Positions 1 to 64,000 of a stretch of 64,000 bases of DNA are shown here, one piece after another. This stretch comes from a virus, in the IMG/VR virus record IMGVR_UViG_3300032116_000004, positions 124,001 to 188,000 of that record; one strand, given 5' to 3'. A model generated the notes under the pieces. It searched no databases. It had not been told where the DNA came from and was given only the letters and a program-made list of their open reading frames with translations. The position numbers were made by a program, and so were the translations under genes. Numbering within the stretch: position 1 is the first letter of the stretch; each line of letters opens with the position of its first letter.

Positions 1-1
1 C

Positions 2-316
2 GGTGGTGTGGATATCAGTCCCATTGGAGACTGCATGAAAACTGAAGTGTGGGCCATGGGTCGTGAACTGGGCGTGTTGCAAGATATCATTGATGCCGCT
101 CCCACTGATGGTTTATGGGCAGATGGTCGCACTGACGAACAACAGTTAGGCATGACCTACGCCGACCTTGAAGTGGCCATGCGCATGGACCAGGGCGAAA
201 TACAGTGCGATAACAAAGAGCTCAAGAAAAATCTAAAACGATATCGAGAGATCCGTGCTCGCAATCTACACAAGATGCAGGCTATTCCGGTGTGTAAATT
301 CAAAGATCAAGAATGA
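2..316 (+). CDS. nadE: NH3-dependent NAD+ synthetase, C-terminal part (5' end outside window)
   Basis: C-terminal ~104 residues of an NAD synthetase, which amidates nicotinic acid adenine dinucleotide to NAD+ with ATP and ammonia. The reading frame is open from base 2, so the N-terminal PP-loop part lies outside the window. Visible family features are the GGVDISPIGD segment, KTEVWAMGRELGV, and LWADGRTDEQQLGMTY, which match the conserved NadE tail (PIGDLxKTQV, then a DExxLGxTY block). The stop overlaps the next start (ATGA). With the nucleotidyltransferase at 30362 it hints at phage manipulation of NAD, but that link is inference. Confidence 0.9.
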   Translation, partial: GGVDISPIGDCMKTEVWAMGRELGVLQDIIDAAPTDGLWADGRTDEQQLGMTYADLEVAMRMDQGEIQCDNKELKKNLKRYREIRARNLHKMQAIPVCKFKDQE

Positions 317-1719
317 CGCCTTGGCAGGAATTTTATCTAAGCATAAAAGATTCATCATGGCCGGACTGCGACCATGAACAAGATTTTTTATCTCTACCAC
401 AGTGGATACAGGATGAGTGTCAACAAGTTCATGGTTATGTGATAGGTAGTTACAGAAATCAGCCTCGATATCAACACAAAACATTTCCCATAAAAACTGC
501 CACAGCTTGTCAACTCAAATGGAACTGGAGCACAGTTTATCTTACGACAGAAAATACTGCCAGTTGTCATCGCACCAATCATCACAAGTTTGATATCGAT
601 GTATTTGATTTTCACAACACTCCTAGCAAGTTGGACGATAGATCTCGCATGCTCCAGGGATTTTGGCCCGAAAAAGGTTGTGGTTATTGTCGAGATATAG
701 AAACGGCCGGAGGACAAAGTGACAGGATAACCAATCTTGATATGCCTGGAATGTTTGCTCCGCCAGAACTGGATGATGATCTTGTTGCTATCCAAGTCAC
801 TCCTCGTATATTAGAAGTTTACTTTGACAATGTCTGTAATTTGAAATGTGTGTATTGCGGTCCGCATTTCAGCAGTTTATGGGATGCTGAAAACAAAAAA
901 CATGGTAAGTTTGAAAAAAATGGTTTGATCATCTCGAATACATTTAAGAAAAGTCCTGATATCGCAAAAAATAAAACCAAGATGTTTGAGTGGATATCGC
1001 AACACGGACATAGCCTTACCAACTTTAATTTCCTTGGCGGCGAGCCTTTGTTCCAAAAAGATCTCGATGATTGTCTGGATTTTTTTGATCACAACCCAAT
1101 GCCGGAACTAGAGTTCCAGATTTTTACCAATCTCAATGCTACTCCGGCTCGAGTGTCTGCGGTGGTAAGCAAAATTAAAAATCTCATTGACAAACAACAT
1201 CTCAAAACTTTTGTGGTAACTGCCAGTCTCGATTGCTGGGGACCTGAACAAGAATATGCACGTTTTCCTCTCAAACTAGACATTTGGGAAAAAAATTTCC
1301 GATACCTGCTTGATCAATCTTGGATTAGATTAATAGTAGGTAGCACACTGACTCCTCTCACTATCAAGACTCTGCCTGATCTTATTGAGCGCATCAATCA
1401 ATGGAGAAAGATACGCCATGTATCTCATTACATGAACAGTGCAGAATCACCGTTGCACATGCATGTTGATATTTTAGGCGATGTTTTCGTGGATGATTTT
1501 AATAGAGCTATCCAGATCATGCCCGAGAATGATGCGGAGCAGATCAATATCAAAAAATATCTGCAAGGCATTGCTCAAGAAAGCGCCAGCAAAGGATTTG
1601 ACACAGAGGAAATCATAAAGCTCCGAGAATTTTTAACCGAACTCGATCGGCGTAGAGCAACCAATTGGCAACGAGTTTTTCCTTGGTTAGAGCCTATTTT
1701 TCAGCAGGTTGACCAATAA
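313..1719 (+). CDS. Twitch/SPASM-type radical SAM protein
   Basis: 468-residue radical SAM enzyme. The 4Fe-4S cluster motif CNLKCVYC (CX3CX2C) gives Cys175, Cys179 and Cys182, and is followed by an NFLGGEPLF segment like the GGEP motif of this superfamily. Two further Cys near residues 130-140 (CGYCRD) precede the core. Length and the isolated radical SAM core resemble twitch-domain proteins often carried by aquatic phages; the substrate is unknown. Base composition is clearly more AT-rich than neighbouring structural genes, suggesting later acquisition. A related but shorter enzyme lies at 22100, overlapping an SGNH gene. Starts by ATGA overlap with nadE. Confidence 0.85.
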   Translation: MTPWQEFYLSIKDSSWPDCDHEQDFLSLPQWIQDECQQVHGYVIGSYRNQPRYQHKTFPIKTATACQLKWNWSTVYLTTENTASCHRTNHHKFDIDVFDFHNTPSKLDDRSRMLQGFWPEKGCGYCRDIETAGGQSDRITNLDMPGMFAPPELDDDLVAIQVTPRILEVYFDNVCNLKCVYCGPHFSSLWDAENKKHGKFEKNGLIISNTFKKSPDIAKNKTKMFEWISQHGHSLTNFNFLGGEPLFQKDLDDCLDFFDHNPMPELEFQIFTNLNATPARVSAVVSKIKNLIDKQHLKTFVVTASLDCWGPEQEYARFPLKLDIWEKNFRYLLDQSWIRLIVGSTLTPLTIKTLPDLIERINQWRKIRHVSHYMNSAESPLHMHVDILGDVFVDDFNRAIQIMPENDAEQINIKKYLQGIAQESASKGFDTEEIIKLREFLTELDRRRATNWQRVFPWLEPIFQQVDQ

Positions 1720-1742
1720 TCCAAAAGGTATTATAATAATAC
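1709..1742 (+). promoter_or_regulatory. Sigma70-like early promoter with palindromic -10
   Basis: TTGACC (1709-1714), 17-bp spacer, TATAAT (1732-1737). The -35 lies in the 3' end of the upstream radical SAM gene. The -10 sits inside the inverted repeat GTATTAT-A-ATAATAC (1728-1742). The -35 with its downstream bases TTGACCAATAATCC is identical to that of the promoter at 62869, which supports a phage-wide early promoter consensus. Confidence 0.8.
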
Positions 1743-1766
1743 AATGATAACATTTTGGAGTCATCA

Positions 1767-2168
1767 ATGACCATGCACTTGGAAGGCCCTTGGTTGACCA
1801 CCACTGGCAAAGTAAAAAGCAAACGCCGCCGGTGGGCATCTGCTGATGCGGCCCGCCGAGCCCGTGATCTCAAAGCCGAGTGGGAGCAACGACAACTGGA
1901 ATGGGCCAAACTGGCTCCTAATTTTTCCGGTAAAAAAGTTTCTGTGACTGTGAGCAAAAAATTTCCATCCTACGGTCCGCCACCCGGACGCGAGACTCCT
2001 TATATCCCCAGCCTCAATGGTGGTGTGGATTCTACCCCGGCAGTGAAAGCGCCGGACAAGGTCTACACTGGCACCAAGATCAAGGGCATAGGTACCATGC
2101 ACAAATCTAATGCAGTTCCTATCTTTTCAGACGAAGAAGCCGAAGCCATCGCTCACATGAGACGATAA
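1767..2168 (+). CDS. Conserved phage protein of unknown function
   Basis: 133 residues. Starts at ATG 1767 because a GGAG ribosome site lies 6 nt upstream; an in-frame TTG at 1755 would place that site inside the gene. The N-terminus (MHLEGPWLTTTGK) is followed by a basic helix rich in Lys, Arg and Ala (about residues 13-45) and a Pro/Gly-rich C-terminal half. The charged N-terminal half could bind nucleic acid, but no domain is recognised. First gene behind the promoter at 1709, so probably early. Confidence 0.7.
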   Translation: MTMHLEGPWLTTTGKVKSKRRRWASADAARRARDLKAEWEQRQLEWAKLAPNFSGKKVSVTVSKKFPSYGPPPGRETPYIPSLNGGVDSTPAVKAPDKVYTGTKIKGIGTMHKSNAVPIFSDEEAEAIAHMRR

Positions 2169-2257
2169 TGCCTAATCCAGGACCGTTGATCGCTTATGTG
2201 TTGTTCTGTGTGGTCGTGCCCTTGGCCTTGGCCGCGCTTTACATATTTTTGTCATGA
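2168..2257 (+). CDS. Very small single-pass membrane protein
   Basis: 29 residues, MPNPGPLIAYVL then an uninterrupted hydrophobic stretch to the C-terminus (FCVVVPLALAALYIFLS), so essentially one transmembrane segment. Coupled on both sides: its ATG overlaps the preceding stop (TAATG) and its stop overlaps the next start (ATGA). This exact tiling supports a real gene. Function unknown. Confidence 0.6.
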   Translation: MPNPGPLIAYVLFCVVVPLALAALYIFLS

Positions 2258-2472
2258 TCCTATATCCAGCAAGAGTAGAATGGCAAGCCGGAGATACCAT
2301 ACTGAGTTGGGACGGATTCTTGGAGAGCGTGATCGAAGTGTTTGGACTTCCCGGCGATCGTTATGTCACTGAACTGGATGCCAACTACATGGATTTCAAA
2401 TTTTACACCGAGCAGGACCGCATGTTGTTTTTGACAGGTTGGTCAGCCCGCACTTTACCGGAGCAACGATGA
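2254..2472 (+). CDS. Small hypothetical protein
   Basis: 72 residues, acidic and aromatic-rich, with the C-terminal segment MDFKFYTEQDRMLFLTGW. No recognised domain. Its start overlaps the small membrane protein stop and its own stop overlaps the next ATG at 2469, so it belongs to the same translationally coupled early-type run 1767-2982. Confidence 0.65.
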   Translation: MILYPARVEWQAGDTILSWDGFLESVIEVFGLPGDRYVTELDANYMDFKFYTEQDRMLFLTGWSARTLPEQR

Positions 2473-2771
2473 TAGAACAAGGACTTTGGGAATACGATCA
2501 AGTGGATGCCGAAGAGCGAGAACAACTAAAAAAGTGGTTGCGTGGCCTGCTACAGGAACGAGTGGTCACTGTGGAATTCGTCAAGGCCGATGGTAGCCCC
2601 AGGCGCATGGAATGCACACTGGCCGAGAGCGCAGGGGCTAAATATTCCACCAATGAAAGCACACGAAAAAAACCTCATCCTGACACCTGCGTGGTCTGGG
2701 ATACCAATCAAAACGCCTGGCGCAGTTTCCGCTGGGATCGTCTAAAACGGATCACATTCAATCTTGGCTAA
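2469..2771 (+). CDS. WYL_2/DUF2693-like Sm-fold protein
   Basis: 100 residues from ATG 2469 (ATGA overlap; an in-frame TTG at 2439 is less likely). The central block [19 protein letters not shown] followed by [19 protein letters not shown] matches the layout of a small phage family with a predicted Sm/SH3-like barrel (DUF2693/WYL_2): a KxDGxxRxMxCTL strand pair and a VWDxxxxxWRSFR strand. Probably a nucleic-acid or ligand-binding regulator; the family assignment is from memory of the motif. Confidence 0.6.
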
Positions 2772-2982
2772 AGAAGAAGGCGTAAAAATGGAAGGCACTG
2801 TGGTTGACGTGCTACCCAATGCCATGTTCCGGGTAAAAATAGACGGGCACGAAAATCCTGTGATGGGCATCATTTCGGGCAAGATGCGCATGCACAACAT
2901 CAAGATCCTGCTGGGAGATAGGGTAGAGATGGAGTTCAGTCTCTACGACCTAACCAAAGGGCGCATCACCCGTAGGAGATAA
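2764..2982 (+). CDS. infA: Translation initiation factor IF-1
   Basis: 72 residues, the same length as bacterial IF-1, covering the whole OB-fold: [40 protein letters not shown] and [14 protein letters not shown] align with the conserved IF-1 blocks. IF-1 binds the 30S A site during initiation; a phage copy may bias initiation toward phage mRNAs (inference). The start is TTG at 2764, overlapping the upstream stop; the next ATG (2788) would remove the conserved MAKE-type N-terminus. The last 105 bases are repeated at 4586-4690 with synonymous changes only. Confidence 0.9.
2878..2982 (+). repeat. Direct repeat copy 1 (3' end of intact infA)
   Basis: This 105-base segment, from the GGC codon of the ISGKMR block to the TAA stop, is repeated at 4586-4690. 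The copies differ in seven codons (GGA/GGC, AGT/AGC, GAC/GAT, GGG/GGT, ACC/ACA, CGT/CGC, AGA/CGC) and all seven changes are synonymous. The repeats flank the two SGNH genes. Confidence 0.95.
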
Positions 2983-3852
2983 ATGTTGTCTTTCTACATT
3001 GTGCCCAGTTTGGACACACACAATACCAAATTTACTTACGGTGAAGCACCGGAAAGATCCTGGTACTACGAATTTGTGACCGGAAAACAAGATCTCTTGA
3101 TCACTGTGGGAGACAGTTGGACCTGGGGAGATAGTCTGGGTCAGATCGATTTTGACAAAGGAATCTTCGATGATATCACTCACAGGACTTCGCATGTTTT
3201 TGGCAGACTGCTGGCAGACAAACTAAACAGAGACTTTCTCATGTTGGCCAAGTGTGGTGCTACCAATTCGGAAATACACAGAATGGCGTTTGGGTATATC
3301 GATCAGATCAAATCAAAATATCGTAAAATTACTGTGGTAATCACGCTCACAGAATTAATGAGAGAAATCACAGGGGATCCATGGTGGTTAGACCCAGCGC
3401 CAACTGAAAATTCATTGGATGGATTCCTAACAGACTATGAATACAATATGCTGGCAACTTTTCATGCGGCCATGCTTGAGCATCCTGATGTGCAATGGAT
3501 CTTGGCAAGAAACTTTACAGTGTCCTATCCATCAAACATCAGTAAGTTTCCGTATATGCTGAAAAAAACCTGGGTTGATATCTTAGCAGAAGCACAAGAA
3601 GATAAATCATTGTATCCACAGGACGCTAGAATTGTCAGTCAGTTAGGATTTGTTCCGTTGGAAGAATATTTACAAAAACGATCGTTGCATCGGTCCTGGC
3701 GACGAGATTTATATGGTCTCATGAGTTCAGCTTCGCTGGCTATAGATTGGTTGATGGACAGTGATCTAAACTATAAAAAAGCCACCAAACATCCCACTGA
3801 ACGAGGGCATGAATTGTGGGCAGATTATCTATACGATATTGTAAAAGGATGA
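2983..3852 (+). CDS. SGNH/GDSL hydrolase-like protein
   Basis: 289 residues. Block I appears as VGDSWTWGDS (about residues 42-51; nucleophile Ser), a Gly/Asn oxyanion candidate as KCGATNSE, and the C-terminal catalytic His as HPTERGHELWADYL. This is the SGNH serine hydrolase/acyltransferase layout, acting on acyl or acetyl esters of sugars or lipids. It begins one base after the infA stop and uses more AT-rich codons than the flanking genes. Together with the next gene it occupies the segment between the duplicated infA ends. Confidence 0.75.
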   Translation: MLSFYIVPSLDTHNTKFTYGEAPERSWYYEFVTGKQDLLITVGDSWTWGDSLGQIDFDKGIFDDITHRTSHVFGRLLADKLNRDFLMLAKCGATNSEIHRMAFGYIDQIKSKYRKITVVITLTELMREITGDPWWLDPAPTENSLDGFLTDYEYNMLATFHAAMLEHPDVQWILARNFTVSYPSNISKFPYMLKKTWVDILAEAQEDKSLYPQDARIVSQLGFVPLEEYLQKRSLHRSWRRDLYGLMSSASLAIDWLMDSDLNYKKATKHPTERGHELWADYLYDIVKG

Positions 3853-3865
3853 TATAAAACTAATC

Positions 3866-4561
3866 ATGAAAAACAAAATTGTGGGGTTCGGGGATAGTTT
3901 CGTATTTGGCAGTGAACTTGATGACAACGACGACGGACATAACTCCTGGATCGGCCTATCGGCAAAAAAACTAGGAGTCACATATGAGACCACTGCTGTT
4001 CCAGGATGCGGTAACGAAAATATCGCTCGACAAATACTGACATATTTTTCTAACAATCCATCAGATGATGTGGTAGCAGTGATCAATTGGACCTGGGGAG
4101 CTCGATGGGATTTTTATGTTCCAGGATTGGAACAATGGACCACGTTGGGTTTAACCTGTGTTCCTAGCAAACTGGCACCAATGGTAGGAATAGAAGAAGC
4201 AGAAAAAATACTGGAATTTTATAACAAATATCCTGGACATTCTACCTTATGGGACAAATGGCGGAGTCTGCAAACAATCTACATGGTGCAAACATTTTTA
4301 AAACATAAAAAAATATCCAATATTCAGACTTACATGGATTATGAACTTTGGGACACTCAATGGCATGCTCCAGACTACATCAGGACCTTGCAAGATTTTA
4401 CTAGGCCTTGCATGCAAAATTTTCAGGGTTTGAATTTCTTGGATTGGAGCAGGTCAAAGGGATTTACAGTCACCGACCCAGGTCTGCACCCCCTAAAAGA
4501 GGCTCATGATGCAGCCTGTGATTTGTGGGTGGATAGTTATGCCCAAGCATTAAAAGACTAA
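3866..4561 (+). CDS. SGNH/GDSL hydrolase-like protein (paralogue of 21486)
   Basis: 231 residues. N-terminal block I GFGDSFVFGSEL carries the presumed nucleophile; PGCGNENIAR resembles the Gly/Asn blocks; the C-terminal HPLKEAHDAA gives the catalytic His. It shares an INWTW/VNWTW block, a QWHAPDY block, an FLDWSR or FLEWSR block and HPL.EAH.AA with the protein at 21486, so the two are clearly paralogues. No signal peptide, so it acts in the cytoplasm or in the virion. AT-rich like its neighbour at 2983. Confidence 0.75.
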   Translation: MKNKIVGFGDSFVFGSELDDNDDGHNSWIGLSAKKLGVTYETTAVPGCGNENIARQILTYFSNNPSDDVVAVINWTWGARWDFYVPGLEQWTTLGLTCVPSKLAPMVGIEEAEKILEFYNKYPGHSTLWDKWRSLQTIYMVQTFLKHKKISNIQTYMDYELWDTQWHAPDYIRTLQDFTRPCMQNFQGLNFLDWSRSKGFTVTDPGLHPLKEAHDAACDLWVDSYAQALKD

Positions 4562-4585
4562 ATATCTATATGCACATTAGTTTAA
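4558..4585 (+). promoter_or_regulatory. Late promoter motif plus leader shared with 31900
   Basis: CTAAATAT directly at the stop of the upstream gene, then a leader containing GCACATTA and TTTA. The same leader layout (GACTAAATAT, GCACATTA, TTTA) recurs at 31900-31925 before the glycosyltransferase-like gene. Here it runs into the infA remnant rather than a start codon, suggesting that recombination joined them. Confidence 0.55.
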
Positions 4586-4690
4586 GGCAAGATGCGCATG
4601 CACAACATCAAGATCCTGCTGGGCGATAGGGTAGAGATGGAGTTCAGCCTCTACGATCTAACCAAAGGTCGCATCACACGCAGGCGCTAA
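4586..4690 (+). pseudogene. infA 3' remnant (direct repeat copy 2)
   Basis: 105 bases encoding the last ~34 residues of IF-1 in frame with an intact TAA stop but no 5' half or start. It differs from the intact infA end only by synonymous codons, so it derives from a diverged but selected infA, not from a recent tandem copy. The likely history is insertion of the SGNH pair into infA, with the 3' end restored on the inserted side and the old end left here. The late promoter at 4688 overlaps its stop. Confidence 0.85.
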
Positions 4691-4693
4691 ATA
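4688..4693 (+). promoter_or_regulatory. Late promoter motif before 4711
   Basis: GCTAAATACC, with TAAATA beginning at the TAA of the infA remnant. An AAAGGA ribosome site and the ATG at 4711 follow. Matches the T4-type late promoter core (TATAAATA) in its last six bases. Confidence 0.6.
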
Positions 4694-4710
4694 CCATAAA
4701 GGAATGCTTT

Positions 4711-5142
4711 ATGGGATTCGTAAAAGGCAACGACGGTAAACCCCGTTCTATTAAAAATCCACTGGAAGGCTCGATAGGAGACGCCGATCTCGGTGAGGTC
4801 ACGTTCCAGAGCATAACCATCGGCGGAAATGTTGCCGCCGCAAACATACTCACAAATGGCTATCGATATGCCAACGGTGTTGCAGTGGTATTCGGCGGTG
4901 GTAATGTTACTGCAAATTCAGTGAGTTACTCCCAGACCAATCCAGGAGACTGGCCCACAGTGCTAGCCAATGTGCAGGGCGCACTGGACAGCGTGGCCAA
5001 CACCGTGGCCAACATAGAAACAGGTAGCGGATTTAGTTTTATGGGACCTTACAGTAACGATGCCACAGCCGCCGCAGGCGGAGTGGCCATTGGTCAGGTG
5101 TATTTCAACAACTCTGGTGGGTTGGTAGTGAGGCAAACATGA
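4711..5142 (+). CDS. Short tail-fibre-type structural protein
   Basis: 143 residues, rich in Gly, Asn, Ala and Val with no Cys, typical of beta-rich fibre proteins. The N-terminus has NPLEGSIGDADLGEVTF and then an ITIGGN strand like the repeats of the large fibre at 6094. The C-terminus (FMGPYSNDATAAAGGVAIGQVYF) resembles the end modules of phage fibre proteins. An AAAGGA site lies 8 nt upstream and a late promoter motif is at 4688, so it is expressed late. Exact position in the tail is unknown. Confidence 0.65.
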   Translation: MGFVKGNDGKPRSIKNPLEGSIGDADLGEVTFQSITIGGNVAAANILTNGYRYANGVAVVFGGGNVTANSVSYSQTNPGDWPTVLANVQGALDSVANTVANIETGSGFSFMGPYSNDATAAAGGVAIGQVYFNNSGGLVVRQT

Positions 5143-5717
5143 TGGAAACAGCCGCCGCAATAGCAGAATTTATCAATCTAGTAGAAGCATCTACTCGTCC
5201 TGCCAAACTGGAAACCACTCCTTTGCCCTACGGGATGAAAGATCTAGATCCGGTGATGAGCGAAAAAACCCTGGATTATCATTTTGAGCATCTGGCCCGT
5301 GGCTACGCCAAACGCTACAACGCAGGTGAAGGCAACGCAGATTTCAATCGTGCTGGCAGTTTCTTGCACAACATGTTCTTCCCGCAGTTTCGTGCTCCCA
5401 AGAGCGGCAATCGCCCTAGAGGATCCAGCCTCAAACTCATCGAGCAAAAGTTTGAAGATTTTGATACATTCAAGGACTCAGTGAAAGAAACCGCCATGAA
5501 GATACAGGGATCGGGATGGGTATATCTATCCACTGCAGGCGAAATCAAGACCATCAAAAATCATGCTGTTCGCACTGACATAGCCTTGCTGATCGACTGG
5601 TGGGAACATGCCTGGGCCCTGGATTACCAAAGTGACAAAGAAGCCTATCTCAACAATGTGTGGCGCATCATCAACTGGGACATCATCAACGAGCGCATTG
5701 GTATCATCGAGGAATAA
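5139..5717 (+). CDS. sodB: Fe/Mn superoxide dismutase
   Basis: 192 residues covering both SOD domains. All four metal ligands are visible: His48 in TLDYH, His77 in FLHNMFF, and the Asp and second-domain His in LLIDWWEHAWALDY; GSGWVYL is the usual inter-domain block. Converts superoxide to O2 and H2O2 in the cytosol. The N-terminal ~25 residues are an extension relative to bacterial enzymes. It starts by ATGA overlap with a fibre gene and precedes an Fe-S carrier gene. Fe versus Mn use cannot be told from sequence by eye. Confidence 0.92.
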   Translation: MMETAAAIAEFINLVEASTRPAKLETTPLPYGMKDLDPVMSEKTLDYHFEHLARGYAKRYNAGEGNADFNRAGSFLHNMFFPQFRAPKSGNRPRGSSLKLIEQKFEDFDTFKDSVKETAMKIQGSGWVYLSTAGEIKTIKNHAVRTDIALLIDWWEHAWALDYQSDKEAYLNNVWRIINWDIINERIGIIEE

Positions 5718-5720
5718 ACT

Positions 5721-6044
5721 ATGCAGTTAACGGAATCAGCACAGAGCAAGATACAAGACATATTCGCCGAGGAAAACAATGCCAATCTCAAACTGCGTGT
5801 GTTCGTGCAGGGCGGTGGTTGCTCGGGCATGCAGTATGGTTTCACATTTGATGAAGCACAAAACGAAGACGACTTTGATTTTGATTACAATGGTGTCAAA
5901 CTCTTGGTAGATTCCATGTCATGGGGCTACCTGCAAGGTGCTACAATAGACTACAAAGACGACATCATGGGCAGTAGTTTCAGCATAGAAAACCCCAACG
6001 CACAGACCACCTGCGGTTGCGGATCAAGTTTCTCACCTTACTAG
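5721..6044 (+). CDS. erpA: A-type iron-sulfur cluster carrier (ErpA/IscA-like)
   Basis: 107 residues with the three conserved cysteines of the A-type carrier family: [11 protein letters not shown] and the C-terminal TTCGCGSSF. This receives and hands on Fe-S clusters to apo-proteins. The [15 protein letters not shown] and [11 protein letters not shown] wording is closest to ErpA. It lies 3 nt after the superoxide dismutase gene, forming an oxidative-stress pair. Possible clients in this window are the two radical SAM enzymes and the CDGSH-like protein (inference). Confidence 0.92.
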
Positions 6045-6069
6045 CATAGATCCAAACTGCCTGTTCCGG

Positions 6070-6075
6070 TAAATA
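6070..6075 (+). promoter_or_regulatory. Late promoter motif before the large tail fibre
   Basis: GGTAAATATACC in the 49-base gap after erpA, followed by AAGGAACAGG and the ATG at 6094. Same TAAATA core as the other late genes in the window. Confidence 0.65.
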
Positions 6076-6093
6076 TACCAAAGGAACAGGTAG

Positions 6094-9000
6094 ATGGCCC
6101 AAGATATTATCAATATTGGCCCACAGCCCAATGACGGGCAGGGTGACAATTTACGCACAGCGTTTGACAAAACCAACGACAATTTCAATCAGATCTGGAC
6201 AGCCGGTCCTGTAGGATCCAATGTCCGTATCGCAGGCAACGTCATCTCCACGCTCCAGGTCAATCAAGATCTAGCCCTGAGCCCCAATGGTGTGGGCAAT
6301 GTGCGCCTCAACAACAACACCATTCCCGGCGCCAACAACACCTGGTTCCTGGGCTCTGCCACCATGCAGTGGCGCGGTTTGTATACGGCGTCGGTAGAAA
6401 CCGGCAACATAACCATCACTGGCACGCTCACAGTGCCCGGCGATGCTGTGATCCAGGGCAATCTCACTGTGGAAGGCGATACCATACAGATTGGCAACAT
6501 CGTCACTGACACCAAGACCATACAGTTGGCCAACACAGCGGCCAATGCCATCCAGGCCAATGGATCGGGCATCACTGTGGGTGCTTCGGACAACATAGCC
6601 ACGTTCCTTTACAATTCCACTTCCAACTCCTGGGTCACCAATCTACCGATCACCTACGCCAACGGTCAACCCATAGGCAAAACGCCTGGCGGCAGCAACA
6701 CCTACATACAGTTCAATGATGCCGGCAACTTTGGCGGCAACGCCAACTTTACCTACAATCGTGCCACAGGCAATTTTTATCTAGGTGGCGCCAATCTCCG
6801 AGCAGTCGCAGGCAACAGCCAACCCTACATCCTTCAGGTGCCCGGAATCGCGTTCCAAGGCGGATCAGCCATCATGGAATGGGACGCAGTAAATCAACAC
6901 GTGGATGTTTCCAACAGTTTTTCTATTTCTGGCACACTGCAATTATACGGCAACTATCCCGGCGATGGAGCGGTAATTACCACAAGCGGCGGGTCTGGGG
7001 TAGACATAACCATTGAACCCTCAGGCAATCTCTATCTCAACGCCGATGGCGGGGAAGTGATTGTTTCTGATCAAACCGCCAGTGTGGATACCAACACAGG
7101 AGCACTCAAAGTCTTGGGTGGCGTTGGAGTAAATGGCAACATCAATGTGGGCGGTAACATCACTGGTGCCAATATCACGGCCAACTATTTCGTTGGCAAT
7201 GGTAGCTTGCTCACCGGCGTGTCCAGTTATGCCAACGCCAATGTGGCAGCCTATGGCGAAGCAGGATGGGCTGGCAATATCATACCCTCGGCCAATGCCA
7301 CTTACAGCCTGGGCAACACCACCACAAGAAGATGGAAAGATATCAATCTTTCCGGTAACATCAACATCGGCGCTGCCAATATCAGCACAGTGCCTGGCAA
7401 TCTACAAACTGCTGTCCTGAGCGTGCCCGGTATCTCTTTCCTGGGTGGCAATGCCATCATGGAATGGGATCCTACCAACCAACACGTTGATATCAGCAAC
7501 AGTTTCAGCGTCAGTGGCACTTTGGCATTGTATGGTAACTATCCTGGCACCGGAGCACTGATCGCTACATCAGGCGGTTCTGGTGTAGACATCAAGATAG
7601 AACCCTCAGGCAACTTGTATCTCAACGCCGACGGTGGCGAAGTCATAGTATCGGATCAAACTGTCAGTGTGGATCCCAACACAGGAGCTCTCAAGGTCTT
7701 GGGTGGCGTTGGAGTAAATGGCAACATCAATGCGGGTGGCAACATCACCGGCAACTATTTCATTGGCAACGGCAGCCAACTCACAAACTTGCCTAGCACT
7801 GACTGGGCTAATATTGGTAATATCACTAATGCCAATGGACCACAAAATATAGCAATAGGAGAAAATGTTCACCAAACATTTACTTACACACCTGGATTTG
7901 GAACTGTGGCCATCGGATATAATGCAGGTCAAACCAACCAAGGTGGATTAACCGTGGCCGTTGGTTGGCAGGCTGGTCAATCCAATCAAAGTAATAATGC
8001 TATAGCAATTGGATATGCCGCAGGCCAAACTGGGCAAGAAGATGGTGCTGTGGCTATTGGTGCTTTTGCTGGTGCTCAACTCCAGGGTGCCGATGCCATA
8101 GCAATTGGTAAGTACGCTGGTTATAATGGAGTTGGTGTAGCACAACCTGATAACACCATCTTCCTAAATGCCACAGGCACAAATATGGGAGGCGTGCCCG
8201 CACAAACAAATAGTTTCTATGTAGCACCCATACGCAATGATGTGGCCAATGTGGCTGAGGTCATGTTCTACAACACTACCAGCAAGGAAATTACCTATGG
8301 CAATGTCATAAGTGTTGCTGGTAACATCACAGGCGGCAACGTCAACACTGGCAAGATCACACTCACCAACGGTGCAGTGATACGAGACACCGCAGGTGAT
8401 GCAGTGGCCATTGGACAACAAGCTGGTGAAACATCACAAGGCAACTATGCAGTGGCCATGGGCTTCCAAGCTGCCATAACCTCACAAGGCATTGGAGCAG
8501 TGGCCATTGGTCGAGAAGCCGGCAACGCACAAGGTGCCTACGCAGTGGCCATTGGTCAAGAAGCTGGGTTTGCCGGGCAGAGCAGTGGTGCAATAGCCAT
8601 AGGTTTAGAGGCTGGCAACAATAATCAAGGCGGCGATTCAGTGGCCATTGGTTACCGTGCCGGAGGGGAAGACCAAGACATCTATGCAGTGGCTATAGGT
8701 TATCAAGCTGGTAACAATACCCAAGGTGGTTCAGCAGTGGCCATTGGTGAAATGGCTGGTACCGACACACAAGGCGTCTCAGCAGTGGCCGTAGGTGACG
8801 GAGCTGGTCGAATCACACAAGGCGAATATGCGGTAGCCTTGGGCTACGGTGCTGGTGACACCAATCAAGGCAACAATTCAATCATCATCAATGCCACCGG
8901 TGGCATACTTAATCAAACCACTGCCAATACATTCACAGTGGCACCCATACGCAATGATGTGGCCAATGTGGCTGAAGTCGTGTTCTATAATACCACATCA

Positions 9001-9432
9001 AAAGAAATCACCTATGGTAATGCTATCAGTGTAACTGGTAACATCTCAGGTGGAAACATTATCACCGCAGGCAACATCACCGGCAACACAGCCGGCTTTG
9101 CCCTAGGTTATAGAGACATACCGCAGGTCGCATTCACAGCTAACGCAACCATTGCTACCACAGACGCTGGCAAGCACTTCTACTCCACCCAAAGCACCGA
9201 CTACATCCTCACAATAGCCAACAACGCCAGCCAAGGGTTTGCGACAGGTGCAGCCATCACAGTGATCAATCAAGGCACAGGCAATATCACAGTGGCCCAA
9301 GGATCTGGAGTAACTCTTTACCTGGCTGGTAATGCCACATCAGGCAACAGGACAGTGGCCACATTTGGTATGGCCACAATCATGAAGGTGGCCACAGACA
9401 CCTGGTTCATCAACGGCACCGGAGTCAGCTAA
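6094..9432 (+). CDS. Large tail fibre/adhesin with YadA-like head repeats
   Basis: 1112 residues, Gly/Asn/Ala-rich. Residues ~1-30 hold the NDGQGDNLRTAFDKTNDNF attachment module also found at 10203 and in altered form at 13363. Two long internal segments (about residues 240-370 and 430-565) are diverged duplicates. YadA-head-like repeats of about 16 residues (AVAIGxxAGxxxQG) fill residues ~585-695 and ~760-940, predicting a trimeric left-handed beta-roll. A VAPIRNDVANVAEV block follows each repeat run. The C-terminus resembles fibre tip domains. Likely the host-recognition fibre; late promoter at 6070. Confidence 0.8.
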   Translation: MAQDIINIGPQPNDGQGDNLRTAFDKTNDNFNQIWTAGPVGSNVRIAGNVISTLQVNQDLALSPNGVGNVRLNNNTIPGANNTWFLGSATMQWRGLYTASVETGNITITGTLTVPGDAVIQGNLTVEGDTIQIGNIVTDTKTIQLANTAANAIQANGSGITVGASDNIATFLYNSTSNSWVTNLPITYANGQPIGKTPGGSNTYIQFNDAGNFGGNANFTYNRATGNFYLGGANLRAVAGNSQPYILQVPGIAFQGGSAIMEWDAVNQHVDVSNSFSISGTLQLYGNYPGDGAVITTSGGSGVDITIEPSGNLYLNADGGEVIVSDQTASVDTNTGALKVLGGVGVNGNINVGGNITGANITANYFVGNGSLLTGVSSYANANVAAYGEAGWAGNIIPSANATYSLGNTTTRRWKDINLSGNINIGAANISTVPGNLQTAVLSVPGISFLGGNAIMEWDPTNQHVDISNSFSVSGTLALYGNYPGTGALIATSGGSGVDIKIEPSGNLYLNADGGEVIVSDQTVSVDPNTGALKVLGGVGVNGNINAGGNITGNYFIGNGSQLTNLPSTDWANIGNITNANGPQNIAIGENVHQTFTYTPGFGTVAIGYNAGQTNQGGLTVAVGWQAGQSNQSNNAIAIGYAAGQTGQEDGAVAIGAFAGAQLQGADAIAIGKYAGYNGVGVAQPDNTIFLNATGTNMGGVPAQTNSFYVAPIRNDVANVAEVMFYNTTSKEITYGNVISVAGNITGGNVNTGKITLTNGAVIRDTAGDAVAIGQQAGETSQGNYAVAMGFQAAITSQGIGAVAIGREAGNAQGAYAVAIGQEAGFAGQSSGAIAIGLEAGNNNQGGDSVAIGYRAGGEDQDIYAVAIGYQAGNNTQGGSAVAIGEMAGTDTQGVSAVAVGDGAGRITQGEYAVALGYGAGDTNQGNNSIIINATGGILNQTTANTFTVAPIRNDVANVAEVVFYNTTSKEITYGNAISVTGNISGGNIITAGNITGNTAGFALGYRDIPQVAFTANATIATTDAGKHFYSTQSTDYILTIANNASQGFATGAAITVINQGTGNITVAQGSGVTLYLAGNATSGNRTVATFGMATIMKVATDTWFINGTGVS

Positions 9433-10160
9433 TGAGCGGCATCATGCAGATGGTGGCCAACAATGTGCAACAGGCCGCGACTCCCGCTCCCAGCATTGTG
9501 ACCTTGAATCTGCAACTGTATTTGAACGCGGCTGATCCGGCCAGCTATCCAGGTTCAGGCACGACCTGGACTGACTTGAGCCCAAATGCTTATTCAACCA
9601 CCTTGATTGGTGCACCGGCTTTCAATTCAACCTACTTTAATTTTGATGGCACCACTGAGTATGTGGACACCAATCAAAGTCTATCTGCAGAAGAATTTTC
9701 AGTGGGTGCTTGGTTCCGATCATCAGCCGGCGGCATCAAGATGATACTTAGCAAAGAGGAAACAGGAGGGTGGCCTTGGAACTATCGCATCTGGCTCAAC
9801 GGCGGACAGATCATAGGTGACATCGCACAGAGCGGTGCATCAACTAGAAACATCAACAGCCCATTGACCAACTACAACAACAGCGCCTGGTATCTTGTCA
9901 TGTATACCCGTAGCACTGCAACTCAAACCTTGTATGTGAATGGCGCCCAGATCGCCACAGCCGCAGGATCATTTCCATCGGGCACTATTTCAAATGCTCA
10001 AGAACTCTGGGTAGGACGAAGCGCATTCACAGGTGGAAGCCCAACTGGCAGTTACCAGTATGTGGGCGATCTAGGACAGGTATTTGTCTATAATCGTGTT
10101 TTAGACTCTGCAGAAATCCTACAAAACTACAACGCTACAAAGGCTACTTACGGTTTGTAA
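9432..10160 (+). CDS. LamG/concanavalin A-like fibre protein
   Basis: 242 residues forming one LamG-type jelly-roll: NLQLYLNAADPASY, DLSPNAY, FNFDGTTEYV, FSVGAWFRSS, WYLVMYTRS, LYVNGAQIATA, and the closing GDLGQVFVYNRVLDSAEI are the usual strand blocks. Such domains bind glycans at the tail tip. It begins with a TAATG overlap on the large fibre, so the two are translationally coupled and probably assemble together. Confidence 0.75.
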   Translation: MSGIMQMVANNVQQAATPAPSIVTLNLQLYLNAADPASYPGSGTTWTDLSPNAYSTTLIGAPAFNSTYFNFDGTTEYVDTNQSLSAEEFSVGAWFRSSAGGIKMILSKEETGGWPWNYRIWLNGGQIIGDIAQSGASTRNINSPLTNYNNSAWYLVMYTRSTATQTLYVNGAQIATAAGSFPSGTISNAQELWVGRSAFTGGSPTGSYQYVGDLGQVFVYNRVLDSAEILQNYNATKATYGL

Positions 10161-10177
10161 ACGCCTCCAAAATAGCA

Positions 10178-10183
10178 TAAATA
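10178..10183 (+). promoter_or_regulatory. Late promoter motif before 10203
   Basis: CATAAATATC in the 42-base gap, followed by GCGAGG and the ATG at 10203. Late-type TAAATA core. Confidence 0.6.
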
Positions 10184-10202
10184 TCTCAAAGCGAGGTAAA
10201 AC

Positions 10203-10466
10203 ATGTCGATAGAAGTGATCAACGTAGGAACTGTGCCCAATGATGGAACTGGAGATGGCTTACGCACGGCTTACATCAAGTGTAACAACAATTTTGCGTT
10301 CCTGAACTCATTCACCAGCAACAATGCACCCACACTGAGCACGGGTTCAGTGGGCGATTCAGCAGGGCAAACAGCCTATGATGGCTCTTACTACTATGTG
10401 TGCTTCCAGGACTATGATGGTTCATCAGTGATCTGGGGCAGGATCTCGCTTGACACGAGTTGGTAA
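10203..10466 (+). CDS. Small fibre-attachment module protein
   Basis: 87 residues. The N-terminal half (VINVGTVPNDGTGDGLRTAY, then NNNFAFLN) is the same module that begins the 1112-residue fibre at 6094. The C-terminal half is a short aromatic beta segment (SYYYVCFQDYDGSSVIWGRI). It may be a trimming or adaptor subunit of the tail-fibre assembly. Late promoter motif just upstream; the gene at 10470 follows after 3 nt. Confidence 0.6.
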   Translation: MSIEVINVGTVPNDGTGDGLRTAYIKCNNNFAFLNSFTSNNAPTLSTGSVGDSAGQTAYDGSYYYVCFQDYDGSSVIWGRISLDTSW

Positions 10467-10469
10467 AAC

Positions 10470-13304
10470 ATGGCACAACCACAGTGGATAACTCCTGCTG
10501 GAGACCTAGGAACCATAGCCGAGGGCTTGTTTTTCCAAACGCCCGTTGAGGCAGTGGATCCCGACGGCGGCACGGTAAAATATAGGCTCATAGCCGGCAC
10601 CTTGCCCGGAGGCATCCAAGTCAAAGCCAACGGTGTGATCGAAGGTGTGCCCGCGGCCTTTGCATCTGTGCAGGGCGTGCCCATTGAAGTTTCTGAAAAC
10701 ATAACCAGTCGTTTCGCTGTGCGTGCCTATGTGGAAACACCCGGCGGCATAGTTCGACTCAATGACCGAACTTTTACCATCACTGTGACGGGACAGGATT
10801 TGCCACAGTTCATCACGCCGGCCGGATCCATTGGTCTGTTCTATGATGGCGACACAGTGGAATACCAGATCCTCTACGAAGACAGTGATCAAAACGATCT
10901 GGTCGTAGTCACACTGGAAGATGGTGATTTGCCTCCAGGTCTGCGCATATCAGCCACTGGCCTGATTGAAGGTTATATTGAACCTGTGGCTCCTCTGCCA
11001 GACACTGCCATCGCAGGGTATGATAGAACTGGCACTGCATTCGATCAATATCCTTTTGATTTTTCATCCCGATCGATCTCTACCAACTACCAGTTTACTC
11101 TCCAGATATCCGACGGTAAAGATCGCACACAAAGAACTTTTGAGATGTTTGTCGTGAGCCGTGACAGCCTCACAGCCGACACCACAGACTTCACAGCCGA
11201 CAACAATGAAATCACTGCCGACGTGCTGCCACAACGAGCACCATTGATCACTAACTATCCACCTGATGGATATATCGGACTGTATCGCCATTCCAACTTC
11301 TTTGCCTATCAGTTCCAGGCCATAGATCTCGACGGCGATCAATACCTTTTTGAGATAGCAGCCGGTGACTCTGCTGACCTGCCTCCTGGTCTGACCTTGG
11401 ATCAAACCACTGGTTGGTTGTATGGTTACATACCCGATCAAGGCGCCACGGAAAATGCATACAATTTTGTGGTATACGTCTACAAAAAAGACAATCCCAC
11501 ACTGATTTCCAATCCTTATCCTTACAGCATAGATACCATTGGTGACATAGAAACTGCTGTGACCTGGATCACGCCCACCAACATTGGCATCATCGACAAT
11601 GGTGGATTGAGTTTGTTCGCAGTAGAAGCTGTGACCAACAGCGATAGATCTCTGCAGTATCGACTCAAACCCGGTGCCGGCGCTGCCGAAAATTATGTTC
11701 CCGGAGTCTACAACAAACTGCCTCAAGGGTTGAATTTATTATCATCTGGACACATATCAGGCCGTGTGAGTTTCAATACCTTTGCTCTGGATGGTGGAAC
11801 CACTACATTCGATAACATGCGCACCACACGGCTGGTGCCCGCGCCTACAACATTTGATTCGGTGTTTAACTTCACAGTGGAAGTCTACAGTTCAGATGGA
11901 CTGATATCCACGTTCAAGAATTTTTATATCACTGTCAATCGTGAGTTCAACGAGCCCTATGAGAGCCTGTATATACAGGCCATGCCCAGCGAAGCCGACA
12001 GAGAACTCATTGACAGTCTGCTCCAGAACCAGGACATCATGGATCCAGATCTCATATTCCGCGATGATGATCCATGGTATGGTGTGAGCCGTAATGTCGT
12101 ATATCAGCATGCGTTTGGATTAAGAGCTGCCACGCTGGAGCAATATGTAGAGGCCTTGGACCTCAACCATTTCCGCAAACAGTTGACATTGGGCGAGATC
12201 AAGGTAGCACAGGCCCGATACAACAATACCGGAGCCGTGGCCTATGAAGTGGTCTACAGTGAGATCATAGATTCGGGCGTGAACGATGCGGGCGAAAGTC
12301 CACCACAATCAGTGCCCGTGGCTTTCCCGTTCCAGGATCCCTATGATCCTTCAGTGACCATCACTGACGTATATCCCAACAGCCTGATCGAGATGCGAGA
12401 CCAGGTCATTGATACCGTAGGACAGTATAGCCAGGTGTTGCCGTTGTGGATGACATCCAAGCAGGCCAACGGGCGTGTGTTGGGCTTTACCAAAGCCTTC
12501 ATCATAGCCTATACCAAGCCCGATCGAGGCAATCAATTGGCCTACAACATCCGCACACAGTGGGGTGAGCGATTGAACTTAGTGGATTTTGAAGTGGATC
12601 GTTTGATCCTGGATCGTTTGATGACTCGCAACTGGGTGGCCTTCGATGATTCTACCATAGATGGGGAATGGGAACCGAGCCCAAGTTCCACCACATTTGA
12701 TCGTTTTGACAGGCCCAGCAATCTCAACTTCATTGGGCGTGTGGACTATGCCACTGAACTCAGTTTTGCTGACGTCAACAACCAAACCTTGGCCTATATC
12801 GCCAGCTTGGGCGGCATAGATGGTGACATTGGTAGTGCGCTGAACAATCGCACCTTGGTGTTCAAGAAACAGTATGATTGGCCCGGTGGCGAAACCGATG
12901 ATGAAGCATTCACAGACTGGCCCAGCACCTACGATCAGTTGATCTATGACAGCACTCCATTGGACCCTAGTTCCATACTTCCCCAGCAACAACGGCTAGC
13001 CATATGGAAGATGACCGTGGTAGGGGGCAATTACATCTCCTTGAGCCTGGTCAAAGAAGCCAACATCTATGACTATGTGTTTATCACACGTGGTGCAACA
13101 TGGGCTAACACCGAACTGTATCTGCCCAATCAGATCGCACGGGTATGGAGCCTGATTCCTGAGCCAGCCACCCAAGAAACCACTTTCGATGATCGCAGTC
13201 TGCTGTTCAACGCACCCAGCGATCAGTGGAAATACACCGATGAATACAACCGTTATTTGCTGTTCCCCAAAGTCAATATCCTGGGGCCCGATCTACAAGA
13301 ATAG
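10470..13304 (+). CDS. Large virion protein with Ig/cadherin-like repeats
   Basis: 944 residues. At least three N-terminal copies of a putative Ig/cadherin-like (He_PIG-type) domain are visible, each ending in a variant of LPPGLxxxxxGxIxGY (for example near residues 45-60, 150-170 and 305-325) with EAVDPDGG-type strands between. The C-terminal ~400 residues are non-repetitive. This is an extracellular binding or structural scaffold of the tail or baseplate; no catalytic motif is seen. Lies inside the tail-fibre block. Confidence 0.65.
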   Translation: MAQPQWITPAGDLGTIAEGLFFQTPVEAVDPDGGTVKYRLIAGTLPGGIQVKANGVIEGVPAAFASVQGVPIEVSENITSRFAVRAYVETPGGIVRLNDRTFTITVTGQDLPQFITPAGSIGLFYDGDTVEYQILYEDSDQNDLVVVTLEDGDLPPGLRISATGLIEGYIEPVAPLPDTAIAGYDRTGTAFDQYPFDFSSRSISTNYQFTLQISDGKDRTQRTFEMFVVSRDSLTADTTDFTADNNEITADVLPQRAPLITNYPPDGYIGLYRHSNFFAYQFQAIDLDGDQYLFEIAAGDSADLPPGLTLDQTTGWLYGYIPDQGATENAYNFVVYVYKKDNPTLISNPYPYSIDTIGDIETAVTWITPTNIGIIDNGGLSLFAVEAVTNSDRSLQYRLKPGAGAAENYVPGVYNKLPQGLNLLSSGHISGRVSFNTFALDGGTTTFDNMRTTRLVPAPTTFDSVFNFTVEVYSSDGLISTFKNFYITVNREFNEPYESLYIQAMPSEADRELIDSLLQNQDIMDPDLIFRDDDPWYGVSRNVVYQHAFGLRAATLEQYVEALDLNHFRKQLTLGEIKVAQARYNNTGAVAYEVVYSEIIDSGVNDAGESPPQSVPVAFPFQDPYDPSVTITDVYPNSLIEMRDQVIDTVGQYSQVLPLWMTSKQANGRVLGFTKAFIIAYTKPDRGNQLAYNIRTQWGERLNLVDFEVDRLILDRLMTRNWVAFDDSTIDGEWEPSPSSTTFDRFDRPSNLNFIGRVDYATELSFADVNNQTLAYIASLGGIDGDIGSALNNRTLVFKKQYDWPGGETDDEAFTDWPSTYDQLIYDSTPLDPSSILPQQQRLAIWKMTVVGGNYISLSLVKEANIYDYVFITRGATWANTELYLPNQIARVWSLIPEPATQETTFDDRSLLFNAPSDQWKYTDEYNRYLLFPKVNILGPDLQE

Positions 13305-13332
13305 CGTTTTTCAATGACTGCGCCAATCCGGC

Positions 13333-13338
13333 TAAATA
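13333..13338 (+). promoter_or_regulatory. Late promoter motif before 13363
   Basis: GGCTAAATATATCC in the 58-base gap after the Ig-like protein, followed by AGGAATATAAAG and the ATG at 13363. Late-type TAAATA core. Confidence 0.65.
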
Positions 13339-13362
13339 TATCCATAAACTAGGAATATAAAG

Positions 13363-14256
13363 ATGGCATCAAACATCAACCCAAACAACATTGACACAGC
13401 GTATCCCATCGCTGGTCAGGACAACGATTCGCAGGGTTTCCGCGATAACTTTACCAACATCAAGACCAACTTTGAGTTCGCCGAACAAGAAATTGACGAC
13501 CTGCAGAGCAAGGTCCTGCTCAAAGCCGCGCTCACAGGCACCACCCTAGACAACAACATGGCTGGAGCGGCCCTGGTGGCACCTACCATGCGTGGCGTTC
13601 GTTACACACGCATCGCGCCCACGGCCACATCGGGCAACATCACTGTGGACTTCGCCGCCGGCAGTTATTATCGCATCAATCAAAACGGCAACATCAATCT
13701 AGCATTTACCAACATTCCCAGCGCAGGCAACTACGCAGAATGGACCGTGCAGTTGATCGTGGCCAATGCTGGCAATGCTGTGACACTACCTAGTTCAGTT
13801 TCCATCGGCAACACCAACATACAAGGCGCAGATGCCAACAACGTGGTCACTTTCAATCAAAGCGGCACCTATAGTCTGAAGTTTTCTACCAGCGACGGTG
13901 GTTCTTCGGTGGATGTAGAAGATCTAGATAGACCACGCAACCAATTCATGAATCCTTTGTTCCTGCAAGTGCCCGAATCATTCGCGGCCAACGGCAACGT
14001 GAGCCTGACCAATTCCACCACGGTGTTCACTTCCAACGCCAACAGGACGGGCAACCTCAATGCCGGCACCACGGGACAGATCAAGATCTTGGCCTATGGC
14101 AATGCCGCTGCCGGAAACACCCGAATCACCGTGGCCAATGCGGCCTGGGGCGGATCCAACATCGCTAACCTTTCTGCGGTGGGTTCGGCCTGCACCATGC
14201 AGTATGTGAACTCCAAATGGTTCGTGATCGGTAACAACGGCGTCACTTTCAGTTGA
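13363..14256 (+). CDS. Tail-fibre/virion structural protein
   Basis: 297 residues with a fibre-like N-terminus (AYPIAGQDNDSQGFRDNFTNIKTNFEFAEQEI), a variant of the NDG...LRTA...NNF module of 6094 and 10203, followed by a short coiled segment and a beta-rich Gly/Asn body. The C-terminal segment (NVSLTNSTTVFTSNANRTGNL onward) repeats the theme of fibre tip domains. Last gene of the fibre block before an early promoter. Confidence 0.65.
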   Translation: MASNINPNNIDTAYPIAGQDNDSQGFRDNFTNIKTNFEFAEQEIDDLQSKVLLKAALTGTTLDNNMAGAALVAPTMRGVRYTRIAPTATSGNITVDFAAGSYYRINQNGNINLAFTNIPSAGNYAEWTVQLIVANAGNAVTLPSSVSIGNTNIQGADANNVVTFNQSGTYSLKFSTSDGGSSVDVEDLDRPRNQFMNPLFLQVPESFAANGNVSLTNSTTVFTSNANRTGNLNAGTTGQIKILAYGNAAAGNTRITVANAAWGGSNIANLSAVGSACTMQYVNSKWFVIGNNGVTFS

Positions 14257-14267
14257 TCCAAACGTCA

Positions 14268-14296
14268 TTGACACACCCGCTCCTCTATGTTACACT
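14268..14296 (+). promoter_or_regulatory. Sigma70-like early promoter for mazG operon
   Basis: TTGACA (14268-14273), 17-bp spacer, TACACT (14291-14296). It starts the gene run 14318-18899 (MazG, DnaE-like, GroES-like, clamp loader), consistent with early expression. The -10 lies in the loop of the hairpin described at 14280. Confidence 0.75.
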
Positions 14297-14312
14297 AGCA
14301 TAGAGGAGTTTT
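14280..14312 (+). promoter_or_regulatory. Hairpin enclosing the -10 and covering the mazG ribosome site
   Basis: Perfect 10-bp inverted repeat CTCCTCTATG / CATAGAGGAG (14280-14289 and 14299-14308) with a 9-base loop, followed by TTTTC. The right arm contains the AGAGGAG ribosome site of mazG. Transcripts reading through from the late fibre genes would fold this hairpin and either terminate or hide the ribosome site, while transcripts starting at the promoter at 14268 begin near its right arm and leave the site open. Confidence 0.65.
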
Positions 14313-14317
14313 CATTT

Positions 14318-14758
14318 ATGCCCATAGATCTCAATCGTTACAGCGAATTCGTCCAAAAGGTCACCAGCGGTGCCAGCAATGACCTTACCACGTTCATGAA
14401 TACCCTGGATCGACTCGATGCCAATTATGAACTGTTTGATGGTGAGATGCGCCACGGACCCGACATCAATGTGCCATTGTTGCTGACCGCGGCCTTGGGC
14501 ATGGCGGCCGAGACCGGTGAGTTCTGCGAGATCCCCAAAAAGATCTTCTTCCAGAACAAAGCACTCAACGAAGAAGCAGTTTTCCATATGAAACGCGAAT
14601 TGGGCGACATCATGTGGTATTGGATCAATGCCTGTAGGGCACTGGATCTCGATCCCAATGAAGTCATCGCTGAGAATGTGCGCAAACTCCAGAGCCGATA
14701 TCCTGGAGGCACATTCGACCCTTATCACAGCGAGCATCGCCTGCCGGGAGATCTGTGA
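14318..14758 (+). CDS. mazG: MazG-like nucleotide pyrophosphohydrolase
   Basis: 146 residues. MazG-fold signatures are AAETGEFCEIPKK (metal-binding Glu helix) and MKRELGDIMWYWINACRALDLD (E..D helix), then NVRKLQSRYPGG, the common tail of all-alpha NTP pyrophosphatases. Hydrolyses (d)NTPs to NMP and PPi; phage versions are thought to alter nucleotide or alarmone pools. First gene of an early operon, with AGAGGAG upstream inside a hairpin. Confidence 0.85.
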   Translation: MPIDLNRYSEFVQKVTSGASNDLTTFMNTLDRLDANYELFDGEMRHGPDINVPLLLTAALGMAAETGEFCEIPKKIFFQNKALNEEAVFHMKRELGDIMWYWINACRALDLDPNEVIAENVRKLQSRYPGGTFDPYHSEHRLPGDL

Positions 14759-14994
14759 TGGAACATCCTTTGATCGGTGATCTCGGAGAACTCACCTTGG
14801 AACAACTGCACGAAAAGATCAATGAACTGCATCGCAAGTTGGGTGTGGCGGCGAGATCTGGCAATGGTTACCTGTGCGATCAACTGCGCATGGCCATAGA
14901 AAGTTATACCAACCGCGCTCGACAGATACAAGATAAACAATATCAAGAAGCACAGAAAAATTTCGACGACAAGATAAACATTTCCAACCACTGA
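14758..14994 (+). CDS. Conserved small helical phage protein
   Basis: 78 residues starting with ATG overlapping the mazG stop (TGATG). HPLIGDLGELTLEQLHEKINELHRKL is followed by a second amphipathic helix, so the protein is largely alpha-helical and may be coiled. The opening resembles a small protein conserved in marine T4-like phages (GDLxxLTxEELxxKIxEL), but no function is known to me. Stop overlaps the next start. Confidence 0.65.
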   Translation: MEHPLIGDLGELTLEQLHEKINELHRKLGVAARSGNGYLCDQLRMAIESYTNRARQIQDKQYQEAQKNFDDKINISNH

Positions 14995-15584
14995 TGAATG
15001 TCCGTATAGAATACCCTGCTGAGTTCCTGGCTGCCGCCCATTGGGAGGACTCAGTGCTGATGAATTGCTACACCGTGCGCTGTGAGATGATCACTGGCAC
15101 CAATGATGCGGTAGAGCAAAACGTGGCCCTGGAACGCTTGAAATGGATCCTGTTCCAGGCCATGCAGAATTCGGTGTTCATTGATGCCCGAGAAAAAGCC
15201 ACCATAAAACGCTTGGAAGCGGCAGGCCTGAGGACTGTGCCGTTGCCCGCACCTCCAGTTGACCAAGTGATAGGCATGATGTTATACTCTAAATTAGAAG
15301 CAGTGATGGAAGGTCGCATATCGGTCATGCAACTGTCTCTGAGTTCGGAATTGGGAGAAAATGTGATCTATTATCAAAACAACATGGAATCTCTAGGGCC
15401 ATTGGCCCAGCCCGGTTGGTGGCAGAATCCCGAACCTGTGTGCAGTGATGCTAGGCCCACTGCAGGCAAAGTGGTAGATATTGGTGCCAGCCAGACTTGG
15501 AAAAGCCTGGATCTGCACTGGACGCAAGATGACGACGATGTGAAATCCAACGTGGTAGCATTCCGCAAAGATGAAGACAAATAA
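14994..15584 (+). CDS. Conserved T4-like phage protein of unknown function
   Basis: 196 residues. Conserved-looking blocks are VEQNVALERLKWILFQAMQNSVFI, LPAPPVDQVIGMMLYSKLEAVMEGRI and SSELGENVIYYQNNMESLGPL, with an acidic C-terminus. No catalytic motif is recognised. Position between MazG and the DnaE-like protein, and overlap of its 3' end with the next gene, indicate an early replication or metabolism role. Confidence 0.7.
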   Translation: MNVRIEYPAEFLAAAHWEDSVLMNCYTVRCEMITGTNDAVEQNVALERLKWILFQAMQNSVFIDAREKATIKRLEAAGLRTVPLPAPPVDQVIGMMLYSKLEAVMEGRISVMQLSLSSELGENVIYYQNNMESLGPLAQPGWWQNPEPVCSDARPTAGKVVDIGASQTWKSLDLHWTQDDDDVKSNVVAFRKDEDK

Positions 15585-16092
15585 ATTTGGTGAAATCATA
15601 CTGGGTGAACCAGATCTCTGCGATCTGCTCATGCAAGGCCGTGATGTCGCTAACATGTCACATGTGACAGTGGACCCCAGTGTGAACATAGAGCAAGTGG
15701 CTGTCATGCTGGACGATCCCAAGAGTTTGTTGACTTGGGGATTCCCTGAAGCATCCGACATCGCTGTGCCGGAGTTTGATCGTGTCAGGCAAGGCCATTG
15801 GTTCATGCCCGACGAATATCAGCAACTGGACATAGCCCAGCATGTGCTGTCGTTGTGTGACACACCGGAACAACTGCAAAGGGCTGGTGCGGAACTGCTG
15901 ATGTTCCAGGAACGTGAACTATTTGATCTCTTGCGATATCTCAAATATCTCGTGGATGTCATGCGACAAAACAATGTTATTTGGGGAGTGGGTCGAGGAT
16001 CCAGCGTGGCCAGTTATGTGCTGTATCTACTGGGCGTGCATAGGATTGATTCGATGTTCTATGATTTAGATCCTGTAGAATTCCTCCGTTAA
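15571..16092 (+). CDS. DnaE-like (DNA polymerase III alpha) fragment protein
   Basis: 173 residues. The C-terminal block WGVGRGSSVASYVLYLLGVHRIDSM, then YDLDPVEFLR, matches the start of the DnaE/PolC nucleotidyltransferase palm (GPGRGSxAGSLVxYxLGIT.IDPL.Y.L.FERFL), but the protein ends there, before the catalytic Asp residues. It cannot be a polymerase by itself. It may be a decoy or partner of host Pol III, or an adaptor; the T4-type polymerase is separately encoded at 49000. Starts inside the 3' end of the preceding gene. Confidence 0.65.
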   Translation: MKTNKFGEIILGEPDLCDLLMQGRDVANMSHVTVDPSVNIEQVAVMLDDPKSLLTWGFPEASDIAVPEFDRVRQGHWFMPDEYQQLDIAQHVLSLCDTPEQLQRAGAELLMFQERELFDLLRYLKYLVDVMRQNNVIWGVGRGSSVASYVLYLLGVHRIDSMFYDLDPVEFLR

Positions 16093-16095
16093 ATA
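16090..16095 (+). promoter_or_regulatory. Late-type TAAATA motif before 16119
   Basis: GTTAAATACAC overlapping the stop of the DnaE-like gene, followed by CAGGAG and the ATG at 16119. It would allow the downstream genes, including the GroES-like co-chaperonin, to be expressed late. Confidence 0.5.
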
Positions 16096-16118
16096 CACTA
16101 TTACCAGGAGTAGGAAAA

Positions 16119-16577
16119 ATGACCAAAAAAGTATATAGGACAGCGCAAGGCAAGACAGTGGATCTTGGCAGCCTGATCTTACAAAATGAAACAGTGCGTG
16201 CCGTGGGCAACATGGGCGTGAACGCTCGTGGTGACAGGGTAGATGGACAGAATCGTTCCATCGATTCGCGCAATCAACGTGTGGGACGGCAGTATGCCCG
16301 CCAGACCACCAATGTCAGCGACCAGCGCAAAACCAAATCACGCCAAGACGAGATGCAGGCCGACGAAGTGGTAAATGACACAGTGATCCAGGATCAACCC
16401 ATTGCGGAAACCGTGGCCGAACCCGTGGTGGAATCTCCCACATCAGCTGCCTCGCCATCGCCAATACCAGAAGGTGGATTGGCAGCCGCTATAGCCAAAG
16501 CACGCTCGATCAAACAAGAACCATTGAAATCACCTCGACAACAACGACAAGACACACCAGGAGTGCAGAAAATATGA
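16119..16577 (+). CDS. Conserved phage protein, disordered C-terminal half
   Basis: 152 residues. The N-terminal half is conserved-looking (VYRTAQGKTVDLGSLILQNE, AVGNMGVNARGD) and ends in a basic stretch near residues 45-80. The C-terminal half is Pro/Ser/Ala/Glu-rich and probably disordered. The opening matches a protein common in marine T4-like phages with no known function. Overlaps the GroES-like gene by ATGA and sits behind a late-type motif. Confidence 0.6.
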   Translation: MTKKVYRTAQGKTVDLGSLILQNETVRAVGNMGVNARGDRVDGQNRSIDSRNQRVGRQYARQTTNVSDQRKTKSRQDEMQADEVVNDTVIQDQPIAETVAEPVVESPTSAASPSPIPEGGLAAAIAKARSIKQEPLKSPRQQRQDTPGVQKI

Positions 16578-16945
16578 CCAGAGCCGCTTTTGCTCCGCAT
16601 CGTATACACAAATTGAAAGCGTTGCATGACGCTGTGATAGTGTCAGACATGGAGTTCAAAGGACGACAACTCAGTTCGGGTATCATCCTCATGAACGACA
16701 ACGGCAAAGCCAACGGCATCCGACCACGCTGGGGTCAGGTCTATGAAGTGGGACCCGAACAGCAGGATGTTCGCCCAGGACAGTGGATCTGCGTGGCCCA
16801 TGGTCGTTGGACACGCGGACTAGAGATAGAAGATGACAGCGGCGTAAAGACCATACGCAAGGTAGATCCCAAGGATATCTTGTTGATCAGCGACGAGCAT
16901 CCAGGATCTGATGATACCATATCTGAGGCAGTGTCAGGGACCTGA
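16574..16945 (+). CDS. GroES/gp31-like co-chaperonin
   Basis: 123 residues. The co-chaperonin fold is recognised from KALHDAVIVSDMEF, the mobile-loop region with SSGIILMND, then WGQVYEVGPEQQDVRPGQWICV and KVDPKDILLI, which correspond to the GroES beta-barrel and its closing KxxDILAI segment. In T4, gp31 replaces GroES on host GroEL to fold the capsid protein; this is the likely role here. A late-type motif upstream at 16090 fits that timing. Confidence 0.8.
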   Translation: MTRAAFAPHRIHKLKALHDAVIVSDMEFKGRQLSSGIILMNDNGKANGIRPRWGQVYEVGPEQQDVRPGQWICVAHGRWTRGLEIEDDSGVKTIRKVDPKDILLISDEHPGSDDTISEAVSGT

Positions 16946-17187
16946 TGGGTTTCCAAAAACCTGATTTACACGGTGCTGAAATGGCCATAAGGAAGGCCGC
17001 GACCGAAATACGCAGTCCTTACAACGATGGATTCACTTCAGCATATCTCAAACTAGAACTCTATCAACTCAAATGCATGCTGGAAGATCTCTATCAGGAT
17101 CTCCCTAGATTCGGCGACGAAGAAACATGGGAAAAGATACGCATGGTAGAGGTATTGAGCAAGAAAGAACAGCATGGGCAAAGGTAG
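16945..17187 (+). CDS. Small hypothetical helical protein
   Basis: 80 residues, charged and mostly alpha-helical (AEMAIRKAATEIRS, YLKLELYQLKCMLEDLYQDL). No domain recognised. Its ATG overlaps the GroES-like stop (TGATG) and its 3' end overlaps the next gene by 14 bases, so it is part of the operon. Confidence 0.6.
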   Translation: MGFQKPDLHGAEMAIRKAATEIRSPYNDGFTSAYLKLELYQLKCMLEDLYQDLPRFGDEETWEKIRMVEVLSKKEQHGQR

Positions 17188-17395
17188 CACGCCAAGACCG
17201 TTTTCAGTTGATCAATCAACCTTTGATTCCAATTGGGATCAGATTTTTAAAAAACCCAAAAAGACCGAAGGTGAACTGCAGGCCGAAGCCTTCCTGCGAG
17301 ACGAATATTACGACTTAGATGATGGATGGGACCATTACAGCGGCTTGCCCAATCCCAAAGCATATAGAAAGGACGATGATGCAAATAAGAGTTAA
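17174..17395 (+). CDS. Conserved small phage protein (MGKGSxPRPFSVDQ family)
   Basis: 73 residues. The N-terminus MGKGSTPRPFSVDQSTFDSNWDQIF is a signature seen in many T4-like marine phages; the rest is acidic and Tyr-rich. Function unknown. Overlaps the genes on both sides within the clamp-loader operon. Confidence 0.7.
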   Translation: MGKGSTPRPFSVDQSTFDSNWDQIFKKPKKTEGELQAEAFLRDEYYDLDDGWDHYSGLPNPKAYRKDDDANKS

Positions 17396-17579
17396 ACAAA
17401 ATCCTGAAGAATTTGGTAAGTGTGGTTGTGGGCGTAGTCCAACTGGCAAATGCTGTGGGTGGCATGCCTTGACAGAAGATGCTTATCGTGTTAAACTAAG
17501 CGAGTGGGAATTTGAACAATACAAAAAACAAGCCCAGGAAACATGGGGCGATAGTTGCACAACAGGAAAAGGCGAATGA
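17376..17579 (+). CDS. CDGSH-like iron-sulfur small protein
   Basis: 67 residues from ATG 17376 (or 17379). The core FGKCGCGRSPTGKCCGWHALTEDAY has the Cys-X-Cys ... Cys-X-Gly-X-His order of CDGSH [2Fe-2S] domains (three Cys, one His), with CCGWH in place of CDGSH and one residue fewer in the loop. CDGSH proteins are redox-active Fe-S proteins; whether this variant binds a cluster or zinc cannot be told by eye. It overlaps the preceding gene and the 39-residue Cys/His peptide that follows. Confidence 0.6.
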   Translation: MMQIRVKQNPEEFGKCGCGRSPTGKCCGWHALTEDAYRVKLSEWEFEQYKKQAQETWGDSCTTGKGE

Positions 17580-17695
17580 AACGATTGAGGATGGCATTGG
17601 CTCGATGGATATTGGGACAACACTGTGCCTGTTACAACATGGGTTATCATAAAATGTGTGATTATACAAAACGTCGGATTGGTAATAAAAAATGA
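17576..17695 (+). CDS. 39-residue Cys/His-rich peptide
   Basis: Basic 39-residue peptide containing GQHCACYNMGYHKMCDY, with three Cys and two His that could bind a metal, then KRRIGNKK. Its ATG overlaps the upstream stop (ATGA) and its stop overlaps the clamp-loader ATG at 17692, so the tiling supports a real gene although it is short. Function unknown. Confidence 0.55.
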   Translation: MKRLRMALARWILGQHCACYNMGYHKMCDYTKRRIGNKK

Positions 17696-18612
17696 AAGAA
17701 CTATGGACAGAAAAATATCGCCCACGTGAACTCAAAGATTATGTGTTCCGCGATGACGCACAACGGCAACAGGTAGAAGGCTGGGTCAAAAGTGGGGCTA
17801 TTCCACATCTGCTATTTTCGGGCGCCCCAGGTGTGGGCAAGACTACCTTGGCCAAGATACTGATCAATGAACTAAAGATTGATGACTATGATATATTAGA
17901 AATCAACGCCAGCCGCGAAAACTCAGTGGACACCATCCGAGACAAGATCACTGGCTTTGTGCAAACCATGCCTTATGGCGTATTTAAAGTGGTGCTACTA
18001 GACGAGGCAGATTACATATCGCCCAACGGTCAGGCCGCACTGCGTGGTGTTATGGAGACTTATCATGCTAGTGCTCGGTTCATACTTACTTGTAACTATC
18101 CTAACCGCGTTATTCCTGCTCTGCACAGTAGATGCCAAGGATTTCATATCGAGCGGGTTGACGTCACTGAGTTTACTGCTCGCATGGCTACTGTTCTGGT
18201 AACAGAAAGTGTGGAGTTTGATCTTGATACTCTAGATACCTATGTCAAAGCCACTTATCCGGATTTGCGTAAGTGTTTGAACATGTGCCAAATGAATTCC
18301 ACAGGTGGCAAACTAGAACGTCCACACGGTGACGAAGGTGGCACACGAGAGTGGAAACTGGATGTCGTAGATCTGTTTAAACAAGGTCGCATCCGAGAAG
18401 CCCGTGTGCTGTTGTGTCAGTCAGCCAGGCCTGAGGAAATGGAAGACGTGTTCCGTTGGATGTATGACAATTTAGATCTTTGGCACACTGATGTCCACAA
18501 ACAAGATCAAGCCATAGTGATCATACGCAATGGTATAGCCAACATACCCATGGTAGCAGATCAGGAGATCAATCTTGCCGCTACCATGATCGAACTAGCG
18601 GGACTCAGATGA
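17692..18612 (+). CDS. 44: Sliding clamp loader ATPase (gp44-like)
   Basis: 306 residues of the RFC/gp44 AAA+ family. Walker A GAPGVGKT at residues 44-51, Walker B VVLLDEAD near 98-105, sensor 1 FILTCNYPNRV and the SRC arginine-finger motif (ALHSRCQGF) are all present, and the N-terminus LWTEKYRPRELKDYV is the family hallmark. It loads the gp45 clamp (52613) for the gp43 polymerase (49000). The T4 partner gp62 is not recognisable next to it. Confidence 0.92.
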   Translation: MKELWTEKYRPRELKDYVFRDDAQRQQVEGWVKSGAIPHLLFSGAPGVGKTTLAKILINELKIDDYDILEINASRENSVDTIRDKITGFVQTMPYGVFKVVLLDEADYISPNGQAALRGVMETYHASARFILTCNYPNRVIPALHSRCQGFHIERVDVTEFTARMATVLVTESVEFDLDTLDTYVKATYPDLRKCLNMCQMNSTGGKLERPHGDEGGTREWKLDVVDLFKQGRIREARVLLCQSARPEEMEDVFRWMYDNLDLWHTDVHKQDQAIVIIRNGIANIPMVADQEINLAATMIELAGLR

Positions 18613-18899
18613 GATATCTCATCATCAATTACTACCGCAAACCCAATGGCAAATTGGACGAAGCCACCACGGTAAGCAAAAAGGTCAAGATGCGCGACTG
18701 GCAATCAGCCGCGGTGATTTTAGATTTCAAAGAATGTAAAGTTTTAAAAGCCACGCTGGATGGTCAGTCAGTGCCCAAAGATTTCGATCGTATCGTTGCA
18801 TTCTATCATCAACATTACCCCAACATCATCGAAAGACTATTCAACGAAAACGGTTATGAGATCAAAACTGCGGAACCTGGATCGACTGATCCTAACTGA
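18609..18899 (+). CDS. Small conserved protein following the clamp loader
   Basis: 96 residues: RYLIINYYRKPNGKLDEATTV, a central VILDFKECKVLKATLDGQ and FDRIVAFYHQHYPNIIERLF. It sits where gp62 is found in T4 but is far shorter than gp62 and shows no recognisable similarity. Coupled to gp44 by ATGA. Could be a degenerate partner or an unrelated early protein. Confidence 0.6.
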   Translation: MRYLIINYYRKPNGKLDEATTVSKKVKMRDWQSAAVILDFKECKVLKATLDGQSVPKDFDRIVAFYHQHYPNIIERLFNENGYEIKTAEPGSTDPN

Positions 18900-19473
18900 T
18901 TGTGATGGAGTGCTCCTGGATTGGGAGTGGGCGTTCAATGTGTGGGTGCAACAGCACGGGTTCGTAGAACAGCCCGATGCAAAACTGCACTACGACATGG
19001 GCATACGCTACGGCACGTCCAAAGAACAGATACGCAAACTCATAAAGATATTCAATGAATCCGCTTCTATCGGATTCCTTCCGGCCTTGAGAGATTCGGT
19101 CTACTATGTCAAACGTCTGCACGAGGAGTATGGTTTCAGATTCCACTGTATTACCAGTCTCAGTCGAGATGAGAACGCACAGAAACTGCGTGAAATGAAT
19201 CTGCAAAAAATCTATGGTGCCACAGTATTTGAACGCATCGTGTGTTTGGATACCGGTGCCCATAAAGACGAAATCTTGCAGGAATACGAAGGCACTGGAT
19301 GTTGGTGGGTCGAAGACAAGCCCGAAAATGCTCTAGCAGGCTGGCAACAAGGGCTCAAACCCATCCTCCTAGAGCATGGGCACAACATGGGATATGACCA
19401 CCCAGATATTACAATATGCAAGAACTGGGCGGACATTTTCCGTCAAGTCACAGGATCCTCTTATTCAGCATAG
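18856..19473 (+). CDS. HAD-superfamily hydrolase
   Basis: 205 residues. HAD motif I is LTDCDGVLLDW (Asp15, Asp17), motif II lies in FHCITSLS, and motif IV is WWVEDKPENALAG. The layout suits a small-molecule phosphatase or 5'-nucleotidase. Start taken at ATG 18856, 44 bases inside the previous gene, because it leaves a short N-terminus before motif I. Its 3' end overlaps the convergent phoH by 13 bases with no terminator between. Confidence 0.75.
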   Translation: MRSKLRNLDRLILTDCDGVLLDWEWAFNVWVQQHGFVEQPDAKLHYDMGIRYGTSKEQIRKLIKIFNESASIGFLPALRDSVYYVKRLHEEYGFRFHCITSLSRDENAQKLREMNLQKIYGATVFERIVCLDTGAHKDEILQEYEGTGCWWVEDKPENALAGWQQGLKPILLEHGHNMGYDHPDITICKNWADIFRQVTGSSYSA

Positions 19474-20213
19474 AGTCCTAGCACTGTGTCAATGATGGGG
19501 TGACGTTGTATATCCCGTTTTCCTAAGGTGCATACTGCTAGGCCATTTCCTGATTGAGATTTCAGTCTCTCGCAGAGATCTAGTAGGCCATTGTCTCGCT
19601 TGGTGCGGTCGGTCTGTTCAACGTCCCCGGTAACTACGATTTTTGAACCGCTGCCAATGCGGCTCAAAAGCATTTTCATCTGTCCCGGAGTGGCATTCTG
19701 CATCTCGTCAGCGATGATCCAACTGGATTTGAAAGTCCTGCCTCGCATGAAAGCCAAGGGTGAGATTTCTATGATCTGGTCGTCCATCATCTTGACAATG
19801 TCTTGTGGTCTGTAGTATTCACGCAACACATCCAGCAGTGGCCTGGTCCACGGTTCCATCTTTGATATCAGATCGCCGGGCAGGAATCCATGTCGCTCAT
19901 CCTCTACTCCTATCGCAGGACGGGTTAGAACTATCCTTTCACATTGCCCGGCTTTGAGAGCCTTGATGGCCGCTTGCATGGCCAAATAGGTCTTGCCCGT
20001 TCCAGCAGGACCTACAGCCACCACTATGTGTTGGCTGGGATCTAACAGGGTTAAAATGAGATGTTCTTGATTGCGGGTTTTTGGCACTAGATCTATGTGC
20101 CTGGTTTGTCGGAGTGCTTGGTTAAAGTTGATGGTGTTTTCTTGCTGTGTGTGAATACGTCGTTGGGCTTTGGCCCCTCTTGCTCTACTCAATGTCAATT
20201 CTCCTTTGAACAT
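19461..20213 (-). CDS. phoH: PhoH-like ATPase
   Basis: 250 residues. Walker A GPAGTGKT, then LTRPAIGVEDERHGFLPGDL and Walker B region WIIADEMQNATPGQMKMLLSRIG with VVTGDVEQTD are the standard PhoH blocks. PhoH-like ATPases are very common in marine phages and have predicted helicase or nuclease-linked activity; the role in infection is unsettled. It is the only minus-strand gene in the window, convergent with the HAD gene and divergent from the gene at 20362. A TAAATA motif on the minus strand precedes it. Confidence 0.92.
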   Translation of the reverse strand: MFKGELTLSRARGAKAQRRIHTQQENTINFNQALRQTRHIDLVPKTRNQEHLILTLLDPSQHIVVAVGPAGTGKTYLAMQAAIKALKAGQCERIVLTRPAIGVEDERHGFLPGDLISKMEPWTRPLLDVLREYYRPQDIVKMMDDQIIEISPLAFMRGRTFKSSWIIADEMQNATPGQMKMLLSRIGSGSKIVVTGDVEQTDRTKRDNGLLDLCERLKSQSGNGLAVCTLGKRDIQRHPIIDTVLGLYAE

Positions 20214-20234
20214 TTGTGCGCTACCTCACATGAA

Positions 20235-20240
20235 TATTTA
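20235..20240 (-). promoter_or_regulatory. Late promoter motif for phoH (minus strand)
   Basis: On the minus strand CTAAATATTC lies upstream of the phoH start, followed by GTGAGG. It is paired with plus-strand TAAATA motifs at 20291 and 20349, giving a divergent late promoter region in the 148-base gap. Confidence 0.55.
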
Positions 20241-20290
20241 GGTCATTAACTTGAGTCATAACACAGGACAGAATTCCAAGATCAGCCCAC

Positions 20291-20296
20291 TAAATA
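20291..20296 (+). promoter_or_regulatory. Late promoter motif (upstream copy) for 20362
   Basis: CACTAAATATTAGG, about 65 bases before the ATG at 20362, leaving room for a leader. Confidence 0.5.
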
Positions 20297-20348
20297 TTAG
20301 GCTTTGCCCATGCCTGCCAGGCAAAAAACAGCAAACTATCGCTGACCA

Positions 20349-20354
20349 TAAATA
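20349..20354 (+). promoter_or_regulatory. Late promoter motif (proximal copy) for 20362
   Basis: CATAAATACTTG ends only 7 bases before the ATG at 20362. If used, the transcript would be nearly leaderless. The same spacing is seen at 30349. Confidence 0.45.
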
Positions 20355-20361
20355 CTTGACC

Positions 20362-20946
20362 ATGGACAGCAATATCTTCAAAAACGATCAAGACTATTGG
20401 CTCATAGCCGACAACATCCGCGACATCTATCTCAGTGACGGCAGCCTCAGCACATTGCTGGATTTTGAGCGTGTGTTAGACGAACTGGATATCTATGCCT
20501 TTAAAAACTGGCAGTTGGGCGAGTTAGTGTCAGGACCCGACATTGGCAAATACAAAGTAGGTTGCATATTCATGTGGCCCGGGGAACTCATGCCAGACCC
20601 ACGCGGTGCCCGTAGATTGTTGCCCTTTGACTGCGAAGTGCGCTTCAAAAAGACCCGCATGAAAGTGCCCAAGAAGATCGAAAAACCCACGGATTTCCGT
20701 CCTGGCACACACAAAGCCAAACTCATAGACAAACCCGTATGGTTGGTAGAAATCGTCATGCCCAAGAATCTCATGAATGACATCCGCACCGGTGCCGTGG
20801 AACTGGAAGATGAGACCATAGACCTAGAAGAACTGGATCAAGCCTATGAGCAGGATCTAGATCAGGAACAATATCAAGACCAAGGTGCCGTACAGCAGGC
20901 CCAGGCCACGTTGGCACCATCTGGAGGAATCCCCAATGTTGTCTGA
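20362..20946 (+). CDS. Conserved T4-like virion-type protein
   Basis: 194 residues from ATG 20362. The N-terminus DYWLIADNIRDIYLSDGSLSTLLDFERVLDELDIYAF is followed by a beta-rich centre (KYKVGCIFMWPGELMPDPRGARRL) and an acidic Gln/Asp-rich tail. Proteins of this type follow phoH in marine T4-like phages; no function is known. Overlaps the next gene, which has its GGAGGAA site within this one. Confidence 0.6.
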   Translation: MDSNIFKNDQDYWLIADNIRDIYLSDGSLSTLLDFERVLDELDIYAFKNWQLGELVSGPDIGKYKVGCIFMWPGELMPDPRGARRLLPFDCEVRFKKTRMKVPKKIEKPTDFRPGTHKAKLIDKPVWLVEIVMPKNLMNDIRTGAVELEDETIDLEELDQAYEQDLDQEQYQDQGAVQQAQATLAPSGGIPNVV

Positions 20947-21469
20947 AGGACTTAATTTCAAAGACTTGGTAGGCATGATGAAGCCCACCATACACATCGA
21001 TGAGTTCTCATCCAAGATGGGTGATGATGACGAGATCTTGGTAGCATCATTTTTCGTGCGCGATCGCCAAGCCGCCAAGGACATAGTGAACTGGTTGGAA
21101 AAGGGCTACGATGCAGTGATTGATGCAGATACCAGTCCCGGCGAGATCCGACCCAATCGATATCTGGTCTACACAGAAATGAAACGCCGATCCAATGTAG
21201 CAGACAAACTGGAAGAAATACTCAGCGATTTTTCCACGCTCACAGAATACGAAGACAGTTCCAAATGGACCTTGGTCTACAGAGGCAAAGATCAACCATG
21301 GTCAGTGGAAGCATTCAACGCCACTGTGCCTACCAGTCCCAAAGAGTATCGCCGTCGTGTGGAGAGCGATCTCAACGAAATGCGTTCTGCATCTGGCTTG
21401 CCTGTGCGGCAGATCTATGAACGCGAAGCAGATATCAGAACCTTACAAAGTGCTGCCGGTCTGATATAA
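20936..21469 (+). CDS. Conserved T4-like virion-type protein
   Basis: 177 residues from ATG 20936, chosen because GGAGGAA lies 7 bases upstream. Blocks FKDLVGMMKPTIHIDEFSSKMGDDDEI and LEKGYDAVIDADTSPGEIRPNRYLVY look strongly conserved and belong to a family common in T4-like marine phages; function unknown. Overlaps the previous gene, and the pair behaves as a two-gene late unit. Confidence 0.65.
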   Translation: MLSEGLNFKDLVGMMKPTIHIDEFSSKMGDDDEILVASFFVRDRQAAKDIVNWLEKGYDAVIDADTSPGEIRPNRYLVYTEMKRRSNVADKLEEILSDFSTLTEYEDSSKWTLVYRGKDQPWSVEAFNATVPTSPKEYRRRVESDLNEMRSASGLPVRQIYEREADIRTLQSAAGLI

Positions 21470-21485
21470 GCTGCTACATACTCCT

Positions 21486-22103
21486 ATGATAGTGAGTTGT
21501 GGCGACAGTTTTTTCTACGGTAGCGATCTACAAGATGCAAACAGCACATGGCCCGCGCTGGTCGCGCAGAGACTGGACTCAGAGTATCATTGTCTAGCCC
21601 AACCTGGCGTGGGCAATCTCCGCATACTACAACAAGTGATTGAGGCGCTGGATCGTTTTGGGCCCCGGGCCACCTATCTCGTCAACTGGACCTGGATTGA
21701 TCGTTTTGATTATGTCCACAGCCAAGACGCCCAGTGGCATACCATACGGCCCGCATTGGATGATTCACCAAATGACGATCTTTACTATAGACATTTCCAC
21801 GGTGAACTGTCAGACAAGTTCCGGAATTTGATCTATGTATCACATGCGTGCGACATGATGCAAGGTCATCGATGTGTGATGACTTACATGGATCGATTGC
21901 TGTTGGATCAACAATGGCATGCTCCGGATTATGTGCAGGTTTTACAAAGCAAAATACACCAACATCTCCAGGATTTTGATGGACAGACATTCCTCGAATG
22001 GAGCCGAGGTCGTGGCTTTGCCGAGAGCCCAGGTTGGCATCCACTGGAGGCAGCGCATGTGGCAGCCGCTGATCATTGGTTACACAGAGTGTCTGCACTA
22101 TGA
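21486..22103 (+). CDS. SGNH/GDSL hydrolase-like protein (paralogue of 3866)
   Basis: 205 residues. Block I CGDSFFYGSDL with the presumed nucleophile, PGVGNLRI as the Gly/Asn block and C-terminal WHPLEAAHVAA with the catalytic His. It shares NWTW, QWHAPDYVQVLQ and FLEWSRGRGF blocks with the protein at 3866. Its stop overlaps the start of the radical SAM gene at 22100 (ATGA), indicating coupled expression and probably a shared pathway. Confidence 0.75.
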   Translation: MIVSCGDSFFYGSDLQDANSTWPALVAQRLDSEYHCLAQPGVGNLRILQQVIEALDRFGPRATYLVNWTWIDRFDYVHSQDAQWHTIRPALDDSPNDDLYYRHFHGELSDKFRNLIYVSHACDMMQGHRCVMTYMDRLLLDQQWHAPDYVQVLQSKIHQHLQDFDGQTFLEWSRGRGFAESPGWHPLEAAHVAAADHWLHRVSAL

Positions 22104-23209
22104 GTTATTGTCCTTTGCCATTCCGACATGTTTTCATTGAGCCACGAGGTATCAAGCCTTGTTGCAGTTTCACAGAGACTGCTCCGATCACTGTGACTCA
22201 GTGGTTGTCCAGTGATCGATTGAGGAATTTGCAACAAAACATCCTGTCAGGATCCATAGACTCTGGATGTGCTGACTGTATCCGTAACGAACAACAGCAT
22301 GGTGTGGGCACCAGACTGGGAGCGTTGCAACACTATGGTTCCACTCCTGTGTCAGACACTGATATAGATTATGTGGATTATCGTTCCAGCAACGTCTGCA
22401 ACTTTCGATGCCGGTCATGCGAACCTTATTTTTCCAACGGTATCGCACAAGATGTGCGCCAGAGCGAATTCTTACAAACTCTCTATCAGATTCCGCCAGA
22501 AAAAACCGCCACAGTGTCAGACAAACAATGGATCTTGGACAACATATCGACCATTGATAGACTGATGTTCACCGGCGGTGAACCTACCTTATTGCCCGAA
22601 GTAAAAGAAATAGTCAATCGTATACGACGTGAGCAGTTAGATACCAAGATCATCATGATCACCAATGGCAGCTTCCGTGATCCATGGTGGTTGGAAATCG
22701 CCAGCACCATGCCCAATGTTAATTTCACTGTGAGTCTTGATGCTGTGGGCCCAGCTGCAGAAATCATACGCCACGGCACCAGTTGGTCGCAGATCGAGCG
22801 CAACGTCCTGTATCTAGCCAACCATGGTCACAGTGTGAACTTCAGCACAGTGATAACGCAACTAAATTTTTTCCAACTTGGACCCTTGCTGGCATTTATC
22901 AACATCGTCCGGAAATTCAACGATCGTCCCAACGGACGCACACAGTTCATACAGATATGCAACCATCCTAGATACTTCTCTCCCATTAACTGGCCAGATC
23001 ATATGCGTCCTGCGGCCATTGACTATCTTGATTGTTTGTTGGCTCTGGATTTTGTAGATTCTGCACGTGATGTCCTGGTAGATCTGCGCAACAACATCAT
23101 CCAGCATGAATTTGACTCCGATGCATGGACCACTGCCCAACGTGTGAACCTAGAACTAGACGTCTTGAGAAAACAAGACCATACTTGGCTATTTGAGCCC
23201 ACAAAATAA
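22100..23209 (+). CDS. Twitch/SPASM-type radical SAM protein
   Basis: 369 residues. Cluster motif CNFRCRSC gives Cys100, Cys104 and Cys107, followed by MFTGGEPTLLPE. The N-terminus CPLPFRHVFIEPRGIKPCCSF and then CADCIRNEQ are typical of twitch-domain radical SAM proteins whose first domain carries extra Cys. Substrate unknown; these enzymes often modify peptides. Starts by ATGA overlap with the SGNH paralogue. Related to, but ~100 residues shorter than, the enzyme at 313. Confidence 0.85.
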   Translation: MSYCPLPFRHVFIEPRGIKPCCSFTETAPITVTQWLSSDRLRNLQQNILSGSIDSGCADCIRNEQQHGVGTRLGALQHYGSTPVSDTDIDYVDYRSSNVCNFRCRSCEPYFSNGIAQDVRQSEFLQTLYQIPPEKTATVSDKQWILDNISTIDRLMFTGGEPTLLPEVKEIVNRIRREQLDTKIIMITNGSFRDPWWLEIASTMPNVNFTVSLDAVGPAAEIIRHGTSWSQIERNVLYLANHGHSVNFSTVITQLNFFQLGPLLAFINIVRKFNDRPNGRTQFIQICNHPRYFSPINWPDHMRPAAIDYLDCLLALDFVDSARDVLVDLRNNIIQHEFDSDAWTTAQRVNLELDVLRKQDHTWLFEPTK

Positions 23210-23210
23210 C

Positions 23211-23216
23211 TAAATA
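23211..23216 (+). promoter_or_regulatory. Late promoter motif before the lysis cassette
   Basis: AACTAAATACCG two bases after the radical SAM stop, followed by CAAGGAG and the endolysin ATG at 23237. It sets lysis genes under late control. Confidence 0.65.
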
Positions 23217-23236
23217 CCGACACAAGGAGCAAAACA

Positions 23237-23857
23237 ATGTCCGTGATATCTCGCGATCAACTCAAAGAATGCATAGGCAACAATGCTTATCTAGACCAGT
23301 GGTGCCAAGCACTCAATGCCATACTGCCAGAATACGGCATCAATACTGCCGAGCGTGTGGCCGCTTTTGTCGCACAGTGCGCACACGAATCGGGTGGATT
23401 CAAGTTCCTCACAGAAAACCTCAACTACAAAGCCGCTAGCCTGCGCAAAGTTTTCCCCAAATACTTCCCCACTGATGAACTCGCGGCAGCCTATGAAAAA
23501 CAGCCCGAACGCATTGCCAACAGGATATATGCTAACAGAATGGGCAACAGCGATGAAGCATCTGGAGACGGATGGCGCTATCGTGGTCGCGGCCTGATCC
23601 AACTCACTGGGCACGACAACTATGCTTTCTTTGCAGGCAGTCTTGACATACCCGTGGAAGAAGCCGCTGAATATCTGCAGACCTTTGAAGGTGCTGTGCA
23701 AAGTGCCTGTTTCTTCTGGGAGCAAAACAAACTCAACGATTGGGCAGACAAGCGAGACATCCTCACTCTTACCAAACGCATCAACGGTGGAACCATCGGT
23801 CTCGAAGACCGCAAAAAGCATTATGAGCATGCCCTCCACGTGCTGGGAGCTCACTGA
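23237..23857 (+). CDS. GH19 endolysin (chitinase/muramidase-like)
   Basis: 206 residues covering one glycoside hydrolase family 19 domain. AAFVAQCAHESGGFKFLTENLNY contains the catalytic Glu, and WRYRGRGLIQLTGHDNY is the second hallmark block; TLTKRINGGTIGLEDRKKHY closes the domain. It cleaves peptidoglycan glycan strands at lysis. No signal peptide, so export depends on the holin. First gene of the lysis cassette; the stop overlaps the spanin start. Confidence 0.9.
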   Translation: MSVISRDQLKECIGNNAYLDQWCQALNAILPEYGINTAERVAAFVAQCAHESGGFKFLTENLNYKAASLRKVFPKYFPTDELAAAYEKQPERIANRIYANRMGNSDEASGDGWRYRGRGLIQLTGHDNYAFFAGSLDIPVEEAAEYLQTFEGAVQSACFFWEQNKLNDWADKRDILTLTKRINGGTIGLEDRKKHYEHALHVLGAH

Positions 23858-24465
23858 TGTTTAGCATCCAGATGATGCTACAGTTGATTCCAGACAGCAT
23901 CTTTGTTTGGATCACCTATGCCATGCTGGCTGCAGGCCTTGGTGCCTACGTGGCCAGCAAGGTTCTGTTGTGGTTGCCCGTGATCAGCACTTACAAACTA
24001 CCAGTGGAGCTGATAGGTGTAGCGGTCTTGGTAGTTGGCGCTTATTTCTACGGTGGTGTGGCCTATAGAGAAATGATTGCTGAATATCGAGAAAAAGTGC
24101 GAGTCGCAGAACAACAAAGCCGAGAAGCCAACGAGCAACTGGCTGAAGAAGTAAAGAAAAAAGCCAAAGTCATAAAGGAAACTGTGTATGTCAACAGAGA
24201 AATCATCAAGGAAGTCACTGGTGGGCAGATTGATGCTACTTGCCGCTTGCCCCGTAGTGCTGTCAGCGTGCATGACCGCGCCAGTCAAAATGAAGTGGCC
24301 GGACGTGCCGAAGGAACTGATGGAACCCCCAGTGAAGTTAAAGCCAGTCAGCTCCTTACCACAGTCGTCGAAAACTACGGCTCCTGCCACGACAACGCGG
24401 CGAGATTAGAAGCATGGCAGCAGTGGTATAGAGATCAGAAACGAATCTGGGAGTCCATACGATGA
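23857..24465 (+). CDS. Inner-membrane spanin subunit (Rz-like)
   Basis: 202 residues. Two hydrophobic segments (about residues 14-35 and 46-68) are followed by a long charged coiled-coil helix (about residues 70-118) and a soluble tail. This is the i-spanin layout: anchored in the inner membrane, with the helix crossing the periplasm to meet the o-spanin. The o-spanin gene is nested inside it in another frame (24188-24409). Two membrane segments rather than one is unusual for Rz. Confidence 0.75.
   Translation: MFSIQMMLQLIPDSIFVWITYAMLAAGLGAYVASKVLLWLPVISTYKLPVELIGVAVLVVGAYFYGGVAYREMIAEYREKVRVAEQQSREANEQLAEEVKKKAKVIKETVYVNREIIKEVTGGQIDATCRLPRSAVSVHDRASQNEVAGRAEGTDGTPSEVKASQLLTTVVENYGSCHDNAARLEAWQQWYRDQKRIWESIR
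24188..24409 (+). CDS. Outer-membrane spanin lipoprotein (Rz1-like), nested
   Basis: 73 residues in the +1 frame wholly inside the i-spanin gene. Basic N-terminus, hydrophobic core and lipobox LSAC with the lipidated Cys28; the mature ~46 residues are Pro/Lys-rich (WPDVPKELMEPPVKLKPV). This matches Rz1-type o-spanins, which fuse inner and outer membranes with Rz at the last step of lysis. The nested arrangement is the lambda type. Confidence 0.8.
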   Translation: MSTEKSSRKSLVGRLMLLAACPVVLSACMTAPVKMKWPDVPKELMEPPVKLKPVSSLPQSSKTTAPATTTRRD

Positions 24466-24791
24466 TGGACATCATGATGCTGATGGAGACCAAGATCAGC
24501 ATGAGCCTGGTGTTGGCCCTGTGTTTTATCTTCCTCCTGATCATCTTGTGGGTGTATCAAAGAGACAGTTCAAACAATGTAGATATCAAAGATCTATTCT
24601 GCACCGATGGAAAGATCGATGAAAAGAAATTCACACGCCTGGGCGCCTGGGTGGTCAGCACATGGGGTTTTGTCTACCTCATAGTGGATCAGCGTTTTTC
24701 AGAATGGTATTTTGTTGGATACATGGGTGCCTGGGTGGCCAATGCATTGTTTGACAATTACATGCAAAAAGACAAAGAATCTAAAAGTTAA
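24462..24791 (+). CDS. Membrane protein, candidate holin
   Basis: 109 residues. An N-terminal transmembrane segment (SLVLALCFIFLLIILWVY), a charged loop with DLFCTDGKIDEKKF, two weaker hydrophobic segments (WVVSTWGFVYLIV and YFVGYMGAWVANAL) and a charged Lys-rich tail. Size, topology and place in the lysis cassette suit a holin, but no specific family is recognised. Coupled to the spanin gene by ATGA. Confidence 0.6.
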   Translation: MMDIMMLMETKISMSLVLALCFIFLLIILWVYQRDSSNNVDIKDLFCTDGKIDEKKFTRLGAWVVSTWGFVYLIVDQRFSEWYFVGYMGAWVANALFDNYMQKDKESKS

Positions 24792-24807
24792 AATTTAAAG
24801 GAGAAGT

Positions 24808-24927
24808 ATGATGCTGGAAACTATATTTTGGTTGGCATTGGGAGCGTTTATAGGGTGGAACTTTCCTCAACCCGAATTCGCTAAAACTATACAGGCCCGG
24901 ATCGTGGGTCTATTCAAGAAAGGGTAA
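24808..24927 (+). CDS. 39-residue membrane protein
   Basis: Starts at ATG 24808 behind a strong AAAGGAGAAG site. MLETIFWLALGAFIGWNF is a single membrane helix, followed by PQPEFAKTIQARIVGLFKKG, an amphipathic basic tail. Similar small FWxxLGAFIGWNxPQP proteins occur in T4-like marine phages. Could be a lysis accessory or an antiholin; function unknown. Confidence 0.65.
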   Translation: MMLETIFWLALGAFIGWNFPQPEFAKTIQARIVGLFKKG

Positions 24928-24930
24928 AAA

Positions 24931-25146
24931 ATGAAACATATCATATTCGCCGCGGGATTGGCCTTGGCAGTATCTTATCCGGTGATCGCCGCTGATACCA
25001 AACCAGAGACTCGCAAAGTCTGTGTGGATGTCAAGGACAAAGATGGAAAAGTGGTCAAAAACAAAGATGGCACTAACAAGCAGAACTGCCGAGAAGTCAA
25101 AGCACATCAAAAGCACGAAGGAACCAAAGTTCCTGAAAAGAAATAG
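24931..25146 (+). CDS. Small secreted protein
   Basis: 71 residues with an N-terminal signal peptide (MKHIIFAAGLALAVSYPVIAA, likely cleaved after about residue 20) and a mature part that is almost all charged (KVCVDVKDKDGKVVKNKDG), with two Cys that could form a disulfide. Likely periplasmic. Three bases after the 39-residue membrane protein and before a terminator, so it ends the lysis operon. Function unknown. Confidence 0.65.
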   Translation: MKHIIFAAGLALAVSYPVIAADTKPETRKVCVDVKDKDGKVVKNKDGTNKQNCREVKAHQKHEGTKVPEKK

Positions 25147-25168
25147 CTTCTAAAAGGTAGCACGGACC

Positions 25169-25201
25169 AAGGGCATGTAGTATAATTACTACTGCCCTTT
25201 T
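25169..25201 (+). terminator. Intrinsic terminator with a TATAAT in its loop
   Basis: AAGGGCA-T-GTAGTA, loop TAAT, TACTAC-TGCCCTT, then TTTTC: a 13-bp stem with one bulged base and a T-tract, closing the lysis operon. The apex of the hairpin contains TATAAT (25181-25186), so it could also be the -10 of a promoter for dnaJ, though no -35 is visible. Compare the similar element at 14280. Confidence 0.75.
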
Positions 25202-25204
25202 CTT

Positions 25205-25999
25205 ATGACTGATTACTACCAAACCCTGGGTGTGCCCCGCACAGCCTCCGAAGATGATATCAAAAAGGCCTTCCGCAAGTTGGCCATGAAGCATCATCCT
25301 GACCGCGGTGGTGATGAGAAAAAATTCAAAGAAATCAATGAAGCCTATGATACCTTGGGCGATGCCACCAAGCGCCAGCACTATGACAATCCTCAGGTGC
25401 GTATCAACGTCAACGGCAATCCTTTCCACGGCGGTGGTGGACCTTTCAACTTTGATACCATATTTGAGATGTTCGGTGCAAGGATGAATCCACGTGGCCA
25501 ACAAGCACCGCGCAATCAGCGCATCAGTATCTGGATTTCATTGGAGACTGCTGTGGTTGGTGGACCTCGCACTGTGAGCATGCACACCCAAACAGGCACA
25601 CAGGCCTTGGAAATAACCATACCACCGGGGATCAATGACAATGAAAATGTGCGTTATCCGGGCTTGGGCCCGGGTGGTCAAGATCTCATTGTCAACTATC
25701 GTGTGCATGGGCACCCCGGCTGGCAGCGAGATGGACAAGATCTTTATACCGAACGAGGTGTGGATTTCTGGCAATTGATCCTGGGTCATAATCTAGAGAT
25801 CACAGATCTACAAGGTCGTGTGTTGAGTTTGGCCATACCACCACGCACACGTCCCGGAACTATGTTACGAGCGCGAGGACGCGGAGTCGTGCGAGAAGGA
25901 CACACCACCGGCGATTTGATAGTGAGATTGCGTGCCGAAATGCCCGGTAACATACCCGAAGAAATCATCGCTATACTGGAAAAACACACCAATAAATAA
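25205..25999 (+). CDS. dnaJ: DnaJ-family co-chaperone (CbpA type)
   Basis: 264 residues. J domain at residues 1-65 with the invariant HPD (KHHPDRGGDEKKF), a short Gly/Phe-rich linker (GNPFHGGGGPFNF), then the C-terminal peptide-binding domains (ISIWISLETAVVGGPRTV, GQDLIVNYRVHGHPGWQRDGQDLY, GTMLRARGRGV). No zinc-finger Cys, so class II/CbpA-like. It would recruit host DnaK. Start codon follows the terminator hairpin closely with no clear ribosome site. Next are deformylase and the ClpA-like unfoldase. Confidence 0.92.
   Translation: MTDYYQTLGVPRTASEDDIKKAFRKLAMKHHPDRGGDEKKFKEINEAYDTLGDATKRQHYDNPQVRINVNGNPFHGGGGPFNFDTIFEMFGARMNPRGQQAPRNQRISIWISLETAVVGGPRTVSMHTQTGTQALEITIPPGINDNENVRYPGLGPGGQDLIVNYRVHGHPGWQRDGQDLYTERGVDFWQLILGHNLEITDLQGRVLSLAIPPRTRPGTMLRARGRGVVREGHTTGDLIVRLRAEMPGNIPEEIIAILEKHTNK
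25993..25998 (+). promoter_or_regulatory. Late promoter motif before deformylase
   Basis: AATAAATAATTTT made from the last codons and stop of dnaJ, ending 6 bases before the deformylase ATG at 26004. Matches the late core, but the close spacing lowers confidence. Confidence 0.4.
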
Positions 26000-26003
26000 T
26001 TTT

Positions 26004-26450
26004 ATGAAGTTGACACGCAGGGTTTTACACAATCAAGCCAAGCCTGTAGATTTCCAGTATCCTGTCCGCAATCATGATCTGGCCACCCAGATGTTTGGGT
26101 TGATGCGCTTGCAAAATGGCATAGGATTGGCAGCTCCACAGATTGGCCTTTCCAAACGATTGTTTGTGATGAGCGTTGACGGACACGATCGGGCGTGCTT
26201 TAATCCTGTCATAGTGTCTAGCAGTGATGTGTTTGCCGAATTTGAGGAAGGATGCTTGAGTTTTCCCGGAGACTCATGTATACTTAAAAGACCCGATGCG
26301 ATCAGGGCGAGATACCAAAATCATTTCGGTGATTGGGTCGAAGCAGATCTTTCGGGACTTGAAGCCAGATGTTTCCAACACGAGTTGGATCATCTACAAG
26401 GAATAACCATGCATGATCGAGCCAAGGAACAGAATGCAACAGAATCCTGA
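26004..26450 (+). CDS. def: Peptide deformylase
   Basis: 148 residues from ATG 26004. The three deformylase motifs are present: GIGLAAPQIG (motif I), EGCLSFP (motif II, metal Cys) and HELDHLQG (motif III, HExxH). It removes the N-formyl group from nascent proteins. Phage copies are known in marine phages and are usually short, as here. Its 3' end overlaps the ClpA-like gene by 17 bases. Confidence 0.93.
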   Translation: MKLTRRVLHNQAKPVDFQYPVRNHDLATQMFGLMRLQNGIGLAAPQIGLSKRLFVMSVDGHDRACFNPVIVSSSDVFAEFEEGCLSFPGDSCILKRPDAIRARYQNHFGDWVEADLSGLEARCFQHELDHLQGITMHDRAKEQNATES

Positions 26451-28695
26451 AATTGAACAAATATTAGCCCAGGCGCAAAAACTGGCCCGCGTAAAGCGAC
26501 ACGAATATGTCACGCTGGAACACCTGGCCTTGGCCTTGGTAAGGCATCAGCCTTTCACGCAGGTCATCGTCAAGTTTGGCACGCCTGTGGATCATCTCGA
26601 TCAAGACCTTGAAAGTTATATCGACAGCATGGTCAGCCTGCGTATGAATCGCGACGAAGATCCCAAGAAAACCAATGGATTGGAACGTGTGTTCAATCGT
26701 GCGCTCACCCAGGTGTTGTTCACAGGCCGCAGGCAAGTGACCACTATAGATCTATGGTTGGCCATCATGAACGAGTCAAACAGCCATGCACACTATTATT
26801 TCCTCAAGCACGGGCTGGAAAAGAAAGAGTTCATCGAATTTTGGCAAGCCAACTACACTACCAAGGACGGAGTGATCAGTGATGATCAGGCCAACGAAAT
26901 CCTCACCGAACACTGTATCAATTTCAGCCAGCGGGCGAGAGAGGATAAACTGGAGCCCTTGATCGGGCGATCCACAGAACTCAATGAAATCATCACGGTA
27001 TTGGCCAAAAAGTTTAAGTCAAACGTGCTCATGGTAGGAGATCCCGGAGTGGGCAAGACTGCCATCGCCGAGGGCCTGGCCACGCTGATATACAACGGCA
27101 CAGTGCCAGAATTCCTAAAGGATCATGAAGTCTGGAGCCTGGAGATTGGCTCATTGCTGGCAGGAAGCAAATATCGCGGCGAGTTCGAAGAAAAACTCAA
27201 GGCCGTGCTCATGGCCTTGGAACATAAGAAAAATGTCATACTGTTCATAGATGAAGCGCACACCATGCGCGGTGCTGGTGCAGGGTCTGGATCCAGTCTA
27301 GACTTTGCCAACATGATCAAGCCGGCCATAACCAAGGGCTTGCTCAAAGTCATAGCATCAACCACTTGGGAAGAATACTATGAGTCGTTTGAAAAAGATC
27401 GCGCATTGATGCGCCGTTTCTATCGTGTGAGCATCGACGAACCTGATCATGATACTACCATACGCATACTGACAGGATTGCAACCTCGCATGGAAGAATT
27501 CCATCGGGTCAAAATCAACGCAGATGCCATCACCAAAGCAGTGGAACTGGCCAGTCGTTATATCACTGATCGCAAAAATCCTGACAAGAGCATAGATCTA
27601 GTAGATGCGGCCTGTGCCCGAGAACGCATCAAAGATCTTGATGATGTGGTGATCACCGCAGATTTGATCCAGGATCAAGTGGGCCGTGTGGCCAATATTC
27701 CACCCGAACGTGTGAAGAATGATGTAAACACCCGAGTGACCGAACTAGACAGCAACATCAAGCAAAAACTTTACGGTCAGGATCATGTGGTGGATCAAGT
27801 GTTGGAACGTATCTATGTGAACTTCGCTGGTATCGCATCAGGTCGCAGGCCAGTGGGCAGTTTCCTTTTCCTGGGCCCCACTGGCACAGGTAAAACAGAA
27901 CTGGCACGGCTGTTGGCCGACAATCTCGACATGAAACTGTTGAGATACGACATGAGCGAATATCAAGATCGACACACCGTGAGTTCACTGCTGGGAGCAC
28001 CTCCGGGCTATGTGGGCTATGATGACAGCCAACTGGCCGGGGGCAAACTGATCAATGATCTTTCTAAACATCCATTCTCAGTGCTGTTGTTCGATGAAGT
28101 GGAAAAAGCCCACCCAGACATAGCCAACATCTTCCTGCAGATGATGGACGAAGGCACCATCACTGGAAGCAATGGCAAGACCGTGGACGTCAAGAACTGC
28201 ATCATCATCATGACGTCAAATCTAGGTGCTCGAGACAATGAAAATAACACAATCGGGTTTGGCCAGAGCCTCGAGAAGACCGGCGAAGAAGATCGCGCTG
28301 TGAAAGATTACTTCCGCCCGGAACTGCGCAATCGCTTGGATCTCATCTGCAAATTCAACAAACTGGATCCGCTGAGTATCAAGAAAGTGGTCATCAAGTT
28401 CGTAGACGAACTCAAACGCAGTCTAGTGGATCGCAACATCAGACTCACGCTGACAGAAGCCATGGTGGAGCATCTAGCAGACGTTGGCTATGATCCCAAG
28501 ATGGGTGCGAGGCCGTTGGGTCGCAAAATCGACGAACTGATCCGCGTGCCATTGAGCCGCAAGATCCTGTTTGATCGCTTGCAGGACTGCGAAATCACAG
28601 CAGACTATCGCGATGGCACAGTGGCTTTCAGCGATCTCAACCCAATACCCAGCACAGGAACCGTGGACGCCGATGGTATCATACAAGTCGACTAG
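26434..28695 (+). CDS. ClpA-like AAA+ unfoldase
   Basis: 753 residues. Clp N-domain repeats (about residues 1-140), AAA+ D1 with GDPGVGKT near 203-210 and D2 with GPTGTGKT near 479-486, followed by the C-terminal D2-small domain. In D2 the tripeptide IGF (in NTIGFGQ, near residue 606) sits at the place of the ClpA/ClpX loop that docks on ClpP, so it probably feeds substrates to host ClpP; no clpP is in the window. Start at 26434 is set by AAGGA 5 bases upstream rather than ATG 26413. Probably redirects host proteolysis. Confidence 0.85.
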   Translation: MQQNPEIEQILAQAQKLARVKRHEYVTLEHLALALVRHQPFTQVIVKFGTPVDHLDQDLESYIDSMVSLRMNRDEDPKKTNGLERVFNRALTQVLFTGRRQVTTIDLWLAIMNESNSHAHYYFLKHGLEKKEFIEFWQANYTTKDGVISDDQANEILTEHCINFSQRAREDKLEPLIGRSTELNEIITVLAKKFKSNVLMVGDPGVGKTAIAEGLATLIYNGTVPEFLKDHEVWSLEIGSLLAGSKYRGEFEEKLKAVLMALEHKKNVILFIDEAHTMRGAGAGSGSSLDFANMIKPAITKGLLKVIASTTWEEYYESFEKDRALMRRFYRVSIDEPDHDTTIRILTGLQPRMEEFHRVKINADAITKAVELASRYITDRKNPDKSIDLVDAACARERIKDLDDVVITADLIQDQVGRVANIPPERVKNDVNTRVTELDSNIKQKLYGQDHVVDQVLERIYVNFAGIASGRRPVGSFLFLGPTGTGKTELARLLADNLDMKLLRYDMSEYQDRHTVSSLLGAPPGYVGYDDSQLAGGKLINDLSKHPFSVLLFDEVEKAHPDIANIFLQMMDEGTITGSNGKTVDVKNCIIIMTSNLGARDNENNTIGFGQSLEKTGEEDRAVKDYFRPELRNRLDLICKFNKLDPLSIKKVVIKFVDELKRSLVDRNIRLTLTEAMVEHLADVGYDPKMGARPLGRKIDELIRVPLSRKILFDRLQDCEITADYRDGTVAFSDLNPIPSTGTVDADGIIQVD

Positions 28696-29368
28696 CCCTT
28701 TGACCATTAAAATACATCGTAGAGATAGATCTTATTTCGATCTCTATGAGTATTGTTTGGCTTTCCGCATGGACGAGATGAGTTGTGTGCGAGAGATGGA
28801 GCATGACCGCATCGATCGCATGATCAACCATCGCAATGACTGGCGGCAACGCAGTCCGAACTTTGGTGGATCTTGGGCCAGCCGCCGGGGTCAGATCACC
28901 GAAGAACAGCGAGCCAATTGCCATGCCATGTTGGATTTCCTGCAGGCACAACAGAATTACAAAATCACAGTGTCAGGTGATTGGGGATATGTTTACACCA
29001 GCGATCTGGGCCTGATCCGCACCATAGAACAGTTGCCTTATGTGCATGCAGTGAGCGTGAAACGCAGTGTGTTGGATCGCCCCAGAGACACGCTGAGGAT
29101 CCAGAACAGCCAGCACGAGTTCCGGTCCTATTTCCGGGCACAGCGTCTGGATGAACCTCAACGCCACAATCTAGTGGACTTCTTGATCAAGCAAGAAAGC
29201 ATACGATTGGGACCGGGTCTGGCGCAGTTTATTGAACAGGATCAAAAACACTATTATGTCAGTGAAAACTTTTTCATTGATCATGATGGCATGGGCATAG
29301 TTACTATGCTGAGCCTGTTGTTACCTCGTATCACAAGGAAAACAGTCAAACTCATACGCGATAAATAA
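28673..29368 (+). CDS. Conserved phage protein of unknown function
   Basis: 231 residues from ATG 28673, overlapping the ClpA-like gene by 23 bases. The N-terminal RDRSYFDLYEYCLAFRMDEMSCVREMEHDRIDRMI and following RNDW block look conserved; the centre has YVYTSDLGLIRTIEQLPYVHAV. Similar proteins occur in T4-like marine phages. No catalytic motif recognised. Ends in an AT-rich late promoter motif. Confidence 0.65.
   Translation: MVSYKSTSPLTIKIHRRDRSYFDLYEYCLAFRMDEMSCVREMEHDRIDRMINHRNDWRQRSPNFGGSWASRRGQITEEQRANCHAMLDFLQAQQNYKITVSGDWGYVYTSDLGLIRTIEQLPYVHAVSVKRSVLDRPRDTLRIQNSQHEFRSYFRAQRLDEPQRHNLVDFLIKQESIRLGPGLAQFIEQDQKHYYVSENFFIDHDGMGIVTMLSLLLPRITRKTVKLIRDK
29362..29367 (+). promoter_or_regulatory. 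Late promoter motif before 29375
   Basis: CGATAAATAAAAAACC overlapping the stop of the previous gene, 7 bases before the ATG at 29375. First late motif of the 29-48 kb virion region. Confidence 0.5.
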
Positions 29369-29374
29369 AAAACC

Positions 29375-29539
29375 ATGGCAAAATTACACGAAGAAATCAT
29401 CGTAGTCAAAGTAAGCAAATTGCTCAAGGACACAGAACAGGCACAACCCATAATGGGCGCTGAAACCGTGGCCAGTCTCGAACAGGTAATCCAAGAGCTT
29501 GCTGGATCCAATGTATTGGTAGAAATCGCTACCGAATGA
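29375..29539 (+). CDS. Small conserved phage protein
   Basis: 54 residues: MAKLHEEIIVVKVSKLLKDTE, then a short linker and VASLEQVIQELAGSNVLVEI. The MAKLHEE(I/V)IVxKxSKLL opening is familiar from T4-like marine phages. Its stop overlaps the next start (ATGA) and a late motif precedes it. Function unknown; probably virion-related by context. Confidence 0.65.
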   Translation: MAKLHEEIIVVKVSKLLKDTEQAQPIMGAETVASLEQVIQELAGSNVLVEIATE

Positions 29540-29907
29540 AAACCGAAGATCTAGTGCTACTTCCGTTGACTATCTATGGCACACCATCTGGCAACTATGA
29601 TGGCAGTTCCGACACGGACTTTGCAGGCGATCGACAGAAAGCCGTGGCCTATTATCGCAGGGCATCGGGCACACAGAGCGTGCTGTTTGATGTTAACGAT
29701 TTCATAGGTGACATCAAGATCCAGGGTTCGCTGGATGCAGATCCCACGCAGAATGCCGAATGGTTCGACGTCTATACATTCCCCGACGATTCAGCGGCCA
29801 CGTCTGCCACAGTGAGCGTGGCCATCACGGGCAATTTCGCCTGGATGCGAGCCACGGTCACTGGCTTCCTAGGCGGCACTATCAACAGCGTATTGCTCAC
29901 ATACTAA
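29536..29907 (+). CDS. Virion structural protein
   Basis: 123 residues, beta-rich with no Cys: LVLLPLTIYGTPSGNYDGSS, VLFDVNDFIGDIKIQGSLDADP and EWFDVYTFPDD suggest a jelly-roll or Ig-like fold used in phage tails. The FIGDIKIQGSLDADP strand resembles structural proteins of marine myoviruses. Coupled to the preceding 54-residue gene. Confidence 0.6.
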   Translation: MKTEDLVLLPLTIYGTPSGNYDGSSDTDFAGDRQKAVAYYRRASGTQSVLFDVNDFIGDIKIQGSLDADPTQNAEWFDVYTFPDDSAATSATVSVAITGNFAWMRATVTGFLGGTINSVLLTY

Positions 29908-29910
29908 ATC

Positions 29911-30345
29911 ATGGATCGTATCAAAATTAGCCTGGATGTAATCAATGCCTCTGAATATCATAATATGGGTATAGAATTATGGATAGACCGTGACAAATTT
30001 TTTGATAACACAGTGTCGCCTGGTCGTCATCATGTCATACATGAGTTTGAGTGTGCGGATGGAGATCATTGGTTGAAAATCGTGCTCAAGAACAAGACTC
30101 ATGAAAATACGCACATCGACGAACACGGAAATATTGTCAGCGATGCCCTAATCAATGTCAGCAATGTTTGTTTGGATGAAATCAACATTGACACCATGAT
30201 GCATTCGTTGGCCGACTATGTGCATGATGGCAACAATAGTAAAACCATTGCTGTGCATGATTTCTTTGGAGACCTTGGCTGTAACGGGCATGTGCAAATG
30301 AAATTTTCAGCGCCAGTTTATCTCTGGTTGCTAGAGAACATGTGA
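29911..30345 (+). CDS. Hypothetical beta-rich protein
   Basis: 144 residues: IKISLDVINASEYHNMGIELWIDRDKFFDNTV, then a GRHHVIHEFEC..DHWLKIVLKNKTHENT segment. The pattern (short beta protein, defined strand ligand, carbohydrate-module look) is like the 96-residue protein at 41935. It precedes a perfect TATAAATA. Function unknown. Confidence 0.55.
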   Translation: MDRIKISLDVINASEYHNMGIELWIDRDKFFDNTVSPGRHHVIHEFECADGDHWLKIVLKNKTHENTHIDEHGNIVSDALINVSNVCLDEINIDTMMHSLADYVHDGNNSKTIAVHDFFGDLGCNGHVQMKFSAPVYLWLLENM

Positions 30346-30348
30346 TAC

Positions 30349-30356
30349 TATAAATA
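30349..30356 (+). promoter_or_regulatory. Consensus T4 late promoter TATAAATA
   Basis: Exact TATAAATA followed by CTGG and the ATG at 30362. This is the best late promoter in the window. With the T4 spacing, transcription would begin at or next to the start codon, so the mRNA would be nearly leaderless or use a second start further upstream. Confidence 0.75.
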
Positions 30357-30361
30357 CTGGT

Positions 30362-31882
30362 ATGAAAAAATTAGTGATCATACCAGGTGGATTCCACCCT
30401 TATCATGCCGGGCACAAAGCCTTGTATGATGCCGCACGTGAAGCGTTTCCTTCGGCCGAAGTGTATGTGGCGGCCACAGACGATACCACTGGTCGTCCAT
30501 TTCCATTCAAGACCAAGAAGTTCCTGGCACAGCAAGCCGGCATCCCCAGCAACAGATTCATCCAGGTAAAATCACCTTTCAGCGCAGAAGAAATAACCCA
30601 ACATTTTGATCCCAACGAAACACAGTTGATTTTTGTTCGTTCAGACAAAGATCGCGATCAGAATCCTCAGCCAGGCCAGCCTGGACAGATAATCACACGT
30701 GGTCCTCGTAAAGGACTGAGCCCTTATTTACAGCCCTACCGTCGCAACGGTCTCGAACCCATGAAAGATCATGCTTACATGACTTATCTGCCCACTGTGC
30801 AGTTTGGTCCGGGCATGACGTCAGCCACTGAAATCCGTGCCAAATGGCCCGGCATGGATCCCAAACAAAAAGCCGCTCTGGCTGGTGTGCTGTATCCCTT
30901 GGCAGCCGACAATCAAGCAAAGATAGCCAAGATCGTGGAAATACTAGACACAGTGATGGGCGTCGGGAAAGACGTCAATGAGGAACAACTCAATGAACTA
31001 GATCTTTTCAATAAACGCACAGACTATATCAAAATGGGCAATGATCAGTTTATTGACATAGGATATCGTGTGACTGATAGATTTGGTCAGCCAGGCAACC
31101 CTCTGGTCACTAATTCCAAAATTCGCTGGGTGCCACCGCAAGAGGCTGTGACTCTTAAACTCAATGATCGTGTGACTGATGTTAGTCGCAAAATGGATTC
31201 GGACAATGTATTCACTCTTGATTCTAGTCTGATTCCACCAAACGTGAAATCTCAGATAGCACAATGGATCAAGACCCACCCTGCACCAACCACTGAAGCA
31301 GTGCTGGTAAATGATCCAGACGCTGGCCATCAGATCATACCTGACGGTGGCATGGGCACCTGGGACGAGGCCAGCATGGTCAACAATCTCGCCCGTAAGT
31401 TTGCCGACATGGTCAACATGGTCAAAGGCAAAAACTACTCTGGACTGCAATATGCACTTTACAAAGGTGGCGTGGTCAAGAGCTTGGTTGACGCCTTGGC
31501 AGAATACGAGCGTTTCATGCAGAAACAAGGTCGCAGACCCATAGCACGTGGCCGAGAAGTTGACATGAGCCAACTCAATCTCGCAGAAAAAATCCGGATG
31601 AGGATGCCTGTGGAAGAATCTCCCGACTATATCGAAGAAGGTGATGTGGTTCCGTTTCCGCCCTCGGCCACTCCGCCCGAGGGCTATGAGCAAGCCAAAC
31701 AATTGGCCTTCAAAATAGTAGACATAGCCAAAGACGAAAAGATACAGGATCCTGGTCCTATGTTGGCTCCACTGCGCAGAGATCTGCAAATGCTGGGCTG
31801 GCGCATGAGGATGGACAACAGCGGAATGCGCTTGATCCATACCCGTTCAAATTGGAACACCATCATTGACCCAATGAAATAA
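30362..31882 (+). CDS. Nucleotidyltransferase (NMNAT/cytidylyltransferase-like) with C-terminal extension
   Basis: 506 residues. The N-terminal ~200 form an HxGH nucleotidyltransferase: IPGGFHPYHAGHKALYDAA carries the HxGH motif and GMTSATEIRAKW the ISSTxIR-like motif. The middle holds IDIGYRVTDRFG and basic segments, and the C-terminal ~100 residues (PVEESPDYIEEGDVVPFPP, then YEQAKQLAFKIVDIAK) look like a virion module. NAD or CDP-type substrates are possible; the fusion suggests a virion-associated enzyme. Two clusters of L-x-E sites could be prohead protease sites (inference). Confidence 0.7.
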   Translation: MKKLVIIPGGFHPYHAGHKALYDAAREAFPSAEVYVAATDDTTGRPFPFKTKKFLAQQAGIPSNRFIQVKSPFSAEEITQHFDPNETQLIFVRSDKDRDQNPQPGQPGQIITRGPRKGLSPYLQPYRRNGLEPMKDHAYMTYLPTVQFGPGMTSATEIRAKWPGMDPKQKAALAGVLYPLAADNQAKIAKIVEILDTVMGVGKDVNEEQLNELDLFNKRTDYIKMGNDQFIDIGYRVTDRFGQPGNPLVTNSKIRWVPPQEAVTLKLNDRVTDVSRKMDSDNVFTLDSSLIPPNVKSQIAQWIKTHPAPTTEAVLVNDPDAGHQIIPDGGMGTWDEASMVNNLARKFADMVNMVKGKNYSGLQYALYKGGVVKSLVDALAEYERFMQKQGRRPIARGREVDMSQLNLAEKIRMRMPVEESPDYIEEGDVVPFPPSATPPEGYEQAKQLAFKIVDIAKDEKIQDPGPMLAPLRRDLQMLGWRMRMDNSGMRLIHTRSNWNTIIDPMK

Positions 31883-31894
31883 TCGTGCTACAAT
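31866..31894 (+). promoter_or_regulatory. Sigma70-like promoter before 31934
   Basis: TTGACC (31866-31871), 17-bp spacer, TACAAT (31889-31894), overlapping the 3' end of the nucleotidyltransferase gene. A late TAAATA motif at 31903 follows, so the gene at 31934 may be transcribed both early and late. Confidence 0.7.
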
Positions 31895-31902
31895 CGCTAG
31901 AC

Positions 31903-31908
31903 TAAATA
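31903..31908 (+). promoter_or_regulatory. Late promoter motif before 31934
   Basis: GACTAAATATACG, followed by GCACATTA and TTTAGAGGA before the ATG. The leader resembles that at 4558-4585. Confidence 0.6.
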
Positions 31909-31933
31909 TACGCACATTATTTTAGAGGACTCC

Positions 31934-32878
31934 ATGAGCGAACAACAGCAACCACAACCGGGCCAGACCCAGATCCAAGTCAATGTAGATTTCTTGCGCC
32001 AACAGCGTGTGCATCTCTGTATGCCCTGCTATGGTGGCCAGCTCACTGAGTCTACATTCATGAGTTATATCAAATGGTCAAACACATGCCGACAGTTGGG
32101 CTTGGACTGGACTATAGAAACCATGACCAATGAATCATTGATTTCACGTGCTAGAAATACTCTAGTTGCCAAGTTCTTGAACACTCCTGGCAGCACACAC
32201 TTGATGTTCGTGGATGCTGACATTGGTTGGGAACCGTGGCATTTGCTGGTGCTACTAAACGCAGACAAAGACGTCATTGGTGGCTTATACCCAATGAAGA
32301 CCATGCCCGTTAAGTGGGTGGTCAATGGCTTCGAAGGTGCCAAAGAAGAAGGACCCTTACAGGAAGTATCAAAAACAGGCACAGGCTTTATGTTGATCAA
32401 GCGACATGTGTTTGAAAAGCTCGCTCGCCATCCTGCTGTGAAAACTTTCGCCAATGATATCGGCCTGCCCAAAGAACTTGATCCACACATGAAGACCTAC
32501 TTTGACACAGCAGTGCGTGAAAATCGCTACTATTCTGAAGACTGGACGTTCTGTGAAAACTGGCGCGATTTCGGTGGCGAAGTATGGGTAGACAAGCGTG
32601 TGTTGCTCAAGCACACAGGAACCTATGTGTTTGACTATGCTGTGCAACCGGCCTTGTATCAGAGTCTCAAGGAAGAAATGGAACGCAACGGACAGCTACC
32701 AGTGGCACAACCCGTGAATACACCGGTATCTACCACACAGACCAGCGACTACAGCCAGCATGAAAAACTTGCTGTGCCAGCCGCCGACGCTGTGCCCACA
32801 CAACCTGTGCCTGTGCAGGCCAAAGTGGTGGCCAAAACCAAACCTCAAGCAAAAAAGGCCAAAGCACAATCTAAATAA
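31934..32878 (+). CDS. Glycosyltransferase-like protein (GT-A)
   Basis: 314 residues. HLCMPCYGGQLTESTFMSYI, ESLISRARNTLVAKFLN and HLMFVDADIGW form the start of a GT-A domain, with DAD as the metal-binding DxD motif. GGLYPMKTMPVKWVV, YSEDWTFCENWRDFGG and DYAVQPALYQSL follow; the C-terminal ~80 residues are Pro/Gln/Ala/Lys-rich and probably disordered. It may decorate virion proteins or DNA. Under both a sigma70-like and a late promoter. Confidence 0.75.
   Translation: MSEQQQPQPGQTQIQVNVDFLRQQRVHLCMPCYGGQLTESTFMSYIKWSNTCRQLGLDWTIETMTNESLISRARNTLVAKFLNTPGSTHLMFVDADIGWEPWHLLVLLNADKDVIGGLYPMKTMPVKWVVNGFEGAKEEGPLQEVSKTGTGFMLIKRHVFEKLARHPAVKTFANDIGLPKELDPHMKTYFDTAVRENRYYSEDWTFCENWRDFGGEVWVDKRVLLKHTGTYVFDYAVQPALYQSLKEEMERNGQLPVAQPVNTPVSTTQTSDYSQHEKLAVPAADAVPTQPVPVQAKVVAKTKPQAKKAKAQSK
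32872..32877 (+). promoter_or_regulatory. Late promoter motif before the 1699-residue protein
   Basis: TCTAAATAAATAGATG overlapping the glycosyltransferase stop, 12 bases before the ATG at 32890. Late-type core. Confidence 0.55.
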
Positions 32879-32889
32879 ATAGATGTGCC

Positions 32890-35800
32890 ATGGACATCAA
32901 TGAATTAGACAGTTACCGCCTGTCGGACGCGGTAAAGTTTCACACTGAATTAAACCCTGCACTCTGGGACGGCGATCGCATGCGTCCCGAAGTGCGTGAG
33001 GCCCTGATCAAAATCGCCGATGATTTCCGCGAATTCCTGGGCATCAGTGATCTCGCAGTGGAAGATATCACTGTGAGTGGATCCAATGCCGCATACACCT
33101 ATACTCCCCATTCCGACATAGATCTGCATCTCTTAGTAGATTTCAGCAAGCTCAATCCCGACCAAGTATATCAAGAGCTGTTCAACGCAAAGAAATATCA
33201 ATACAACGATCAACACGATATAAAAATCAGAGGCTATGACGTCGAGCTCTATGTGCAAGACGCAGGCAAGCCTGTTCGCAGCCTTGGTGAGTATTCCATC
33301 GTGCGTGACGACTGGACTCGTATTCCCGTGCGACGCCAAGGCAATCTCGACGAAAAATCAACCCAAGCAAAATACGAAAAACTCAGAGACCTGATTGAGC
33401 TTGCACTGACCAGCGATGATCTCCAAACAGTCACCAATCTCACTGACGTGATAAAACGATATCGGCAGGCCGGATTGGATGAACATGGCGAGTTCGGACC
33501 TGAGAATCTGGCCTACAAGATCCTGCGCACACAGGGCTTGGTCAAGCGATTGTTTGATCATCGTGCCAGCCTAGAAGATTCAAAACTGAGCCTGGCTGAG
33601 CGCCGAAAGAAAAAGAAAAAATCCAAAAAGAAATTCCGTTACGGTTCTTTTGGTGGATACTATTATCCAGGCTATGGTTATTATGGTCAGACCGGCGACG
33701 CCGAAGCCGCAGACGGTGGTGGTGATGGGGGCGGAGAAAGTGTGCGCGAAGACACAGAGATCAAAGTCCAAGCCAAGAGCATACCCATAGACAAAGTGGT
33801 GCGACGCTTCGTGCATTTTGCCGCGCACTATCTCAAACTAGATCAACTGCCTCGCATCATCTTGCAAGGTGAAAAATTTACCAAGCACATCCATTCAATG
33901 GGCCATTATGTAGATGACAAGAAAATGATCGAGGTGGCCACGCACGGTCGCCACATCATGGACATCCTGCGCACCGTGGCACATGAACTCACACATTACA
34001 AACAGCATGAACGCTTGGGCCGAGACATGCCTGACACAGCGGGTCGCACTGGCAGTCCCTACGAAAATGAAGCCAATGCCAAGGCCGGCATAATTATGCG
34101 CCATTTCCAAAATCGTTATCCAGAATTCTTTGGCGCAGAAACAGTGGAAGAACAACTCACGGAGTTTTCACCCGCACAGTCTGGTGCTACCGGTGAAGAC
34201 GATGACATCGAAGCACACTATGGTGATCAGACTCCACCAGGACCAGAATTCCCTCCTACCATGCCCGCAGGCACTGTGAGGGTAGATGTGAGCGATGTGT
34301 ATGACTGGTATAAACTGGGACAGCATATCTCCAACATGAAAGGCTTGGGCAAGCATGACTTTGGTGCAGGTCCGCCCAGTTCCATAATCTCGTTTGGCGA
34401 TGAAGAAACTGAACATAAGTTTATCAAAGATCTTGAAGCCACGGGCCTAGATGTCACTGACATCGATCCCAAGGATCCCCGGCAACCCGCTGGCATGCGA
34501 AAAGTCAAGACCGATCCTACCTACAATGTAGACGAGGGTCTAGGAAAAACACTGGCCACTGGTGCCTTGGCAGCCGCTGCCGCACTGGGACAGCCAGCAC
34601 AGGCACAGGATGTGGGGCGCACGGCCTATCAGATAGGCAAGCAGATATATCAACCCTCGGGCATATTCACCCGTGCAGGTGCTGAAGAAGAACTCAAGGG
34701 CATAGCCCGAGACATGGCACGTGGCAGCAGAGAAATACGTGTGGGTGGCAAGTTGATCTATGGTGGCCCTAGACCGCAAGGTGAGCGTGTTGCGTCAAAC
34801 GCCGCGGCTGCATCAGCAGAAGAAGCCTATCGACAGGCCCTGGAAAATGCCATCAACCGCGCACAACAACAGCATGGTCCTATCACACTGGGCCCCGGCG
34901 GTTGGAAAGTTGTGGATTATGAAGCCGACCAGATGGGCAACACATTCCGTGCCATGGTGGCCATAGAAGGTCCTGCACCGCGCAGAGAATCCATACAGAC
35001 GCCTGTGAGTCGCAGCCAAAAGGATCGCGAAGATTACTACAAGTTTGTCATGGGCAAGGCCACGACAGGTCGTCCTTTGACACGCTCGGAACAAGAATTC
35101 ATCAAGACCTATCGTCTACAACAGAAAATACAAGGTAAAGTGGCCGAAGATGCCGCAGGATACATCCCCACCAAGAAGCAGGCCCGAGATCCACGTTTCA
35201 AAACAGCACTCACAGTGGACATCCGACCTGGACAGGTAGGCAAGGAAGCCAACAAGTTGGGATTGCAGACCGACAGCCAAGGACGTCCTGCACTGTTGAT
35301 CAAGAACTTGGCCAATGCCTTGAAGGAATACAAAGAGACTGGAGTGTTTGAAGCAGTCAATCCCGTGACTCCTGCCGTGCCAGACCCACGACAAAAAATA
35401 GATCCATATCAAGGGCAGGCCCAGAAACGACAAAGACCACAAGACCGACCAAAGAAAAAAACACCATCGAGCACTGGCAATCCAAGATTCGTCAATATCG
35501 AAGTCAAAGAAGACGAAGATCTCATGGAAGTCAAGATGTCGCCCGGGGCCTTGGAAGCCTGGGCACGATCACCTGAAGCCGAAGGTATACGTGCTGGCTT
35601 TGAAGCAGAAATGATCTTCCGTGATACCCGCCGTGACGAAGATGAAGACTACGATCAAGAACCTGACTACGACTACGATGAGCGGCCCGATGACATCGAC
35701 CATGTCATAGACTTCTTCTCCAATGATGACTATGGCTATGGTTTGAGTCGCCAAGGCGCCAGGAATCTACGAGAAAGCCTGTGGGAAGCCTATACGGAAT

Positions 35801-37989
35801 GGGTGGATGAACAGATCAGCGAGAGTTGGGACGAGAATGCCGAAGATCAAGTGCGTGACTACATGGAGACCAACGTCTGGGACGATGACTCAGAACGCGA
35901 AAGCCGTATCCAAGACAAGGTCGAGGAAATGTTTGGTGACGAGGCAGTGCCCGCTATAATGAAAGCCGGCGACAGCGCACCAAGATTCACCCGGAGTTCA
36001 GATCAAGATGAATATGCACAATCCAACGAATTATACCAAAAATTCAAGCAAGCATCCGATGCGGCCTACGAAGCATTCGAAGAAGAAATAACCAATGAGT
36101 TTGAAAGCCAAGGCGAATATTACGATGCGGCTCGCGAATATTATTGGGACATGACGCGAGAAGGCGGCGAGTTTGACGAGCGCGACTTCCTCCGTGACCG
36201 CTATGGTTACATGACTGACATCGCCAACGAAGAAAGCCTTGACTGGCCCTACTGGAGCGGCGGTTCCTCTGGCACTGGCAGCCGTGAGTGGAGCGATATT
36301 GGTGACAGTTTACAGCGTGCCATTGACATGCCAGTGAGAGTGAGTTCAGGCTATCACTCAACCACACGCCGGCCCGGTCTATGGATCATCGAACCCGACG
36401 GCAGCCTAGATCCCGATGATCGTGATGATGAAATGGGCCTGGAGATCGTGTCTCCGCCCTTGCCCTTGCCAGAAACCCTGGAAAAATTAAAACAGGTCAT
36501 TGAGTGGGGTAACTCAGAAGCCGATGCCTACACCAACTCGTCCACCGGCTTGCACATGGGCATCTCTATACCCTATGTGGGCGGTGACGTAGACTATGTC
36601 AAATTGGTGCTGTTCATGGGCGACGAATATGTGTTAGACAAGTTTGGTCGTGCTTCCAACACCTATGCGGCATCGGCCATGGAAAAACTACGCAACAGCA
36701 TGCGAGTGGCACGCCGCCGTGGCACCTTGACTGAAGCCCGATTTGATCCCATGGGTGCGCTAGAACTGGTGCAGAAAAATCTCATTGAACTGGCTGCTCG
36801 TTATGTGCAGAACGGTGTGGGAGACAGCAAGTATACTTCCGCACACATCCAGGACGGCTACATCGAGTTCCGTAGCCCTGGTGGTGATTATTTGAGCATG
36901 GAGAGTCGCGGTGAATATGATGACATCCGCAATACCATGTTGCGTTTTGCTCGGGCCATGCAGATCGCAGGCAGCCCCAGCCTGGAACGTCGAGAGTATG
37001 CCAAGAAACTCTATAAACTGATCTCACCTGGTGCACAGGATGACGGTCTCAAGTTATTTTCTCAATTTGCCGCTGGCACCATAACTCCAGAAGAACTCAA
37101 GAAACAGTGGGCCAATGCTGTGCTCCAGAAAGAGATACCCACCACTGGTCAAGAAGAGTGGGAAGTGTATGATCAGCGCAAGTCTGGTCCGGATGGAGTG
37201 ATCGACTCTTTCTATGCTGATGAATATGACACTGCCTATATGAAAGCCCAGGACAAGTATGGCAACACACCCGAATGGCGCAATTTGGACATCCGTAAGA
37301 AACAACCCTGGTATGATGTCAAGGATTCCTACGGTGACATCATACTCACTGTGAGAGCCAGAGATTTTGACAGCGCCAAACAAAAGGTCCAGGCAGAGTA
37401 TGGGGATCGACTCTCCGACGATTGGGAGATATATCGCAGGCCCGATGACACTCCTGAGCCAGAAAAGAAACTGAGTCCACGTGCTCAAGTGGCCAAACGC
37501 CTCAAAGAACCCAAGGTCACACCGGCAGTGGCCGCAGACAATGAGCGAGATCGTGAACAGATACAGGCCCGCATAGGTGAGCCTCAACCCGCAGGCGCAG
37601 TATCAGACGCCGGACACTATCGTGTGATGTGGGATGAGCGCAGGAATGGAACAGTAACCAGTGATTCTTTGAACATTGATGCTGCCAGTGCCGAAGCAGC
37701 CAGACAGAATGTGCTAGATGCGTTGCAAATGCAAGGTCGAGATGTCATACAGATATCTGCACACCCCCAACAGCCACCAGCCTGGCGGCGCAATCGAGAA
37801 CCTGTTGCCACATCAACACAGGGCGAATTCTCAGGACAGTGGCAAGTTCGTAATGCCAATACCGGAGAAGTGGTTTACACATTCAGTGGCATAGGCAACA
37901 GTCAAGGCGATGCCAATCGTGTGGCACAACAATGGGTCCAACGCACTAGATTTGATGATCCTGTAGAAGTCGTTCCAGAGTTGAGATAA
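32890..37989 (+). CDS. Giant multidomain virion protein: nucleotidyltransferase, metallopeptidase, amidoligase
   Basis: 1699 residues. (1) Residues ~1-220: Pol-beta-type nucleotidyltransferase with GS (64-65) and DID (76-78). (2) A Lys-run and Tyr/Gly linker near 238-275. (3) Residues ~300-420: zinc metallopeptidase with HELTH (365-369) and YENEAN (391-396) as third ligand region. (4) A hydrophobic Ala-rich segment ending AQAQ (551-575). (5) Residues ~885-1290: amidoligase-like, GFEAEMIF (903-910), WIIEPDGS (1165-1172), TGLHMG (1219-1224). (6) Residues ~1390-1699: four small alpha-beta repeats. No homologous architecture is known to me. Probably packaged and possibly proteolytically matured. 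Confidence 0.7.
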   Translation: MDINELDSYRLSDAVKFHTELNPALWDGDRMRPEVREALIKIADDFREFLGISDLAVEDITVSGSNAAYTYTPHSDIDLHLLVDFSKLNPDQVYQELFNAKKYQYNDQHDIKIRGYDVELYVQDAGKPVRSLGEYSIVRDDWTRIPVRRQGNLDEKSTQAKYEKLRDLIELALTSDDLQTVTNLTDVIKRYRQAGLDEHGEFGPENLAYKILRTQGLVKRLFDHRASLEDSKLSLAERRKKKKKSKKKFRYGSFGGYYYPGYGYYGQTGDAEAADGGGDGGGESVREDTEIKVQAKSIPIDKVVRRFVHFAAHYLKLDQLPRIILQGEKFTKHIHSMGHYVDDKKMIEVATHGRHIMDILRTVAHELTHYKQHERLGRDMPDTAGRTGSPYENEANAKAGIIMRHFQNRYPEFFGAETVEEQLTEFSPAQSGATGEDDDIEAHYGDQTPPGPEFPPTMPAGTVRVDVSDVYDWYKLGQHISNMKGLGKHDFGAGPPSSIISFGDEETEHKFIKDLEATGLDVTDIDPKDPRQPAGMRKVKTDPTYNVDEGLGKTLATGALAAAAALGQPAQAQDVGRTAYQIGKQIYQPSGIFTRAGAEEELKGIARDMARGSREIRVGGKLIYGGPRPQGERVASNAAAASAEEAYRQALENAINRAQQQHGPITLGPGGWKVVDYEADQMGNTFRAMVAIEGPAPRRESIQTPVSRSQKDREDYYKFVMGKATTGRPLTRSEQEFIKTYRLQQKIQGKVAEDAAGYIPTKKQARDPRFKTALTVDIRPGQVGKEANKLGLQTDSQGRPALLIKNLANALKEYKETGVFEAVNPVTPAVPDPRQKIDPYQGQAQKRQRPQDRPKKKTPSSTGNPRFVNIEVKEDEDLMEVKMSPGALEAWARSPEAEGIRAGFEAEMIFRDTRRDEDEDYDQEPDYDYDERPDDIDHVIDFFSNDDYGYGLSRQGARNLRESLWEAYTEWVDEQISESWDENAEDQVRDYMETNVWDDDSERESRIQDKVEEMFGDEAVPAIMKAGDSAPRFTRSSDQDEYAQSNELYQKFKQASDAAYEAFEEEITNEFESQGEYYDAAREYYWDMTREGGEFDERDFLRDRYGYMTDIANEESLDWPYWSGGSSGTGSREWSDIGDSLQRAIDMPVRVSSGYHSTTRRPGLWIIEPDGSLDPDDRDDEMGLEIVSPPLPLPETLEKLKQVIEWGNSEADAYTNSSTGLHMGISIPYVGGDVDYVKLVLFMGDEYVLDKFGRASNTYAASAMEKLRNSMRVARRRGTLTEARFDPMGALELVQKNLIELAARYVQNGVGDSKYTSAHIQDGYIEFRSPGGDYLSMESRGEYDDIRNTMLRFARAMQIAGSPSLERREYAKKLYKLISPGAQDDGLKLFSQFAAGTITPEELKKQWANAVLQKEIPTTGQEEWEVYDQRKSGPDGVIDSFYADEYDTAYMKAQDKYGNTPEWRNLDIRKKQPWYDVKDSYGDIILTVRARDFDSAKQKVQAEYGDRLSDDWEIYRRPDDTPEPEKKLSPRAQVAKRLKEPKVTPAVAADNERDREQIQARIGEPQPAGAVSDAGHYRVMWDERRNGTVTSDSLNIDAASAEAARQNVLDALQMQGRDVIQISAHPQQPPAWRRNREPVATSTQGEFSGQWQVRNANTGEVVYTFSGIGNSQGDANRVAQQWVQRTRFDDPVEVVPELR

Positions 37990-38573
37990 TGCGATCTCAG
38001 GAATTTATCTCAGAAGTAAACTTTCCCGATGAGTTATCAGTGAGCGACCGCATACAAAACTATTTTTTTGATCGCGGCTATCAGTTGGCCGGCGAAGGAC
38101 GCGATCAGATAGCCTTGTTGAGTCCCAGAAACACCATACTCAAAGTCTTGGGCATAGGTGAAGATGAGCGCGAACAGATAGTAAAAAACTACGTGAAATT
38201 TTTCGTCAACAATCAGAACGATCCTTATATTCCCAGGATTTACAACGTGGGTGATTTTGAAGTAGATGGAGAAACATATTTTGTGTATGAGATGGAATAT
38301 CTAGACTATGTGGCCAACGAAGAAGCCACGCTGGACTATCTAGAAAATCTCATGTCAGCAGTGGCACGCGGACGTGATCGTGTGCAGGAGTTCATGAAGA
38401 ACAATCCTGCTCCTAAAGAACTGGATCGTGATGACATCGTGGGTTTAGTAAATACTACGCTGAAATTAGAACAAGCCTTGGGCGGCCAGGCACCATTGGA
38501 TCTCAGCCAGATAGAGAACCTTCGCCGCCGCAGTGATGGACATCTAGTGATAATGGACCCCTACAGCCTATGA
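37989..38573 (+). CDS. Kinase-like fold protein with capsid-targeting-like N-terminus
   Basis: 194 residues. N-terminus MRSQEFISE resembles the T4 internal protein targeting sequence (MKTYQEFIAE). The rest has protein-kinase-like features: NTILKVLG (Lys strand), YIPRIYNVGDFEVDGETYFVYEMEYL (hinge), and DLSQIENLRRRSDGHLVIMDP, which aligns with the catalytic loop D..N and the DFG-like Asp of aminoglycoside-kinase-type enzymes. The catalytic His-Asp pair is not conventional, so activity is uncertain. Starts in the stop of the giant gene (TAATG). Confidence 0.6.
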   Translation: MRSQEFISEVNFPDELSVSDRIQNYFFDRGYQLAGEGRDQIALLSPRNTILKVLGIGEDEREQIVKNYVKFFVNNQNDPYIPRIYNVGDFEVDGETYFVYEMEYLDYVANEEATLDYLENLMSAVARGRDRVQEFMKNNPAPKELDRDDIVGLVNTTLKLEQALGGQAPLDLSQIENLRRRSDGHLVIMDPYSL

Positions 38574-38968
38574 GAGCACAAGAATTATTAGTCGAAATCA
38601 CTCGCAGAGACTTCTTGCGTGGTGCAGGTGCCGTGGCTGGCTCTGCGGCATTGGGATCGGCACAGGCTCAATCCGATCGGAACATCACCAAGATTATCAA
38701 CTCGGCTGCCATGTTGTGGGTGATATGTAAAAAACACTATCCCAACAACCCCAACACCCGAGAACTAGAAGAAACAGTCAAACGGCTTTGGAAAAGTAAA
38801 AGCGACAATGCTGTGGCATTTAATGAAGAATACACAGCAATGAAAGAAAGATTGGCAGATTGGGAAGCCCGAGATCCTGCCGGCTATGCCAACTTTGTCA
38901 ACCGATATATGATGAACTTTGCCAAGATTAAAGCCAACTTGGAAACATTACCAGAGATGATGATATGA
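38570..38968 (+). CDS. Capsid-targeting plus Tat-signal protein
   Basis: 132 residues. MRAQELLVE is followed at once by ITRRDFLRGAGAVAGSAALG and SAQAQ, a complete twin-arginine signal (R-R-D-F-L) with an AQA cleavage site near residue 34. The mature part (about 98 residues) is helical, with WVICKKHYP and WKSKSDNAVAFNEEYTAM. Cleavage by the prohead protease after LVE would expose the Tat signal at the new N-terminus, so the protein could be injected and then exported by host TatABC. Function of the mature part unknown. Confidence 0.65.
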   Translation: MRAQELLVEITRRDFLRGAGAVAGSAALGSAQAQSDRNITKIINSAAMLWVICKKHYPNNPNTRELEETVKRLWKSKSDNAVAFNEEYTAMKERLADWEARDPAGYANFVNRYMMNFAKIKANLETLPEMMI

Positions 38969-40809
38969 GAGCACAAGAATTCGCTAATTCCAAACTAGTC
39001 ATCTTTGACATCGACGATACCCTGGTCAACACAGACACCAAGGTCAATGTGGTGCGAGATGGCCGGATCGTGAAGCAACTCAACAGTCACGATTTCACGC
39101 ACTATCACTTACAGCCCGGTGAAGAGTTTGACTTTGGTGCTTTCCGTGATGCCCGCGAATTCTACACACAGGCCCGGCCCATACCCGGCATGATCCGCCA
39201 ACTCAAACAAGACATCGCCACGGGCAACAAAGTGATCATGCTTACTGCCCGCTCGGACTTCAATGACCGAGAAGTTTTCCTGGACACATTCCGCCAGTAT
39301 GGCATTGACATGTCAAAAGTGCATGTGTATCGTGCTGGTAACTTGAACATCAAAGCCGCCACAGAAGAAAAGAAAAAGATCATACTACAACATCTCTTGG
39401 GCAAAGAACACTACGACAAGATCATCATGTATGATGATTCTGTGCCCAATTTAAATGCTTTTCTTAGCCTCAAACAAGATTATCCATGGTCTAAGTTCTA
39501 TGCCTGGCACGTGGATCCATCAGGAAAGGCAGACGAGTATCATAGGACTGATATCCGTGTCACAGAAGTCAGTGCGGATCGCTTGCAACAGTATCTAAAT
39601 CGCGCTGGACAACAGGTTGATCGCAGACAGGAAAGAATGGCCCAGGCCCGTGAGCGACTCAACAAGAGTTATGAAATATACCATGCAGACCGTCCTGCTG
39701 GCTCCAGCCAGATTGTAGATCGTTTTGAATCTGACACCCCTGCGGAAGCCCAACGTTATTATGAAAAGTTTATTCAGAACTACGAAAGTGATCGAGACTT
39801 TGATTTACAACTGCGTCGAAGCACAGGCATCGTGGAAGATTCATTCCGAGGCATCGATATCTCCATGGAAAAGGAAGATGATGAAATCATGGTCCAGGCG
39901 TCGGCGGGTGGCAAGCAGTTAGGGTCAGTGTTGTTTGTGGAATACGATGGCTATCTCATGCCACAGGATCTTGAAGTAGATGAACGATTCCGTGGGCAAG
40001 GTATCGCCCAGGCCATGTATGACTATGTGAAAAGCCTGGGTTATCGCATACGCAGGAGTGGCCAGCAGACCGACGCAGGTTCTGGATTCTGGAGAAAACA
40101 TCGTCCAGAACAGAATGTCTGGGAACAAAGTGTGGCGAAAGGCGATAAAATGAGCCTCATTAATCTAGATCAATCCTTGGCCGACACACCATCGGTATGG
40201 AAAAAATTCATAAGTTTGTTGCCACCACAATTGGCCCGAGAGTTTGTGGATGAGCGTCCAAGACCCGATCAAGACGATATAGACTTTCTCACTCCTTTGC
40301 GTCTGGTCAGTCCGCAGCCTGTATCAGTGCGTGTGGCCGACTTATTGCGTCATCCAGAGAATCAAGGAACCATTGGTAGATCGCCCGACGATGTGGTAAC
40401 AGCAGTAAACCAACGATGGGGTCTCAAGATCCCGTCAGGTAAGAAATATGATCCCAATCCCGCACGATATCGTGCCTATGCCCAGATGGCACCCGGCACA
40501 GCCAGTCCTTCAGTCATGGCCGACGGGGTGATCCTGTTTGGAGCAGGCAGATTCGTGGCCGCGGCTCTGCGTGGTGATGAAACCATGCGTGTGTGGAGCA
40601 TGACAAGAAAGCAAGGCGTGAAGGAAGTAGAGGAAAACTTTGCTGATGGTCGAGTAAAGGGCAAGAGCCGCCCGGGTCGTGTGAAACGTGCGGGTGCTAG
40701 TTGTAGTGGATCAGTCACAGATCTGCGTGCCCGTGCCAAGAAGTATGGTGGAGAACGGGGCAAAATGTATCATTGGTGCGCCAACATGAAGTCAGGTCGG
40801 AAGAAATAA
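38965..40809 (+). CDS. HAD phosphatase plus GNAT acetyltransferase fusion, Cys-basic tail
   Basis: 614 residues. MRAQEF start, then HAD motif I LVIFDIDDTLVNTD (Asp15, Asp17), VIMLTARSDF, and IIMYDDSVPNL. Residues ~295-375 form a GNAT domain (LEVDERFRGQGIAQAMYDYVKSLG, with the RGQGIA acetyl-CoA loop). Residues ~400-560 contain VILFGAGRFVAAALRGDETMRVW, which resembles ParB/sulfiredoxin-type domains. The C-terminus, GASCSGSVTDLRARAKKY and YHWCANMKSGRKK, is a basic two-Cys module seen in several marine phages. Likely a packaged multifunctional protein. Confidence 0.7.
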   Translation: MRAQEFANSKLVIFDIDDTLVNTDTKVNVVRDGRIVKQLNSHDFTHYHLQPGEEFDFGAFRDAREFYTQARPIPGMIRQLKQDIATGNKVIMLTARSDFNDREVFLDTFRQYGIDMSKVHVYRAGNLNIKAATEEKKKIILQHLLGKEHYDKIIMYDDSVPNLNAFLSLKQDYPWSKFYAWHVDPSGKADEYHRTDIRVTEVSADRLQQYLNRAGQQVDRRQERMAQARERLNKSYEIYHADRPAGSSQIVDRFESDTPAEAQRYYEKFIQNYESDRDFDLQLRRSTGIVEDSFRGIDISMEKEDDEIMVQASAGGKQLGSVLFVEYDGYLMPQDLEVDERFRGQGIAQAMYDYVKSLGYRIRRSGQQTDAGSGFWRKHRPEQNVWEQSVAKGDKMSLINLDQSLADTPSVWKKFISLLPPQLAREFVDERPRPDQDDIDFLTPLRLVSPQPVSVRVADLLRHPENQGTIGRSPDDVVTAVNQRWGLKIPSGKKYDPNPARYRAYAQMAPGTASPSVMADGVILFGAGRFVAAALRGDETMRVWSMTRKQGVKEVEENFADGRVKGKSRPGRVKRAGASCSGSVTDLRARAKKYGGERGKMYHWCANMKSGRKK

Positions 40810-40817
40810 GTAATATC

Positions 40818-41000
40818 ATGCGAGCAAGAGAACTCACAGGACACAAGTGGATCACCACTATAACCATAAGCAATCCTGACTATACCGGCCGGATTGATGT
40901 GTCAGTGTATGCCCACAATCAAGCACAGGCCCGACAACTGCTCAAAGCGCAGTATCGCATCCAGGATCATCACATCGGATCCATCAGGAAGGCGCCATGA
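40818..41000 (+). CDS. Small MRARE-type protein, one alpha-beta module
   Basis: 60 residues from ATG 40818. After MRARELTGHKW it has VSVYAHNQAQARQLLKAQY, which resembles the repeated C-terminal modules of the 1699-residue protein (VRARDFDSAKQKVQAEYG). Possibly a single free copy of that module. Its N-terminus lacks the Glu cleavage site of the other MRAxE proteins. Function unknown. Confidence 0.55.
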   Translation: MRARELTGHKWITTITISNPDYTGRIDVSVYAHNQAQARQLLKAQYRIQDHHIGSIRKAP

Positions 41001-41314
41001 GAGTCGCAGAATTCATCGCAGAAGATCTGTCAGCGGCTGGCTTCCGTATCCATGTTAGTCCACACCTGGATAATCGTGCAGAAAATCGCGGCATATCCAT
41101 GGCCACCATCTTGGGCATACTCAACAGATTGGATCGGGTGCGCAGACACATCCGTGGATTTGAGCCCAACTCACAGTTCAATGTCTATGACAGCCAACAC
41201 AACATACATCTTGGCATGATGCGATCAGGATTCGATCCAGATAAACTGTTGTTGAACACAGTGTATCACAACGAAAACTACCACGGGCGCAATCCCGTCA
41301 TAAAGGTTCGATAA
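40997..41314 (+). CDS. MRVAEFIAE-type protein
   Basis: 105 residues. MRVAEFIAE is the closest match in the window to the T4 internal-protein signal (QEFIAE). The remainder, HVSPHLDNRAENRGISMATIL and VYDSQHNIHLGMMRSGF, resembles small toxin-like or nuclease-like proteins (His-rich, beta) but no family is certain. Starts by ATGA overlap. Confidence 0.55.
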   Translation: MRVAEFIAEDLSAAGFRIHVSPHLDNRAENRGISMATILGILNRLDRVRRHIRGFEPNSQFNVYDSQHNIHLGMMRSGFDPDKLLLNTVYHNENYHGRNPVIKVR

Positions 41315-41901
41315 TGAGAGCACAGGAGTTCCAGGAAGTGGCACTGCTGACCCGGGTCAAAGGCAAGGGCGAGGAGCCCAGCAATCTGCCCAAGTTTGGA
41401 CGGCCCATACTGCCCAAAGAAGAGATCAAATACCTTGGGAAAAAAGTCGGCAACATGGGCCGCTATGAGATCTGGCGAGACTATGTGGGTAGCCAGGTCA
41501 GTTACATCCTGGTAGATCCCCAAAGCCGCAGAGCCATAATCCATGCCTTTGGCAGCAGATATCAGAGAAATCCCAACTCATTCATAGTGGCAGGCCTGTA
41601 TGCCGCACCCGGCAATCCTGTGCGTGCCAGCCAGTTCTATCATGCCTTGATCACGGAATTAGGACTGGATCTCATTTCTGATATCAAGCAGAGTCCCGGA
41701 GGCTACAAAGTGTGGCGTGAATTACAGCAAAGATTTCGTGACGTGAATGTATATGGCTATGATACCAAGCGCAACGAACTGCTGAACGTCACTGCACGTG
41801 ATGAAGAAATGACACATGTGCCCGCTGAAATCGTGCGCAAGGGCGGGCCCGATGTCAAAGACGTGGCCCGCAACATCAGGCTAGTGGCCACAGCAAAGTG
41901 A
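41314..41901 (+). CDS. MRAQEF-type protein of unknown function
   Basis: 195 residues. MRAQEFQEV start, then a beta-rich centre (KVGNMGRYEIWRDYVGSQVSYILVDPQSRRAI), PVRASQFYHALITELGLDLISD and SPGGYKVWRELQQRFRDV. The latter resembles phage proteins with small GNAT-like folds but no acetyl-CoA loop is seen. Continuous TAATG/ATGA coupling with its neighbours supports a single late operon. Confidence 0.55.
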   Translation: MRAQEFQEVALLTRVKGKGEEPSNLPKFGRPILPKEEIKYLGKKVGNMGRYEIWRDYVGSQVSYILVDPQSRRAIIHAFGSRYQRNPNSFIVAGLYAAPGNPVRASQFYHALITELGLDLISDIKQSPGGYKVWRELQQRFRDVNVYGYDTKRNELLNVTARDEEMTHVPAEIVRKGGPDVKDVARNIRLVATAK

Positions 41902-41924
41902 TCGCCAGCAGGCGCACACGCCGG

Positions 41925-41930
41925 TAAATA
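41925..41930 (+). promoter_or_regulatory. Late promoter motif before 41935
   Basis: CCGGTAAATATCGC in the 33-base gap, ending 4 bases before the ATG at 41935. Late core TAAATA; the spacing to the start codon is short. Confidence 0.4.
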
Positions 41931-41934
41931 TCGC

Positions 41935-42225
41935 ATGAAATCAACATTCGTAAAATTAAACGTAGATCTACACTGCGATTGGAAAAAGACTCCGCCGCCC
42001 TATAGACTCTATGTCAACGATGAACTGTTCACTGAACGCACCTACATCTGGGGTGGCACACAGTATCTCCAAGAAATCATCAGCCTCAGCGCACCGCCTG
42101 GACGCTACAGCCTACGTATCGACAATCTGGGCGATCCTGACTGCAAATTCAAACTGCGCAATCTCTCAGTAGAAACAGGATCAGCCACGGTGCTGGATTC
42201 TAAAACCGTGGAGATCACCCAATGA
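41935..42225 (+). CDS. Small beta-sandwich virion protein
   Basis: 96 residues: VKLNVDLHCDWKKTPPPYRLYVNDELFTERTYIWGG, then PPGRYSLRIDNLGDPDCKFKLRNLSVETG. This is a short carbohydrate-module-like beta-sandwich, similar in style to the protein at 29911. It has no MRAxE start and may be a capsid or tail decoration. Its stop overlaps the next start. Confidence 0.55.
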   Translation: MKSTFVKLNVDLHCDWKKTPPPYRLYVNDELFTERTYIWGGTQYLQEIISLSAPPGRYSLRIDNLGDPDCKFKLRNLSVETGSATVLDSKTVEITQ

Positions 42226-42404
42226 GAGCCCGAGAATTCGTCACAGAAACCACGGTCAGCGGTGCCATAGCCACGGTTGCACAGCCCATGATGGCCGTGC
42301 TCGCAAGAGAACCTGCACAAGCACCCGCTGATAAATATAAAACTACTTCTAGGAAGCCGGCACCAGATGTTAACCGACGATTTAAAAACTCTTTTAGCAA
42401 GTAA
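42222..42404 (+). CDS. Small MRAREFVTE-type protein
   Basis: 60 residues: MRAREFVTE targeting-like start, then an Ala/Val-rich segment (TTVSGAIATVAQPMMAVLA) and a basic Lys/Arg/Pro tail. After cleavage at VTE only ~51 residues would remain, like small T4 internal peptides. Its 3' end overlaps the Dps-like gene by 38 bases and contains a late motif. Confidence 0.5.
   Translation: MRAREFVTETTVSGAIATVAQPMMAVLAREPAQAPADKYKTTSRKPAPDVNRRFKNSFSK
42332..42337 (+). promoter_or_regulatory. Late promoter motif for the Dps-like gene
   Basis: TGATAAATATAAAAC, 30 bases before the ATG at 42367, inside the preceding small gene. Late core TAAATA at a reasonable spacing. Confidence 0.55.
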
Positions 42405-42807
42405 CTTTGCATATTATCTCAAGGCACAGATGTTCCATTGGAACGTGGAAGGCCCTGATTTCGGGCAACTGCACGAATTTTTCGGCGAAGTCTACGCTGA
42501 TGCCTACGGCGCTGTGGACCAGATAGCCGAATACATCCGCACCCTGGATGACTACGCTCCCGGAAGCCTAGAGCGTTTTTCAGAACTCAGCGAGATCCCT
42601 GGACAGACCAAGATTCCCCGAGCCCGGCTCATGCTGGAAGAATTGCTACAAGATACCGAAACCATGAAAGCCATGGTCATGCGTGTGTTTGAATCTGCAC
42701 AGGCCGAAGGTCGCGAAGACATCGCTAACTTCATGGCCGAACGCCAAAACAGTCATGGCAAGTATGCCTGGCAGACACGCTCATTCCTCAAGGATCAACG
42801 AGCATGA
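42367..42807 (+). CDS. dps: Dps-like ferritin
   Basis: 146 residues of the Dps family. The inter-subunit ferroxidase residues are all visible: His24 (FHWNV), His36 (QLHE), Asp51 and Glu55 (VDQIAE), with the same spacing (12, 15, 4) as E. coli Dps His51, His63, Asp78 and Glu82. It oxidises iron with H2O2, protecting DNA, and could protect phage DNA or be packaged. No targeting N-terminus, and it lacks the long DNA-binding tail. Late motif at 42332. Confidence 0.85.
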   Translation: MLTDDLKTLLASNFAYYLKAQMFHWNVEGPDFGQLHEFFGEVYADAYGAVDQIAEYIRTLDDYAPGSLERFSELSEIPGQTKIPRARLMLEELLQDTETMKAMVMRVFESAQAEGREDIANFMAERQNSHGKYAWQTRSFLKDQRA

Positions 42808-43739
42808 GCAATGACATAGCCCGCATACTGACCAAGTTTGATCAACTCAACGAAGGGTTGAACCAACAACAGACTGCCGTGAAGCAGATGCCTGCACTGT
42901 TTAAAATGAAATCACAGGGTCCTGTGTTGGGCGGAGATCCCAACCGCCCTGCGCCCAGCAAAGGTTACTATTTTGGTGGTGAGGGCGAGGAACCCACTGT
43001 GAATCGCGGTGGTTACAATAAACTACGAGATCGCACAGATTATCTTGACAAGCGTGATATCTTGTTCCGCCAGCTCACTCCTGGCATAGATCCACAAACC
43101 AGAGAAGCCATCAAAGATCGATTGGCCCAATTAGAAAAAGCTGCCGAGATGTCTGGGCTGACAGAAAACACCGAAGACAATCCCATGAGAGATGCAGTGC
43201 TTGGGCGCATCCGTCGTGGCAGATTGGATCTCATAGAAAAATATGGTCTGGACCATGTGCTGTCCGCTGTGGATGATGTCACAGACGGTGATGATGATTG
43301 GTACGAAATTGGATCCAGTGATGTCAGCGCCTATATCAAGCGTGTGGAAGATCTCTTGCGTGATCACTATGGTAGCCGTGACGAAGTAGTTGAAAGCGCC
43401 ACTACCGAAGACGTGATCTCCACTGTTAAGAAAAAACTGGGCGACTATCTACAAGACATAGCCACGCAGATCAAGACAGATCCTGATCTCAAAGACAAAA
43501 TGCCCCAGGACATGGATCGGATCTCTCCTGTGGTCAAGACCATCACCACAGACGATGGCAAAGAAATCAAGATACACGGCAACGAAGATGACGGATTCCG
43601 CATCACTATAAAGAACAAGGCCTTGTCATCCGAATTTGACAATCTTGACGAAGCTGTGATGGCCTGCGAGATGTATTGTGCTCGCCGACGCAACATGCAA
43701 GAACAAACGTCAAACAACGACTATCTGGAAGAACGATAA
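42804..43739 (+). CDS. Virion-type protein of unknown function
   Basis: 311 residues. MSNDIARILTKFDQLNEGL opens, a Pro/Gly region with PNRPAPSKGYYFGGEG follows, and the centre (MRDAVLGRIRRGRLDLIEKYGLDHVLSAVDDVTDGDDDWYEIGSSDVS) is conserved-looking; the C-terminus resembles a small helical domain. Similar proteins with this GRLDLIEKYGxDxVxxAVDDV block occur in T4-like marine phages. Function unknown. Coupled to the Dps-like gene by ATGA. Confidence 0.6.
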   Translation: MSNDIARILTKFDQLNEGLNQQQTAVKQMPALFKMKSQGPVLGGDPNRPAPSKGYYFGGEGEEPTVNRGGYNKLRDRTDYLDKRDILFRQLTPGIDPQTREAIKDRLAQLEKAAEMSGLTENTEDNPMRDAVLGRIRRGRLDLIEKYGLDHVLSAVDDVTDGDDDWYEIGSSDVSAYIKRVEDLLRDHYGSRDEVVESATTEDVISTVKKKLGDYLQDIATQIKTDPDLKDKMPQDMDRISPVVKTITTDDGKEIKIHGNEDDGFRITIKNKALSSEFDNLDEAVMACEMYCARRRNMQEQTSNNDYLEER

Positions 43740-46399
43740 TGAATCTGTTTAATCTAATTGAAAATACCACAGGCGGCTACGACAATCTCCGCGCACTGTT
43801 ACAGGCCGTGAGCACCCGCTCGCCAGCCGATCTCAACATAGGTGGTGAACCCATCACCCTGGACTACATGGAAGCTAACTTCCTCAACGGTATCTATCGA
43901 GCATATTTGAAAGCCGGACGCCAAGAAGAATTCATCCAGGACCTGGGCGATGCACGGCGCTTTGACATGCACATGAAGAAACTGCGCGATCTCATCGCTA
44001 AACAGAAATCCTTCCGTGGATCAGTTCCGGGTCAACGTGGTGTCACAGGCGATGTTCCTGCTGGTGTGATGGAAGGTCTGGAAGCCTTGGAAGAGATAGC
44101 CATGCAGGATCCCAACAATCCCACAGATCAAAATGCCGGCAAATTGAACTGGACTCGCATGATCCAGGACTACATGGGCAACAAACCCTACACTGAATTT
44201 GAATTTGGCACGGATCGTCCGCTCACTCTGTATCGCACACAGATCTATGCCATACTCAAAGCATTTGGCAACATGAAACCACAGCAGAAACTCAACATCA
44301 TCCTCAACACCTTTGGCAACAAAGTGGCTACCGTGGAATACCTTGACAAACTGCGTGCCAAGGGCATGATGCCCAAAAAAGTGCCTGCCTATGTGGCGCC
44401 TGGCACAGAGGCTCCTGCACCGGGACAGATGAGCCTTCCGGGCATAGACATGCCTCGCATCAAAGAAGCTCAAAAAAAAAGTCCGCAAGAATTAGCTAGA
44501 GACACGGCTGTTTCGGCCAAGGTCCAACGTGCGTTCCAACTGGCCAGGGCTCGTCAACCTGCCGCTGCCTCTGACATCGAAGCCTTTGTCAAAGATGAAA
44601 TAGAACGTGGCGAAGAACTAGCACAACAGGTCGGTCAGTTACAGCAAGACAATGAACAACAGAGCCAGCAGATAGCACAACTGACCAAGGCCGTGAGCCA
44701 GCAAGCCAAGGCCGAACCTGAACCAAAGCCACCTGCACCATCAGCACCTGCCGCACGGGCACCCACGGCACCTGCCAAACCAGAAAAAGAACCCACTGCC
44801 AAAGCAGAGCCCGAGGCCCTGCCCAAGGACAAAGAAGAACCCAAGACCGAACCCAAGGCCGAACCTGCACCGCAGACACAACCGGCTCCAGCCAAGGCTC
44901 GCAAGCCCAGGGCTAAACCTCGTGCCAAACCACAAAAGGCCCCCGGGGAATTGCCGCCCGTGGATACCACCATCCAGATGCCACCACAGCAGATACCCGA
45001 TCAGCGACCTTCAGCGCAGATATTGCAGTTTCCTGGCGGCAAGAAAGATGAAGTAGGCGCTGCCATGCAAGGCCTGGATCTTGGTGATTTGCCACGTGCC
45101 GCGGGACAAAACGAAAGCGTGAGAGTCACTGTGAGAGGCAATCCGTTGTTTGAAGGCAAGGATGGCACTGTGAAACAACGCATCGCCGATGACTTCTTCC
45201 TGGTAGATGTAGATGGATTTGGATCACATGCTTTCCATGTCAGCAAATTGGTGTTTGAGATGCAAACCCGACTGGATCGCTTCAATATTGACAGACCCAT
45301 GTTGCCATCCGGCGTGGCCAAGGTCCAATACGCCCGTGACAACAACATGTATGATGATGCCCGCATACAAGAAGCCTTGCCTGACAAGGCCATGGCTGTG
45401 TTGAAAAATCTACAGCAACAGCAACAACAACCAGAACCTGCAATTGATCTCAATACACCTGCTGGTCCACGACGTGGTCGTCCTACCAATGCCCAACGAG
45501 CACAGCGCCACGAAGAGTTCTTGACTCTCCGACGTCGCATAGCATTGTTGGACGAGTTGATCCAGATGAAAGAACAGATTGATCGCTTGTTCCTCAAGGC
45601 ACAGAATGTGCGTGGCGGTATCTATCCTGGCTTGCAAGCAGACATTGAGATGGAAGAACTGTATCCTGTGCCAGAAACAGATCGCCAATTCCAAGATCTC
45701 CGAGACAAATACACCAAAGACTTAACCGCACTGCAAAAGTTCTTGGCCATGAAGAAGGCAGTGTATCGTGAAGACGAAGATTCGATGTTGGGCGAAAGCA
45801 CTGCCTTGGTGCGCTTGAAACAAGCACGTCAGGCACTGAGTCAACAAGGTGTGGCGGAAGGCACCGACGACGTCAAAAAGCGAATGTCCAAGTTGGAAGC
45901 ACTGGCCTTGGCTGCAAATCGTGCCGGTGATGATGCAAAATGCAAAATGTATCAGCAAAAGATTCAATCACTCAAACAAAAATTATCTAGAGATATGTCA
46001 ACAGGTGTAGCGGAAGCAGTTACAGATGTAAAGGCTGGCATGGCTGAAATATATCATCGCCTGGCTCCCAAAATAGAACGCCACCGAGACAGTTTCCTTG
46101 CCGGGCAACTGTATGATGAGTTGGAAAACTATGCTGAACTACACGGTGCCGAAGGCGAGTTCAAAAGGATGATGGCCACGGCCAGGAACAGTGCCCACAT
46201 GGAATATGATACCAACCCGGGTGGTTTCCAAAACTGGTTCTGGTTCTTGCCATTTGAAAAACAGTTGGATGAAAAACAAGATGCTTGTTACCGCAAGGTA
46301 AAAAGTCGTTACAAAGTATGGCCTTCGGCTTATGCATCGGGTGCCTTGGTCCAGTGCCGCAAGAAAGGTGCTGACAACTGGGGCAACAAGAAAAAATGA
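43739..46399 (+). CDS. Large virion protein with Pro/Lys linker and Cys-basic C-terminal module
   Basis: 886 residues from ATG 43739 (TAATG overlap). MNLFNLIEN start, an N-terminal helical domain (about residues 1-270), then a Pro/Ala/Lys/Glu-rich disordered linker near 325-425. A beta module follows (VDVDGFGSHAFHVSKL), then a Gln-rich stretch and coiled coils. The C-terminus (LDEKQDACYRKVKSRYKVWPS, then AYASGALVQCRKKGADNWG) is a basic two-Cys module widespread in marine phages. Likely internal or head-associated. Confidence 0.65.
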   Translation: MNLFNLIENTTGGYDNLRALLQAVSTRSPADLNIGGEPITLDYMEANFLNGIYRAYLKAGRQEEFIQDLGDARRFDMHMKKLRDLIAKQKSFRGSVPGQRGVTGDVPAGVMEGLEALEEIAMQDPNNPTDQNAGKLNWTRMIQDYMGNKPYTEFEFGTDRPLTLYRTQIYAILKAFGNMKPQQKLNIILNTFGNKVATVEYLDKLRAKGMMPKKVPAYVAPGTEAPAPGQMSLPGIDMPRIKEAQKKSPQELARDTAVSAKVQRAFQLARARQPAAASDIEAFVKDEIERGEELAQQVGQLQQDNEQQSQQIAQLTKAVSQQAKAEPEPKPPAPSAPAARAPTAPAKPEKEPTAKAEPEALPKDKEEPKTEPKAEPAPQTQPAPAKARKPRAKPRAKPQKAPGELPPVDTTIQMPPQQIPDQRPSAQILQFPGGKKDEVGAAMQGLDLGDLPRAAGQNESVRVTVRGNPLFEGKDGTVKQRIADDFFLVDVDGFGSHAFHVSKLVFEMQTRLDRFNIDRPMLPSGVAKVQYARDNNMYDDARIQEALPDKAMAVLKNLQQQQQQPEPAIDLNTPAGPRRGRPTNAQRAQRHEEFLTLRRRIALLDELIQMKEQIDRLFLKAQNVRGGIYPGLQADIEMEELYPVPETDRQFQDLRDKYTKDLTALQKFLAMKKAVYREDEDSMLGESTALVRLKQARQALSQQGVAEGTDDVKKRMSKLEALALAANRAGDDAKCKMYQQKIQSLKQKLSRDMSTGVAEAVTDVKAGMAEIYHRLAPKIERHRDSFLAGQLYDELENYAELHGAEGEFKRMMATARNSAHMEYDTNPGGFQNWFWFLPFEKQLDEKQDACYRKVKSRYKVWPSAYASGALVQCRKKGADNWGNKKK

Positions 46400-46929
46400 G
46401 ATATCGAGAGATCCTTGAAGCATGCTGGACTGGTTATAGAAAAGCCGGTATGAAGCGCAAGGGTGATCGCTGGGTTCCCAACTGTGTGCCTGTGAGCGAA
46501 CAGCACATGGAAGAAAATCTCCGAGACTGGTTCAAAGAGAAGTGGGTGCGATTTGGGCCCGACGGTAAGATCCGTGGTGACTGCGCCAGAGGTTCCGACT
46601 CAGAAGGCAAGCCAAAGTGCCTGCCACAGTCAAAAGCACACAGCCTAGGCAAAAAAGGTCGTGCGTCGGCAGCAGCCAAGAAGCGTAGAGAAGATCCCAA
46701 TCCAGAACGCAGAGGTGCTGCCAAGAATGTGTCCACAAAGGTTCGCGAGGATGCAGTGCAAGATCTAGTGAAAGATCTAAAAAATCCACACAGTTATGAT
46801 GCCATTGATCACATGATGCAGACCATTGCTAAAAAATCTGGAATCACTGCAAAAGAACTGCATGATCGTTTCGTGAAAAAACATGACATAACTCCAGACG
46901 AATACATCAAACGCAAAGGCAACAAATGA
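46396..46929 (+). CDS. Basic Cys-containing MRYREILEA-type protein
   Basis: 177 residues. MRYREILEACW start, then GYRKAGMKRKGDRWVPNCVPVSE and WFKEKWVRFGPDGKIRGDC, GKPKCLPQSKAHSLGKKGR, a basic Cys-pair module. The C-terminal KKSGITAKELHDRFVKKHDITPDEYIK is a small helical domain also shared among marine phages. Three different shared modules are strung together, as in neighbouring genes. Probably DNA-binding inside the capsid (inference). Confidence 0.6.
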   Translation: MRYREILEACWTGYRKAGMKRKGDRWVPNCVPVSEQHMEENLRDWFKEKWVRFGPDGKIRGDCARGSDSEGKPKCLPQSKAHSLGKKGRASAAAKKRREDPNPERRGAAKNVSTKVREDAVQDLVKDLKNPHSYDAIDHMMQTIAKKSGITAKELHDRFVKKHDITPDEYIKRKGNK

Positions 46930-47333
46930 GAAATCTAATCAACCGCATGGAAGCCATAGAACAAGGTTGTCCCCCTGCAACACAAAACATTGACCTCAAC
47001 CTCAAGAACAGGAAGAAAGCCATAGATGAATATGACTATGGTCCCATGGATCCCAACGCTCCCAACGAAGAATATTGGGAAAGGATAGCCGCAGAGTGGA
47101 ACATGGACGACGTCGATCAAGCCAAGTCGGCACGCTGTGGCAACTGCGCGGCCTTTGACATATCAGATGACATGCAAGATTGCATAGCCAAAGGCATCGG
47201 TGCAGAACCTGGGTCGGACCCTATGAGCACCATAGATGCAGGCACCTTGGGTTATTGCAAATTCCTCAAATTCAAATGTGCTGCCAAACGCACCTGCACC
47301 GCTTGGGTGGAAGGTGGTCCCATAACAAAATGA
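46926..47333 (+). CDS. HiPIP-like Cys-rich protein
   Basis: 135 residues. KAIDEYDYGPMDPNAPNEEYW then four to five Cys in ARCGNCAAFDISDDMQDC, GTLGYCKFLKFKCAAK and TCTAWVEGGP. The spacing (CxxC near the front, then GYC and KC) recalls high-potential iron-sulfur proteins; cluster binding is a guess from the pattern. MRNLINRMEAIE start is a weaker form of the shared N-terminus. Coupled on both sides by overlaps. Confidence 0.55.
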   Translation: MRNLINRMEAIEQGCPPATQNIDLNLKNRKKAIDEYDYGPMDPNAPNEEYWERIAAEWNMDDVDQAKSARCGNCAAFDISDDMQDCIAKGIGAEPGSDPMSTIDAGTLGYCKFLKFKCAAKRTCTAWVEGGPITK

Positions 47334-47677
47334 GAGTGACTGACATCGTGCGCGAGACCAAAGATATTGCCAGTTTCCTAAGTGGTCAATCTCCCATGGT
47401 AACGCTGCCACCTGGTAGTGCTAGAGCCAAGATTTTCACACCACAGGATCGCCAGGCCATAGAACGTTTTGTTCCTGCGGTGCGCGACATGACCGATCAT
47501 GACGCACTGGAATCGGCCAAAGAGTTTTTAGAAACTTTCTTGAATCGCATCAAAACCGGCGAACAGTTGGACAGGACTGACCTTCGCATAGTCGGCGGAC
47601 TCTATGACATCATCCGCAAACAAACCGATCGTTATGACACGTTTATGAGGAAATACAATCTAGATGAAAGCCAGTGA
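47330..47677 (+). CDS. MRVTDIVRE-type helical protein
   Basis: 115 residues from ATG 47330. MRVTDIVRE targeting-like start, then a mostly helical body (DRQAIERFVPAVRDMTDHDALESAKEFLETFLNRIKTGEQ). No recognised domain. Overlaps both neighbours by ATGA-type joints, within the MRAxE series. Confidence 0.55.
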   Translation: MRVTDIVRETKDIASFLSGQSPMVTLPPGSARAKIFTPQDRQAIERFVPAVRDMTDHDALESAKEFLETFLNRIKTGEQLDRTDLRIVGGLYDIIRKQTDRYDTFMRKYNLDESQ

Positions 47678-48194
47678 ATTCGTTTCTGAGAAATGGAGCC
47701 GCAAATACAAACGCTCTATCAACTGTGCCCGGCCTCGTGGTTTCAGCCAGAAAGCGCACTGTGCTGGTCGTCGAAAGACCGACGAAGCCATAGGTGCCAA
47801 TTACAACACCGCTCGTAGCATCGCTCAGGACATCCATGATTATGTTCTGAACATAGGACAGACCATTAGTCTGCAAGGGTCTCGAGGTCGTCCATATGTA
47901 GAGCAACTGCAATCAGAAATGTTGCCCATGATCGAGGAACTGCGTGCGCTTGGCTACGACTATCACCCCGAAGCCCGAGACTACATGGTGCCATTGACCA
48001 TAGACAATGCTCTCGATCCCAGACTGACCGAAGAACAACTGGATGAGATACTCATGTTTAAAGGATCACCTTGCACCGTGGACTGCTCGGGTCACAGGGC
48101 AGGATACGAGTGGTGGTTCCGCAAACGCAAGACTCCCAACTCATGGAGCCCCAGTTTCAACAAGGGCGCTGCCTTGGCAGCCGCAGGTAAGTAA
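47664..48194 (+). CDS. MKASEFVSE-type protein with two Cys modules
   Basis: 176 residues. MKASEFVSE targeting-like start, then a basic Cys-pair module (KWSRKYKRSINCARPRGF, SQKAHCAGRRK), a helical centre (residues ~45-120) and a C-terminal CTVDCSGHRAGYEWWFRKRK and SWSPSFNKGAALAAAGK module. Both Cys modules recur in proteins of marine T4-like phages. Last member of the MRAxE series. Function unknown; possibly packaged. Confidence 0.6.
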   Translation: MKASEFVSEKWSRKYKRSINCARPRGFSQKAHCAGRRKTDEAIGANYNTARSIAQDIHDYVLNIGQTISLQGSRGRPYVEQLQSEMLPMIEELRALGYDYHPEARDYMVPLTIDNALDPRLTEEQLDEILMFKGSPCTVDCSGHRAGYEWWFRKRKTPNSWSPSFNKGAALAAAGK

Positions 48195-48198
48195 CGGT

Positions 48199-48282
48199 AT
48201 GGACTATCCTGTATATCCCGAAGATGACGGTTCGGATCGTTGTCGTAATCCCTACAGCCCTGTGGCAAAGAACACACCTTAG
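48199..48282 (+). CDS. Possible 27-residue peptide
   Basis: MDYPVYPEDDGSDRCRNPYSPVAKNTP lacks a clear ribosome site and is weakly supported. The surrounding 168-base gap (48195-48363) otherwise contains a GGCCGG-CTG-CTGGCC hairpin near 48299-48313 and no tRNA that I can recognise. Confidence 0.3.
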   Translation: MDYPVYPEDDGSDRCRNPYSPVAKNTP

Positions 48283-48363
48283 GACCGCTATGGTGCGTGG
48301 CCGGCTGCTGGCCTGACTGACGGATTCGCTACCCCTAGGTCTAAAGTGAGCATAATTATTTAG

Positions 48364-48612
48364 ATGTATAACATTGTACCATCGTCATGGCAAGGATCTG
48401 CCGATCAATGCACGGGTGAGATGGCATGGTTAAAAGAACTTGGGTCTAATTTCTATTGTGCTCTATGGCAAGCATGGCCAAAATATGATTTACCACTTGG
48501 ATACGATGGTTACGTCATCTCGTTTCACCTCGAGTCTGGTGATTTTGCTATAGAGTGCGAAAAGGTAAACCTAAGCACATCTGATCAGGTTATTAGATAT
48601 TTTAAATCTTGA
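48364..48612 (+). CDS. Small hypothetical protein
   Basis: 82 residues: MYNIVPSSWQGSADQCTGEMAWLKELGSNFYCALW, then a YVISFHLESGDFAIECEKVNL segment. AT-rich compared with neighbours. No domain recognised, and no clear ribosome site. It ends just where the promoter for dsbA begins. Confidence 0.5.
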   Translation: MYNIVPSSWQGSADQCTGEMAWLKELGSNFYCALWQAWPKYDLPLGYDGYVISFHLESGDFAIECEKVNLSTSDQVIRYFKS

Positions 48613-48637
48613 CTAAATCTGGGATATCGTGTATTAT
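48609..48637 (+). promoter_or_regulatory. Sigma70-like early promoter for dsbA
   Basis: TTGACT (48609-48614), 17-bp spacer, TATTAT (48632-48637), followed by AAAGGAG and the ATG at 48658. It lies at the end of the upstream gene and starts the dsbA-gp43 run. Confidence 0.75.
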
Positions 48638-48657
48638 ACGACAACAAAGGAGATATT

Positions 48658-48918
48658 ATGGATACCAAAACATTCAACGCCGAACAAAAAGCCAAACTCA
48701 CCCAAATCATCAATGAAGGCATGCAGGTCATGCACGAGATCGAAACGCTGACTGGCGGACTCAATGACACTGTCAAGGCCGTGGCCGAAGAAATGGAAAT
48801 CAAACCCAGCATTCTCAAAAAAGCCATCAAGGTTGCGCACAAGGCCGAGTTTGGTAAAACCCAGCAGGAGCAAGAACTGTTGGAAACGATTTTGACCACC
48901 GTGGGCAAAACTCTATAA
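48658..48918 (+). CDS. dsbA: DsbA-like double-strand DNA-binding protein
   Basis: 86 residues, helical and charged: FNAEQKAKLTQIINEGMQVMHEIE, TGGLNDTVKAVAEEMEIKPSILKKAIKVAHKAEF and LLETILTTVGKTL. This matches the small DsbA proteins annotated next to gp43 in marine T4-like phages; in T4, DsbA binds late promoters and affects late transcription. Strong AAAGGAG site and its own sigma70-like promoter. Confidence 0.8.
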   Translation: MDTKTFNAEQKAKLTQIINEGMQVMHEIETLTGGLNDTVKAVAEEMEIKPSILKKAIKVAHKAEFGKTQQEQELLETILTTVGKTL

Positions 48919-48999
48919 TTACTGTTATCGAAACAGCGCATCGCCCACGTCACGGGCATGAATCAAGGTATGAGCGAGCCATAAGTCGCCTGGAGAACA

Positions 49000-51660
49000 A
49001 TGAGTTACGTAGACGCACTATTTGATCGTGATCACGATCGCATACATGTGGTAGAACGCCTGGATGGGCGTAGAGAATACCGAGAGTATCCTGCCACATA
49101 CATTTTTTATTACGACGATCCCCGAGGCAAGTTCCGTTCGATCTACGGCAACTCTGTTTCGAGATTTTCTACACGCAACAACAAAGAGTTCCGCAAAGAA
49201 CTGCGCATCCAGTCGGGCAAGCAAATCTATGAGTCCGACATCAATCCTGTGTTCCGTTGCTTCGAAGAAAACTACAAAGGACAAGATGCTCCTCGACTGC
49301 AGACAGCATTCTTTGACATCGAAGTAGACTTCGATGCTGAGCGCGGATTTTCCAAGCCCGAGGATCCATTCAATCCTATCACTGCCATATCGGTCTATCT
49401 TGACTGGTTAGATCAGTTGGTAACACTGGTGGTTCCGCCACGTCACATGAGCCAGGAGACTGCTCAAGAGATTGCCAGCGAGTTTGACAATACCTTGGTA
49501 TTTGAACGTGAAGAGGACATGTTAAAAACATTCCTGGATCTAATAGATGATGCAGACGTGCTGTCAGGGTGGAACTCAGAAGGCTTTGATATTCCTTATG
49601 TGATCATGCGTACCACTCGTGTATTGAGCAAAGATGACACACGAAAGATGTGCTTGTGGGGACAACTGCCCAAGCAACGCACCTTTGAACGATTCGGCGC
49701 AGAAAATCTCACTTTCGATCTCATTGGACGTGTGCATATGGATTACATGCAACTCTACAGGAAATATACCTATGAAGAAAGACACTCCTATAGTCTGGAT
49801 GCCATCCTCGAATATGAAGGACTTGAAGGAAAAACTAAATTTGAAGGAACCCTGGACCAACTCTACAACCAAAACTTCAAAACATTCATACAGTATAACC
49901 GACAGGACGTCAACGGTCTGGCCCAGATGGACAAAAAACTCCGGTTCCTGGATCTAGCCAACGAACTAGCCCACGCCAACACTGTGTTGCTACAGACCAC
50001 CATGGGTGCTGTGGCAGTCACAGAGCAAGCAATCATCAACGAAGCCCACGAACGTGGTATGGTAGTTCCCAACAGGAAAGAGAGACTCACAGATGAAGAC
50101 ACGCAAGCCGCAGGTGCCTATGTTGCTTATCCCAAAAAAGGCATCCACGAATGGGTCGGTGCCATCGACATCAACTCACTGTATCCCTCGGCTATTAGAG
50201 CCCTCAACATGGCGCCAGAAACCATCGTCGGGCAACTGCGCCCCATAATGACTGACCGGTATATCCGAGACAAGCAGACTTCCGGTGCGAGCTTCGCGGC
50301 TGCCTGGGAAGGCCTGTTCGGCAGTCTTGAGTATACAGCCGTGATGGAACAACAGCGTGGCACAGAGATCACCATAGACTGGCAGGACGGTGAAGAGACC
50401 GTGCATAGTGCCGCAGAAGTGTGGAAGATGGTTTTTGACTCAAATCAGCCATGGATCCTCAGCGCCAATGGAACTATATTCACTTTTGAAACCGAAGGTG
50501 TGATTCCGGGACTGTTGGCACGCTGGTATAGAGAGCGCAAGGAACTCCAGAATCATCTCAAACAAGCCACTAGCAAAGCCGATCAGGAATTTTGGGACAA
50601 ACGACAGTTGGTCAAGAAGATCAACTTGAACAGTCTGTATGGTGCCATCCTCAACCCCGGTTGTAGATTTTTCGACAAGCGCATCGGTCAATCAACCACG
50701 CTCACGGGTCGGGCCATCGCACATCACATGGATGCCTTTGTCAACGAGTGTGTCACAGGAAAATACGATCACACAGGTGATGCTATCATCTATGGCGATA
50801 CAGATTCTGTATATTTTTCTGCCTGGCCTGCGCTGAAACAAGAAGTGGAACAAGGACGCATGACATGGTCCAAAGAGATCTGTGTGCAACTCTATGATTC
50901 GATCGCAGAACAAGTCAACCAGAGTTTTCCAGCATTCATGGAACAGGCATTCCATTGCCCTAGAGAGATGGGCGAGATCATCCGAGGCGGTCGAGAGCTG
51001 GTGGCAGATCGCAGTTTGTTCATCACCAAGAAGCGTTATGCTGTCAACATCTACGACAAAGAAGGCAAACGCAAAGATGTTGAGGGCAAAACAGGACAGA
51101 TCAAGGCCATGGGGCTAGATCTCAAGCGCAGTGACACACCCAAGATCATCCAGGACTTCCTATGGTCATTGTTGGAAAGAGTGTTGGCCGGTGCCCAACG
51201 AGATGAAATCATAGAACGCATCAAAGAATTCAAATATGAATTCAAAGAACGCCCAGGTTGGGAGAAAGGTTCGCCCAAACGTGTGAACAATCTCACACAG
51301 TATGCCAAGAAAGAAGAACGTGAAGGCCGTGCTAACATGCCAGGTCATGTGCGAGCAGCCATGAACTGGAACTCCATGCGACGCATGAATTCAGACAACT
51401 ACTCCATGCAAATTGTGGATGGCATGAAGACCATCGTTTGCAAACTGAAATCTAATGCCCTGGGCTGGACGTCCATTGGATATCCCACAGATGAATTGCA
51501 CTTGCCTGCTTGGTTCCGAGAATTGCCATTTGATGATGCAGAAATGGAAGCCACAGTAGTGGATCAAAAGATAGACAATCTGTTGTCGGTACTGGACTGG
51601 GATCTTTCATCGGCCACCGATACCACCAACACTTTCCAATCATTTTTTGACTTAGCATGA
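49000..51660 (+). CDS. 43: DNA polymerase, family B (gp43)
   Basis: 886 residues. Exonuclease motifs: FFDIEVDF (Exo I), SGWNSEGFDIPYV (Exo II) and YNRQDVNGL (Exo III). Polymerase motifs: DINSLYPSAIRALN (A), KKINLNSLYGAIL (B) and YGDTDSVYF (C). All catalytic Asp/Glu residues are present, so both polymerase and 3'-5' proofreading should work. It replicates phage DNA with the clamp at 52613 and loader at 17692. Intact, with no intein or intron visible. Confidence 0.97.
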   Translation: MSYVDALFDRDHDRIHVVERLDGRREYREYPATYIFYYDDPRGKFRSIYGNSVSRFSTRNNKEFRKELRIQSGKQIYESDINPVFRCFEENYKGQDAPRLQTAFFDIEVDFDAERGFSKPEDPFNPITAISVYLDWLDQLVTLVVPPRHMSQETAQEIASEFDNTLVFEREEDMLKTFLDLIDDADVLSGWNSEGFDIPYVIMRTTRVLSKDDTRKMCLWGQLPKQRTFERFGAENLTFDLIGRVHMDYMQLYRKYTYEERHSYSLDAILEYEGLEGKTKFEGTLDQLYNQNFKTFIQYNRQDVNGLAQMDKKLRFLDLANELAHANTVLLQTTMGAVAVTEQAIINEAHERGMVVPNRKERLTDEDTQAAGAYVAYPKKGIHEWVGAIDINSLYPSAIRALNMAPETIVGQLRPIMTDRYIRDKQTSGASFAAAWEGLFGSLEYTAVMEQQRGTEITIDWQDGEETVHSAAEVWKMVFDSNQPWILSANGTIFTFETEGVIPGLLARWYRERKELQNHLKQATSKADQEFWDKRQLVKKINLNSLYGAILNPGCRFFDKRIGQSTTLTGRAIAHHMDAFVNECVTGKYDHTGDAIIYGDTDSVYFSAWPALKQEVEQGRMTWSKEICVQLYDSIAEQVNQSFPAFMEQAFHCPREMGEIIRGGRELVADRSLFITKKRYAVNIYDKEGKRKDVEGKTGQIKAMGLDLKRSDTPKIIQDFLWSLLERVLAGAQRDEIIERIKEFKYEFKERPGWEKGSPKRVNNLTQYAKKEEREGRANMPGHVRAAMNWNSMRRMNSDNYSMQIVDGMKTIVCKLKSNALGWTSIGYPTDELHLPAWFRELPFDDAEMEATVVDQKIDNLLSVLDWDLSSATDTTNTFQSFFDLA

Positions 51661-52601
51661 AACTCAGCAGATTAATCACCTACAAACACATGGTCGACGG
51701 GTTGCATATCAGTCACATCCAGGACCAAATAGAAACTGAACTAAAACAGATCCACACTGATCTTTCCATACAAAATATAGATTTTGATAATCTCAAATCT
51801 GAAATCGAAAAGCAGAGCCAAATGATACGGCAAAGCATGACAGCCATTGAATCATTGCTGGCTCAATTTAAAAAAAATCTACATGGCTTCGTGGACAGCA
51901 TAGAAGAGCCTTATTACGCCCGGAGCGAAAGCCTTTATCAAGAGAGTCGCAAAGATTCTGCTGAATACACGCTGGATCAATTGCAGTTCAAAAAACTGCT
52001 GTATGAACCGGCCACCAATGAATTTTTCCAAAGCCGACTGAAATTGCATTCGAACTTCAAATGGCCGGCCTTGGAGATTCGTCCTGGATTTGGAGATCTC
52101 ACTCCATGTCTTGTGGCCTGCGATCCTTTGTATCTAGTTGACACCAATGATGCACTCCTGCAACCTGTCAAAAAAATGTTTACTCCAGAATACCAGCGAC
52201 GCATCAGATATTACACCATCGACGAATCGGCCAAGCACATTCTCAACCAATTGCCCCGACAACAGTTTGGTATTATAGTAGCAGTGAATTTTTTTAACTT
52301 CCGTCCTCTTCCTTTGATCAAAAAATACGTGCAGGAATCGTTCTCGCTGTTGAAACCTGGAGGATCCTTGATTTTTACCTATAATAACTGTGACTATCCA
52401 ATAGGTGTTGACAATTTTGAAAATTCGTATTATTGTTATACACCAGGACATCAAATCGCTGAAATCTGTAAACAAGCAGGATTCAGGATAGCGGCCAGTT
52501 TTGATCTAGAGAACAATGTGAGTTGGCTCGAACTACAAAGACCGGGAAGACTGAGTAGCATACGTGGCGGACAGGCTTTAGGCAAAATACAATCACTTTA
52601 A
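51657..52601 (+). CDS. Methyltransferase-like protein with N-terminal coiled coil
   Basis: 314 residues. N-terminal ~90 residues form a coiled coil (SQMIRQSMTAIESLLAQFKKNL). The second half looks like a class I SAM methyltransferase: ALEIRPGFGDLTPCLVACDPLYLVD (motif I and acidic strand), FGIIVAVNFFNFRPL (motif IV region) and LLKPGGSLIFTYNN (motif V/VI). Motif I is imperfect, so SAM binding needs testing. Lies between gp43 and gp45, where T4 has no such gene. Confidence 0.6.
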   Translation: MKLSRLITYKHMVDGLHISHIQDQIETELKQIHTDLSIQNIDFDNLKSEIEKQSQMIRQSMTAIESLLAQFKKNLHGFVDSIEEPYYARSESLYQESRKDSAEYTLDQLQFKKLLYEPATNEFFQSRLKLHSNFKWPALEIRPGFGDLTPCLVACDPLYLVDTNDALLQPVKKMFTPEYQRRIRYYTIDESAKHILNQLPRQQFGIIVAVNFFNFRPLPLIKKYVQESFSLLKPGGSLIFTYNNCDYPIGVDNFENSYYCYTPGHQIAEICKQAGFRIAASFDLENNVSWLELQRPGRLSSIRGGQALGKIQSL

Positions 52602-52612
52602 CGGAGAACCAA

Positions 52613-53344
52613 ATGAGAGACTTTTTATTAGACTTAGTAGAACACACACATGATCTCGGTTGCATCGACCTAATCAAGATCACAGGCACAGACAAAGAAA
52701 CTGTGATAGATGCCTTGGCTGAGGACAAGAGCGTGGTCGTGAATGCACGATTCGCCACGCCAGTGGCTGAATTCATGGGCACGTTCGGCATGCCCAATCT
52801 CAGCAAATTAAAGATCCTGATTAACTTGCAGGAGTATCGCGAACACGCCACCATCACTGTGAATCGCCAAGACCGTAATGGTGTGGACTCGCCGGTAGGC
52901 ATGCATTTTGAGAACAAAGTAGGAGACTTCAAGAACGACTATCGATTCATGGTCGCAGAAGTGGTCAGCGAAAAACTCAAACAGTTTAAGATGAAACCAG
53001 TGACCTGGCATGTGGAATTCGAGCCCACAGTGGCCGCTATCCAGCGTCTCAAGATGCAGGCACAGGCCAATGCCGAAGAAACTTCATTCATGGCCAAAAC
53101 CGAAGGCACTGATCTCAAGTTTTTCTTTGGTGATCACTCCACACACGCAGGCAACTTCGTGTTCCAACCTGCGGTCAGCGGCAAACTCACCCGTCCATGG
53201 TTATGGCCAGTCCAGCAGTTCATCGCTATCATGAATCTCACTGGTGACAAGACTGTGCGTTTCAGCGACGATGGTATTGCCAAGATCACTGTGAACTCAG
53301 GCATCGCCACTTACGATTACATGTTACCGGCCTTGAGCAAGTGA
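52613..53344 (+). CDS. 45: Sliding clamp (gp45)
   Basis: 243 residues of T4 gp45-like clamp. FLLDLVEHTHDLGCIDLIKITG, VVVNARFATPVAEFMGTFGMPNLSKLKILIN and LKFFFGDHSTHAGNFVFQP are recognisable blocks; the C-terminus ends in a beta strand (ITVNSGIATYDYMLPAL). Trimeric clamps hold gp43 on DNA and, in T4, link to late transcription. Ribosome site GGAG lies just upstream. T4 order 45-44-62-regA-43 is broken here: the clamp follows gp43. Confidence 0.88.
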   Translation: MRDFLLDLVEHTHDLGCIDLIKITGTDKETVIDALAEDKSVVVNARFATPVAEFMGTFGMPNLSKLKILINLQEYREHATITVNRQDRNGVDSPVGMHFENKVGDFKNDYRFMVAEVVSEKLKQFKMKPVTWHVEFEPTVAAIQRLKMQAQANAEETSFMAKTEGTDLKFFFGDHSTHAGNFVFQPAVSGKLTRPWLWPVQQFIAIMNLTGDKTVRFSDDGIAKITVNSGIATYDYMLPALSK

Positions 53345-53982
53345 TCAGAAATGTAGTCCGTTACCAGCCTCCTGATATCTGGGGAGTGTTGTGTATAGAC
53401 ATCTGGCAAGATGCTCGCACCGACGAGTTTTACCAAACGTTCCTCCAGAGATTGTCTAAATATCCAGTGGGTGCTGTGGTTAACTGCACCTTGGATCTGG
53501 TGATTGACTATGCGGATGTGAGCGTGTATAATACACTTGATAGATACCACTGGCGATCAACAGATACCCAAGAACAAATACGCAACATGATGCTACTAGA
53601 TCTCGTCAAAGCCAGTGGGCAAAACAGGACCAGTCGCTTGATACATGATGCTTTGTTTGACCAAAACACTGTGCATATCAGCCAAAAGCAAACATTTAAC
53701 TATCATGTGGATCGGTTCTTTCCTGACATAAAGGATTGGATCGTGCTTGGCAGTGCCTGGGGCAAGTGTTTACACTACGGACCATTGGGTATAGATAAAT
53801 TGGTAGATCTACCAAATTGGAGATTCCATATCTTTCCTCAATGGAGTATACAGACAGAAACTCAGCAGGCACCGGATCTGCAACAGATACACGACGATTA
53901 TTTTGTATGGGCACCCATCGAAGATGATGGGTATAGACTGATAACAAGAGCACAAAATCACAAATGGATAGAGACGACTTAA
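53341..53982 (+). CDS. Hypothetical protein
   Basis: 213 residues starting with GTG overlapping the gp45 stop. It has an alpha-beta look: WGVLCIDIWQ, GAVVNCTLDLVIDYADVSVYNTL, DWIVLGSAWGKCLHYGPLGIDKL, suggestive of a Rossmann-like fold, but no family is recognised. Between clamp and DpdA. Confidence 0.5.
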   Translation: MIRNVVRYQPPDIWGVLCIDIWQDARTDEFYQTFLQRLSKYPVGAVVNCTLDLVIDYADVSVYNTLDRYHWRSTDTQEQIRNMMLLDLVKASGQNRTSRLIHDALFDQNTVHISQKQTFNYHVDRFFPDIKDWIVLGSAWGKCLHYGPLGIDKLVDLPNWRFHIFPQWSIQTETQQAPDLQQIHDDYFVWAPIEDDGYRLITRAQNHKWIETT

Positions 53983-55487
53983 CATCTAAACAGCAAGACT
54001 ATGCTGTGTTCCTCCCGGCCATCTCCAGTTTCTACGCTGGATACATCGGTCGCGAACGCCATGGTGTAGGACTGGATGCAGGTCGGTTGCCCTCGGCCAT
54101 TGGTGACATGGAAGCCATGAACTGGCTCAATCCTACCAAGGCTTTGTTTCCCTATCGTTGGAGCTTGTATTCCGCAGGACACGCCAATCTAGATTTGAAT
54201 AAGTTTGATGCCAAAGAGGACATGATCCGCAACAGAGATCCCAACACCATCATGCTGGCAGACTCAGGTGGATTCCAGATCGCCAAAGGTGTATGGCCCG
54301 GGCGCTGGGCAGATCCCACAGATAAAAAGTCAGAGCAACAACGAGAAAAAGTTCTTAAATGGCAGATGGGCATAGCCACATACGGAATGACCATGGACAT
54401 ACCCACATGGACATTCCGAGACCCCAAGGCTGCTGAAGCATCGGGTATTCACAGTTATGATGATGCTGTCACAGCCACACAATACAACAACGAATTCTGG
54501 ATCGCTAATCGCTACGGCGATACCCGGATCTTGAACGTGCTCCAAGGCGGTAACCATGCCGAGGCCGATCATTGGTATGATCTCATGAAACACTATTCTG
54601 ATCCCAAGCGTTATCCAGATCGGCATTTCAATGGATGGGGCATGGGTGGCCAGAACATGTGTGACGTGCATCTCATACTCCGCCGCTTGATACATCTCAT
54701 ACATGATGGACTGTTAGAAAAAGGTGTGCATGACTGGATGCACTTCTTGGGCACTTCAAAGTTGGAATATGCCTGTCTGCTCACAGACGTCCAACGTGCC
54801 ATAAGAAAATATCACAATGCCAATTTCACCATAAGTTTTGACTGTGCCAGCCCGTTCCTGGCCACTGCCAATGGACAGATATACACACAGCTCAGGACTG
54901 AAAACAGAGGCAAGTGGAGTTACATGATGAGCCCCACAGCAGACGATAAAAAATATGCCACGGACACTCGTGCATTCCGAGATGCTGTGCTACAGGACCG
55001 GATACATGACACATTTGAAGATAGCCCTATATCTGCCCGTATGAAGATCCAGGATGTGTGCATCTATAAACCCGGCGATTTGAACAAAATTGGCAAAGAA
55101 GGTCGCACATCGTGGGACTCTTTCTCTTACGCACTAATGATGGGTCACAATGTGTGGCATCATATCCGGGCGGTACAAGAAGCCAATCGGAGATATGATG
55201 CAGGAGAAGTTCCCGGAATGCTTGTGCGAGAAACCTTTGATCGTGTATACTTTAGAGACTTAGTAGATACCATTTTCCAACAACGTGATCGCAATCGTAG
55301 TTTGACTATCATAGATGAAAACTCTAAATTCTGGGACCAGATCATCGGCACACGAGGGTTCACGGGTAAACGCACTACCAATGCGCATACTCAATTCAAC
55401 GCTTTCTTTGATGTGGAAGATGATGACAGTTCCGAAGAAGAATTTGATCAATCCAAACTAGACGCCCTGGAGAACCTAAATGTATGA
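53964..55487 (+). CDS. dpdA: DpdA-like TGT-family transglycosylase
   Basis: 507 residues. Tgt-type barrel with the hallmark DSGGFQ (LADSGGFQIAKGVW), RILNVLQGGNH, FNGWGMGGQNMCDVH and FLGTSKLEYACLLTDVQRAI, which match phage DpdA rather than tRNA-guanine transglycosylase. DpdA swaps guanine in DNA for 7-deazaguanines such as preQ0 or preQ1 and protects phage DNA from restriction. FolE (62016) and a QueD-like protein (57485) in the same window support that. Acidic C-terminus (EDDDSSEEEFDQ). Confidence 0.8.
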   Translation: MDRDDLTSKQQDYAVFLPAISSFYAGYIGRERHGVGLDAGRLPSAIGDMEAMNWLNPTKALFPYRWSLYSAGHANLDLNKFDAKEDMIRNRDPNTIMLADSGGFQIAKGVWPGRWADPTDKKSEQQREKVLKWQMGIATYGMTMDIPTWTFRDPKAAEASGIHSYDDAVTATQYNNEFWIANRYGDTRILNVLQGGNHAEADHWYDLMKHYSDPKRYPDRHFNGWGMGGQNMCDVHLILRRLIHLIHDGLLEKGVHDWMHFLGTSKLEYACLLTDVQRAIRKYHNANFTISFDCASPFLATANGQIYTQLRTENRGKWSYMMSPTADDKKYATDTRAFRDAVLQDRIHDTFEDSPISARMKIQDVCIYKPGDLNKIGKEGRTSWDSFSYALMMGHNVWHHIRAVQEANRRYDAGEVPGMLVRETFDRVYFRDLVDTIFQQRDRNRSLTIIDENSKFWDQIIGTRGFTGKRTTNAHTQFNAFFDVEDDDSSEEEFDQSKLDALENLNV

Positions 55488-55683
55488 GAATCGCATCAAG
55501 CACCTAGAGCATGTCCACGAAATGCTGGACAAAAAAATTGATGTCATGGAACGGACCGGTGTGTTCGAAGACAACAACATACACGATCTCAAAAAACAAC
55601 GATTGCAGGTCAGAGACCAGTTGGCCGAATTGCGCAGGAAACAGCATGAACATGATCAAGAAGTTGACCAAGGAGATGATTGA
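55480..55683 (+). CDS. DUF465/YdcH-like small helical protein
   Basis: 67 residues: ENRIKHLEHVHEMLDKKIDVMERTGVFEDNNIHDLKKQRLQVRDQLAEL, a coiled-coil hairpin matching the YdcH/DUF465 family. Role unknown; such proteins are small antiparallel helical pairs. It overlaps dpdA by ATGA-type coupling. Confidence 0.75.
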   Translation: MYENRIKHLEHVHEMLDKKIDVMERTGVFEDNNIHDLKKQRLQVRDQLAELRRKQHEHDQEVDQGDD

Positions 55684-56195
55684 TGGATAGGCCCGGACAC
55701 AACAACGCAGAATTCTTTTTCGGCCGAGAAGTGGAACATACTCCGGCCTTGGACCAGCACACGCTGTTCGTGATAGGTTATCAGTCAGTGGAATCCATAG
55801 AACAGGCCTTGGCCCAATCCACACAGGATACCCAGCACATCTTTTTTGGGGCCAATGATTCATATCGTCCCAAGACCAATCCTGACTATGTTGGTTGGGA
55901 AAATGTCATACAAACTTTCCTGGGTCGTGGATATTGGTGTAGCCTGGATATACCTTTCCAGTATGTGGAAGAATTCCACGAGGGTGGGCTGTGTGAGCAT
56001 GATAGATTCATCCCCATCATCAAGATTCCCATTCCTTATATAAAATTGTGGAACTACAACACTTGTATCAAGATCGATGACAAGGATTTTGCGGCTACCA
56101 ATCCTGGAGTATGGGTCCATAATCTACATGATGTGCTAGATAGAGAAAAATTCACTGATTGGTCTAAATACGATAAAGATCTTGTAGTATCATGA
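55683..56195 (+). CDS. Conserved T4-like phage protein
   Basis: 170 residues from ATG 55683 (AAGGAG just upstream). MDRPGHNNAEFFFGREVEHTP, GYWCSLDIPFQYVEEF, and DDKDFAATNPGVWVHNLHDVLDREKFTDW are strongly conserved-looking and familiar from marine T4-like phages. Mixed alpha-beta; no catalytic motif known. Coupled to its neighbours by overlaps. Confidence 0.65.
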   Translation: MDRPGHNNAEFFFGREVEHTPALDQHTLFVIGYQSVESIEQALAQSTQDTQHIFFGANDSYRPKTNPDYVGWENVIQTFLGRGYWCSLDIPFQYVEEFHEGGLCEHDRFIPIIKIPIPYIKLWNYNTCIKIDDKDFAATNPGVWVHNLHDVLDREKFTDWSKYDKDLVVS

Positions 56196-56353
56196 GTTGG
56201 ATTTTTATGATGTTTATGCACGGCTATATAATAGAAGTGGACAGTTTTATCTCCAGGCAGGCATGTGTAGATAAAATGAAACAATACAATAGAGCCGCCG
56301 AACAGAGTGGCAGTATTTTCCTAGTATGGTGCGAATCAAGGCCTCGTGCTTGA
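56192..56353 (+). CDS. Small hypothetical protein
   Basis: 53 residues: MSWIFMMFMHGYIIEVDSFISRQACVDKMKQY and a C-terminal SIFLVWCESRPRA. Its start overlaps the previous stop (ATGA). Weakly supported beyond the overlap; the sequence is AT-rich. Confidence 0.5.
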   Translation: MSWIFMMFMHGYIIEVDSFISRQACVDKMKQYNRAAEQSGSIFLVWCESRPRA

Positions 56354-56377
56354 GACCTTTTATGTGGGGAGAAATTT

Positions 56378-56719
56378 TTGAAATACTGGACCGAACTTTC
56401 AGAAAGCGATCGCGCTCATGTTGCGTGGACTCTGAGTTTGGTATTGGCTGCCACTGTGCTGGTGCTTTATGCCATAGCCGCCAGTCGTGGACAGGATGTG
56501 GATTATTTCAAGACTCGCTTGGGACTCATGGAACAGCGTTTGAACTACATGGATCAAAAGATAGACAAAGTAGCACAGGGGCAACACGATCAAAAAGAAC
56601 ATCTCAATGAGATCCGTAGGATGCATGAAGCACAACAGCGGCAACTCGAAGACCAGCAAAAATGGCTGGATTTTTATAAAACCTTACCACAACTACCCAA
56701 ACCACCTACCAAGAGGTAA
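56378..56719 (+). CDS. Membrane-anchored coiled-coil protein
   Basis: 113 residues starting at TTG 56378 with GGGGAGA a few bases upstream; no in-frame ATG precedes the membrane helix. One transmembrane helix (WTLSLVLAATVLVLYAIAA) is followed by a coiled coil (LGLMEQRLNYMDQKIDKVAQG) with Gln/His-rich repeats and a Pro-rich tail. Inner membrane, C-terminus probably periplasmic or cytosolic. Could act in superinfection exclusion or lysis timing, but this is a guess. Confidence 0.6.
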   Translation: MKYWTELSESDRAHVAWTLSLVLAATVLVLYAIAASRGQDVDYFKTRLGLMEQRLNYMDQKIDKVAQGQHDQKEHLNEIRRMHEAQQRQLEDQQKWLDFYKTLPQLPKPPTKR

Positions 56720-56721
56720 TC

Positions 56722-57264
56722 ATGGCTCGACTTTATAGAATCACTCCATTGCAAAAAAAATCAGTGGAATATTTCGTGGATGTTTATGAAAAACTTCCAG
56801 ACGGAAGGATCAGAGGGTTTGATGTAACCGAAACTTGGCGATGGGGGCAGGCTTTCAGAGAAGAAGATGAACCAGTATATGAAAGCGAAGGCACTGTATT
56901 TTGTCGTCCTGAAGTTGGGTGGGGTTGCGAACTGGATGATTTGGTAGCCGTGCATGTGAATTATGGTTGCTGGGACATGGATGGCAATGTCTATGATGAT
57001 GGATTCACAGAAGAAGAAAAAGCCCAAATAGAAGCACTGTTGCGATGGGAAACCGAAGATGAAGATGGTCGTTGCGGAACCGGGTGGATCTATGACGGTG
57101 ATCATAATTGGGAAATCGAAGACGAGCACGTGGCCATATTGGAACCATACAAGGTTGACCTAGTGGATGAAGATGCTTATAATGAAGTAATAGAAGAGAA
57201 TGTCGCACTTGAAAAATTAACCCCATCAAATGGTTGGCCATTTCCAACTGAGGAATCTAAATAA
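56722..57264 (+). CDS. Conserved acidic phage protein of unknown function
   Basis: 180 residues: MARLYRITPLQKKSVEYFVDVYEKLP, then ETWRWGQAF and a Trp/Gly/Asp-rich centre (VGWGCELDDLVAVHVNYGCWDMDGNVYDDGF). Very acidic overall. No recognised domain. Follows the coiled-coil gene after 2 nt. Confidence 0.55.
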   Translation: MARLYRITPLQKKSVEYFVDVYEKLPDGRIRGFDVTETWRWGQAFREEDEPVYESEGTVFCRPEVGWGCELDDLVAVHVNYGCWDMDGNVYDDGFTEEEKAQIEALLRWETEDEDGRCGTGWIYDGDHNWEIEDEHVAILEPYKVDLVDEDAYNEVIEENVALEKLTPSNGWPFPTEESK

Positions 57265-57488
57265 TGAATGTGAAAGAACTAGCAGAACAAGCGATCTATC
57301 GGGCTCAACACTTGCAAGAGTTTGAGGTATTGCGCGATGAAAACGACATGATGCTCAACGGAACCATACGCTATGACATTCGGCACAGGCCTGGCACACC
57401 ATATCGTATCACAGTGCCTGCAATGACACAGGCCGAAGCCGAAGTTCGTGTGGACGAGTGGATTGAAGAAATGAGGAATGTAGAATGA
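57264..57488 (+). CDS. Small hypothetical protein
   Basis: 74 residues: MNVKELAEQAIYRAQHLQEFEVLRDEND, then a beta segment (GTIRYDIRHRPGTPYRITVPAM) and an acidic helix. TAATG overlap with the previous gene and ATGA with the next; part of the same operon as the QueD-like gene. Function unknown. Confidence 0.55.
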   Translation: MNVKELAEQAIYRAQHLQEFEVLRDENDMMLNGTIRYDIRHRPGTPYRITVPAMTQAEAEVRVDEWIEEMRNVE

Positions 57489-57979
57489 TTGTCAGCGAAA
57501 GAGAAACCATTGAACGTATCCGTGAAGCCGCTGATCGCAAAATCTGGGTCACATTCCAGAAAGAAGGTATCCATAAATACCCAGCGGCGCTGACAGATCC
57601 TATGTTGGCCACAGGAGATGAGTATGATGTTTCGTTCCTTGGTTATCCTCACCGTCACATCTTTCATTTCAGGGTGTGGATCGATGTGTTCCACAATGAC
57701 AGGGACATCGAGTTCATCCAATTCAAGCGGTGGCTCTTGTCGTTGTATTCCAGTGCCCAGCCAGCCGATGTCTTGCGTGATCGGACCGTTCACAATAATC
57801 AAAATTCAGTATTGAGCCTGGATTACAAGTCTTGCGAGATGATCGCAGACGATCTGTATCTGCAAATAGCAGGCCGTTATCCTGGCCGTGCTGTGTGGAT
57901 TGAAGTGGCCGAAGATGGTGAGAACGGCTGCCTCATCAAGTATAATACTCACCGTCCCTATCAATCAATCACAATCTAA
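57485..57979 (+). CDS. Putative QueD/PTPS-like T-fold protein
   Basis: 164 residues. His30 (EGIHKYPAAL), His56 and His58 (YPHRHIFHFRVWIDV) fall in the order of the zinc His triad of QueD/6-pyruvoyltetrahydropterin synthase (AAH ... HGH.Y.V.V), followed by IEFIQFKRWLLSLY like the VxDFxxLK helix, and KSCEMIADDLYLQIAGRYPGRAVWIEVAEDG like T-E-N-L-A ... V.V.ET. If right, it makes 6-carboxy-tetrahydropterin from the FolE product. The catalytic Cys is not obvious, so it may be a relative rather than an active QueD. Confidence 0.45.
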   Translation: MIVSERETIERIREAADRKIWVTFQKEGIHKYPAALTDPMLATGDEYDVSFLGYPHRHIFHFRVWIDVFHNDRDIEFIQFKRWLLSLYSSAQPADVLRDRTVHNNQNSVLSLDYKSCEMIADDLYLQIAGRYPGRAVWIEVAEDGENGCLIKYNTHRPYQSITI

Positions 57980-57990
57980 GAGGAATCAAC

Positions 57991-58206
57991 ATGGGCAAGC
58001 CCACGTTCAAACCCAATCCCCGTAGCCGCCAGGTATGGGAAGACCTAGACCGTTATCTTGAATTCTGTTGCGATTATGGCTACAAGTTCAACGAAGCGGA
58101 TCTATACAATAACCGCGTGTATGCTTTCCAGCAGTTCCGCAAACTGGAAGCCGGCAAGGAGCCCCGAGACATGTGGGCACAAGATGCCAATCGGAGACCA
58201 CGCTGA
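57991..58206 (+). CDS. Small conserved phage protein
   Basis: 71 residues: FKPNPRSRQVWEDLDRYLEFCCDYGYKFNEADLYNNRVYAFQQFRKL, a helical protein with a conserved-looking FNEADLYNNRVYAFQQF block seen in T4-like marine phages. Function unknown. Its stop overlaps the glycosyltransferase ATG (TGATG). Confidence 0.65.
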   Translation: MGKPTFKPNPRSRQVWEDLDRYLEFCCDYGYKFNEADLYNNRVYAFQQFRKLEAGKEPRDMWAQDANRRPR

Positions 58207-59405
58207 TGCGTAAGATATTCTACATGGGGTTGGAAAGTTACGAAGCCCGCTACACTCTACAACTCACGGAATGGAACAAACGTGTGTTTGACCGCCGCGG
58301 CCTTGACGTTGTATATGTGCCTGGCTCCACCATTGATGATACCAAATCAATCAGTGTAGGACAGGTGCTAGACGCTCACGGTCGAAGTTATTTTTCAATG
58401 AGCCAGATGATGAACCTAGTGCAGATGATGCGCAACGGTGATGTCACTGATCAAGATGTGATCTATTTTGAAGACATGTTCCAACCCGGTATCGAGAGCT
58501 TACCTTATATTCTTGATCAAGTGCCTGACAATCTCAGACCGCGTATCTTTGTGCGCTGTTTGGCACAGGCCATTGACCCCGATGACTTCGTGCATGTCTG
58601 GGGCATGGCAGGCTGGATGTCGACTTATGAAAAGATGGTAAATCAGATCCCCAATGTCGCTGTGTTGGCCACCAACGAAGAGATGGTAGCACACATGCGC
58701 ATCGCAGGGTGGACTGCTCCCATCTACAATATTTCAGGCTTGGCATTTGGCAAGGCGGAAGTGCTCGAGCGCATAGGTGGCAAAGACCATGTTTGTGATT
58801 TTGACGTGAGACCATATCGTGTGGGATTTGCCGCACGATTTGATCAAGAGAAACAACCAGACTTCTACATGGATCTCATTGACATGTGGCATGAGCAAGG
58901 CAGATATCCGGTTGAGTTCGCTGTGTTCCAAGGAGGCCCATTGCGCTCAAACAACTCACGTTATATCGAACGTGCTCGTGACATGGAACGCCAAGGCCGC
59001 TTGAAAATCTATGAGAATCTAAAGAAAAATGATTACTATAATCTTCTCAACAATACTCGTGTGCTGTTTAATTGTGCTCTACAAGATTGGGTATCTAACA
59101 CAGTATCAGAAGCCGATACTCTTGGTTGTAATGTGTTATATCCTGCTTATCGCAGTTTCCCTGAAACCTTTGCCAACGATCCTAACCGACTTTATGTTCC
59201 TTGGTCGATAGATGATGCTTTCACCAAACTGGGGTTGTTGCTCAAAGAACCACACCACAACATGGGATTGATCTCTGACTGGACTGATGGCACAGTGGAT
59301 CGCATCGTAGATATCATCCAAGGCCAAGGCGAGCAATGGAATCGTTCAGGCAATCGCTACAGAGATCACGTGCCCGAAAACAAGTATCATGTGGTCAAAA
59401 TTTAA
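58206..59405 (+). CDS. Glycosyltransferase (GT-B-like)
   Basis: 399 residues from ATG 58206. N-terminal part with VYVPGSTIDDTKSISVGQVLDAHGR, and a C-terminal GT-B domain: YRVGFAARFDQEKQPDFYMDLIDMW, LKIYENLKKNDYYNLLNNTRVLFNCALQDWVSNTVSEADTLGCNVLYP, which contains the conserved acidic E..A..G sugar-nucleotide loop. Similar glycosyltransferases lie in this part of many marine T4-like phages. Starts the sugar cassette; targets could be phage DNA, virion proteins or host LPS. Confidence 0.75.
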   Translation: MRKIFYMGLESYEARYTLQLTEWNKRVFDRRGLDVVYVPGSTIDDTKSISVGQVLDAHGRSYFSMSQMMNLVQMMRNGDVTDQDVIYFEDMFQPGIESLPYILDQVPDNLRPRIFVRCLAQAIDPDDFVHVWGMAGWMSTYEKMVNQIPNVAVLATNEEMVAHMRIAGWTAPIYNISGLAFGKAEVLERIGGKDHVCDFDVRPYRVGFAARFDQEKQPDFYMDLIDMWHEQGRYPVEFAVFQGGPLRSNNSRYIERARDMERQGRLKIYENLKKNDYYNLLNNTRVLFNCALQDWVSNTVSEADTLGCNVLYPAYRSFPETFANDPNRLYVPWSIDDAFTKLGLLLKEPHHNMGLISDWTDGTVDRIVDIIQGQGEQWNRSGNRYRDHVPENKYHVVKI

Positions 59406-59407
59406 AC

Positions 59408-60025
59408 ATGAAACAAAAAGTTTTAATCATTGGTGCCAGTGGTGGTATAGGATCATCATTATCGAGATTGATGTCAACCCATGATTATGATGTTGCAGGT
59501 TGGTCTTCACAGGATTTAGATCTAAATTATCCTGGAAGAATTTTTGATTGTGATTTTTCTCATTTTGACATTCTTGTAAATTGTGCCGGGCACAATCGTG
59601 GAACTTGGCGAGGTAATTTACAAAACACCTGGGAAAATCAACTCAGCATGATAATTGTAAACTATGCATCAAACTTTTTTTTGATGAAACATTATGCAAA
59701 ATCGAGAGATTCAGGAACTTACGTTTGGATCAGTTCCGACAGCATAGATCAACCAACTATCTACCAGGGTGTATATGCAGGTACCAAAATGGCCAGTAAG
59801 TTCAGTTTAGATCTTTTAGCCAAAGAAGCCGATCATATTACCGTATTATCTGCTAAAGTTGGACTTACCAAAACCAATTTCAGATATAGAAATTTTGAAG
59901 GCACCAAGTCCTGGCAGGAGGTAGAGGAGACTTATGGTGATAGAAAACTCATGTCAGCGGATTCGGTGGCGCAACGTCTTTTTCAAGGAATAAAAAGTAA
60001 CACAAAGGAAATGGTAATCACATGA
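59408..60025 (+). CDS. Short-chain dehydrogenase/reductase
   Basis: 205 residues from ATG 59408. NAD(P)-binding GASGGIGSS, NCAG, the catalytic Ser in VWISSDS and YAGTK (YxxxK) are all present, so it should be an active SDR. Probably acts on a nucleotide sugar in the adjacent cassette. Markedly AT-rich compared with the rest of the window, as is the next gene. Confidence 0.8.
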   Translation: MKQKVLIIGASGGIGSSLSRLMSTHDYDVAGWSSQDLDLNYPGRIFDCDFSHFDILVNCAGHNRGTWRGNLQNTWENQLSMIIVNYASNFFLMKHYAKSRDSGTYVWISSDSIDQPTIYQGVYAGTKMASKFSLDLLAKEADHITVLSAKVGLTKTNFRYRNFEGTKSWQEVEETYGDRKLMSADSVAQRLFQGIKSNTKEMVIT

Positions 60026-60399
60026 ACGGTAAGATAAAATTTATATTACCCGATATCAACGACAAAGCAATAGATTCGCGTGGTGCAATTTACAGCTTTA
60101 TACCACATGATGAAATTGTGGAATTCTGTTATGTTACTACCAAATCAGGACATGCTCGAGGTCATCATTACCACAAAGAGTTCGACGAATACCTCATGTT
60201 AGTGGATGGAGAAGGCATATATCTTGAGTTATTAGATGATGGAACTGTGAGGAAAATAGTAATAGGTGCTGGGCAAACTTTATATGTGCCTAGACTAACT
60301 CCACACACATTTATACCGATAACCGATTGTAAATCAGTAAGTTTTCTTACCAAACGATGGGACAACTGTCAAGAACCTATTACACCAATTAAGATATGA
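60022..60399 (+). CDS. Cupin sugar 3,4-ketoisomerase-like (FdtA/WxcM family)
   Basis: 125 residues, single cupin. GHARGHHYHKEFDEYLMLVDGEG and PRLTPHTFIPI carry the His residues of the FdtA/WxcM active site, where dTDP-4-keto-6-deoxyglucose is isomerised at C3/C4. Overlaps the SDR gene by ATGA. AT-rich, so probably acquired with it. Confidence 0.7.
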   Translation: MNGKIKFILPDINDKAIDSRGAIYSFIPHDEIVEFCYVTTKSGHARGHHYHKEFDEYLMLVDGEGIYLELLDDGTVRKIVIGAGQTLYVPRLTPHTFIPITDCKSVSFLTKRWDNCQEPITPIKI

Positions 60400-60445
60400 A
60401 TTGGCGGAGAAATAAAATTTATATTGTTACAATAATGGAAAAATT

Positions 60446-61408
60446 ATGACTATGAAATCAAACTGTGTAATAGTAACGGGTGCTAGTGGTTATATAGGAG
60501 GACAAACTATTCTCCGACTTGGAGATGCTGGACATAATGTCATTGGTATTGATATACGGCCTGCTCCAGATCATTTGAAAAGTGCGTGCAATAGGTTCTA
60601 TCAAGAAGACTTTGCCAACGAATTTGCATTGAGCCTTTTGGACCAATTTGAACCACGGGCCATCATCCACTGTGCTGGCACTAGCCTCGTAGGCCCCAGC
60701 GTGACCAATCCTGAGCGTTACTATGACAACAATTTTGTCAAGACCAAACGCATGTTGGACCGACTGATCAAACATGAAATCAAGTCCAGAGTGATATTCA
60801 GTTCCAGCGCGGCTGTGTATGGAGAACCTGTGATGACTCCGTGTTCTGAATTGGATCCGCCTCTGCCCGTGAGTCCCTATGGTGAGAGCAAACTCATGAT
60901 AGAAATGGCGTTAAACAGTTATAGCCGTGCTTATGGACTAGACTATGTGAGTTTCCGTTACTTCAACGCCTGTGGGGCTGATCCCCGTGCCCGTCACGGT
61001 CAAGCCAATGCCGCTACTCACATCATTGCCAGAGTTCTGGAAAGCATGAGAGACGGAAAAGAGTTTGTGCTCAATGGTGAAAATTATCCGACCCAGGATG
61101 GAACTTGTGTGAGAGACTACATTCACGTAGATGATCTTGCCCGTGCGCACGAGATGGCCATAGAGCCGGAAATTCCTGCTGGCGTGTATAATCTTGGATC
61201 GTCATCAGGATACAGCAATCGCGAGATCATGGATCTGGCACAAAAAGTCGCAGATAAATCTTTAAAATTTTCTGCAGGTCCTCAGAGAGAAGGTGATCCT
61301 GCTGTGCTCACGGCTGCCAGCGACAAATTCAATTTAGTGAGTGCATGGGTTCCTAGATACAATATCGAAGAAATAATCCAGCATGCGTGGGCCTGGTATA
61401 CACGATGA
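60446..61408 (+). CDS. galE: UDP-glucose 4-epimerase
   Basis: 320 residues. Extended SDR with GASGYIGG (NAD binding), FSSSAAVYGEP, the catalytic YGESK (YxxxK), FRYFNACGADP, and RDYIHVDDLARAH. This is the GalE layout, interconverting UDP-glucose and UDP-galactose (or N-acetyl forms). Higher GC than the two genes before it, so the cassette may be mosaic. Confidence 0.9.
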   Translation: MTMKSNCVIVTGASGYIGGQTILRLGDAGHNVIGIDIRPAPDHLKSACNRFYQEDFANEFALSLLDQFEPRAIIHCAGTSLVGPSVTNPERYYDNNFVKTKRMLDRLIKHEIKSRVIFSSSAAVYGEPVMTPCSELDPPLPVSPYGESKLMIEMALNSYSRAYGLDYVSFRYFNACGADPRARHGQANAATHIIARVLESMRDGKEFVLNGENYPTQDGTCVRDYIHVDDLARAHEMAIEPEIPAGVYNLGSSSGYSNREIMDLAQKVADKSLKFSAGPQREGDPAVLTAASDKFNLVSAWVPRYNIEEIIQHAWAWYTR

Positions 61409-61986
61409 GTTTTGACCCAATTTTTCAATTTGAAAAACAATTATCAGAATACACCGGTGCACCTTATGCTGTGATGACTGATTGTTGCACACATGCTATA
61501 GAGTTATGTTTACGGCATGAACTACCTAACTGGACATCATTCACTGCTTTTACCTATCTTTCTGTGCCCATGCTGATGCATAAACTTGGGATCGAATATA
61601 AATTGGTGCAGGAAGATTGGATTGGCGAATATCGTTTTCACAATACCCGTATCTGGGATTCGGCACGCCGGCTAGAACGCGGTATGTATCGACCTGGCAT
61701 GATGCAATGTTTGAGCTTTGGCCGAGGTAAACCGTTGGAGATAGGGCGAGGCGGTGCCATATTGCTTGACGATGCTCGGGCGTATCGTGTATTATTAGAA
61801 CAGAGATATGATGGTAGAGACTTGACCATCATCCCCTGGCAAGACCAAAAAACTTTTAGGGTGGGGTATCATTATAAACCAACCATAGAAGAGGCAGAAA
61901 AAGGTATCGAATTGCTACCAAAAGTAGATGAGAAACCTAAATATGTCTCATACCCGGATCTAAGACAGATCCAGATCATTGACTAG
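61405..61986 (+). CDS. Shortened DegT/DnrJ-type PLP aminotransferase-like
   Basis: 193 residues, about half the usual ~370. It keeps VMTDCCTHAIELCL, FTAFTYLSVPMLMHKLGIEYKLV and SFGRGKPLEIGRGGAILLDD, where the Lys corresponds to the PLP-binding position (SFxxxKxLxxGEGGAI). The C-terminal domain is nearly missing, so it may be an adaptor or a reduced enzyme. Starts by overlap with galE. Confidence 0.6.
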   Translation: MSFDPIFQFEKQLSEYTGAPYAVMTDCCTHAIELCLRHELPNWTSFTAFTYLSVPMLMHKLGIEYKLVQEDWIGEYRFHNTRIWDSARRLERGMYRPGMMQCLSFGRGKPLEIGRGGAILLDDARAYRVLLEQRYDGRDLTIIPWQDQKTFRVGYHYKPTIEEAEKGIELLPKVDEKPKYVSYPDLRQIQIID

Positions 61987-62015
61987 CCATCCTCGGCTCT
62001 AACTCGGAGAAAAAA

Positions 62016-62852
62016 ATGACAGAAAAAAAACAAGAATTATTTGATGCGATAAAAAACACAAAGTTGGTAAGCGAAGCACCTTTCCATCCTGGCTATGAAG
62101 ATGCTGCCATGAATCTTACCAACACAGGACTGGACGCCATGGTCAATGATCGAGGTTATCAAACGGCCTATCTCGGCGATGCTATCCGATTCCAAATGCG
62201 GCGTGAAGGCAAAAGATTCTGGGCTGGAGACAATGTATCGGAATATGTGAATCCTGCCACCAAAGAAATCCTGATCAATGAGGCCACCGAAGCGTTTGAG
62301 TTAGTGCTAGATCGTTTGCTGATCGATAGAGAAACGGATCCCAACTCCAAGGGCACCGCACGTCGTTTGGCCAAGATGTATTTCAATGAGATCATGGCCG
62401 GAAGATATGAATCTGCACCCGACTGCACTGCTTTCCCCAACGACTCGGCAGACCGATACGAAGGCATGCTGGTGGTGCGCAGTGAGATCCGGAGCATGTG
62501 TAGCCATCACCATCAACCAGTGGTTGGAGTGGCCTATATTGGAATCTTGGCCGCACACAAACTCATCGGTCTCAGCAAATACACTCGCATCGCGCAATGG
62601 TGTAGCCGTCGCGGAACTCTACAAGAAGAATTGTGCAACGACATCGCCCGAGAGATCATGAAAGTGACCGAAAGTTCTGATGTAGGCGTATATGTGCAAG
62701 CCACGCATGGGTGTTGTGAAAATCGCGGCATCATGGCCCATTCTAGCCTTACCCAGACAACCGTTCTAAACGGTGCATTCCGGACGGACCCGGCTGTGAA
62801 AAAAGAGTTCATCGATAATATCAAACTGCAACAGGACTTTGCGCCTAGGTAA
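62016..62852 (+). CDS. folE: GTP cyclohydrolase I
   Basis: 278 residues. Zinc ligands at Cys162, His165 (MCSHHHQP) and Cys233 (HGCCENRGI), with the same spacing (+3, +71) as E. coli Cys110, His113 and Cys181, and SRRGTLQEELCNDIAREI as the family helix. It converts GTP to dihydroneopterin triphosphate, the first step to folate and to queuosine-type 7-deazaguanines. The N-terminal ~70 residues are longer than in bacterial FolE. Likely supplies DpdA (53964) with a precursor. Confidence 0.92.
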   Translation: MTEKKQELFDAIKNTKLVSEAPFHPGYEDAAMNLTNTGLDAMVNDRGYQTAYLGDAIRFQMRREGKRFWAGDNVSEYVNPATKEILINEATEAFELVLDRLLIDRETDPNSKGTARRLAKMYFNEIMAGRYESAPDCTAFPNDSADRYEGMLVVRSEIRSMCSHHHQPVVGVAYIGILAAHKLIGLSKYTRIAQWCSRRGTLQEELCNDIAREIMKVTESSDVGVYVQATHGCCENRGIMAHSSLTQTTVLNGAFRTDPAVKKEFIDNIKLQQDFAPR

Positions 62853-62870
62853 GTGAGCACTTACCTATTT
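62846..62870 (+). terminator. Hairpin at folE stop
   Basis: TAGGTAAGTG-AG-CACTTACCTA is a perfect 10-bp inverted repeat (62846-62867) spanning the folE stop codon, followed by TTT. Probably a weak terminator separating folE from the promoter at 62869. Confidence 0.6.
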
Positions 62871-62910
62871 GACCAATAATCCTAGATCAACTATAATATT
62901 GATATTATAG
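62869..62910 (+). promoter_or_regulatory. Sigma70-like promoter with palindromic operator
   Basis: TTGACC (62869-62874), 17-bp spacer, TATAAT (62892-62897). The -10 and the expected start site lie in a near-perfect palindrome CTATAATATTGATATTATAG (62891-62910), a good operator candidate. The -35 region TTGACCAATAATCC is identical to that at 1709. Confidence 0.85.
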
Positions 62911-62928
62911 ACAAATCTGGAACGACCA

Positions 62929-64000
62929 ATGGATTTCAAACGCAGTATCATTGCTGTATCAATCTCTGGCATAATGTCTACCTTGGCCGGCTGTGGGGGT
63001 GGTGGTGGTGGTGGCACTAGTTCAACGCTCGGTGGTTTTGTCCGATCAGAAGTTCCTTTCCATACTCCTGTGCGCATATCGTCGGCTATAGATCCTTTGG
63101 TCAAAGTCGATGGAGCGGCACCTGTATTTGATATCTTTGAAGCAAATGTCACTGGTAGTGGCAACGATATCATATTGGCAGGTAGACAAACACAATATGC
63201 CACACCCGAAACCTGGAGTAACAGCCGGATCAGTTTGTTCGCATGGCAAAACGGAACTTTAGTCGACCGCACTGCACAGTGGTTTCCGGGTGGTATCAAC
63301 GAAATACTAGGCACAGAACCCAGCGTGAAGTTTGCTGATCTATTCAACACAGGTCGCCAAGACATGTTGGTTGCACCCAGCACGGACATGCAACACTATG
63401 GCCCTGGTTATGTGTTCGCCAACCAAGGCACACATTTCAATCGCATATCAATTCCTCTCAACAATGTATGGGCCCACGACAGCGCCATCGCAGACATGGA
63501 CGGAGACGGTTTTAAAGATTTGCTGTTTGTCGATTATGGACCAAACACCACCTTGGCAATCAACAATCGAGTCAATAACTTTACCGCATATACCGATAGC
63601 AGAGGCACGGCCGGTGATCTGCGGTGGGGTGGATCCAGCATTGTTGCTGACAGTTTTCTAGGCAATGGACAGAAACAGATCATAGTAACTGACAATGCTT
63701 GTAATACTGCCAACGCCGCATGCAGTAATGCTCGCACCACCAAGATGTATAGCTACACCATCGTTGGAGGGCAACTGAATTATCAATACATAGCCGATCT
63801 TCCTGCACCATTGTTGGATCACAATGTGAGAGTGGTATCGCATGATTTCAACGAAGATGGACGACCCGATGCCATTGTTTTTAGCCGTCTTGGTTTCCAT
63901 ACCAAACAAAGTGCCATCCAATTCCTGAAAAACAACGGCGCCGCTGTGTTCCAAGATGTGACCACAGATACACTGGTCGGTTATGATACCAATACCTATT
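62929..64000 (+). CDS. Putative surface lipoprotein with FG-GAP/VCBS repeats, partial
   Basis: Open to the window end (357 residues seen). Signal peptide with lipobox LAGC (near residues 19-22) followed by a Gly run (GGGGGGG), so it is an outer-membrane or surface lipoprotein. The body has FG-GAP/VCBS-type repeats with calcium loops such as DMDGDGFKDLLFVD and DFNEDGRPDAIV, predicting a beta-propeller. A strong sigma70-like promoter precedes it, which would let it act early, for example in surface change or superinfection exclusion (inference). No clear ribosome site. Confidence 0.75.
   Translation, partial: MDFKRSIIAVSISGIMSTLAGCGGGGGGGTSSTLGGFVRSEVPFHTPVRISSAIDPLVKVDGAAPVFDIFEANVTGSGNDIILAGRQTQYATPETWSNSRISLFAWQNGTLVDRTAQWFPGGINEILGTEPSVKFADLFNTGRQDMLVAPSTDMQHYGPGYVFANQGTHFNRISIPLNNVWAHDSAIADMDGDGFKDLLFVDYGPNTTLAINNRVNNFTAYTDSRGTAGDLRWGGSSIVADSFLGNGQKQIIVTDNACNTANAACSNARTTKMYSYTIVGGQLNYQYIADLPAPLLDHNVRVVSHDFNEDGRPDAIVFSRLGFHTKQSAIQFLKNNGAAVFQDVTTDTLVGYDTNTY

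What the first reader, a model, noticed from the sequence alone, without database searches (positions are those of the whole stretch)
37989..48194. A series of putative capsid-packaged, protease-matured proteins sharing an MRAxEFxxE N-terminus
At least seven proteins here begin with a near-identical motif ending in Glu: MRSQEFISE, MRAQELLVE, MRVAEFIAE, MRAREFVTE, MRVTDIVRE, MKASEFVSE, and a looser MRYREILEA; others start MRAQEF. This resembles the T4 internal protein capsid-targeting sequence (MKTYQEFIAE), which the prohead protease cuts after I/L-x-E. Here the motif heads unrelated cargo: kinase-like, Tat-exported, HAD-GNAT, Cys-basic and small unknown proteins, in one continuous late operon. 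It looks like a modular injected-effector system.
Basis: partly seen in the sequence, partly recalled or inferred. Interest (0 to 1): 0.9.

Follow-up and report, generated by a model that had tools for sequence, protein, structure and literature searches.

The report
Portable capsid-packaging tag on phage effectors
A giant T4-type phage puts the same nine-residue, protease-cleavable tag on many unrelated proteins, apparently so that they are packed into the virus head and injected into the next host; some cuts would also uncover hidden export signals, suggesting a delivery system far broader than the handful of such proteins known in phage T4.

Summary
Six genes in the interval carry a full M[RK]xx[ED][FIL][IVL]xE start; 46396 is a shorter variant, and others (38965, 40818) start MRAxE without a complete cut site. 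Two further members lie elsewhere in this 316-kb T4-superfamily phage. All 11 leader-bearing records of 177 kb or more encode a T4-type gp21 prohead protease. Cargo domains that follow the leader in one phage lie inside larger proteins in others, directly after [ILVMF]xE (33 of 51 junctions; 0.7 expected), which suggests polyproteins diced by gp21. In cyanophage S-CREM2, with a published virion proteome, all four strict T4-type-leader ORFs are virion proteins, as are both homologues of three window genes. All eight tagged GH19 wall hydrolases carry an export-signal-like segment just behind a cut site. The leader works like T4's capsid targeting sequence but is a shorter variant. Packaging, cleavage and injection in this phage are inferred, not shown.

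The parts
30349..30356 (+). T4-type late promoter octamer TATAAATA upstream of the array (candidate only)
   Evidence: single match in the window, 0.9 expected by chance
30362..31882 (+). cytidylyltransferase-like protein with a candidate internal site (EEQLNE|LDLF); possible first gene of the array
   Evidence: weak phrog_3041 hit; sequence
32890..37989 (+). 1699-aa multidomain protein: NTase-like N-domain (homologue is virion protein ORF156 of S-CREM2), HExxH motif, amidoligase-like domain; probable polyprotein
33592..33600 (+). predicted gp21 site LAE|RRKKK in the 1699-aa protein
   Evidence: junction homologous to leader|cargo junction of L114
34528..34608 (+). predicted site VDE followed by Sec-signal-like segment GLGKTLATGALAAAAALGQPAQAQ
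37989..38573 (+). leader MRSQEFISE (37989-38015) + kinase-like protein
38570..38968 (+). leader MRAQELLVE (38570-38596) directly followed by a Tat signal (ITRRDFLRGAGAV...) + helical unknown
38965..40809 (+). MRAQEF start without cut-site Glu; HAD + GNAT + basic C-terminal module
   Evidence: HAD domain also behind T4-type leaders in L225, L278
40627..40635 (+). predicted internal gp21 site VEE|NFADG in the 38965 protein
   Evidence: L113 has leader|NFADG at the same boundary
40818..41000 (+). small protein MRARELTGH..., incomplete leader without site
40997..41314 (+). leader MRVAEFIAE (40997-41023) + unknown cargo
41314..41901 (+). MRAQEFQEV start (incomplete or shifted site) + unknown cargo
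42222..42404 (+). leader MRAREFVTE (42222-42248) + small protein whose mature start resembles that of the capsid protein
43733..46399 (+). 888-aa probable polyprotein (QGVAE and TGVAE candidate sites); C-terminal module homologous to S-CREM2 virion protein ORF160
46396..46929 (+). 8-residue leader variant MRYREILE + two modules; predicted internal sites MEE|NLRDW (46507-46515) and VRE|DAVQD (46741-46749); homologue is S-CREM2 virion protein ORF160
47330..47677 (+). leader MRVTDIVRE (47330-47356) + unknown cargo
47664..48194 (+). leader MKASEFVSE (47664-47690) + Cys/basic module found also in cyanophages

Best explanation
The shared start M-R-A-x-E-F-[IV]-x-E is a short capsid-targeting propeptide. 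Proteins made during head assembly dock through it onto the prohead core. The phage's gp21-type protease then cuts after the Glu, and after further [ILVM]xE sites between the domains of larger cargo, leaving free effector domains in the head; these enter the next cell with the DNA. The tag is modular: it heads dozens of unrelated cargoes, and one cargo domain may sit behind this leader, behind a T4-type leader, or inside a polyprotein behind a site. Shown by sequence: tag, modularity, co-occurrence with gp21, conserved sites. Shown in other phages by published mass spectrometry: virion location of T4-type-leader proteins and of homologues of three window genes. Inferred: docking, cleavage and injection in this phage.
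For: Leader enrichment against permuted control, at least 120 to 9 and, for the T4 type, at least 120 to 7; true N-terminal position; at least 38 and 54 cargo groups; gp21 in this genome and in 11 of 11 leader records of 177 kb or more; L-x-E at the capsid-protein junction of all 12 relatives; [ILVMF]xE at 33 of 51 internal junctions; HAD cargo shared between leader types; S-CREM2 strict T4-type leader 4 of 4 in the virion, p=0.003; S-CREM2 homologues of window genes 32890, 43733 and 46396 in the virion; S-SCSM1 NMNAT, a labelled virion protein, has the leader; T4 rule L/I-x-E and CTS determinants (PMC9026906).
Against: No virion data for this phage or any phage with the 9-residue form. The 9-mer lacks T4's aromatic residue 4. 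The S-CREM2 test rests on four ORFs, was refined after the list was seen, and its authors cannot exclude carry-over. The gp21 control contigs are few and small. Injection itself is untested.
Confidence: 0.8

Rival explanations
1. The leader is a virion-assembly tag, but for core, shell or tail building rather than injection: tagged proteins are scaffold, decoration or tail-associated parts, comparable to the cleaved T4 proteins gp24 or gp67.
For: T4 gp24 begins MAKINELLRES, close to leader variants such as MKINELLTE; the most frequent tagged family lies in the structural cassette; cleaved core proteins are normal in T4.
Against: Cargo includes ADP-ribosyltransferases, kinases, GNATs and wall hydrolases, which have no obvious structural role; S-CREM2 virion members are enzymes.
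Confidence: 0.12
2. The motif is not a protein tag but a by-product of shared DNA: recent gene duplication, a translation-start element, or ATGA stop-start overlaps that favour MR/MK.
For: Several genes overlap by ATGA and share AGA codons.
Against: Synonymous sites vary; the cargoes are unrelated; the E<->F permuted pattern is at chance level; Glu and the hydrophobic residue recur at internal junctions far from any start codon.
Confidence: 0.04
3. The leader is an export or membrane-targeting sequence of the producing cell.
For: Tat or Sec-like signals follow it directly in a few proteins.
Against: Most cargoes have no such segment; Glu at P1 and the hydrophobic P3 fit gp21 and the capsid-protein junction; virion location in S-CREM2.
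Confidence: 0.03

Closest known systems
T4 internal proteins IPI-IPIII with their capsid targeting sequence, cut by prohead protease gp21
   Same: Short N-terminal propeptide ending in [IL]xE, shared by unrelated proteins, with a homologous protease and capsid protein in the same genome.
   Different: 9 residues instead of 10; no aromatic residue 4; many more and larger cargoes; internal sites in polyproteins; export-like signals behind sites.
Enzymes in cyanophage virions (S-CREM2, S-SCSM1: kinase, cytidylyltransferase/NMNAT, SAM hydrolase)
   Same: Found in purified virions by mass spectrometry; their starts fit the T4-type leader; both S-CREM2 homologues of window genes are virion proteins.
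   Different: T4-type 10-residue leader; the passages read propose no packaging signal.
Polyvalent proteins of phages and conjugative elements (Iyer et al. 2017, PMC5512222)
   Same: Multidomain, probably delivered effectors; ART-PolyVal and Kinase-PolyVal domains occur among tagged relatives.
   Different: Here a common cleavable leader and recurrent gp21-like sites between domains; most domains are not the described ones.
phiKZ-type ejection proteins cut at S/A-x-E (phiKZ, SPN3US)
   Same: Head proteins cut after Glu by a gp21-related protease and ejected.
   Different: Other cleavage motif; neither leader pattern is found in phiKZ or SPN3US.

Membership tests
T4 capsid targeting sequence (CTS) | N-terminal propeptide of 10-19 residues with targeting residues 4 (aromatic) and 7 | tested here: not met
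   The array's leader has 9 residues with a free residue 4; the canonical form is met by genes 7680 and 9936 of the same genome
T4 capsid targeting sequence (CTS) | processing site [I/L]-x-E | tested here: met
   Six genes in the interval and two outside have [IVL]xE; 38965 and 40818 do not
T4 capsid targeting sequence (CTS) | cognate gp21-type protease and cleaved gp23 in the same genome | tested here: met
   gp21 and gp23 homologues, L-x-E at the gp23 junction
T4 capsid targeting sequence (CTS) | leader removed in the prohead and cargo found in the mature head | not testable with these tools
   No proteomics for this phage; only homologues and T4-type-leader proteins in S-CREM2 and S-SCSM1 virions
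T4 capsid targeting sequence (CTS) | cargo injected into the host | not testable with these tools
   needs infection experiments
Polyvalent proteins | several effector domains in one polypeptide, with the described ART, kinase or peptidase domains | tested here: inconclusive
   ART-PolyVal and Kinase-PolyVal in relatives; in the window NTase-like (below cutoff) and amidoligase-like domains in one ORF

The most novel reading that the evidence does not exclude
The prohead protease acts as a switch for protein location. In tagged wall hydrolases and some polyproteins an export signal (Tat or Sec-like) lies right behind a gp21 site. It would be silent in the producing cell, because the leader or upstream domain masks it and the protein is packed. 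After maturation cleavage and injection it would send the enzyme to the periplasm of the new host. Support: an automated test finds such a segment in 7 of 8 GH19 cargoes against 7 of 96 others (p=1e-6), and Pfam finds a Tat signal in the eighth; W-K-type hidden signals recur behind sites in about ten ORFs of relatives, and a similar one lies in the window's 1699-aa protein; window 38570 is leader plus Tat signal.
Probability: 0.45. Interest if true: 0.88.

Novelty: new variant of a known kind. Interest (0 to 1): 0.8.

Why it matters
If right, a nine-residue string readable from sequence predicts which of the many unknown genes of large T4-type phages travel in the head and enter the host first. 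That turns lists of 'hypothetical proteins' into testable effector lists and offers an explanation for the enzymes repeatedly found in cyanophage virions. It also suggests two mechanisms not described in the papers found here: dicing of effector polyproteins by the prohead protease, and unmasking of export signals by maturation cleavage.

Tried and rejected
Late-promoter enrichment upstream of leader genes: no difference from neighbouring genes, 19 of 191 against 149 of 1137. Leader in RaK2, Atu_ph07, phiKZ, SPN3US: absent; the CBB matches were antisense to a helicase gene, or held a stop codon, or were one unexamined hit. First regexes, 9-mer style, applied to S-CREM2 matched no virion protein, because that phage uses the T4-type 10-mer. 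Most frequent tagged family (genome 10875, 11243): no match in named phages; its model is a few helices in extended chain (pTM 0.52) and was not searched. Kinase model of 37989: Foldseek E 4e-5 to APH and protein kinases but TM below 0.5, so kinase-like only. PADLOC on the cargo: one marginal PglW hit. A frameshift fusing the 42222 leader to the Dps-like gene 42367: it would have to be +1, no classical slippery site was seen, and Dps is unfused in relatives; rejected.
Full report
SETTING. The window is bases 124001-188000 of a 315,778-base virus record. Its DNA polymerase is closest to Sinorhizobium phage Phosso (48%), Vibrio phage 2.275 and Agrobacterium phage Atu_ph07 (43%) and the 121Q group (42%). 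T4 homologues found by phmmer are terminase gp17, sheath gp18, portal gp20, prohead protease gp21 (genome 312482-313105) and major capsid protein gp23 (314242-315438). This is a giant member of the T4 superfamily with the T4-type head-maturation protease.

OBSERVATION. Six genes have the full M[RK]xx[ED][FIL][IVL]xE; 46396 is an 8-residue form; 38965 and 40818 lack the Glu. Outside the window there are two more full members next to each other between tail and terminase genes (genome 10875, 11243) and two T4-style tags, MKTFAEYLTE and MKTFKDYLAE. The interval holds 6 of about 16 genes with the tag against 2 of about 433 elsewhere (p=2e-8), and internal methionines give no true match. Codon choice within the tag varies, so the constraint is on the peptide.

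IS IT A GENERAL TAG? A degenerate DNA pattern for MRAxEF[IV]xE was scanned against 2.9 million viral contigs. It reached the limit of 120 stretches; the same pattern with E and F swapped gave 9. Of 151 matches, 150 begin ORFs of 40 aa or more and 140 have no earlier in-frame ATG. Among genes of those loci that did not serve as bait, 48 of 1456 begin with a tag of this kind, against 12 of 6945 internal Met positions. The untagged parts fall into at least 38 groups without detectable similarity. A T4-type pattern MKT[FY]xE[FY][hydrophobic]xE behaves the same way: at least 120 against 7, and 54 groups. Both tags occur in this genome. The HAD domain of window gene 38965 appears behind a T4-type tag in L225 and L278 (41% and 35% identity), so tags and cargo are exchanged.

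LINK TO THE PROTEASE. All 11 tagged records of 177 kb or more, and one of 121 kb, contain a gp21 homologue. The six control contigs do not, but they are small. In the major capsid proteins of this phage and 12 relatives, the stretch that corresponds to the T4 processing region reads L-x-E (for example YLKE|NASAG, LLAE|SSAG, YLME|SPTAG). The published T4 rule is a cut after L/I-x-E, and the first ten residues of IPIII suffice for targeting (PMC9026906).

INTERNAL SITES. This test does not depend on start codons. Domains that directly follow the tag in one phage were searched inside larger ORFs of others. At 51 such junctions the residue just before the domain is Glu in 75% (background 6.6%), the residue at P3 is I, L, V or M in 71%, and 33 of 51 show [ILVMF]xE where 0.7 are expected. 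The junctions are related to each other, so the P value is not quoted, but the effect is large. Examples in the window: KEVEE|NFADGRVKGKSRPG in 38965 against MRAAEFVTE|NFADGKVKGKSRPG in L113; HMEE|NLRDWFKEKWVRFG in 46396 against MRAEEFITE|DLRKWFKEKWVRFG in L058. The kinase-like domain of 37989 is internal in L058 behind QLNE. The natural reading is that multidomain cargo is diced by the prohead protease. A weaker reading is that old fusions kept the last residues of a lost leader; the varied residues before the site speak against it.

VIRION EVIDENCE. Cyanophage S-CREM2 has a published virion proteome with coordinates (PMC10665884 Table 3). The strict T4-type tag M[KR]x[FYL]xxF[ILV]xE begins 4 of 218 ORFs, and all four are virion proteins: SAM hydrolase, APH-like kinase, cytidylyltransferase and a small protein (p=0.003). 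A version written from the four published T4 determinants gives 4 of 5 (p=0.012). The strict form was tightened after the list had been seen, and my first 9-mer-style regexes found nothing there. Window genes 32890, 43733 and 46396 have homologues in S-CREM2 ORFs 156 and 160; both are virion proteins, while the matches of the window's polymerase and clamp loader are not. In S-SCSM1 one of two T4-type-tag genes is the NMNAT labelled a virion protein; the other is not so labelled. The S-CREM2 authors note that carry-over is possible.

CARGO. Pfam hits among 104 tagged proteins: GH19 wall hydrolase (8), DUF6321 (6), GNAT, Tat signal, ADP-ribosyltransferases (ADPrib_exo_Tox, ART-PolyVal), Kinase-PolyVal, LysM, SLT, ParB_N, NT5C; no replication protein. 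T4's own packaged Alt is an ADP-ribosyltransferase (PMC5512222). The model of 37989 gives kinase-like matches with low TM-scores.

HIDDEN EXPORT SIGNALS. In L027 and L067 the tag is followed at once by a twin-arginine segment and then GH19; in L092 by a Sec-like segment and GH19; window 38570 is tag plus Tat signal. In about ten ORFs of relatives a segment of the form [LIV]xE|[GDS][WL]K...A-rich...AxA recurs, several times just before LysM or GH19, and a similar one begins at residue 550 of the window's 1699-aa protein. By an automated criterion 7 of 8 GH19 cargoes have such a segment against 7 of 96 others (p=1e-6); the eighth, L067, has a Pfam Tat signal. Among all internal signal-like segments 14 of 35 follow a site, against 18% expected (p=0.002). 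That these are working export signals unmasked by gp21 is a hypothesis: signal prediction here was by simple hydrophobicity rules, and no dedicated predictor was available.

CONCLUSION. The tag works like T4's capsid targeting sequence, but strict membership fails on one tested feature (ten residues with an aromatic residue 4), so it is filed as a variant. Only 15 papers of the open library mention the term, and those listed concern T4, P1, P22 or phiKZ-type phages. One review suggests in general terms that the CTS lets T4-like phages pack various proteins (PMC9026906). What is added here is the scale, the nine-residue form, the internal sites and the export-like signals behind cut sites.

Noticed in passing
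window 42222-42404 and 42367-42807: A small leader protein overlaps the start of a Dps/ferritin-like gene; the same pair recurs in relatives (for example L031, L068, L113, L117). The Dps-like protein has no leader itself.
   Followed up: partly
window 42222-42404; L081 11641-11838; L090 7403-7597; gp23 at genome 314242: The predicted mature start of the small leader proteins (EFIKE|NASVGATSSGSVATVAMPV) looks like the mature start of the major capsid protein (YLKE|NASAGSTVSGNIATLNRVILPV): mimicry or common origin.
   Followed up: no
L002 10875-11246 and 11243-11647: Most frequent tagged family (97 of 203 proteins): about 125 aa, usually tandem, in the structural cassette, with a conserved C-terminus SPxxxFKGY; no match in named phages. 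May be an internal protein of this phage group.
   Followed up: partly
window 32890-37989: The 1699-aa ORF holds an NTase-like domain, an HExxH (HELTHYKQHE) stretch and an amidoligase-like domain; homologues of its N-domain occur in Maribacter, Caulobacter, cyano- and Lak phages.
   Followed up: partly
L161 (G001): The major capsid protein gene is split into two ORFs that meet at one base: frameshift, sequencing error or intron.
   Followed up: no
T4 AF158101 18966-19130: T4 gene 61.1, a hypothetical protein next to the primase gene, begins MKTFKEFIKE, a full T4-type leader; whether it is packaged is not known to me.
   Followed up: no
L303 2104 (+) and L289 6037 (+): T4-type-tag cargoes include sequences that look by eye like a 2H-phosphoesterase and ADP-ribosyltransferase-like folds; not checked by profile search.
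   Followed up: no

Follow-up and report, generated by a model that had tools for sequence, protein, structure and literature searches.

A sigma70-type promoter nested in a candidate read-through hairpin before a lipoprotein gene of a T4-related jumbo phage

Background

In IS10-type elements the transposase is protected from incoming transcripts, which fold into a hairpin hiding the start signal. The same masking of a start signal on incoming transcripts is proposed here for a phage lipoprotein gene which, unlike the IS10 case, has a strong consensus promoter and belongs to no mobile element. Hairpins that sequester the ribosome-binding site (RBS) and hold a nested promoter have been described for T4 gene e (lysozyme), soc, I-TevI and segB, and for Aeh1 mobE (PMC2988022, PMC3014915). 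As in T4 gene e and I-TevI, read-through RNA of the present locus would cover the RBS, while the promoter is situated within the 5' arm and its own transcript would lack the hairpin. In the gene e group, however, the nested promoter is late and it is early and middle read-through that is silenced.

The topology is known from T4 gene e and I-TevI, and what is new is the apparently reversed promoter polarity. In the window, by which the whole 64,000-nucleotide stretch analysed is meant, read-through RNA can form a stem over the Shine-Dalgarno and start region (a strong one in roughly half the family, a modest one in the window itself), and the 5' arm holds the -10 hexamer at 62892-62897, from which we infer the start site. 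The nested promoter is not a late one: TTGACC-17-TATAAT, of sigma70 type, is nested, and CTAAATA stands before folE, the upstream gene, which is apparently late. The predicted repression of read-through translation would concern an envelope lipoprotein, a product unlike those of the gene e group.

The window covers positions 124001-188000 of a 315,778-bp record. The record encodes a gp23-type capsid protein (E 4e-100), with 66% identity to its counterparts in the Pseudomonas phages PA5oct and Paride, as well as a DNA polymerase, a clamp loader and a gp55 homologue (gp55-like match, E 4.9e-6), and on these genes the phage is classed as a T4-related jumbo phage. A weak hint of a betaproteobacterial host comes from the sole long cellular homologues of the lipoprotein found, which are in betaproteobacterial MAGs.

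The promoter and its palindrome

The following features, all on the + strand, precede the lipoprotein gene:

62846..62867, +, TAGGTAAGTG/CACTTACCTA, a second inverted repeat that spans the stop codon of folE and lies directly 5' of the -35
62869..62874, +, -35 hexamer TTGACC, followed by a 17-nt spacer
62882..62887, +, outer 5' arm CTAGAT, in the -35/-10 spacer, pairing with 62915-62920 in read-through RNA
62891..62910, +, perfect 20-bp palindrome, the inner hairpin stem
62892..62897, +, -10 hexamer TATAAT, within the 5' arm
62915..62920, +, ATCTGG, the outer 3' arm, which shares bases with the Shine-Dalgarno-like TCTGGA (GGA at 62919-62921), 7 nt before the ATG

The promoter (TTGACC-17-TATAAT, 62869-62897, + strand) matches the sigma70-type consensus at 11 of 12 positions. 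The first-pass annotation had placed its -10 and start region in a 20-base palindrome, and this was borne out: 62891-62910 reads CTATAATAT-TG-ATATTATAG, with 9-bp arms free of mismatch, spans the -10 together with the point where transcription should start, and has its centre just downstream of the -10. A palindrome of this kind arose in none of 100 shuffles, and no second copy was found in the 315,778-bp record with up to 3 mismatches allowed. The same annotation had called this the strongest promoter in the window, a rank that could not be upheld, as a site at 57155, within a coding region, scores equally (11/12) and sites of the same class number 26 across the record. These TTGAC-N17-19-TATAAT sites are all forward (reversed control, 0), those within the window include 1709, 48892 and 53504, and many of the 26 show an extended form near TTGACCARAAAT-spacer-TATAATATRGGTATAGTAA, then AAGGAGC. 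The lipoprotein promoter is one member of this phage-wide class, and its early use is plausible, since it resembles T4-type early promoters and differs from the CTAAATA class.

The inverted repeat at 62846-62867 is a possible weak terminator or binding site. Its arms before the -35 are AGGTAAGTG/CACTTACCT, a similar AGTTAGTGTNNACTAACCT stands at the same place in a number of relatives, and this repeat recurs with similar sequence among them, whereas the hairpin varies.

We consider it rather likely that the palindrome forms the inner part of an RNA hairpin which silences read-through transcripts. A transcript entering from folE or from farther upstream would carry both arms, and the hairpin would occlude the Shine-Dalgarno and start region, so that no lipoprotein would be made. 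RNA polymerase starting at the nested promoter would begin in the right half of the palindrome, about 7 nt past the -10; as transcription would then begin inside that half, the gene's own message would hold the 3' arm only, and its leader would be open and short, at about 21-28 nt.

Pairing across relatives

Relatives were found at 35 viral loci at first and then at 66, and the comparison of upstream regions took in about 50 viral relatives. In many of them the -35/-10 spacer and the -10 are complementary to the Shine-Dalgarno and start region of the same gene, and the distance from the -10 to the ATG is nearly constant (27-35 nt). Tested against dinucleotide shuffles of the 3' part, the pairing of spacer/-10 with the start region reached p<0.05 in 21 and p<0.01 in 15 of the 47 upstream regions that were non-redundant, with z down to -7.6; these regions are kin, so that the p-values are not independent, and the folding scores permit G-U. 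In an earlier set, 29 relatives gave a median z of -1.7 against -0.1 for 29 other promoters (Mann-Whitney p 0.003), these other promoters from the same loci being mostly free of such pairing. Moreover, the same architecture is built from very different sequences, for example in L005, L007, L076 and L091. Hairpin arms of individual relatives are:

L005, AATCCAGA/TCTGGATT
L007, AATTCCAGA/TCTGGAATT
L076, AATGCCT/AGGCATT
L057, ATAGTTAC/GTAACTAT
L063, ATAGTCAC/GTGACTAT
L096, AAAATCCGTTTC/GAAACGGATTTT, the 3' arm lying in the first codons

In L029 and L042, as in L096, the spacer pairs with the first codons. Pairs were counted in alignments of two subclades: 92.5% of cells were paired in A8, as against 17-61% when slid, with a covariation score matched by 1 of 500 shuffles, and 90.3% in A7, as against 32-48% when slid. 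Both contain compensatory changes. The MAFFT alignment A6, which holds the most diverse hairpins, was out of register and was left out of the pair counts. Among exceptions within strong stems, G-U (22) outnumbered A-C (7), which the score treats alike, and this favours selection on the sense-strand RNA.

These observations bear on the claim of the first-pass annotation that the palindrome is a protein-binding control switch, a claim which gains no support here, since relatives alter the sequence and keep RNA pairing with the gene's own RBS. An operator, at which a dimeric phage or host repressor would block the promoter over the -10, would suit a perfect 20-bp palindrome, centred just past the -10 and single in the record. 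Nevertheless, the half-sites vary among relatives and the pairing does not, the pairing reaches into the RBS or the codons, the exceptions lean towards G-U, and a single-copy site would serve the lipoprotein gene alone, all of which makes this reading quite improbable and suggests that repressor binding is not the main function of the palindrome. Protein binding may occur as well, as DNA palindrome and RNA hairpin share one sequence. That the -10 palindrome is a by-product of an A+T-rich promoter, its kept pairing reflecting only shared ancestry, is barely credible: pairing is weak or absent in several subclades and the fold in the window is not extreme, yet separate subclades have long stems that are unrelated in sequence (z -4 to -7.6), changes in one arm are compensated in the other and control promoters lie near zero. 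An RNA hairpin in read-through transcripts is thus preferred, because relatives exchange the sequence and yet preserve the pairing with the RBS.

In nine members, opening the start region would cost about 5-20 kcal/mol in the read-through RNA as against 1-6 in the RNA from the own promoter, a wide gap in L005, L007 and L029 but a narrow one in L031 and L033. The window copy gave 8.3 (read-through) and 3.9 kcal/mol (own promoter); its hairpin has an energy of -12.6 kcal/mol, a fold z of about -1.6 and a duplex p of about 0.03, and the Shine-Dalgarno sequence is weak. No significant spacer-to-start pairing was found in the subclades L051, L053, L054/L055/L060 and L074, and the hairpin is not universal in the family. 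The sequence evidence for it is strong across the family and modest for the window's own copy, and since the window signal is modest the silencing claim rests on the family.

A further explanation, which appears unlikely, is that the inverted repeat acts mainly as an intrinsic terminator of the upstream operon, its overlap with the promoter being incidental. Many relatives (L004-L007, L037, L076, L078 and L089-L091) have a run of 4-7 T between the stem and the ATG, and in relatives with such a run the hairpin may terminate transcription too. The window copy, however, has no T-run (TCTGGAACGACC), and in L029, L042 and L096 the run lies within the stem, inside codons. Termination would lead to the same outcome, the silencing of read-through, and differs from RBS sequestration in mechanism only.

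The upstream gene folE

The gene from which read-through would come and the motif before it are:

61937..61943, +, CTAAATA, 79 nt upstream of the ATG of folE, a putative late promoter of T4 type
62016..62852, +, folE, GTP cyclohydrolase I (Pfam PF01227, 9.1e-39; phrog_2197)

In 41 relatives folE lies 76-1440 nt upstream of the lipoprotein gene, and in 33 of these 41 CTAAATA occurs within 200 nt before the folE start. Across the record the motif is found 28 times forward and 8 times in reverse (reversed controls, 9 and 13), and 7 of its 12 copies in the window stand less than 100 nt before an ORF start. CTAAATA has been reported as the late-promoter motif of the T4-like phage Aeh1 (PMC1524935), and by analogy it would be used late in the present phage. 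The classical late promoter TATAAATA was also considered and showed no enrichment (8 forward, 8 in the control). Owing to the enrichment of CTAAATA, its position before folE and its late role in Aeh1, late transcripts probably run from folE into the lipoprotein gene. With folE apparently transcribed from this promoter and both arms present only in read-through RNA, late read-through would be silenced and expression confined to the sigma70-type promoter; the lipoprotein would be made only while that promoter is active, early in infection, and would be off late despite read-through.

As a separate observation, the phage has candidate genes which suggest a 7-deazaguanine pathway (Tgt-like, folE, QueD-like and QueE-like):

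window 53964-55487 and 62016-62852, and L002:5789-6304 and 15083-15982, 7-deazaguanine candidates; folE by Pfam, the Tgt-like, QueD-like and QueE-like calls made by eye

The lipoprotein

62929..64000, +, codons for the first 357 of the 794 aa of the FG-GAP beta-propeller/beta-barrel lipoprotein, whose gene runs on to record position 189313
62992..62994, +, Cys22, the cysteine of the lipobox, unchanged in all 26 relatives aligned

Extension of the sequence, as had been advised, gave the full gene of 794 aa, whose end lies 1,313 bases past the window. The description as a lipoprotein with FG-GAP repeats was confirmed: the ORF starts with a signal peptide, the lipobox LAGC and then poly-Gly, the cysteine and poly-Gly being present in 51 of 55 relatives, and FG-GAP_3 (Pfam) matches at E 1.5e-15 in four stretches, with 58 bits against a cut-off of 26.9. 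From its signal peptide and lipobox cysteine the protein is predicted to be a bacterial-type lipoprotein. Foldseek gave propeller-like matches, including CRTAC1 and integrins, for a model of moderate confidence (pLDDT 60). The AF2 model of the C-terminal domain is confident (pLDDT 87) and all-beta, with about 12-13 strands; its Foldseek matches are weak, the best being to porins at E 0.008, and they also include EspP and FapF. The domain resembles outer-membrane barrels, and the surface destination proposed earlier is in line with this model, which makes the outer membrane the probable location.

Lipoprotein autotransporters such as NalP and SphB1 combine a lipobox N-terminus with an N-terminal passenger and a C-terminal beta-barrel, the barrel of autotransporters (type V secretion) being one of 12 strands in the outer membrane. 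The present protein resembles them in its lipobox, its passenger-like N-terminal domain and its predicted barrel-like C-terminal domain, but the passenger is an FG-GAP propeller and not a subtilase, no Pfam autotransporter domain was found, and the Foldseek likeness to barrels is weak. Surface lipoproteins for superinfection exclusion are described for phages TP-J34 (Ltp; PMC3952083) and T5 (PMC9586334). The present protein, a phage-encoded lipoprotein predicted in the host envelope, would be like them in kind; it is much larger, with propeller and putative barrel.

The protein as a whole had no match in PHROGs, no sequence relative in the PDB and none by tblastn against 50,697 phage records, and no relevant paper came up when the literature was searched for FG-GAP surface proteins of phages. 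As to a family name, XAC2610 (NCBIfam) stayed below the threshold, and a fusolisin-type autotransporter match (NCBIfam) occurred in one member and was absent from L062. A first scan of genome contigs found no homologue; a second yielded 5 betaproteobacterial homologues and, from a MAG of the Bacteriovoracaceae, a single short match to FG-GAP. Four of the 5 were examined in full, and all lacked the phage-type promoter. Two betaproteobacterial homologues (L107:4794-7241 and L106:4800-7247; 38% identity) lie beside ychF and lack both the lipobox/poly-Gly start and a phage-type promoter; one homologue has chromosomal neighbours, ychF for example, and such genes are rare, with 2 of the 151 genomes from the L107 genome's family carrying one.

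That the lipoprotein is instead a virion or late protein, with a promoter active throughout infection, is very improbable. The gene does sit in a long + strand cluster, but the host envelope is the likelier place for a protein that has a lipobox signal peptide and a beta-barrel-like domain, and the gene's own leader has no CTAAATA.

Further promoter-hairpin layouts

A second copy of the device precedes a MazG-like gene:

14268..14308, +, TTGACA-17-TACACT, with a perfect 10-bp stem CTCCTCTATG/CATAGAGGAG over the Shine-Dalgarno sequence of the MazG-like gene (ATG at 14318)

Close relatives retain this device, and in L128 the same layout is built from a different sequence. Another copy is possible at 1709-1767, where TTGACC-17-TATAAT shows spacer-to-Shine-Dalgarno pairing (TCCAAAA/TTTTGGA). 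Elsewhere, at G000:C1:103841 (L016:1501), a TTGACC promoter has a spacer, GTGATTTCGGT, that pairs with ACCGAATCAC (z -3.5), the partner falling among the early codons of a small ORF whose product looks like a membrane protein. Hairpins with late-type motifs were also seen. At 31866-31934, CTAAATA lies in the loop of AAATAATCGTGC/GCACATTATTT, the hairpin standing directly before and over the AGAGGA Shine-Dalgarno region of the ORF 31934-32878; at 6040-6094, GTAAATA lies in the loop of CTGCCTGTTCC.../GGAACAGGTAG, over the start of a 1112-aa ORF (from 6094) that has no family match. The T4 gene e-like orientation, with a late-type motif within the hairpin, may occur at 31866-31934 and before 6094.

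Biological meaning

We give about even chances to a broader reading, namely that a phage-wide device works as T4 gene e in reverse, early-type promoters within hairpins silencing selected early genes (lipoprotein, MazG) on late read-through, across a large group of uncultured T4-related jumbo phages in which the sequence turns over but the arms still pair. Such a device would provide a rule, readable from the sequence, for which genes of large T4-related phages stay silent on read-through transcripts, and it suggests that late manufacture of the lipoprotein is harmful or useless to the phage. Moreover, because it has no match in PHROGs or the phage records searched and few betaproteobacterial homologues, the propeller-plus-barrel lipoprotein is a new candidate for a protein with which phages alter the surface of their host and which might, as the first-pass annotation proposed, change adsorption or exclude other phages, roles which at present are a guess.
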